Assembly: GCA_020722365.1 (NCBI GenBank)
Contig: DYKY01000003.1
Span: 29,385 to 63,656 of the forward strand
Direction: 5' to 3'
DNA from: Thermoflexus sp.
GTDB taxonomy: Bacteria; Chloroflexota; Anaerolineae; B4-G1; SLSP01
Length of the DNA: 34,272 bases
The position numbers were made by a program, and so were the translations under genes. A model generated the notes under the pieces. That model searched no databases. It saw only the letters and a program-made list of their open reading frames with translations, and was not told the DNA's origin. Shown here piece by piece: positions 1 to 34,272 of this stretch; the first letter of the stretch is position 1; every line of letters starts with the position of its first letter.

Positions 1-616
1 AGAATCTGGAAAACGATGGCCGGAAAGATCACAATCGCTGTGAATTTGCCCGATAGCGCCAGACCGAGCACGACCGCTGTGATCGCGGCCCAGCCTAGCG
101 TGCCGTTTTCGCGCAGGCGGGACATCGCTACCAGCAACCAGACGAAGGCGCAGGCCACGTAAATGTCGGTTTCCGTAAAAGCCGTTTTGGCAAAGGAGAG
201 AAAGAACGGGCTGGCGGCGAGAATGGCGCCGGCGAGCAGTCCCGTTTTGCTGTCGAAGTCGCGCTTGCAGAACACATACACGCCGATGATCGTCAGCGCG
301 CCCACAAAGCAACTGACCAACCGTGCGGTCAGCAAATCATCGGTGTGCAGCAGGCTGTACACCACGGCAACGACGGCCATGGGCAGGCGCGTCTGGCTGG
401 GATCGGAGTCCGACCCGCGCAGCCAGCCGCCGGGCGCCAGATAGGCGCGCGCAATGTCAATGTCGGTCTGCTCGTCCCAGGAGATGCCCTGACGGTTCAC
501 GGTGGGCAGGAGAAGTGCGGTATAACCGATGAGGACAAGGCACAGATAAATTGCGGGCCGATTAGAGACGGTGATGCCTTTGATTTGCATAGCTGCGGCG
601 CCTCTGTCTGTACTCA
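1..616 (-). CDS. Glycosyltransferase family 39-like (PMT/ArnT-like) integral membrane protein, truncated by the window edge
   Basis: Manual reverse-strand translation from ATG at 616: MSTDRGAAAMQIKGITVSNRPAIYLCLVLIGYTALLLPTVNREGISWDEQTDIDIARAYLAPGGWLRGSDSDPSQTRLPM..., open to position 1. Early WDEQTDxxIA motif and successive hydrophobic helices fit PMT-type glycosyltransferases. Not in the ORF track because it runs off the window. Confidence 0.75.
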
Positions 617-750
617 TTGTATCATAGGCTGCTTCTACGTTCAATTGCTCCACAAAGCACTCTCCTTAACCCATATATCGGTGGTACAATAAGAGAGCAA
701 CTGGAATTGGCAGATATAGACTTTATTCGACACATAGCAAGGAGACACGC

Positions 751-1074
751 ATGGTAGAGATGACAGTGCGAGTACCCCAGACTTTGATGCAGCTGCCGGA
801 ATCGGAACGCGGCAAGCTCATTCGCGCCGGTTTGCAGGAAGCTACACGCGCCAGAATCCGTCAGCTCCAGGCCGACATTGCCGCGAGTAAGGCAGAGATT
901 GCCCGTTTCGAAGCGCGTTATGGCTTGTCGTTCTCGCGCTTCGAAGCGCAACTGCTTACACAGCAGGACTCTTTACAAATCCACGAAGACTATAATGACT
1001 GGTTCTACTGGCAAAGTGTGTTTGAAGAGAAGCAGCGACTGCTTGCCGATTTACAGGCTTTGGACCACGTATGA
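751..1074 (+). CDS. Putative antitoxin partner of the TumE/DUF6516 toxin
   Basis: 107 aa; SD-like aaggag upstream; 4-nt ATGA overlap with the downstream TumE-like gene. Confidence 0.6.
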   Translation: MVEMTVRVPQTLMQLPESERGKLIRAGLQEATRARIRQLQADIAASKAEIARFEARYGLSFSRFEAQLLTQQDSLQIHEDYNDWFYWQSVFEEKQRLLADLQALDHV

Positions 1075-1412
1075 TCCCCGATATACCGGAACGGTATCCT
1101 GCTCTCGTCGTTGCCGTCAGCTATCTAACCCATCGATTAGATAGTACCGTCGAACAGTTCAAAGCTGAAGTGCAACTTGTCGATGGCTCGCGTCTGTATA
1201 TCAACGAGGTATACATTGACGGAGAGTTACGCAAATACGCTTACTACCGGCTCACACCTGGCGGCGAGATTCTCCAGGGGGGGGATAACGCGCCACATCA
1301 TCCTGAGATCGCGTCTTACCCCCATCATCTTCATCAGCAGGGCCTGGTTCAACCTTCGGCGGTGCGCTCGCTTGACGATGTGATGACGTTACTTGAAACG
1401 CACATAAAGTAA
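1071..1412 (+). CDS. TumE/DUF6516-family toxin-like protein
   Basis: 113 aa with DGSRLYINEVYIDGELRKYAYYRLTPGGEILQGGDNAPHHPEIASYPHHLHQQGLVQPS, matching the DNAPHHPE...PHHxH signature of the DUF6516/TumE family. Confidence 0.75.
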   Translation: MIPDIPERYPALVVAVSYLTHRLDSTVEQFKAEVQLVDGSRLYINEVYIDGELRKYAYYRLTPGGEILQGGDNAPHHPEIASYPHHLHQQGLVQPSAVRSLDDVMTLLETHIK

Positions 1413-1414
1413 AC

Positions 1415-3094
1415 TTACTGGCCGCGTGGCATCGTCAGCCGGTAGACATTGCCCCCGGCTCCCGGCAGAACGCGAAAATGCTCCCGTAGTCCGGGATAAA
1501 CCTGATCCACGTAGACCGGACGGTCGCCGGCGCGCACGGTTTCGATCATTTCCTCTAATAGACTGTCGGCAATCTGGCCGTTGCTGCCGAATGGCGTGGC
1601 TTCTTTGATGATGATGGTGGGACGTAATCCTTCGACGTGCGCCAGGTAGTACATCGTATACAACGCGCGCCAGTTCATCACCAGAAACGCATTCTCAGGT
1701 AACATCTGTAAGCGCATTGTATAAATCAGGCGCGGCTCTCTCAGGTTTTCGAGCGGATACGGATATGTCTCCTGCACGAAGGTCCCTTTGCCGGCCTTGA
1801 GCGCCTCCCAGCGCGGACCGGCGTAGGGCGTGAGGACGACCAGCGCGCACAGGACTATTGCCAGCGGATAGAGATGGCGCGTCCAGCTTTTGCGCTTCGC
1901 CAGGAAACGTTTGGCCCATTCCAACGTCCGCCCGATTCCCACGCCGATGGCTGTGCTGATGAAGATATACGTGGCGAGGTAAAATACGTATTTGTCCCCC
2001 GGATGATAGTTGAGGATGAACGCTAGCATCACCAAGATAGCGATGACCATAAAGGTGCCCAGGCTTAATGTCGGGGCAGCGGGGATGGATTTGATGAACG
2101 CTTTGACGCGGGTGGCGGTGTCGTCCAATTCGGGGTTCCCGGCGTTCGCAGCGAGTTTCCGTGCGGCATAGCGGATCTCACCCAGGCCAAGCAGGGCGAA
2201 TCCGAACATCCACAACGTGAACTCTTGACTCAAGACACGGGTAAGGTATTCGCTGATCGCCACGGCGAAACTGCTGCCCTCCGGGAACATTGCGGCACGC
2301 CACTGGACGCTCATCACCGTCCGCCACCAGTGTTCAAACACCCCGTCCACGTCGGTAGCCTGCAATCCCCAGATCGAACGCGAAGGGTACAGCATTACCC
2401 CGATGAAGCTTGATGGCGGACTGTTGAGGTCCAATAGGATGAAGGCTGCAAAATAAAGGCTCAGCCCAACGCCGAACCCTGTTATTGCAGAGCGCAAACA
2501 CGGCCCCCATTGCGTCTTGGGTTGGAACGCCAGCACCCACAGGACAAACATGAGCGCGGACGGGGCAATCAACACTGCCGAGAGGTGGACACCCAGTGCC
2601 AGACACGTCAGTGCCGTAGCCCACGCCAACGCGTGACGACGCGCAAACGGCTCACGTTGCCAGTGGGCCAGCAGCAGCAGTACCGTCGTCAATACTGCCG
2701 TCCCCGGCGTGTACACTTCGGCGATGATGGCCTGCGACCAGAACGTGTACGACAGCGCCAGCGCGACGCTCCCCAACGCGGCTGCGCTGCGGTTCGGTGT
2801 GAAGTAGCGGATCAGCAGGTAGACGCCGCCCACCGTCCACGCCGCGCACAGCGCCGAAACCAGGTTGACGCGCCAGGCAGGCGAGGCAATCGGCAGGAAT
2901 CCCACCAGCCGTGCAAACAGCAGGTAGATGGGGTAGCCCGTTGAGTGGGTCGTCCCCAGCGTATAGGCTAGCGTTTGGAACTCTGCGCTGTCGCTGTACA
3001 GGATGTCCGGCGCCAGCGTGCGCACGTAGAGTGCCAGGGCGAGAACGCCGATCAAGAGAGCGAGGTAATAGTCTTTGCGATCAGGATGGGACAT
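1415..3094 (-). CDS. DUF2723 (TMEM260/protein O-mannosyltransferase-like) membrane protein
   Basis: 559 aa; N-terminus LYVRTLAPDILYSDSAEFQTLAYTLGTTHSTGYPIYLLFARLVGFLPIASPAWRVNLVSAL is characteristic of DUF2723; multiple hydrophobic helices. Confidence 0.85.
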   Translation of the reverse strand: MSHPDRKDYYLALLIGVLALALYVRTLAPDILYSDSAEFQTLAYTLGTTHSTGYPIYLLFARLVGFLPIASPAWRVNLVSALCAAWTVGGVYLLIRYFTPNRSAAALGSVALALSYTFWSQAIIAEVYTPGTAVLTTVLLLLAHWQREPFARRHALAWATALTCLALGVHLSAVLIAPSALMFVLWVLAFQPKTQWGPCLRSAITGFGVGLSLYFAAFILLDLNSPPSSFIGVMLYPSRSIWGLQATDVDGVFEHWWRTVMSVQWRAAMFPEGSSFAVAISEYLTRVLSQEFTLWMFGFALLGLGEIRYAARKLAANAGNPELDDTATRVKAFIKSIPAAPTLSLGTFMVIAILVMLAFILNYHPGDKYVFYLATYIFISTAIGVGIGRTLEWAKRFLAKRKSWTRHLYPLAIVLCALVVLTPYAGPRWEALKAGKGTFVQETYPYPLENLREPRLIYTMRLQMLPENAFLVMNWRALYTMYYLAHVEGLRPTIIIKEATPFGSNGQIADSLLEEMIETVRAGDRPVYVDQVYPGLREHFRVLPGAGGNVYRLTMPRGQ

Positions 3095-3118
3095 AGTCGT
3101 TAGTCTTCAGTCTGATAG
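3092..3118 (-). repeat. Short heptamer array (GACTGAA GACTAAC GACTATG) containing the DUF2723 start codon
   Basis: Minus strand reads ctatcaGACTGAAGACTAACGACTATGtccc; ATG is 3094-3092. Confidence 0.8.
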
Positions 3119-3126
3119 TAAAAGCT

Positions 3127-3173
3127 GGAACGTTCGAACGCACCGCGTGAACGCGCAAACGCTCGAACGTTCC
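3127..3173. repeat. 11-bp perfect inverted repeat GGAACGTTCGA / TCGAACGTTCC
   Basis: Arms 3127-3137 and 3163-3173, between beta-galactosidase and DUF2723 genes. Confidence 0.85.
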
Positions 3174-3186
3174 AACGAGGAGGAGG

Positions 3187-6597
<3,411 letters not shown>

Positions 6598-6742
6598 TCA
6601 AAATAGCAGTTGTAGAGCCAACTGTTAGTTTGCTGCTGCCGAAGATTGCAGGCTGACAGCTTGCGCTACATCTTATCCGAAAATTGTGCCTGCGAGACTT
6701 GCCAAATCGCCCTACAGTTCCTGTGTGGAATTCAGGTTAACG

Positions 6743-7801
6743 TCAAGCTAGGTTCCTTACGCCGCTGAGGTTCAACTCGGCAGCGCGATGGCATTTGACG
6801 AAGTGCCCGGGACTGATTTCTTCGAACGCCGGCTCTTCTGTTTTGCAGATGTCCTTCACATACCTGCAGCGTGGGTGGAAATAGCATCCCGACGGCGGAT
6901 TGGCCGGGTTGGCGACCTCACCGGTGAGCAGGATGCGCTTTTCACGCGGCGTGGGGTCGGGGCGCGGAATGGCCGACATCAGCGCCTCGGTGTACGGGTG
7001 CTTGGGCGCCATAAACAGTTCGTGTGTCGTTGCCATTTCGACCATCTTCCCCACATACATCACCGCGACGCGCTCACTGATGTGGGCGACCACGCTCAGG
7101 TCGTGGGCCACGAATAGGTAGGTTAGTCCCATTTCCTCCTGAAGCTCCTGGAGGAGGTTGAGAATCTGCGCCTGCACCGACACGTCGAGCGCCGAGACCG
7201 GCTCGTCGCATACCAGGAATTTGGGATTTGGGGCCAACGCGCGCGCCAGGCCGATGCGCTGCCGCTGCCCACCGCTGAAGGCGTGCGGATAACGCCGCAT
7301 ATACTCCGGGCGCAGGCCCACCCGCCGCAGCATCTCCGCCACGCGATCTTCCAGTTCCTTGCCCTGCGCGATGTTCATAGCGCGTAGCGGCGCGCCCACA
7401 ATTTCCAACAGCGTCATGCGGGGGTTAAGCGAGGCATACGGATCCTGAAAGATCATCCGCATATTGCGGCGTACTTGAATAAGCTGTTCGTGCTCCAGTT
7501 CAGCAACGTTGATCCGTCCTATCTGTGGGTCTTGGAACCAGACCTCGCCGCTGGAAGGCGCGATGGCCTTCAGGATGCAGCGCCCGGTCGTGGTTTTGCC
7601 GCACCCGCTTTCGCCAACCAGGCCCAGTGTCTCGCCTTCGTTGACGTAGAAGTCGACGCCGTCCACGGCTTTGACATGACCGACGACTCTTTTGAAGAAT
7701 CCACGCTGGATGGGGAAGTACTTCTTGAGTGCCTTGACTTCCAGCAAGGGCGGTTGGGCTTGCATTTGTGATGCACTATGGATATTCGTTTGTTCGGTCA
7801 T
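6743..7801 (-). CDS. ABC transporter ATP-binding protein, DppF/OppF type
   Basis: 352 aa; Walker [13 protein letters not shown], signature [15 protein letters not shown], Walker [15 protein letters not shown]-terminal [11 protein letters not shown] oligopeptide-transporter motif. Confidence 0.95.
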
Positions 7802-7813
7802 CGTGTTGTATCC

Positions 7814-8875
7814 TTAATTCGCTCGCGCTTTCGTGGTGCGGGAAGCATACAGGTGACATCTGACGATGTGTCCCGGTTCCACTTCGATGACGGCAGGTTC
7901 GACCTCGTTGCACACGCCTTCCATAAACTGCGGGCAGCGAGGATGGAACGAGCAGCCCGGCAGCACGCTGTACGGATCGGGCACCATGCCCCTGATCGTT
8001 TCCAGCCGTTTCTTCTGACCGGCGCGCGCCATCACATCATCAAGCTGCGGGATAGACCGCAGCAGCGCCTGCGTGTAGGGGTGCAGCGGGTTCCTGAAGA
8101 TGGATGCCACGTCCGTCTGCTCGACGATTTTGCCCATATACATCACCGCGACTTCCTGGGCCATTTCGGCGATCACGCCCAGGTTGTGGGTGATGTACAT
8201 AATCGCCATATTGTATTGCTGCTGTAATTCGCGCATCAGATCGAGGATTTGCGCCTCGGTCGTCACGTCAAGTGCTGTCGTCGGCTCGTCGGCAATGAGC
8301 AGGTTGGGATTGCAGCTCAGGGCCATGGCAATCACGGCGCGCTGGCGCATCCCGCCGCTCAATTGGAAGGGATAGGTATCCACAATCCGGTCGGCATTGG
8401 GTAGCTTGGCACGGGCCAGGATGTCGATGGCGCGCTCGCGGGCTTCGGCCTTGTTCACCTGCTGGTGCAGCATAATGGCCTCCATGATCTGCGCGCCCAC
8501 TGTGCGCACGGGCAGCATGGCTGCCATTGGCTCCTGAAAGACCATCGAAATCTGGTTGCCCCGGATGGCGCGCATCGCGCGGCTGTTGGGCTTGAGTTTG
8601 GTGATCTCGATCACATTCGATGTCGATGCCGATTCCGTTTTGTGGATGGTCTGGTAATAGGTGATCTCCCCCTCCTTGATTTTGCCTGGGGAAGGGACCA
8701 ATTGCATCAGGGAAAGCGCGGTGATGCTTTTGCCACACCCGCTTTCCCCCACGATGCCCAACGTGCGCCCGGCCTTGATCGTCAGGTCAACGCCATCCAC
8801 GGCCCGGACGACGCCCTCGGCCAGATAGAAGTAGGTATGCAGATTCTTGATTTCGGCAAGCACATGATCCGACAT
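7814..8875 (-). CDS. ABC transporter ATP-binding protein, DppD/OppD type
   Basis: 353 aa; Walker [13 protein letters not shown], signature [15 protein letters not shown], Walker [25 protein letters not shown]. Confidence 0.95.
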
Positions 8876-8886
8876 GATAGCGCCTC

Positions 8887-10050
8887 CTAGCTCACGTAGG
8901 GGTCTGCGGCGTCGCGCAAGCCGTCACCCAAGAAGTTGAACATCAGCACGGCGAGCACCACCACCGGCACCGGCCAGAGAATCCACGGGTAGTGGGCCAC
9001 ATTCATAATGTCCTGGGCGTCCTGCAACATCACGCCCCAACTGATCGTCGGCGGGTTCAGACCGATGCCCAGGAAACTCAACGACGTCTCGCCGAGGATC
9101 ATGCCGGGCAGCGACCCGGTGAGCGAGACGATGATGTAGCTGAGGAAGCCGGGGATCATATAGCGGGCGATGATGGCCGCTTCGCTTTCGCCATCCAGCC
9201 GGGCCGCCAGCACGAAGTCTTCCTCGCGCATACTCAGCAGCCGCCCGCGCACCGTGCGCGCCAGGCCTGTCCACCCCAAGATGGAAAGGATGAGCGTGGT
9301 GGCAAAGTAGATGCGCAACTGTGGCCATTCGCGCGGCAGTGCGGCAGCCAGGGCCATAAATAACGGGATCGTGGGAAGCGTCGTGATCACTTCGATGACC
9401 CGTTGGATGATTTCGTCGACGACGCCGCCAAAGAACCCGGAGATGCCGCCCAGGAGCAGCCCTAGCACGAAGCTGATGGCGACCCCGATCAGGCCGACGC
9501 TCAGCGAGATGCGCGCGCCGTAAAAAATGCGTGACAGTACGTCTCGCCCGATGGTGTCCGTTCCCATAAGGAAGAGGGGCATGGCCTCATCACCCCCACC
9601 AACGCCAAACAGATGGACGTCGCTTGGAATCAGCCCCCAGAGCTTGTACGGGTCGCCGCGCACGAAGAGTCCAATCGGATAGATGATGCTCGAATTTTCC
9701 TCGTAGATGGGCCTGAACGTGTTGGGATCGCGCCCCATCTTCATGCCATAGACAAACGGTGTGTGAAACCGGCCTTCCGCATCGCGGATGTGGATCGCCG
9801 TCGGGGGGAAGGAAAGGTAGTCTTTGAAGCGGTGCAGGGGATCGTGCGGGCTGACAAACTCGGCAAAGATGGCAATAAAGTACAGAATCCCCAGGACCAC
9901 CATCGCTATCTGCGCCAGCTTGTGTCGCCTGAACTTCCACCACACGAGCTGCCACTGCCCGGCCCGATAGAATTCTTCCTCTTGTCCCTCCGGTATTTGA
10001 CGCCGTGTTTTGCGTCCCAACTGCTTTTTCTGTAACGTTTTCTTGCTCAT
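8887..10050 (-). CDS. ABC transporter permease, DppC/OppC type
   Basis: Start re-assigned to MSKKTLQKKQLGRKTRR (10050), overlapping the OppB-like stop by 4 nt; contains FLMGTDTIGRDVLSRIFYGARISLSVG and the EAA-loop region. The ORF-track 5' extension to 10503 lies inside the OppB-like gene. Confidence 0.92.
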   Translation of the reverse strand: MSKKTLQKKQLGRKTRRQIPEGQEEEFYRAGQWQLVWWKFRRHKLAQIAMVVLGILYFIAIFAEFVSPHDPLHRFKDYLSFPPTAIHIRDAEGRFHTPFVYGMKMGRDPNTFRPIYEENSSIIYPIGLFVRGDPYKLWGLIPSDVHLFGVGGGDEAMPLFLMGTDTIGRDVLSRIFYGARISLSVGLIGVAISFVLGLLLGGISGFFGGVVDEIIQRVIEVITTLPTIPLFMALAAALPREWPQLRIYFATTLILSILGWTGLARTVRGRLLSMREEDFVLAARLDGESEAAIIARYMIPGFLSYIIVSLTGSLPGMILGETSLSFLGIGLNPPTISWGVMLQDAQDIMNVAHYPWILWPVPVVVLAVLMFNFLGDGLRDAADPYVS

Positions 10051-11048
10051 GCGCCCTCCACACCGCCGAACCGGATGCGCGGATCCGACAAAGCCAATAG
10101 AACGTCGGATAAGATCGCGCTGATCGCGGTCAAGGCTCCGGTGATCAAAATATAAGCGCCGGCCATATACATATCCTGATTCCTCAACGCAGCATACAAG
10201 GCCGGGCCGGCCGTTTGCAGATTGAGGACGATCTCCAGGATAATACCGCCGGAGAAGAGCCACGGCAACAACCACATCACACTGCTCAAAATCGGGTTGA
10301 TGGCCAGCCGTGTAGGATAACGCACAATGACGTTGAATTCGGACAGTCCCTTCGCGCGCGCCACCGTCACGTACTGCTTGCGCAGCTCGTCCAGCATCAT
10401 CGCGCGCATGGTACGGATGGTGCCGGCGACGCCGCCGGTGCCGAGGAGAATGATGGGGAGCCACATATGCTTCAACAGGTCCACAAACTTCCCCCAACTC
10501 CATGGCAGCACCATGTATTCCTGTGAAAACAACCCCCCGGTGCGGATGCCAAACTTGGTGAGCGCCACATACATGATGATCATAGCCAGGAAGAACGCGG
10601 GCACAGCCAGGCCAATAAAAGTGACGAGGGTTACGATATAGTCCATAATCGAGTACTGCTTGACCGCCACATAGATGCCGATGGGGATCGCCACCGTCCA
10701 GGTAAAGATGTGCGCGAACAGGGCGATGGCAAAGGTGTAGCCCATGCGCTCCATGATGACCTGGGCCACGGGTTTCTCGAAGGTGTATGAATAGCCAAAG
10801 TCAAACTTGGTGATGATATTGCTGATCCAGAGCAGATAGCGTTGGTACATTGGCCTGTCCATGCCGTACTGTCGTATCAAGGCCTGGGCTTGCGCTTCGC
10901 TTACCGTAACCCCGCTGGCTTGCAGACGTTCTATCTGCCGTGTCACAATATCGCCAGGAGGCAGTTGGATGATGATAAAAGCCAGGATCGAGATCAACAG
11001 CAATTGGGGTATCACTCGAATAATGCGCTGAATGATATAGGCAAGCAT
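10047..11048 (-). CDS. ABC transporter permease, DppB/OppB type
   Basis: 333 aa; MLAYIIQRIIRVIPQLLLISILAFIIIQLPPGD N-terminus, RTMRAMMLDELRKQYVTVARAKGL EAA loop. Confidence 0.93.
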   Translation of the reverse strand: MLAYIIQRIIRVIPQLLLISILAFIIIQLPPGDIVTRQIERLQASGVTVSEAQAQALIRQYGMDRPMYQRYLLWISNIITKFDFGYSYTFEKPVAQVIMERMGYTFAIALFAHIFTWTVAIPIGIYVAVKQYSIMDYIVTLVTFIGLAVPAFFLAMIIMYVALTKFGIRTGGLFSQEYMVLPWSWGKFVDLLKHMWLPIILLGTGGVAGTIRTMRAMMLDELRKQYVTVARAKGLSEFNVIVRYPTRLAINPILSSVMWLLPWLFSGGIILEIVLNLQTAGPALYAALRNQDMYMAGAYILITGALTAISAILSDVLLALSDPRIRFGGVEGA

Positions 11049-11230
11049 AAGGGTTCACCTCCTATGCACATAAGCTCCTGTAAAGCAGAATTTGTAGGCG
11101 CGGATTCCATTCCGCGTTTTGACTCGCACGGTATGGATATCGTGGCTACATTCTGACCGTGCCCGCAACTAAGACTGAACCGGGCTGCCGGCTTCAGACC
11201 AGCAGCCCGGTCGGTGTATTTATGAAAGTT

Positions 11231-13333
11231 TTACGCCCGCTCGCCACCTTCGTAGAAGAAGGCTGCCGGATGGTAGGTATTGACGCCGTAGGTGTCCCAG
11301 CCGAAGGGTACTTTGGGCCGCGGCACGTTGCGCATATTCTTGTTGAAGAGGATGGGGCATGGGCTTTCCAGCACCGTCCCGATCGCCAGGGGGGTATCGG
11401 CCAGGTAATCGAAGATCTTCTGCCCGATCGCGACACGCTCGTCATCGTCAACGACCAGTTTCATCTCGTCAACCCAGGCGAACAGTTGTTGGATCTCTTC
11501 CGGTGGTGTGATGAGACCCTCGGCTTCCTTGTCCGTAGCGGCGTACCACTGCTGCCAGGCGTAGGAAACGCCACCCTGTTGGCCGTCGGCCACCGGCACG
11601 TACCACTGCATCTGGATCGGCAAGAGCATATCGGTGCAGCGGTCGGCGTGCCAGATACCACACTCAACCTCGTTGGCCATCATCCGCTCGTTGTACAGCG
11701 ATTCGTCGATTTCCTTGACCGTCGCGTCGATGCCGATCTCGCGCCAGTAGGTGACGACCATCTCACAGAACTCGGCGACCGAGGCGCCCACGCGGATGCC
11801 GGCGTGCTCGATCATGTAGCTCAAGGGTTTGCCATCGGGGCGCACGCGGATGCCATCAGCGCCCTTGGGCAGTCCCATCTCGTCCAGCAGTTGATTCGCC
11901 AGCGCAGGATCATACTGCGCCCATGCTGTGCCATACTTCTCCTTGAAATATGAAGAGTTGGGCATTGGGGCCATCTGTCCCATGCGGGCCAGACCGTAGA
12001 AGAGGCTCTCGTTGATCTCGTCGCGGTCGATGGCGACCGAGAGCGCACGGGTCCAGTTGGGATGGTTGACGATCTCTTCCAGCACCGGATCCTTGGGGAG
12101 CGTGCGGCGCGGATAGAGCGTGTAGCGGTCGGTCATACAGGAGAGATAGTCGCCGATCGTGTACTTGCCCTTTTCCTCATTTTCCTTGTACAGCGGGTAC
12201 TTGGCAACGGTGACGTCGTGCATTCCCAGCCAGTCCAACTCGCCGCCGATGAGCTTCAGTTCCATCGTCTGGGTGTCGGCCATGTAGTCCAGGCGTAGGG
12301 TGTCGAGGTAGGGGAGTTGGTTGCCCACCAGGTCAACCTTCCAGTAGTAGGGGTTGCGCTCGAAGATGATGAGACCCTCCGATGGATACTCTTTCGGAAT
12401 CCATGCCGCCAGGGTGGGGAAGCCCTTGGCCCAGTCGGGGAACTGCCAGGTGTTCAGGCCCCACTGGCTGCAGAAGCGGTTGGTCACTTGTTGCCATGTC
12501 TCCATCCCCCACTCGGCCATCAGCTTATTGATAGCATCCTCGCCGGCGAAGTCGGGGTGGTAGTCCTTCAGGAAGTGCGCGGGCATGAACGGGCCTTCCT
12601 GCGGATAGCCGCCCATGTTACGGGTGAGCATGTGGGGGAAGAGGCCGAAGGTGTAGTCAAATGTGCAGCGGAAGGTGTAGTCATCGAGGATTTCAAGCTC
12701 GCAGCGTTGGCTCTGAATGCCATTGAACGGGTTGGCAACCCATCCCAGGCCCTCCACGGTGGCCCATTTGTTCCACCAGAAGTCGACATCGGCGGTGGTC
12801 AGATCCACCCCGTCCGACCATTTCATCCCCTTGCGCATATGGAAGGTATAGGTTGTGCCATCGTCCGAACTTTCCCAGCTCTCGATCATATTGGGGACAA
12901 GCGTGCGGAAGTCCGCATCTGAGTATTGCATTATCCGGTCGGTCATCCAGTCGTAGGTATCCACCGACCAGACGGTGTCGAAGTGGATCTGGCGAACCTC
13001 GCCGCCGTAGACGCCGATGGCATCGCGCCCGCCCACCACGAAGGGCACCATCGGGAGCCGTTCTTCGACGGGGGGCAGTTGTCCGGCATCAACGAGGGCT
13101 TTCAGCATGGGTGGCTCGGCGCGTCCCTCCGGCACTTCGACCTCGACGATCTTCTCGACCGGGACTTCGACCGTCTTTTCGACTTCGACGGTCTTCTCGA
13201 CCACCTTTTCGACCTCAACCGTCTTCTCGATGATCTGCGGCGTCGGCGGAGTGCAGGCCGTCGCTACCGCACCAAGTGCAGCTGCTGTGGTCAGATGCAA
13301 AAATTCGCGGCGTGTCAAATTCTTCGATTTCAT
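11231..13333 (-). CDS. Extracellular solute-binding protein family 5 lipoprotein
   Basis: 700 aa; Tat-like RREFLHLTTAAALGAVATAC lipobox, VEKVVEKTVEVEKTVEVPVEK linker, SBP_bac_5-like DYTFRCTF and WSDGVDLTTADVDFWW motifs. Confidence 0.92.
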   Translation of the reverse strand: MKSKNLTRREFLHLTTAAALGAVATACTPPTPQIIEKTVEVEKVVEKTVEVEKTVEVPVEKIVEVEVPEGRAEPPMLKALVDAGQLPPVEERLPMVPFVVGGRDAIGVYGGEVRQIHFDTVWSVDTYDWMTDRIMQYSDADFRTLVPNMIESWESSDDGTTYTFHMRKGMKWSDGVDLTTADVDFWWNKWATVEGLGWVANPFNGIQSQRCELEILDDYTFRCTFDYTFGLFPHMLTRNMGGYPQEGPFMPAHFLKDYHPDFAGEDAINKLMAEWGMETWQQVTNRFCSQWGLNTWQFPDWAKGFPTLAAWIPKEYPSEGLIIFERNPYYWKVDLVGNQLPYLDTLRLDYMADTQTMELKLIGGELDWLGMHDVTVAKYPLYKENEEKGKYTIGDYLSCMTDRYTLYPRRTLPKDPVLEEIVNHPNWTRALSVAIDRDEINESLFYGLARMGQMAPMPNSSYFKEKYGTAWAQYDPALANQLLDEMGLPKGADGIRVRPDGKPLSYMIEHAGIRVGASVAEFCEMVVTYWREIGIDATVKEIDESLYNERMMANEVECGIWHADRCTDMLLPIQMQWYVPVADGQQGGVSYAWQQWYAATDKEAEGLITPPEEIQQLFAWVDEMKLVVDDDERVAIGQKIFDYLADTPLAIGTVLESPCPILFNKNMRNVPRPKVPFGWDTYGVNTYHPAAFFYEGGERA

Positions 13334-13465
13334 AGCTTCCTCCTTCTCTGATAGAATGTGTAAATGAAATGCTCTTCACGGAGAGGCAGCCCCTCCATGG
13401 TTAGAGTCTACGAAGTGTAAATCAGGGTCATAAAAAGCCTTTATGCGCAGGACTGTTATTCTATA

Positions 13466-13528
13466 CTTTAGCACCCCTTTCCCGAAAAGTCTTCCATTTT
13501 TCGGACAGATTTTGATACTTTTAGGACA
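13466..13528 (-). promoter_or_regulatory. Candidate operator/promoter of the SBP-ABC-transporter operon (21-bp-spaced direct repeat)
   Basis: Minus strand TGTCCTAAAAGTATCAAAATCTGTCCGAAAAATGGAAGACTTTTCGGGAAAGGGGTGCTAAAGTA; TGTCC repeats start at 13528 and 13507. Confidence 0.65.
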
Positions 13529-13532
13529 GATA

Positions 13533-13656
13533 AGCCTTCAGCCTTCAGCCTTCAGCTTTCAGCTTTCAGCTTTCAGCTTTCAGCTTTCAGCTTTCAGCCT
13601 TCAGCCTTCAGCTAGCCGCCGCTGATTGCTGACTGCTGATAGCTGATCGCTGACAG
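13533..13656. repeat. Heptanucleotide array (AGCYTTC units then GCTGAnn units)
   Basis: agccttc x3, agctttc x6, agccttc x2, agctagc, 4-nt interruption, gctgatt gctgact gctgata gctgatc gctgaca; abuts the stop codon of the 858-aa gene at 13657. Confidence 0.97.
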
Positions 13657-16233
13657 CTATGCCAGTTTCAGCCGCATCAGGTAGTTTTCGGACCGAATTT
13701 CCATCTGCGGAGCGCGCAGCTCTGTAACAGAATATGGGTTTTCGTAATGTTTGAACCCCGCGAGTGGTTCCGGCTGGTCATTTCGCAGCAGTGAGCCTTC
13801 CCACCCGAAGGTCAACGTCTCGCCTCGCAGTGTGGTCAAGGTGACCGCCAGATCGTCGAACCTCACCGGCAGCGCGAGCACGCTTTCCTGGAACGCTTCG
13901 AACTCTCCATCCAGCGCGGCGCGTCCCATGTGACATAACCAGACGTTGTGCTGTCCGGGCGAGCGCAATTCGCGATAGGCGCCCGGTCCTTGCGTCATCA
14001 GCGTGAGTCCATGGGCCGCGGTGAGTGCCAGATAGCCTTTCCCCTTTTGCACGAAGGCCCAGGAGCGCCCTTGCGCATCCTCACGTACGCAGTAAGCGTC
14101 GAAGGCAGCGGTGGGGAAGTAAGCGTGTGTGAAGCCCATCCAGTCGTCGTCCGGCAGGCGGTACACGGCGATAAGGACGTCTTTCCACTGCGCCACGCGC
14201 GGCAGAACGCCGTTGCCGCGCCAGAAGCCGGGCGCGTGCGCTTCTGTCATGCCGCTGTTGGCCGGGTGGTTGGTGAAGACGACCGCTCCCGGTCCCAGCG
14301 TGGCTTGCCAGATGTGCTCGTGCGTCCCCGGTGCGCCGGGACGGTAATCCTGCGCCGAACCGAGTAGATAATCCGGCGTCCGGTAGGTGACTTTGTTGAC
14401 GCTGCGCGCCTCGTGAGCGTCGTCGCCGGCGGTCAGGATGTGCTGCTCGCGGTTCCACAGCTCGTCCGAGGCCGCCGTCGCGATTTCATCAAGCAACGGC
14501 AGCAGCTCGTAGTCTTCCATGCACGCCAGGCTCACGGGGCCGGCCAGGTGCTGGTTGAGGATGCCCATCCCCCACAGCAGCCGCATGACGTCACCCAGGG
14601 GCGAGAGCCAGCCGCCCAGGACGCTCGCGGCGTTGGCGCGGCCTTGCGTCCCGCCGAGCACTCCGTGAAAGCTGTTGAGGGCGATCGTGAACAGCAGCTT
14701 GTCCAGCACGACGGTTGCCATTTCCCAGAGGGCCTCGTTTTCGACCAGGTCGATCAGATGGGCCAGCGCCGTTAAGTCTGCCTCGAAGGCTGGCCCAGAA
14801 TCCCATTCGCCGAATCCGCCCATCGCCCGCGCGCGCAGCCAGGCCATGGCCCGGCGTTTGCCTTGCGCGACGTGCCATTCCCCGGTCTGCCCGCTGCGCT
14901 TGAACTTCCGTTTGGGATACAATTGCCCGGCGAGGATCTCGCACGTGTGGAGCAGGAGTTGTTCGCTCTCCGGGACTGCGTCCAGGTGTTGGTCATAATC
15001 GAAGTTGAGGAGGCAGGCCCTGAGAGCGCCTTCGAGTGCCTTGGGGAACTCCGGGGCATCGCCCCAGCGATACTGCATGCCGAGCAGACCAAGCAAATGC
15101 AGGGCGCTGCCCGCCGCGCGGTTGTTGATGCGCTCGATGTGCTGAAGGAGTAAGAGGGTCTCAACGCCACTCCACATCCCTAGAGCCATTTTCGCCATCT
15201 CGCCGAAGAGATTGCCCTCGCAACGGGCCGCGTGTTGCAGGGCGTCCATGCGCCGTTTGGCGTAATCACCCTCAGGGACCTCGTTGTAGCGCGCCAGTCC
15301 CATGCCCCAGAGCGAAAACGTGCGACGTATGCGGGTGTTCTCGTCATAGTATGCCTTGATGGGCGGCATCACGATGATGCGCAGCGGACCCTGCGGCGCT
15401 TGGTGCGCCTGGACGAGCGGCCACTTGTCGCCAGGTACAACGGTGGCGAGCGATTCCGCGTAGATGCGGCCTGCCGGGGTTTGCAGGCGGATAAGCGCTT
15501 CTTCGGGGGTGTCCTTGCTCTCTGCCCAGTAGAGGGTCGGACGTTCTTCCCAGACGAACACATCGCGGTCGAGATAGGCAGCAGCAAAGATACGCTCAAG
15601 TTTGTTGCGGTAGTTTACGTCGGTAATGAGGGTGGGGAGTTGCAAGCGCACGTCGCCCGGCGCATCGACAAAGCGCAGAGCGAACGCGTGCGGGAGTTTG
15701 TCTGGGCCGCCGGCGAATTGCTCGAAGCGCACCGCGATGGCATTGTGACCTTCTGTCAAGTCGACGGTGAAACTGTCCTGGTGAAAACCGAACGCAGTGT
15801 ACCTGTGGCAGAGGACATCATTGATCCATACGTCTGCCGGGCCATAGGTGGTTAGAACCAGTGTCGCCGGTCCGGCCTGCGCCGGCTCGACTTCGATGTA
15901 GGCCCACGCGCGTGCGTAATGAGGCAAGGGATCGGGGGCCGTGAAAGCAAGCAAGCTGTCGCCGTCCACAAAGTGATCCTCGGCGCACGTCGTGTACGCC
16001 CAACGCCCGGTGTAGTCGCCGATTGTGAGGTCGGCTTCCGGCAGCGGTCCCGGCTCTACCGGCTGGCGTGTGATGCCGGAGTTCTCGGTGTGAAGGCGCT
16101 GCGCGAGACGTAATTTGGCGTCTGCGTTAAAGAGGGTGTCTGGATTGTCAAGGGTAAGGGTCTGAGGCCCGGCAACAAGCCACTGGTGAATGTAGCCGTT
16201 CTGAAGTGCATACGTGATGTAGGAAACAGGCAT
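13657..16233 (-). CDS. Large conserved-type protein of unknown family (possible carbohydrate-active enzyme)
   Basis: 858 aa uninterrupted ORF; N-terminal beta-rich region (AGPATLVLTTYGPADVWINDVLCHRYTAFGFHQDSFTVDLTEGHNAIAVRF), then a long helical region, then a beta-rich C-terminus; no family recognised by eye. Confidence 0.7.
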   Translation of the reverse strand: MPVSYITYALQNGYIHQWLVAGPQTLTLDNPDTLFNADAKLRLAQRLHTENSGITRQPVEPGPLPEADLTIGDYTGRWAYTTCAEDHFVDGDSLLAFTAPDPLPHYARAWAYIEVEPAQAGPATLVLTTYGPADVWINDVLCHRYTAFGFHQDSFTVDLTEGHNAIAVRFEQFAGGPDKLPHAFALRFVDAPGDVRLQLPTLITDVNYRNKLERIFAAAYLDRDVFVWEERPTLYWAESKDTPEEALIRLQTPAGRIYAESLATVVPGDKWPLVQAHQAPQGPLRIIVMPPIKAYYDENTRIRRTFSLWGMGLARYNEVPEGDYAKRRMDALQHAARCEGNLFGEMAKMALGMWSGVETLLLLQHIERINNRAAGSALHLLGLLGMQYRWGDAPEFPKALEGALRACLLNFDYDQHLDAVPESEQLLLHTCEILAGQLYPKRKFKRSGQTGEWHVAQGKRRAMAWLRARAMGGFGEWDSGPAFEADLTALAHLIDLVENEALWEMATVVLDKLLFTIALNSFHGVLGGTQGRANAASVLGGWLSPLGDVMRLLWGMGILNQHLAGPVSLACMEDYELLPLLDEIATAASDELWNREQHILTAGDDAHEARSVNKVTYRTPDYLLGSAQDYRPGAPGTHEHIWQATLGPGAVVFTNHPANSGMTEAHAPGFWRGNGVLPRVAQWKDVLIAVYRLPDDDWMGFTHAYFPTAAFDAYCVREDAQGRSWAFVQKGKGYLALTAAHGLTLMTQGPGAYRELRSPGQHNVWLCHMGRAALDGEFEAFQESVLALPVRFDDLAVTLTTLRGETLTFGWEGSLLRNDQPEPLAGFKHYENPYSVTELRAPQMEIRSENYLMRLKLA

Positions 16234-16263
16234 CTAAAAGTAAGCTCCTTGTTTAGGATGAAT

Positions 16264-16354
16264 CGAAAGTCAAAAGTCCAAAGTCAAAAGTCCAAGGTCG
16301 AAAGTCCACAATCCACAATCCACAATCCACAATCCACAATCCACAATCCACAAT
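16264..16354. repeat. Heptanucleotide array, 13 phased units
   Basis: cgaaagt caaaagt ccaaagt caaaagt ccaaggt cgaaagt then ccacaat x7; abuts the stop codon of the receiver gene (TGA at 16356-16354). Confidence 0.97.
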
Positions 16355-16728
16355 CAACCCACGTTGACGCCGACTTCGGTGAGGGCGGCCTGGAAATCGT
16401 CGTAGAGGATGGGTTTGCGCAGGTAGAGTGCGGCGCTCACATCCAGATCGTGTTCGGCCTCGTCAGTCCACGAGCAGAGAATGACCGGAATGTCGCACGT
16501 TAAAGGGTGGGCCTTAAGCGTTCCCAGGATGGCGAGTCCCTTGTCGCCAGGGCTATCCAGTTCGACGATGACCACACCCGGGTTTTCGTGCAAGGCGATG
16601 CTGAGCGCGTCTTCGCCAAAGTGCGCCAGCACGATCGGGCAAGCGGCTTTTTGGGCGTACCGCTGCATCAAGTAACAAAAACTCGCATCGTCGCCGACGA
16701 CCAGCAGGGGTGATAGTATTGAAGCCAT
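16354..16728 (-). CDS. Stand-alone receiver-domain (response-regulator-like) protein with a Glu at the phosphoacceptor position
   Basis: 124 aa; LLVVGDDA acidic pocket, VVIVELDSPGDKG in place of LLDLxxPxxDG, PVILCSW, YLRKP conserved Lys. Confidence 0.75.
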   Translation of the reverse strand: MASILSPLLVVGDDASFCYLMQRYAQKAACPIVLAHFGEDALSIALHENPGVVIVELDSPGDKGLAILGTLKAHPLTCDIPVILCSWTDEAEHDLDVSAALYLRKPILYDDFQAALTEVGVNVG

Positions 16729-16743
16729 ACCATCCTCGTGAAA

Positions 16744-16831
16744 CGTGATGCGTGATTCGTAATCAGTAATCGGTAATCGGTGGTTGGGATGGAATTACCA
16801 GTTACCCGTTACCCGTTACGAATTCCTAATC
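16744..16831. repeat. Heptanucleotide array upstream of the receiver gene
   Basis: cgtgatg cgtgatt cgtaatc agtaatc ggtaatc ... accagtt acccgtt acccgtt acgaatt cctaatc. Confidence 0.85.
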
Positions 16832-16837
16832 CCCCCT

Positions 16838-16901
16838 ACTGTAGCACCGTGTGCGAAAAAAGTCTTCCACTTTTCGGACGACTTCTTGCATTTTTCGGAC
16901 A
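16838..16901 (-). promoter_or_regulatory. Candidate operator/promoter upstream of the receiver/858-aa genes (same element)
   Basis: Minus strand TGTCCGAAAAATGCAAGAAGTCGTCCGAAAAGTGGAAGACTTTTTTCGCACACGGTGCTACAGTA; GTCC repeats 21 bp apart (16900, 16879); GGTGCTA at the same offset as in the first copy. Confidence 0.65.
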
Positions 16902-16917
16902 ATTCTACGCGTTCTAC

Positions 16918-16986
16918 CACAGAGACACAGAGTGCACAGAGTTTTTCTCAATTTACCTCTGTGATCTCCGTGTCTCTGTGTTTTTT
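16918..16986 (+). terminator. Long inverted repeat of CACAGAG type followed by a T tract
   Basis: Arms 16918-16941 and 16957-16980 match 21/24, 15-nt loop, then TTTTTTCTTT on the plus strand. Confidence 0.6.
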
Positions 16987-17009
16987 CTTTGGGTTTGTGG
17001 TTGTCTGGT

Positions 17010-20000
17010 TCAAGTCTTGTTCTGAAATTCGCGCGGGGAGACGCCCATTTCCTGGTGGAATACCCGCGTAAAGTAGCCGCCGCTGGAGAAGCCCACCGCC
17101 ATCGCGACCTCGGTGATGCTCATATCGCCAGCGTCCAGCAGCGCCTTGGCTTGCTGGATGCGATAGCGGTTCAGATACGTCATCGGCGTCACGCCCACTT
17201 CTTGCTGGAAGCAGCGGGTCAGGTGGCGCTCGCTCAGCCCCACGTGAGCAGCAATCTCGCCGCGCGTGAGTGGATCCATATAGTGGGTATGGATGAAGGC
17301 CATGGCTTTGTGCACCAACCGTTGGACGTCAAGGACAGTCTTGCGGCGGCGCGCTAACATAGCTTCGATGTGTTCCAGGGTTTCCTCCGCGCTGAACAGC
17401 CCCTTGCTGAGGATGCTGACCATCCCGCGATTGAGCCGCACCATATCCGCTTCGGTTAAGACCTGCGCGGTGAGGATGACCACCGGGATGTGCTGAGTCG
17501 CCGGGTCGTCGCGCATGGCTTCCAGGACGCTAAACCCATCCAGTTCGGGCATCATCAGGTCCAATAGAACGAGGTCGGGCTGTTCCTGGCGCAGAATGTC
17601 CAGCGCTTCCCGCCCATTATGCGCTTGCAGCACGTGATAGTGGGGGGATTGCGCCTGGACCATGCGTGTGTGCATGGCCAGAATGTTGGGATCGTCGTCG
17701 ACGACCAGGATTTTGCGCGTTTCCGACGTTCCCCCTGGGGTGTCCAGCAGCCCTTGTCCGAGCAGCATCTCGGCCAGTTGGGTTCTGCCGAGTGGTTTCA
17801 TCAAAAAGTCCAGAGGCAACAGCGCCCCCTTGCCGCCATCGCCTGAAAGGGTGTAGCAGAGCACCGGCACATCGCGTGTGTGGGGATGCTCTTTCAGCGT
17901 CTTCAAGATGTTCCACCCGTGTGCGGATGTCACGGCCTGATCCAGGATCACAGCGTCAGGCGAGCCGCTGCACAACAGGGCGCGCCAATCTGTTTCTGTG
18001 CTGACCGTCCGCATGACAATATCGACGCCTTTGTGCGCGAGATGTTCCTCGAGGCGCTGGCCTTGCGCTACATCTTCCGTAAGGAGCAACACGTGACCGC
18101 GCGCGGCATCGTCACATTCGCCGGTGGCGGAGGTCTCGTGTTCCATGACCGGCAGCGTGAAGTAGAATTCAGCCCCGCGCCCTTCTTCTCCGGTGGAATG
18201 GACGCCGATGGCGCCCTGGTGCATTTCGACCAACAACTTGCAGATCGCCAGCCCAAGCCCCAGGCCACCGTAACCGCGCGAGGTGGTGCGCTCTGATTGC
18301 CGGAACTCGTCGAAGATCAGGGCTTGTTCCTCAGGCGAAATGCCCAGACCGGTATCGTGGACGGAGATGGTCAAGGTCCTGGGTGTGTCGGCAGCCTCGG
18401 AAGCGTCAGCATCGTTGCCCACAGTCACACGCAAACCGACTTCGCCTTGCGAGGTGAATTTGACCGCGTTGTTGATCAGGTTCAGGACTATCTGCCGCAA
18501 CCGCGTGCGATCTCCCCACACGCGGGGCAGTGAGTCGGGGATGTCGGCCTGCCAGCGCAGCGCCTTGTCCTGCGCGAGTTGGCGGGCGATCACGATGACC
18601 GGCTCGAGCATCTCGTTGATGTCCACCACTTCGTAGCTCAACTGCAATTGCCCCACTTCGATCCGGGTCAGGTCCAATACGTCGCGGATCAGGCCATCCA
18701 GATGCTGCGCGTTGACATAGATGCGCTTCAGGTCCTCCTGCCGGTTGCTGTTCAGCGCCGTTTCGGGCGGCGTTTCGCGCAACAGCAGGTCGCTCAGGCC
18801 AGAGATGAGATTCAAGGGTGTGCGTAATTCGTGGCTGACCATCGACAGGAAGCGGCTCTTGAGCCGGCTGGCATCTTCAGCCATCTGCCGGCGCTCTTCC
18901 GCCAGGCGCTGCGCTTCGACGGCCTGCCGGTACAGGCCAATGCCCCGCAGTGACGCCGCCAACTGCCGGACGATGTGAGCACACGGTTCCAGGTTGCCGG
19001 CGTCGAAGGCGACAAAACCGGATGCGCCGCCTTGAATCCGCAGGGGTAGAAGCGCCAGGCTGAAAGGTTGGTCGTCGGGATACAAACCCGGTGGTGGAAA
19101 TTGCCGGCTGAGGAAGCGTCGTTGACTTTCATCGCTGAGGAGCGGCGCTTGGACGACGCTCCACGCGGCCGGGTCGGCGCCTTCTGATTCATAGAAAGCC
19201 ACGACGGCATGGCGAATGCCAATCGTCGGGAGCGTGTCCGGCAAGATGGCAAATATCTCTGCTTCGTCCTGCGCGGCGAAAAAGCGGGCCGTCATCCGTC
19301 CAATCTGGTCGGAGATGTCGATCTGCCGCAACATGTGGCGTGTGTTCTGTTCGTGAGCAATTTCGCCGATCACGAGTCTGGCCCGATCCAAAATGTTCTC
19401 TGCATGGCGCCACACTTCGGGATCGGCAGTCATCCCCACAAGCGCCGCGCTATTGTCCCGCAAAAGGGAGATGGCGGCTTGCCAGGCATTGGGATTTCCT
19501 CCTAACGCGACTGCCTGTTGGAGAATCTGCCGCAAGGTCACATACAAGGCCCGGTTGTCGCGCTGTTGTATGTCTGTTACGAAGGCTTCCACCAACCGCT
19601 GGCACAGAAGGCGCACCTCGTCTGCGTTCAACCGCTGCATATGGATATTCATCGTCGCCGCTATCGCCTGCGCTATGCTCGTTGTCGCCGACTCATCCTG
19701 CGCGACCTGTGCTGTCTTTGCCGCATCGGCGGTCGTCGGAGCGCCGATTGAACAGCCGCACGATTCACGAACGATCAATTGTGTAGGCACCTGAACGGTT
19801 TTAACGCCTTTTACTCGACCTTCGATATACTCCAGCACGAGCAAAACACCTTGGTACCCCTCTTCGAATGCCGGGTAGCGGACGGTAGTCATGGGCGGTA
19901 CGTGCGCGGTGGCTTCGAGCCGGTCGTCAAAACCGATGACGGCGACATCGCGCGGTACGTGCAGGCCGTTTCTGTTGAGGACCTGCATCGCGCCGAGCGC

Positions 20001-20666
20001 GGAGAGGTCGTTGCTGGCGACCAGCGCGGTGAAGGGGACGTTGGAGGCGAGGATCTGCTCCATCGCCCGCCGCCCGCCGCCGGTGCCGTGGGAGCCGTAG
20101 GCGATCAGGCGCGGGTCGGTTTCCAGGCCGTATGCTTGCACGGCGGCGTGATAGGCATGGATGCGGCGCGCGCTGTCGCCGTCGGTGTCGCGCTGGTATC
20201 CGGCGATAAAGGCGATGCGCCGGTGGCCGTGCGCGACCAGGTGTGCCATCGCTTGCTGGATGCCGCCCTCGTTGTCGGCCATAACTGTTGGCCCTTTCTC
20301 TCCGGCGCCGACGAACACAATGGGGTACTCCTCGGCGACAAGGCGTTGTAGATAACTCGCCATTGGTTCCGCGGTGAACCGTCCCACGATCAGCAGCCCA
20401 TCCACGTTCCACGGGCCGACCGGGATGAAATCGACGTCCGGCAAGGGGACGGCCCAGGCCGGGCGCGGACTTTCCTGGCCAATGCCCAGGTCTACGCTGC
20501 ACGAAAGCAGGAGGTTGCAGTCCATATCATGCGCGGCGGCGCGCGTCCCTTCATACACCGGGCCGAGGAACGTGTCGAGCGTCCCGGTATACACGCGCCA
20601 GCCTGCCAGCACGCCTATGGTGGGGCGATTGTGTTTGTACGTTGTCTCCCTTCCATCATGATGCAT
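17010..20666 (-). CDS. Hybrid signalling protein: LacI-type periplasmic-binding-like sensor, histidine kinase, two receivers, AraC HTH
   Basis: 1218 aa; PBP1-like N-terminus ending VQVPTQLIVRESCGC; H-box FLSMVSHELRTPLNLISGLSDLL; N-box QIVLNLINNAVKF; DTGLGISPEEQALIFDEF; receivers PDAVILDQAVTSAHG and PDLVLLDLMMPELDG; C-terminal AraC HTH LSERHLTRCFQQEVGVTPMTYLNRYRIQQAKALLDAGDMSITEVAMAVGFSSGGYFTRVFHQEMGVSPREF. No obvious TM segment. Confidence 0.92.
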   Translation of the reverse strand: MHHDGRETTYKHNRPTIGVLAGWRVYTGTLDTFLGPVYEGTRAAAHDMDCNLLLSCSVDLGIGQESPRPAWAVPLPDVDFIPVGPWNVDGLLIVGRFTAEPMASYLQRLVAEEYPIVFVGAGEKGPTVMADNEGGIQQAMAHLVAHGHRRIAFIAGYQRDTDGDSARRIHAYHAAVQAYGLETDPRLIAYGSHGTGGGRRAMEQILASNVPFTALVASNDLSALGAMQVLNRNGLHVPRDVAVIGFDDRLEATAHVPPMTTVRYPAFEEGYQGVLLVLEYIEGRVKGVKTVQVPTQLIVRESCGCSIGAPTTADAAKTAQVAQDESATTSIAQAIAATMNIHMQRLNADEVRLLCQRLVEAFVTDIQQRDNRALYVTLRQILQQAVALGGNPNAWQAAISLLRDNSAALVGMTADPEVWRHAENILDRARLVIGEIAHEQNTRHMLRQIDISDQIGRMTARFFAAQDEAEIFAILPDTLPTIGIRHAVVAFYESEGADPAAWSVVQAPLLSDESQRRFLSRQFPPPGLYPDDQPFSLALLPLRIQGGASGFVAFDAGNLEPCAHIVRQLAASLRGIGLYRQAVEAQRLAEERRQMAEDASRLKSRFLSMVSHELRTPLNLISGLSDLLLRETPPETALNSNRQEDLKRIYVNAQHLDGLIRDVLDLTRIEVGQLQLSYEVVDINEMLEPVIVIARQLAQDKALRWQADIPDSLPRVWGDRTRLRQIVLNLINNAVKFTSQGEVGLRVTVGNDADASEAADTPRTLTISVHDTGLGISPEEQALIFDEFRQSERTTSRGYGGLGLGLAICKLLVEMHQGAIGVHSTGEEGRGAEFYFTLPVMEHETSATGECDDAARGHVLLLTEDVAQGQRLEEHLAHKGVDIVMRTVSTETDWRALLCSGSPDAVILDQAVTSAHGWNILKTLKEHPHTRDVPVLCYTLSGDGGKGALLPLDFLMKPLGRTQLAEMLLGQGLLDTPGGTSETRKILVVDDDPNILAMHTRMVQAQSPHYHVLQAHNGREALDILRQEQPDLVLLDLMMPELDGFSVLEAMRDDPATQHIPVVILTAQVLTEADMVRLNRGMVSILSKGLFSAEETLEHIEAMLARRRKTVLDVQRLVHKAMAFIHTHYMDPLTRGEIAAHVGLSERHLTRCFQQEVGVTPMTYLNRYRIQQAKALLDAGDMSITEVAMAVGFSSGGYFTRVFHQEMGVSPREFQNKT

Positions 20667-20719
20667 CGTCTGTATCCTTCATCTTCAAGACTATCACCAT
20701 CGGAGCGATTTGGCAAGTC

Positions 20720-21934
20720 ATGGCGGGCATTTCGCTGCTGACCGATAGCGGTGCTCGGCGCTTTCACACCCGCACCAGATTCGATTGGTTCGTGCCGCAA
20801 GGCATCGTGGCCTGGGTGGGCATCGAGCTGATCCGCATTTTCATCCCCATCGCCGGGACGTGGGGCTTCGTGGCTTACACCCTGCACAGCCAACCGTGGC
20901 TTATCCAACCGGCGAGCATCTTCGGCATCTTTGGCGTGAGCGCGCTGATCATCCTCGTCAACTATGCGCTGGGTTTGGGCGCGCTCCAGTTGTGGGATCG
21001 CCGTTGGCCGCTCGAGGAGGCCCCGGTCACGCCCCAACGCCCCCTGGTGCGCCGCTGGTTGATCGTCGCTGGTGTGACGCTGGCCGTCTGGACCGGATTG
21101 AGCCTGGCGCTTCTTCTGCCGACGGATGGCCCTACGGTGCGCGTAGCGGCAGTCCAGCCGGCGGCCTCGCCCATCATCTCCGCGAATCAGGACAAGGCAG
21201 CGCTCGTGGCGCAATTGCACGCGCGCATGGTCGAACAGACCCGCGAGGCGGCGGCGCAGGGCGCGCAGGTCATCGTCTGGCCGGAAGGTGGATTGCAGTA
21301 CGATCCGCAGGTACAAGACCCGCTCGGCCTGGCGGCCCTGGCGCGGGAGACGGGGGCCTATCTGGTCATCGGCTATGTGGTGGATGTGACCGAACATGTC
21401 TTCCGCAACGAGGCCACCGTCATCAGCCCGGAAGGGGCGTTCCTGGGTGTGTTTGGCAAGGATCATCCGGTCGTCTTCGGCGGCGAAACCAGCCCCACGC
21501 GCGGCACTTATCCGGTCTACGAGACCCCGTGGGGGGTGATGGGCACCATCATCTGCTACGACCTCGATTTCACGGACACAGCCCGCAAACTGACGCGGCA
21601 GGGCGCGCAGCTCATCGCCGTGCCCTCCAACGACTGGTCCGGCATCACCTACAAGCACTACACGCACGTCGTCTTCCGCGCCCTCGAAAACCGCGCCGCG
21701 ATGGTCAAGGCCGACGGCGGCTACGACTCGGCGGTGGTCGATCCGCGCGGGCGCGTGCTGGCGCTGGCGACGCATCCTGAGGGCGGCGAGGCGACGCTGG
21801 TGGCCAACGTGCCGCTCGGCAGCGGCAACAGCCTTGCCGCGAGCCTGGGCGACTGGTTCGGCTGGCTTTGTCTGGCGGGCATGGCCTTCTTCACGGTGGG
21901 GGAGGGCTGGTTGGTTAAGCGGGCGGAGGGGTAG
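20720..21934 (+). CDS. Apolipoprotein N-acyltransferase-like carbon-nitrogen hydrolase, apparently lacking the N-terminal membrane helices
   Basis: CN-hydrolase motifs IVWPEGGLQYDP (Glu), FGKDHPVVFGGE (Lys), TIICYDLDF (Cys); N-terminus resembles the middle of Lnt (IAGTWGFVAYTLHSQPWLIQPASIFGIFGVSALIILVNYAL). Start uncertain (ORF open from 20642). Confidence 0.75.
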   Translation: MAGISLLTDSGARRFHTRTRFDWFVPQGIVAWVGIELIRIFIPIAGTWGFVAYTLHSQPWLIQPASIFGIFGVSALIILVNYALGLGALQLWDRRWPLEEAPVTPQRPLVRRWLIVAGVTLAVWTGLSLALLLPTDGPTVRVAAVQPAASPIISANQDKAALVAQLHARMVEQTREAAAQGAQVIVWPEGGLQYDPQVQDPLGLAALARETGAYLVIGYVVDVTEHVFRNEATVISPEGAFLGVFGKDHPVVFGGETSPTRGTYPVYETPWGVMGTIICYDLDFTDTARKLTRQGAQLIAVPSNDWSGITYKHYTHVVFRALENRAAMVKADGGYDSAVVDPRGRVLALATHPEGGEATLVANVPLGSGNSLAASLGDWFGWLCLAGMAFFTVGEGWLVKRAEG

Positions 21935-22052
21935 CGGTCAGTGATCGGATTGTCCTCATGGCGACGAATAGATGCCAGTTGACTTTTTGCCCTTCAAAGA
22001 TTATCATAGCGTTGTATCGTTTCACCATACCATTTCACAAGGAGGGTTTGTC

Positions 22053-22946
22053 ATGCGTAAGTATCTGTTTATCATGGTTGGGCTGCTCCTGGTAGCGGCA
22101 ATGGGCCTTTCCGGTTGCGGAGGGGCGAAATTGGGAACGGAAGAGAACCCCATCATCTGGTCTTTTGTGCCATCGCAGGATTCTGAGGAAGTGTTGGCCG
22201 GCGCGCAGCAGGTCGCGGATATGGTCACGGATAAAACGGGTCTCGTCATCAAGGCCAATATCGCCACTGAGTATGCCGGCGTGATCGAAGCGATGTGCAA
22301 CGGCGAGGCGCACATGGGCGCGCTCAATACCTTCGGGTACGTTCTCGCTCACGAGCGCAAGTGCGCGGATGTAGCTATCGCGTCGGTGCGTTACGGCACG
22401 GCCTTCTACACCGGGCAGCTCGTCGCGAACGCGGATGCGGGCATCACGAGCATCAAAGATTTGGCCGGCAAGACGTTCTGCCGCCCTGACCCTTTGTCCA
22501 CCAGTGGCTGGATCATCCCCAGCATTATGATGCAGGCTGAAGGCATCAACCCGGACACGGACCTGAAGCAGGTTGTGGATGCCGGTGGGCACGATGGCGT
22601 CATCACCTCCGTTTACAACGGTGACTGCGACGCCGGCGCGACCTTTGTGGATGCGCGCAGCAACGTCGAGGATGAACTGACCGATGTCAAGGACAAGGTC
22701 ATCGTCTTTGCCACGTCGCCCGAGATCCCCAACGACACGATTTCGTTTGCCAAGGATGTGCCGCAGGACATACGGGATCAAATTACGCAGGCCCTGCTGG
22801 AAATTGCTTCGGATGAAGCCTCTCTGGAAATCTTGAAAGAGACGTATTCCTGGAATGGGCTTGAAGCCAAAGACGATAGTTTCTACGATCCCTTCCGCCA
22901 GGTTCTCGATGCTTCGGGTGTGGATGTTGAAAGTTTTATGAAGTAG
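22053..22946 (+). CDS. phnD: Phosphate/phosphite/phosphonate ABC transporter substrate-binding protein (PhnD-like)
   Basis: Start MRKYLFIMVGLLLVAAMGLSGCGG lipobox after SD aaggaggg; FVPSQDSEEVL, FCRPDPLSTSGWIIPSIMM motifs; followed by phnC/phnE-like genes. Confidence 0.88.
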   Translation: MRKYLFIMVGLLLVAAMGLSGCGGAKLGTEENPIIWSFVPSQDSEEVLAGAQQVADMVTDKTGLVIKANIATEYAGVIEAMCNGEAHMGALNTFGYVLAHERKCADVAIASVRYGTAFYTGQLVANADAGITSIKDLAGKTFCRPDPLSTSGWIIPSIMMQAEGINPDTDLKQVVDAGGHDGVITSVYNGDCDAGATFVDARSNVEDELTDVKDKVIVFATSPEIPNDTISFAKDVPQDIRDQITQALLEIASDEASLEILKETYSWNGLEAKDDSFYDPFRQVLDASGVDVESFMK

Positions 22947-22954
22947 GCTCACAT

Positions 22955-22989
22955 AGCCAGGGGGAGCGCGTTGTAGCCTCCCCCTGGCT
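22955..22989 (+). other. GC-rich hairpin after phnD (11-bp perfect stem)
   Basis: AGCCAGGGGGA (22955-22965) / TCCCCCTGGCT (22979-22989). Confidence 0.85.
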
Positions 22990-23053
22990 CTATAAAACGT
23001 AAAACGTAAAACGTAAACGCGCTGTATTGCGTCTTACGTTTTACGTTTTATAG
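22990..23053. repeat. Inverted repeat built from AAAACGT heptamers between phnD and phnC
   Basis: CTATAAAACGTAAAACGTAA (22990-23009) / TTACGTTTTACGTTTTATAG (23034-23053), 20-bp perfect arms. Confidence 0.95.
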
Positions 23054-23082
23054 TGCTTTTCGTCAATGAGGAGGCTTGATCT

Positions 23083-23865
23083 ATGCTTATCGTGGAAAAC
23101 CTCACCAAAATTTACCCTGACGGCACGAAGGCCCTGGACAATGTGAGTTTCACCGTTGAGGATGGCGAGTTCCTGATTGTTATCGGTTTGAGTGGATCGG
23201 GGAAATCTACATTACTGCGCTGTATCAACCGGTTGGTGGACCCCACTGCGGGGCGCATCGTGTGGAATGGCAAGGACGTCACTGCCGCCGCCGGACAGGA
23301 ATTGCGCCTGATTCGCCGGGAGATCGGGATGATTTTCCAGCACTTCAACCTGGTCAGGCGGCTTTCGGTGGAAAAAAACGTACTGACCGGGCGATTGGGC
23401 TACACCAAACCCTCTTTAGCTCTGTTCGGTCGTTTCCCGCCGGAGACCCGCGACCTGGCGCGACAGGCGATGGCGCGCGTCGGCATCGCCGAGCTGGCGC
23501 AGAAGCGCGCCGACGAATTGAGCGGTGGGCAGCAGCAGCGCGTCGGCATCGCGCGCGCGTTGATGCAGGAGCCTAACATGATCCTGGCCGACGAACCGGT
23601 CTCCGCCCTCGACCCCGTGCTGGCCCACAACATCCTGCAACATCTCGAAAGGCTCAACCAGGAGGGAATGACGATTTTGTGCAGCCTGCACTACCTGGAT
23701 TTGGTGCAGCGTTACGCCTCGCGCGTCATCGGGCTGCGCGAAGGCCGCGTTGTCTATCGCGGCACACGCGAGGAAATCCGCCGGATGACGGACGAAGAAT
23801 TCCAGAACATCTATGGCGAAGAGGCCGTCCGCATCGAAACCGGCCGCAGCATCAGTGGAGGTTAG
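23083..23865 (+). CDS. phnC: Phosphonate ABC transporter ATP-binding protein (PhnC-like)
   Basis: 260 aa; Walker [83 protein letters not shown]. Confidence 0.93.
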
Positions 23866-23868
23866 GCT

Positions 23869-25374
23869 ATGGCAAGGCGCACAGTAACCCAAAAGGAACG
23901 CACACTCCGTACCGTCTCGCCTGTGGTTGCAGGCGTGCTTTCGCTGATTCCCGGCCTGGGACAGATCGTCATCGGCGTGTGGGAGCGCGGCCTGATTTTC
24001 CTGGGCAGCATGGCCTCGCTCGTGGGCCTGATCATCTGGCGCGTCAGCGTGATCGCTTACCGCCAGGCCACCTGGGCCGAGCGCATCCCGGTCGCCTTCC
24101 GCCGCCAGCCGCTTTTGTACGTGCTGGTCATCGCAATAATTGGCTTGTGGGCGCTTATCATCCTCGACGCGGTCAATACGGCGCGTCGCAAGAAAACGCG
24201 GGAGACGCTGGCTTACATCATCATCGGCCTGGTCTTTTTCCTGCTGGGCTGGCAAATCGTCGAGATCGACATGGTCAAGCTTTTTACCGAACTGCCCGAC
24301 GCTTTCCCCATCATCACGAAAATCGCCTGGCCCTGGCCCAGCGCCTTTGTCCGGGACGAGGAAATCTACCAGGGTATGGAACTGCTGTATACGGATTGCG
24401 AGGATAAGGTCATCCCCGACCCCTTGCCCGTGATCGACGGACAGCCCTATCTGGAAGTCAGCCCGCGCTGCGGGGTGCTTTCCGGCTATGAGGTTGAGGG
24501 CACGATGCTCACCGTCGAGGGGCATGGCTTCCGGCCCGGACAGGAAGTGGTGATGTGGTGGGCGGACCCCGTCGGCAAGGAGTTCCGCGTGCGCTACGGC
24601 GGAGAATTTATCACGGTGACGCCGGATGCGAACGGCGACTTTTCTGCCGCGTTCCCAATGCCGAATCTGCTCATCCCGCCCAGCGCGGGGGAGGGGCCGC
24701 ACGAGCACAAACTCCTGGCCCGGCAGACTACGTCTGTCGGCGGGTTGAAGCCCAGCGAGGGGCTGCTGCTGGCTATCGAAAAAATGGTGGAGACCATTTT
24801 CCTGGGGATGATGGCTACTCTGTTCGGCATCGTCTTTGCCATCCCTGTCAGTTTCCTGGCCGCGCACAACCTGATGGCAGGCTCGCCGTTGACGTTGGCC
24901 ATCTACTACATCACCCGCTTCGTGCTCAACATCATCCGCTCCATCGAGCCGATCATCTGGGCCATCGTCGCCACGCTGTGGGTGGGCCTGGGGCCGTTTG
25001 CAGGCGTGATCGCGCTGCTGGTGCACAGCATCGCGGCGTTGGGCAAGCTCTACTCCGAGGCCATCGAGAGCATCGACCCCGGCCCCATCGAGGCGGTCCA
25101 CGCGACCGGCGCGAACTGGATTCAGACCATCGTCTATGCCGTGGTCCCGCAGGTCATCCCGCCCTTCGTCTCGTTCACCATCTACCGCTGGGACATCAAC
25201 GTGCGCATGTCGACCATCATCGGCGCGGTGGGCGGCGGCGGTATCGGCTTCTTGCTGATGCAGTGGATCCGGCTGACGGACTACCGCTCCGCCGGCATCG
25301 CCGTGTGGTTTATCGCCATCACCGTCGCGATCCTCGATTTTGTCAGCGCGAAGATTCGCGAGCGTTACGTGTGA
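23869..25374 (+). CDS. phnE: Phosphonate ABC transporter permease (PhnE-like) with N-terminal helices and a large extra extracytoplasmic domain
   Basis: C-terminal half is canonical (MVETIFLGMMATLFGIVFAIPVSFLAAHNLM ... EAVHATGANWIQTIVYAVVPQVIPPFVSFTIYRWDINVRMSTIIGAVGGGGIG); 501 aa, longer than usual PhnE. Confidence 0.9.
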   Translation: MARRTVTQKERTLRTVSPVVAGVLSLIPGLGQIVIGVWERGLIFLGSMASLVGLIIWRVSVIAYRQATWAERIPVAFRRQPLLYVLVIAIIGLWALIILDAVNTARRKKTRETLAYIIIGLVFFLLGWQIVEIDMVKLFTELPDAFPIITKIAWPWPSAFVRDEEIYQGMELLYTDCEDKVIPDPLPVIDGQPYLEVSPRCGVLSGYEVEGTMLTVEGHGFRPGQEVVMWWADPVGKEFRVRYGGEFITVTPDANGDFSAAFPMPNLLIPPSAGEGPHEHKLLARQTTSVGGLKPSEGLLLAIEKMVETIFLGMMATLFGIVFAIPVSFLAAHNLMAGSPLTLAIYYITRFVLNIIRSIEPIIWAIVATLWVGLGPFAGVIALLVHSIAALGKLYSEAIESIDPGPIEAVHATGANWIQTIVYAVVPQVIPPFVSFTIYRWDINVRMSTIIGAVGGGGIGFLLMQWIRLTDYRSAGIAVWFIAITVAILDFVSAKIRERYV

Positions 25375-25380
25375 CCAATG

Positions 25381-25436
25381 GCGGCTGCCGACCACAACTG
25401 CCGACCACGAATGACGGAACGAATAAACGAATGAGG
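25381..25436 (+). repeat. 56-bp direct repeat, copy 1 (left of the GxxExxY gene)
   Basis: GCGGCTGCCGACCACAACTGCCGACCACGAATGACGGAACGAATAAACGAATGAGG; 53/56 identical to copy 2. Confidence 0.95.
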
Positions 25437-25536
25437 TACAGCGGGGATTCGTGGGTTTGGCGGGGGGGTGAGGCTTGACCGGAACCGTGTTTGCGCGTAT
25501 ACCACAAATCAACGCGAGTTCTCGAAGAGCAGGCAT

Positions 25537-25612
25537 CCCATTCGTTTATTCTTTGAAGGATTCGTGGTTGGCATTCGTTGAGGGATTCGTGGTCAGCAGT
25601 CGTAACCGGCAA
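25537..25612 (-). repeat. Diverged inverted copy of the 56-bp repeat just upstream of the GxxExxY gene
   Basis: Reverse complement reads gccggttacgactgctgaccacgaatccctcaacgaatgccaaccacgaatccttcaaagaataaacgaatg, sharing gactgc-gaccacgaat and gaataaacgaatg blocks with the direct copies. Confidence 0.7.
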
Positions 25613-25623
25613 AGGAGCGCACA

Positions 25624-26139
25624 ATGTCCAAACTGATCGTAGATGCCACCGGCAATGATCTGACTTATCGCATCATCGGCGCGGCGATGGCCGTGCATAA
25701 CTTCATCGGGCCGGGCTACAGGGAGAAGGTTTACGAGCGCGCGCTGGCAGTGGAGCTACGCGACCGGGAGATTGTCGTGGAGCGGCAGTATCCGGTGGAG
25801 GTTGCTTACGCGGATATGCGGGTGGGGCAGTTCTACCTGGATTTGTTCGTCGAACAAACCGTGGTGGTGGAAATCAAGGCTTTCCCGCACGCGCTAACCG
25901 ATGATGAGCTTGGGCAAGTGATCAATTACCTCAAGGCAACGCAAGCGCCCGTGGCTTTGCTCTTCAACTTTGGGCGACGCAAGCTGGAATGGAAGCGCCT
26001 TTTTCCACCCGAAGACGACGGCCCCATCCAGCGCATCGGGCGGGATGATGTGCGCAAGGCGCATCGCAAAGAGGGTGAGCCGCCGGAGTATGTCCCGGCG
26101 TCGAAGCGGTTGCCGACCACGACTGCCGACCACGAATGA
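25624..26139 (+). CDS. GxxExxY protein (PD-(D/E)XK_3-like family)
   Basis: 171 aa; GAAMAVHNFIGPGYREKVYERALAVEL (GxxExxY), VDLFVEQTVVVEIKAF and LTDDELGQVINYLKATQAPVALLFNFGRRKLEWKR. Confidence 0.92.
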   Translation: MSKLIVDATGNDLTYRIIGAAMAVHNFIGPGYREKVYERALAVELRDREIVVERQYPVEVAYADMRVGQFYLDLFVEQTVVVEIKAFPHALTDDELGQVINYLKATQAPVALLFNFGRRKLEWKRLFPPEDDGPIQRIGRDDVRKAHRKEGEPPEYVPASKRLPTTTADHE

Positions 26140-26161
26140 CGGAACGAATAAACAAATGAGG
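26106..26161 (+). repeat. 56-bp direct repeat, copy 2 (encodes the GxxExxY C-terminus)
   Basis: GCGGTTGCCGACCACGACTGCCGACCACGAATGACGGAACGAATAAACAAATGAGG. Confidence 0.95.
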
Positions 26162-26192
26162 CTGGGCTTGCCGACCACGAATGGGGAATGTG

Positions 26193-26585
26193 TTATCGTT
26201 GTGGTGTGATTTTTGTCAGTACGAATGCGTATGCCGCTTGAGCTTGCCGGTAGAATTGTTGTACCTGGGCTGCGGTTGGGGTCAGCGGCAAATCGGTTGG
26301 ATACCGTACCTCAACGGCGTAGGGGGTCAATCCGGCAATATGGACTTCCAGTTCGGTAAAGCTCGCATCGACTTCCAGGCACAAATCAAGCAAGTATCCC
26401 AGGTCATGGCGGTAAAGAAACGAAACATCCCGAGATGTCAAAAACGCTTTGAGACTTTTCTCCACGGCTTGCTGGCAGTGGAAGGCTGCTATGTTACGAG
26501 GGTACACCTCAAAGGTCAAAAGCAGCGCAACGGCTTGTAAATCATCCCGCGCTTTGGATAACCATTCGTCAACTCGGTCGTTCAT
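26193..26585 (-). CDS. HEPN-domain protein (toxin component of a HEPN/MNT pair)
   Basis: 130 aa; WLSKARDDLQAVALLL ... IAAFHCQQAVEKSLKAFLTSRDVSFLYRHDLGYLLDLC; overlaps the upstream MNT gene. Confidence 0.85.
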   Translation of the reverse strand: MNDRVDEWLSKARDDLQAVALLLTFEVYPRNIAAFHCQQAVEKSLKAFLTSRDVSFLYRHDLGYLLDLCLEVDASFTELEVHIAGLTPYAVEVRYPTDLPLTPTAAQVQQFYRQAQAAYAFVLTKITPQR

Positions 26586-26892
26586 ACAGCACTTTTCCGG
26601 TTTCTAAGATTTGCTGTACAAAAGAATGTGGGCGGGAGAGACATTGCTTTACTTCGGCGGGGGTGTAGGCCAAAATATCTACGGGCGTCTTCCGGGGACG
26701 TAAGGCGCGGCTAATGGCCTCTTGGCGTTGGTCGCGCGCAAGGTTGGAGTCCCATATCACGAGCAAATCAATGTCACTCTGCGCTGTGGCTGTGCCATCC
26801 GCGTAAGAACCAAAGACCACCACTTTTTCAGGGGTCAGGTTTTGCAGTAGCTTCGCGAGCAGTCTTTGTAATTGCGTCTCGTTTTCGTTCAT
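26569..26892 (-). CDS. MNT-type minimal nucleotidyltransferase (antitoxin component of a HEPN/MNT pair)
   Basis: Start taken at MNENETQ; VVVFGSYADGTATAQSDIDLLVI contains an intact GSx10DxD motif. Confidence 0.88.
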   Translation of the reverse strand: MNENETQLQRLLAKLLQNLTPEKVVVFGSYADGTATAQSDIDLLVIWDSNLARDQRQEAISRALRPRKTPVDILAYTPAEVKQCLSRPHSFVQQILETGKVLYERPS

Positions 26893-26988
26893 CAGCTTCT
26901 TTACCTGTGCTTCTGAACAAATTGTAGCATGGTTTAATCTGGAGAGCAAACGCGCCGCGCAGCTAGAATGTCGGTTTGTGGTCGGTGC

Positions 26989-27739
26989 CTACGTACCCGT
27001 TGTTGCCCTGAACGCCGCTGCCCCCGCCGCCAGCAGCCGTGGAATGTGCGTGTACACGTACCGGCAGCCGTGCTTGAGATAGTCGGCGATGTCGGCGTCG
27101 GAGCCGGTGGAGCCGGGGACTTTGCCCGCCGCGACGATGGCGTCGAGCGTCGCGCGGATCATCTGCTGCACGACCGGCGTGTCGGTGCGTCCCGGAAACC
27201 CCATCGATTGTGCCAGGTCCGATGGCCCGACGAAGAACACGTCGATGCCCTCCACCTTGAGGATCGCGTTGATATTGCGCAGCGCCTCGCCTTCCTCCAA
27301 CTGCACGCAAACGAGCGTCTCGCGGTTCACCTGCGCCACGTACTCCGCCGCCGTCAGGCCGATGCCGTAATTGCCCGCTCGCGTGCTCGCTGCCAGGCCG
27401 CGTGTGCCCAGCGGGTGGTACTTCACCGCTTCGACGACCGCGCGCGCGTCGTCGGCGGTATTGATGTGCGGGACTTGCACGCCCATCGCGCCGCGATCCA
27501 GCACGCGCAGGATGTCTACCGGGTCGCGGCTCGGCGGGCGGAAGTCCACTGACTTCTGCTGCCATCACCAGCCGTTCTACGCTTTCCACGTCGATCGTGC
27601 CGTGTTCGCAGTCGATCAACACCCAATCGAAGCCCAACGCCCCGATCATCTCCACGATCTGCGGCGACGGGAACATCACCGACACGCCCAGCGCGGGCTG
27701 GCCTGCTTGGATTTTCGCTTTCATCTTGTTTGGTTTCAT
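26989..27739 (-). pseudogene. HpcH/HpaI-type aldolase interrupted by a frameshift
   Basis: N-terminal frame: MKPNKMKAKIQAGQPALGVSVMFPSPQIVEMIGALGFDWVLIDCEHGTIDVESVERLVMAAEVSG; C-terminal part in another frame: FRPPSRDPVDILRVLDRGAMGVQVPHINTADDARAVV...VFFVGPSDLAQSMG. The switch is near 27537-27550. Confidence 0.85.
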
Positions 27740-27760
27740 CGCAGCTGCCTCCTGATGGTT

Positions 27761-27886
27761 GGAGTAGGGAGTAGGGAGTGCGGAGTAAGGGTTCGTACTC
27801 CATACTCCATACTCCATACTCCATACTCCATACTCCATACTCCTTACTCCTTACTCCTTACTCCTTACTCCCTACTCCTCACTCCC
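27761..27886. repeat. Heptanucleotide array, 18 phased units, with two complementary halves
   Basis: ggagtag ggagtag ggagtgc ggagtaa gggttcg, tactcca x6, tactcct/tactccc x6, cactccc; no phase break over 126 nt. Confidence 0.97.
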
Positions 27887-27998
27887 TGAGAAGTGTACGC
27901 GATCTGGAAGAATAGGCAAATGCGCGCATCGTGAGCGGTGCGCTCGCGCGCTTGCCTTGTTGACCATAGTAGGAGTTGTGCCATAATTTCATTAAAGC

Positions 27999-28089
27999 CG
28001 TCAGCGATCAGCTTTCAGCGATCAGCGATCGGCGATCAAGAATCGAGTATCCAGTATCTAGCATCCAGTATCTAGCATCCAGCATCCAG
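27999..28089. repeat. Heptanucleotide array, 13 phased units
   Basis: cgtcagc gatcagc tttcagc gatcagc gatcggc gatcaag aatcgag tatccag tatctag catccag tatctag catccag catccag; followed by the uxuA SD. Confidence 0.95.
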
Positions 28090-28104
28090 TACGGAGGAAA
28101 ACCT

Positions 28105-29118
28105 ATGTTCATCGACCGACCGGACATTGAGCCGGGCATCAAAATCGCGGCGCAGATCACGCCGGAACCGACCGAGGACGATCTCGCGTTCATCCAGCAG
28201 ATGGGGGTGGGCTACGTCGTGTTGTGGACCGACGCCACGAAATCGAGCTACGAGTATTACGCCAGCCGTCGCCGCTTGTTCGAGGATCGCGGCCTCAAGG
28301 TCTACGGCTTCGGCAACAGCGACGTCCACAACCAGGACGCCATCGTCCTCGGCCTGGAAAACCGCGACGCGAAGATCGAGGAATACAAGCAGCACCTGCG
28401 CAACCTGGGCAAGGCCGGCATCCCCTACACGACTTACGCGCACATGGCGAACGGCATCTGGAGCACCGAGCGCGAGACGACGCGCGGCGGCGCGCCCGCG
28501 CGGGCGTTCAACCTGGACAAGGCCGACGCAGGTCACTGGCACGGGCGGCAGTACGACATGCCCCTCACCCACGGGCGAAAGTACAGCGAGGACGAAATCT
28601 GGGACAACTTCGCGTACTTTATCAAGCAGGTGGTCCCCGTGGCGGAAGAGGCCGGCGTCAAGATCGGCATCCACCCCGACGATCCACCCGTGCCGGAACT
28701 GGGCGGCATCCCACGGTGCATCTTTAGCAACTTCGAAGGCTACAGACGCGCGCTGGACATGGCAGACAGCCCCAATGTCGGCCTCTGTCTCTGCGTCGGC
28801 TGCTGGCTGGAGGGCGGCGCGTGGATGGGCAGGGACGTCCTCGAGACCATCAAGTACTTCGGCGAGAGAAGAAAGCTGTTCAAGATTCACTTCCGCAACG
28901 TCAGCCAGCCGCTTCCGTACTTTGTGGAGACGTTCCTCGATAACGGCTACATGGATATGTACAAGGTGATGCACGCCTTACGCGAGGTGGACTTCGACGG
29001 CGTCGTTATCGCCGACCACATCCCGCTGATGGGAAACGACCACCGCATCAGCACTGCATTTAGCATCGGCTATATGAAGGCTCTTCTCGAACGCGCCAAC
29101 GCTGAATTCGCCGTCTAG
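28105..29118 (+). CDS. uxuA: Mannonate dehydratase-like (UxuA family) TIM-barrel enzyme
   Basis: SD ggagga upstream of ATG at 28105; KIGIHPDDPPVPELGGIPRCIFSNFEGYRRALD, FKIHFRNVSQPLPYFVETFLDNGYMDMYKVMHALREVDFDGVVIADHIPLM. Confidence 0.83.
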   Translation: MFIDRPDIEPGIKIAAQITPEPTEDDLAFIQQMGVGYVVLWTDATKSSYEYYASRRRLFEDRGLKVYGFGNSDVHNQDAIVLGLENRDAKIEEYKQHLRNLGKAGIPYTTYAHMANGIWSTERETTRGGAPARAFNLDKADAGHWHGRQYDMPLTHGRKYSEDEIWDNFAYFIKQVVPVAEEAGVKIGIHPDDPPVPELGGIPRCIFSNFEGYRRALDMADSPNVGLCLCVGCWLEGGAWMGRDVLETIKYFGERRKLFKIHFRNVSQPLPYFVETFLDNGYMDMYKVMHALREVDFDGVVIADHIPLMGNDHRISTAFSIGYMKALLERANAEFAV

Positions 29119-29146
29119 CGACTTGCGGCTAAAATTGTTTTGTAAG

Positions 29147-29187
29147 GGTATTTTTCGATTGCGCATCTAGCGCAATCGAAAAATACC
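29147..29187. other. 18-bp perfect inverted repeat, 5-nt loop, between uxuA and RraA genes
   Basis: GGTATTTTTCGATTGCGC (29147-29164) atcta GCGCAATCGAAAAATACC (29170-29187). Confidence 0.92.
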
Positions 29188-29215
29188 TCCAATTATCTCA
29201 AGGAGCGAAAACACC

Positions 29216-29944
29216 ATGTCAGACGAAAAACAATCCTCGATTTTGGAATTGCAGGCCCGGTGGAACAAGATTCGGATTGCGAATTTGTATGATACGCTGG
29301 ATCCGATGGGCTACCCCAATCAATGTCTCGACCTGAGCATCCGCCCGCTGTTTCCTCACCAACATCTGGCGGGCGTCGCGGTGACGGTGCGCGGCAGCCG
29401 CGACCCGACTTCGTGGGAGGAGAAGGAGGCTGTGCGCAAGAAGGCCGAGGCAGAAGGCAAACCCATAGCGACCGGGCCACACCTGCACGAGTGCCTTTTC
29501 CCCGGATGCGTGGTTGTGGTGGATGGCGGCGGCGAGCCGCACACCGGCAAATTCGGTGAGATGACGAGCTGGGATATGATGCAGCGCGGCGCGAAGGGCA
29601 TCGTCATCGACGGCTACATCCGCGACCGGTTGGGGTTGGAAGTCATTCCCGACTATACCGTCTGCGCCAAGGGGACGTCGCCCATCGAATCGGCCAGACG
29701 CTGGAGCATCGTCGGCGTCAATGTCACCATTGGGATGCCCGGCACGCTCACGAGCATGGTGCCCGTGCGCCCCGGTGACTGGATCGTCGGCGGGCCGGAT
29801 GGCGTCATCGTCGTCCCGCAGGAAATCGCGATGGAAGTCCTCGAAAAGGCCGAGGAGATCGAAGCCCGCGAGCAGGGCATGCGCGAAGACTTTGCGAAAG
29901 GGATGTCCTTTAAGGAAGCCTACGAGAAGTGGGGGCGGGCATAA
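29216..29944 (+). CDS. RraA-like family protein (HMG/CHA aldolase-like)
   Basis: 242 aa; ANLYDTLDPMG, GEMTSWDMMQRGAKGIVIDGYIRDRLGLE, VRPGDWIVGGPDGVIVVPQEIAMEVLEKAEEIE are typical of RraA-like proteins. Confidence 0.88.
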   Translation: MSDEKQSSILELQARWNKIRIANLYDTLDPMGYPNQCLDLSIRPLFPHQHLAGVAVTVRGSRDPTSWEEKEAVRKKAEAEGKPIATGPHLHECLFPGCVVVVDGGGEPHTGKFGEMTSWDMMQRGAKGIVIDGYIRDRLGLEVIPDYTVCAKGTSPIESARRWSIVGVNVTIGMPGTLTSMVPVRPGDWIVGGPDGVIVVPQEIAMEVLEKAEEIEAREQGMREDFAKGMSFKEAYEKWGRA

Positions 29945-30042
29945 CGATTCCAGATTTAGGAGTTGCGATTTTAGATTTCCAACTTTCGACCTTCGACTTT
30001 CGACCTTGACTATGGACTAACGACTGAAGACTATGGACTACA
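29945..30042. repeat. Heptanucleotide array filling the whole RraA-to-AKR spacer
   Basis: 14 units: cgattcc agattta ggagttg cgatttt agatttc caacttt cgacctt cgacttt cgacctt gactatg gactaac gactgaa gactatg gactaca; first unit directly follows the RraA stop (29944) and the last two contain the AKR start codon (30033). Confidence 0.93.
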
Positions 30043-30815
30043 TCAACTTTGGAAATACAGGACTGAAAGTGTCACGTCTGTCGATTGGAACAGGCACGCA
30101 TGGCTGGGCCGGGCGTTCGGATCAGACGGCCTTGGGACTGGAGGGCCTGGCGAACTTGCTGCGCCGCGCTTTCGATGCGGGCGTCAACTTTTGGGATGTG
30201 GCGGATCAATACGGCTCGCATCCGCACGTAGCGCGCGCGTTGCAAGGGATACCCCGCGAGCAGGTGGTGATTGCGACCAAGACGATGTCGCGGAAAGGCC
30301 CCGACGTTGCCAGAGACCTGGCGCGCTTCCGCAAAGAATTGAACACCGACGTCATCGATATTGTGCTGCTGCACACGCTGAGCGACGCTAACTGGCCCAA
30401 GAAATGCGCTGACGCGATGGAGGTGCTCTCCCGCGCCAAAGAAGCGGGCATCGTGCGCGCTGTGGGCTTTTCGTGTCACGGTCTTGGCGCGCTGCGCGTT
30501 GCTGTGGAAGTTCCCTGGGTCGATGTGGTGCTGGTGCGCATCAACCACGCCGGCGTGAACATGGATGCTTCCCCGACCCGTGTCGTACCCGTTATCGAGG
30601 AGCTTTACGCTGCCGGAAAAGCCATCTACGGGATGAAAGTCCTCGGCTGCGGTGCGTTGAAGGGTAACGTGCGCAGTGCTATCGAGTACGTTCTGCGGCT
30701 TGGCACGCTCCACGCCTTCACCATCGGCATGACAAGCGCCGCTCAGCTTGAGGAGAACGTGCGGTTGGTTGAAGAACTGGCGCCGAAGTATCCATTGAAA
30801 AAGATTGATGGTTGA
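30033..30815 (+). CDS. Aldo/keto reductase family protein
   Basis: 260 aa; MDYINFGNTGLKVSRLSIGTGTHG, FDAGVNFWDVADQYGSH, IDIVLLHTLSD, GIVRAVGFSCHG. Confidence 0.88.
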   Translation: MDYINFGNTGLKVSRLSIGTGTHGWAGRSDQTALGLEGLANLLRRAFDAGVNFWDVADQYGSHPHVARALQGIPREQVVIATKTMSRKGPDVARDLARFRKELNTDVIDIVLLHTLSDANWPKKCADAMEVLSRAKEAGIVRAVGFSCHGLGALRVAVEVPWVDVVLVRINHAGVNMDASPTRVVPVIEELYAAGKAIYGMKVLGCGALKGNVRSAIEYVLRLGTLHAFTIGMTSAAQLEENVRLVEELAPKYPLKKIDG

Positions 30816-30867
30816 ATGAGTGTAGATTTGCTATCTGCTAAATCGGTTGACTTCTTAAGGGGGAGAG

Positions 30868-31731
30868 ATGGAGATCAATCTTACTGATGAGCGGGCCTTT
30901 ATTTTTCAGGCGCAGCTCTCCGTCGATCAGGCGGAGGGGCGCGCGTGGAGCCACAAGGTGGATGCGTTTGGGACGATGGCGAAGATGGGCAGCTTGCTCC
31001 AACGTCCCAAGGAAGACGATTTCAAGCTGATGTACAAAGAGCAGCGCTACGAGCCTTTCTGGCATGTGGTGTGCGATGCGCGTTACGTCTACGAGCGGCG
31101 TGGGGAATATCCCCTGACCTTCAACGATTCTGTAGTCAAGGCGGTGACGATTGACGGTGTGCAGTATCAGGTCTGCAACGGAAAGATCATGCTTGCTGGA
31201 TTGGAACACTGCCGGGAGGAATTGCACGCGGACGTCTTTTTCGATGGTTTGACGAGCGCGCGTAACCCGGCGCTGACCGACTATTTGAAGTATGCCGCCG
31301 TCGAAATCCCCGGTGACGACCTCGATGACTTTTCCGCCGGTGAGTCCGTCGTTGTGCCTCCTGCCGCGCGCGCTTCGGCGATCGTCCACGAAGTGCTGAT
31401 CGAGATGATCAAGAGCGTGAAGGCCGAGCGTATCCTGGAGGACCGCATCGACGTCGCGCAGATCGACCTCTACTACCGTCCGGTGTACGCCTTCCAGTAT
31501 CGTTGGATGTCCAAGGAGAAAGAGGCGATTGTGGAATACGACGGGTTGACCGGACAGTGGCAGGCCGGCGGCAAGACCTTCCAGCAGTACGTGGGCAAGA
31601 TTCTCGATCCCGATTTCCTCTTCGATGTGGGGGTGGAAACGGTGGACCTGTTGGTACCCGGCGGCGGTCTCGCCATCAAACTGGCGAAGAAAGGTCTTGA
31701 CGTCGCACGTGGATCAAAGAAAGACGGATAA
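30868..31731 (+). CDS. Hypothetical protein
   Basis: 287 aa; SD ggggagag before the ATG; YEPFWHVVCDARYVYERRGEYPL and IDLYYRPVYAFQYRWMSKEKEAIVEYDGLTGQW; no confident family. Confidence 0.75.
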   Translation: MEINLTDERAFIFQAQLSVDQAEGRAWSHKVDAFGTMAKMGSLLQRPKEDDFKLMYKEQRYEPFWHVVCDARYVYERRGEYPLTFNDSVVKAVTIDGVQYQVCNGKIMLAGLEHCREELHADVFFDGLTSARNPALTDYLKYAAVEIPGDDLDDFSAGESVVVPPAARASAIVHEVLIEMIKSVKAERILEDRIDVAQIDLYYRPVYAFQYRWMSKEKEAIVEYDGLTGQWQAGGKTFQQYVGKILDPDFLFDVGVETVDLLVPGGGLAIKLAKKGLDVARGSKKDG

Positions 31732-31747
31732 TCTCAGCGAGGTGACC

Positions 31748-34249
31748 ATGGAAGACAACATACTTTTTATGATCGGCAATGCCCACATCGATCCGGTGTG
31801 GTTGTGGCGGTGGCAGGAAGGCTTCCAGGAGATCAAGGCGACATTCCGCTCTGCCCTGGATCGGATGAAGGAGGACGAGGACTTCGTCTTTGTCGCCAGT
31901 TCGGCGGCGTTCTACGCCTGGATCGAGCAGAACGATCCGGCGATGTTTGCCGAAATTCGACAAAGTGTAGCCGACGGGCGCTGGGGTTTGGTCGGCGGGT
32001 GGTGGATTGAGCCGGATTGCAACCTGCCCGGCGGTGAGTCCTTCGTGCGCCAAGGATTGTATGGCCAGCGCTATTTTCAGTCGCGGTTCGGGCGTATTGC
32101 ACGCGTTGGCTACTGCCCGGACAGTTTCGGCCACAATGCAACGCTGCCGCAGGTCCTCAAACGTAGCGGTCTCGATTTCTATGTCTTTATGCGGCCCGGC
32201 CCGCACGAGCATCCCGACTTGCCTCATCTTTTCTGGTGGGAAGCGGATGATGGCTCGCGGGTGTTGACTTATCGCATCCCTTATGCTTATGGAACGTCGG
32301 GAGCGCACTTGGAAGCGCATATCCGGCGCAGCGCGGAGCTTCTGGCTGCCGATCCTCATGCATCGATGTGCTTCTACGGTGTAGGAAACCACGGCGGCGG
32401 GCCAACGCGAGAGAACCTGGCACTGATCCGTACGCTGGGCGAGGACGCGAGCCTGCCCCTGTTGAACATGGCGCTGCTGGAACCGGTCTTCGTCATCCTC
32501 AGCGAACAAAGAATCAGGCTTCCGGTCGTGCATGACGAGTTGCAGCATCATGCCAGCGGGTGTTACGCCGCCCATTCCGGCGTCAAGCGCTGGAACCGCC
32601 AGGCCGAACAGGCGTTGGCGACAGCCGAGAAGTGGTCGACGCTGGCGACCTGGCTCACCAGATTGTCTTATCCGGCGGACGATCTTGAGCGCGCATGGAA
32701 AGATGTCCTCTTTAACCAGTTCCACGACATTCTGGCGGGGACGAGCATCGAAACGGCTTACGACGATGCGCGCATACTCTACGACGAGGCCAGAGCGATT
32801 GCGGCTCGCGCCGCCAACGCAGCCGTGCAGTCGTTGGCGTGGCAAGTGCGTATCCAGCCGGAACCGGAGACGATGCCGGTCGTGATCTTCAATCCGCATG
32901 CCTGGACGAGTCGCGTTCTGGTGGAAGTGGGGTTGGATGCGTCCGGTGGCGGCGCTTACGTCGTTGTGGATGATACAGGAGCCACAATCCCGGCGCAACC
33001 GGTGCGCCCAGAGCCTGCAGTGCCGAATGTGTCCCAATTAAGTTTCCTTGCGGAATTACCGGCGTTGGGATATCGGACGTACCGGATAAAGAAATCGGTA
33101 GATGCCGGCGCTGCTGCGGGAAGCAAGGAACAGGAAGCTGGAACCAAGTTGCACCATGTCACGATTGGGCAGGCTGGCGCGGTCATACTCGACAACACGT
33201 GGTTCCGCCTGGAATTCGATGCCGCGGGCGGCGGTGTGCGGCTGTTCGACAAGCGCGTGGGGGCGGACGTTTTCTCGGCCCCGGCGGCGCGCGCAGTCGT
33301 CATCGACGATCCGAGTGATACGTGGAGTCACGGCGTTTTTCGCTTTGATCGTGAGGTTGGGGCGTTCGCGGTGGAGCGCGTCCGGCTATTGGAGCATGGA
33401 CCGGTCAAATCCGTGGTGCGCGTCACGAGCGTTTACGGTGCATCGTGGCTGACCCAGGATTTCACACTGTACGGGGACTTGCCGCAGATCGATGTTCAGG
33501 TGACGGTGGACTGGCACGAATCGTTCAAGTTGCTCCGGCTGACATTCCCGCTCAACCTTGTCAACCCCACCGCAACCTACGAGATCCCCTACGGGCACAT
33601 CGTCCGGCCAACGGATGGCGAGGAGGAACCTGGACAGTCTTGGGTGGATGTGTCTGGGATCCTGCGCGGGACCGAGACGGCGTATGGCCTGAGCCTGCTC
33701 AACGATGGCAAGTACAGCTTCAGCGTGGATGGCGCGGTGCTGGGCCTGACGGTGCTGCGCAGCCCGATTTACGCGCATCACATTCCCTTCACGCCTGACC
33801 CAGAGGGTGTCTATACCTTTATGGATCAGGGCTTGCAGAGCTTTCGCTACGCGCTGTTGCCTCACGCCGGCACATGGAAGCAGGCGCAGCCAATACAACG
33901 GGCCGCCGAATTGAATCAACCGCCTATAGTCTTGAAAGAAACGTATCATCCGTGGGGCAGGTTGCCGCAACGTGCCGCGTTTATCGCTGTCGAACCCGAT
34001 AACATCATCGTCAGCGTGCTTAAACAGGCGGAAGATGGCGGCGCCTGGATTTTGCGCTGCTACGAAACCCACAACGTTGCTACACCGGCCACAATCCAGC
34101 TCCCATATTGGGATCGGACGATCCAGACGGTGTTTTGGCCGGGTGAGATCAAAACCTTCTTGATCCCCGGTGACCGGGTGTCGCTGATCCTGGAAACCGA
34201 TCTGTTGGAGCGTGAGATCTATAGTTTTACAGAAATAGATTTTGGTTAG
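31748..34249 (+). CDS. Glycoside hydrolase family 38 alpha-mannosidase
   Basis: Start taken at MEDNILFMIGNAHIDPVWLWRWQEG (31748); CPDSFGHNATLPQVLKRSGLDFYVFMRPG; KDVLFNQFHDILAGTSIETAYDDA. Confidence 0.93.
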   Translation: MEDNILFMIGNAHIDPVWLWRWQEGFQEIKATFRSALDRMKEDEDFVFVASSAAFYAWIEQNDPAMFAEIRQSVADGRWGLVGGWWIEPDCNLPGGESFVRQGLYGQRYFQSRFGRIARVGYCPDSFGHNATLPQVLKRSGLDFYVFMRPGPHEHPDLPHLFWWEADDGSRVLTYRIPYAYGTSGAHLEAHIRRSAELLAADPHASMCFYGVGNHGGGPTRENLALIRTLGEDASLPLLNMALLEPVFVILSEQRIRLPVVHDELQHHASGCYAAHSGVKRWNRQAEQALATAEKWSTLATWLTRLSYPADDLERAWKDVLFNQFHDILAGTSIETAYDDARILYDEARAIAARAANAAVQSLAWQVRIQPEPETMPVVIFNPHAWTSRVLVEVGLDASGGGAYVVVDDTGATIPAQPVRPEPAVPNVSQLSFLAELPALGYRTYRIKKSVDAGAAAGSKEQEAGTKLHHVTIGQAGAVILDNTWFRLEFDAAGGGVRLFDKRVGADVFSAPAARAVVIDDPSDTWSHGVFRFDREVGAFAVERVRLLEHGPVKSVVRVTSVYGASWLTQDFTLYGDLPQIDVQVTVDWHESFKLLRLTFPLNLVNPTATYEIPYGHIVRPTDGEEEPGQSWVDVSGILRGTETAYGLSLLNDGKYSFSVDGAVLGLTVLRSPIYAHHIPFTPDPEGVYTFMDQGLQSFRYALLPHAGTWKQAQPIQRAAELNQPPIVLKETYHPWGRLPQRAAFIAVEPDNIIVSVLKQAEDGGAWILRCYETHNVATPATIQLPYWDRTIQTVFWPGEIKTFLIPGDRVSLILETDLLEREIYSFTEIDFG

Positions 34250-34272
34250 ATTAGGCGGTCGTCTCGCCCAGG

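Follow-up and report, generated by a model that had tools for sequence, protein, structure and literature searches.

Paired 21-bp direct repeats as the probable operator of an adjacent soluble hybrid kinase in Thermoflexus sp.

The window, by which we mean the whole stretch of 34,272 nucleotides that was analysed, carries on its minus strand a hybrid kinase gene followed by two groups of genes. A candidate operator lies ahead of each group: site 1 precedes the gene of a family-5 solute-binding protein (SBP), and site 2 lies between the kinase gene and the gene of a small receiver. The genes, in reading order, are as follows.

17010-20666, minus strand: hybrid kinase of 1218 aa (Pfam domains, homologues), the proposed binder of both sites
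16354-16728, minus strand: small receiver of 124 aa, first gene behind site 2, with Glu at the usual phospho-Asp position
13657-16233, minus strand: 858-aa protein, second gene behind site 2
11231-13333, minus strand: family-5 SBP, first gene behind site 1, with orthologues in relatives
6743-11048, minus strand: Opp/Dpp-type ABC transporter, two permeases and two ATPases (genes at 10047-11048, 8887-10050, 7814-8875 and 6743-7801)
3187-6579, minus strand: GH2 beta-galactosidase, last in the cluster, with partial orthologues in relatives

The receiver beside the kinase has Glu in all 10 loci with a window-type operator, and Glu or Asp in other homologous loci (30 receivers). For the 858-aa protein, no relative was found in Pfam, NCBIfam or PDB, and its predicted structure (pLDDT 35) was unusable; the protein encoded between both operators is 55-84% identical in six loci. 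Among the structurally characterised relatives of the SBP are one that binds an alpha-galactoside and one that binds a chitin oligosaccharide. These relatives, together with the GH2 beta-galactosidase, support an oligosaccharide of some kind as the probable substrate.

Arrays of a 7-bp tandem repeat at 13533-13658, 16266-16355 and 16795-16819 are intergenic, lie near the promoters and vary among relatives. A second carbohydrate cluster occupies 27976-34249 on the plus strand (UxuA-like, RraA-like, aldo/keto reductase and GH38 alpha-mannosidase genes), and no copy of the operator was found in it. Two small adjacent genes at 26193-26949 on the minus strand were judged by eye to be a HEPN / nucleotidyltransferase-like pair.

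The two candidate operator blocks, of 66 bp each, lie on the minus strand at 13528-13463 and 16901-16836. They are identical at 47 of 66 bases, compared with only 30-34 of 66 for the best mutual match of shuffled promoter regions. Read from 13528 down, site 1 is TGTCCTAAAAGTATCAAAATC TGTCCGAAAAATGGAAGACTTTTCGGGAAAGGGGTGC-TAAAGT; read from 16901 down, site 2 is TGTCCGAAAAATGCAAGAAGT CGTCCGAAAAGTGGAAGACTTTTTTCGCACACGGTGC-TACAGT. When the first base is counted as 0, the half-sites of both start at positions 0 and 21, and position 58 is the first of the -10 hexamer. Their elements are listed here.

13511-13528, minus strand: site 1 distal half-site TGTCCTAAAAGTATCAAA, positions 0-17, A-box TGTCC (sequence; conserved in G001, G002, G003 and G011)
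13490-13507, minus strand: site 1 proximal half-site TGTCCGAAAAATGGAAGA, positions 21-38, A-box TGTCC, B-box TGGAAGA (sequence, alignment)
13493-13488, minus strand: site 1 poor -35, AAGACT, spacer 17 bp (sequence)
13465-13470, minus strand: site 1 -10, TAAAGT, with TGC before it as an extended -10 (sequence; position fixed in 15 aligned sites)
near 13458, minus strand: site 1 predicted RNA start
16884-16901, minus strand: site 2 distal half-site TGTCCGAAAAATGCAAGA, A-box TGTCC, B-box TGCAAGA (sequence)
16863-16880, minus strand: site 2 proximal half-site CGTCCGAAAAGTGGAAGA, A-box CGTCC (sequence, alignment)
16866-16861, minus strand: site 2 poor -35, AAGACT, spacer 17 bp (sequence)
16838-16843, minus strand: site 2 -10, TACAGT, with TGC before it (sequence; position fixed in 15 aligned sites)
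near 16831, minus strand: site 2 predicted RNA start

The first-pass annotation of this DNA had claimed paired half-sites 21 bp apart at two promoters, with a -10-like sequence at an equal offset, and both features are present in the two blocks. Its claim of TGTCC in every half-site holds for three of them, the proximal half-site of site 2 having CGTCC instead. The unit it described, TGTCC(N)AAAA, is there as part of a larger conserved unit. In each half-site a B-box resembling TGNAAGA lies 11 bp in, beyond TGTCC(N)AAAA, and at both sites an extended -10 (TGC-TAMAGT) stands 17 bp after the poor -35.

In Escherichia coli, AraC binds araI1-I2 at araBAD, two direct half-sites 21 bp apart of which the proximal one abuts the -35. 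Each half-site has an A-box and, about 11 bp further, a B-box. AraC is a one-component regulator: it is its own arabinose receptor and, in addition, loops DNA. The layout of the window sites is like that of araI1-I2 although the sequences differ; no third site was found here. Two features expected of AraC/XylS-type operators were seen, a direct repeat with a period of about 21 bp and a fixed distance to a promoter whose -35 is abutted or overlapped. The half-site spacing of 21 bp and the -10 at position 58 are kept without gaps in 15 of 15 aligned sites, lag 21 is highest in a survey of 54 loci, and in a second operator type described below the -10 lies at 58-59. The anatomy therefore fits the AraC-type operator that had been claimed, and by every feature open to computation the candidate is an ordinary operator of this already known kind.

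The blocks were compared with their counterparts in four relatives (G001, G002, G003 and G011). Mean identity was 0.89-1.00 over positions 0-39 and 0.68-0.82 over positions 40-59, and fell to 0.19-0.38, that is, to chance level, in DNA at least 60 bp upstream. Within the reach of their contigs, these four genomes and G015 share with the window the order kinase - operator - receiver - 858 aa - operator - SBP - permease - permease - ATPase - ATPase. Such a footprint already contradicts the idea that the 21-bp repeat arose from the 7-bp tandem arrays as a side effect, or is a dispersed repeat element, since the operator is kept while the surrounding DNA is unconserved. The arrays do adjoin site 1 and sit between genes, and 21 is 3 x 7, but the operator shows no 7-bp period and has only two copies in the genome. 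In addition, when the arrays were masked in the survey of related loci, lag 21 stayed highest while lags 14 and 28 vanished. We regard an origin of this kind as extremely improbable.

Site 1 also contains a partial inverted repeat, CCGAAAA...TTTTCGG, as might be expected if the blocks were an RNA leader element or attenuator and not a DNA operator. We give this explanation next to no chance: the predicted -10 is downstream of the block, loci L017, L020 and L021 lack the inverted repeat, and an Rfam search of the window returned no match. The inverted repeat was likewise rejected as the operator itself, being lost in those three loci while the direct repeat persists.

A 70-bp sequence model of the direct-repeat operator had exactly two matches in the 3.95-Mb genome, both of them the promoter sites. 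The scatter over non-promoter places that the first-pass annotation had named as a refutation was absent. With a bipartite pattern allowing at most 3 mismatches, both sites and one weak 3-mismatch match were found genome-wide, and the reversed control pattern gave 3 matches in the same genome. Applied to 397 genomes of the class, the model found 22 sites, spread over 12 genomes. All could be placed: 10 at kinase-receiver junctions, 11 ahead of an SBP gene, and the single remaining one next to a kinase gene and in front of divergent genes related to sugars. Six of the 22 sites were on contigs that had not contributed to the model (G004:C374, G020:C164, G076, G109 with two sites, and G162), and all six fit the expected gene context. 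Low-scoring pattern matches in G026 and G006 were set aside; the model gave no match there, and the locus around the G006 match has no site.

The kinase gene accompanies the operator. A homologue at E <= 1e-130 was present in all 12 operator genomes, compared with 59 of 397 genomes overall (p = 4e-11, a value inflated by kinship, with no correction for relatedness), and its gene adjoins the operator in most of the 12. In Pfam, the domain order of the window kinase is a LacI-like sensor (Peripla_BP_3), HisKA, HATPase_c, two receivers, the second with a QHIP loop, and an AraC-type HTH_18, which bears out the AraC helix-turn-helix output noticed at first reading. No membrane segment was found by hydropathy: the highest 19-residue value was 1.33, inside the ATPase domain, compared with 2.61 for a window permease. 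The LacI-like part is the ligand-binding part only; an N-terminal LacI helix-turn-helix is missing, and the operator is a direct repeat and not a palindrome. No window-type site was found ahead of the kinase gene itself.

For 59 loci, the kinase homologue extended through the helix-turn-helix domain. Among lags 12-44 downstream of the gene, the 21-bp period was the strongest in the 54 loci whose sequence was long enough (mean z 0.81, against 0.31 for the runner-up), and it was still top in the 44 loci without a window-type operator. With more distant kinases, another direct repeat stood at this position, its period again 21 bp. When the third position of the first recognition helix was R (S-x-RHL or -RYL), GTCC/GTTCC half-site pairs were found in 18 of 29 loci, compared with 0 of 21 loci with a D-type helix (SEDYL; Fisher p 2.4e-6, shared ancestry ignored). 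A second operator type, TCTATGNTTTGTCCA and TCTCGCTTTTCTCCA spaced 21 bp apart (TCTATG/TCTCGC boxes), occurred in 14 of the 21 D loci and in none of the 29 R loci (p 1.2e-7, shared ancestry again ignored), a count that is descriptive since the pattern was written from some of the counted loci. Here too the distance from the start to the -10 is 58-59 bp, though the -10 was outside the search pattern.

No clear operator of their own class was found in the scanned stretch of 11 of 29 RH/RY loci and 7 of 21 DY loci. Among these are L017 and L053, whose operator is known and was missed by the scan since it overlaps the frame end. The split between helices is not simply taxonomic, because both helix classes occur in the window's own family. 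Comparison of the second helix-turn-helix with the B-box by eye gave no clean correspondence. In L066 and L067 the period was 22 bp instead of 21 bp, with repeats of the TGTCCACTTCGTGC type. One genome, G029, has three full-length kinase paralogues (L053, L054 and L055); L053 is followed by a window-type operator and L055 by a different 21-bp repeat.

The blocks could instead be operators of another AraC-type protein encoded elsewhere, the hybrid kinase being a mere neighbour. The genome has further AraC-type hybrid proteins, for example G000:C179, but this one matches at 38% only, and the operator tracks the kinase gene from genome to genome and contig to contig, its type shifting with the helix of the kinase. 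We leave only a slim chance to another regulator. The first-pass choice of the hybrid kinase as the regulator agrees with its presence in 12 of 12 operator genomes, mostly adjoining the operator, and with the shift of operator type with the first recognition helix. From these comparisons, the predicted binding of the candidate operator by the AraC domain of the kinase is strongly supported.

Very probably, then, the repeats serve as operator for the soluble hybrid kinase encoded next to them, which would sense a sugar and switch on the receiver/858-aa genes and the SBP-permease-ATPase-beta-galactosidase operon. The LacI-like domain would sense the sugar in the cytoplasm, and the kinase, judging from its intact His and Asp motifs, would phosphorylate its own receiver domain or domains. 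Two AraC-type domains could then lie side by side on the 21-bp direct repeat, one per half-site, with the first helix-turn-helix on the A-box TGTCC and the second on the B-box TGNAAGA, in what seems the likely orientation. Because the proximal half-site overlaps the poor -35, the bound protein may recruit RNA polymerase to the extended -10 promoter. One output would be expression of the receiver and 858-aa genes, the other that of the SBP-permease-ATPase-beta-galactosidase operon. We infer that control by the kinase depends on phosphorylation and that a sugar, e.g. a galactoside, is the inducer.

Activation, not repression, is deduced here from position only. The kinase might bind the blocks as a repressor that the sugar releases; it has a LacI-like sensor, and LacI proteins are mostly repressors. 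However, the -10 is downstream of the operator, which overlaps the poor -35, whereas a repressor would more usually sit on the -10 or the start, and AraC-type output domains are mostly activators. The chance of repression appears slightly slimmer still than that of another regulator.

The proposed activator resembles the hybrid two-component systems (HTCS) of Bacteroides, which have been described as unique to Bacteroidetes (PMC3878776). In both, sensor, kinase, receiver and AraC-type helix-turn-helix are joined in one chain (PMC3878776; PMC11253607), as the Pfam domain order of the window kinase indicates, and the genes stand beside carbohydrate loci. Predicted Bacteroides HTCS operators are direct repeats with a mean distance of 21 bp (PMC3878776), the distance also found at the window sites. 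The QHIP of the second receiver resembles the S/CHIP of the HTCS receiver. The window kinase differs in its LacI-like sensor, in having no membrane segment that we could find, and in its second receiver domain. The locus differs in its adjoining small receiver gene, in an Opp/Dpp-type ABC transporter in place of SusC/SusD, and in a gene context that is not of the Bacteroidetes type. BT1754, the fructose-sensing HTCS, likewise has a sensor of the sugar-binding-protein type (COG1879, not COG3292), but that sensor is periplasmic (PMC3878776), whereas the one of the window kinase is apparently cytoplasmic. One defining feature of HTCS is a membrane-bound protein with a periplasmic sensor, and by hydropathy and its LacI-like sensor the window kinase is not such a protein. 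Because of this we do not class it as an HTCS, and it is better described as a soluble variant that, by its sequence, would work like one.

These results suggest that the hybrid two-component principle occurs outside Bacteroidetes, with a soluble sensor. A literature search, with subscription papers mostly outside its reach, found no report of the kinase family outside Bacteroidetes. The analysis provides a concrete predicted assignment of regulator, operator and targets in a little-studied bacterial group, and the motif is so specific that the genome of each of the closest relatives has only two sites. The approximately 60 related regulators with paired operators are natural data on the choice of DNA by AraC-type helices. 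A broader and rather doubtful possibility is that soluble hybrid kinases with LacI-like sensors form a family that spans the class, outside Bacteroidetes, and uses one promoter layout. In such a family, an RH to DY change in the helix would switch the A-box from TGTCC to TCTATG/TCTCGC at constant geometry, and the co-induced Glu receiver would be a fixed-on partner in kinase feedback.

At one locus, L095 (G004:C374), an SBP 93% identical to that of the window lies behind a window-type operator, and the best kinase match in that genome reaches only 47%. This could be explained either by transfer between lineages or by a misplaced contig.
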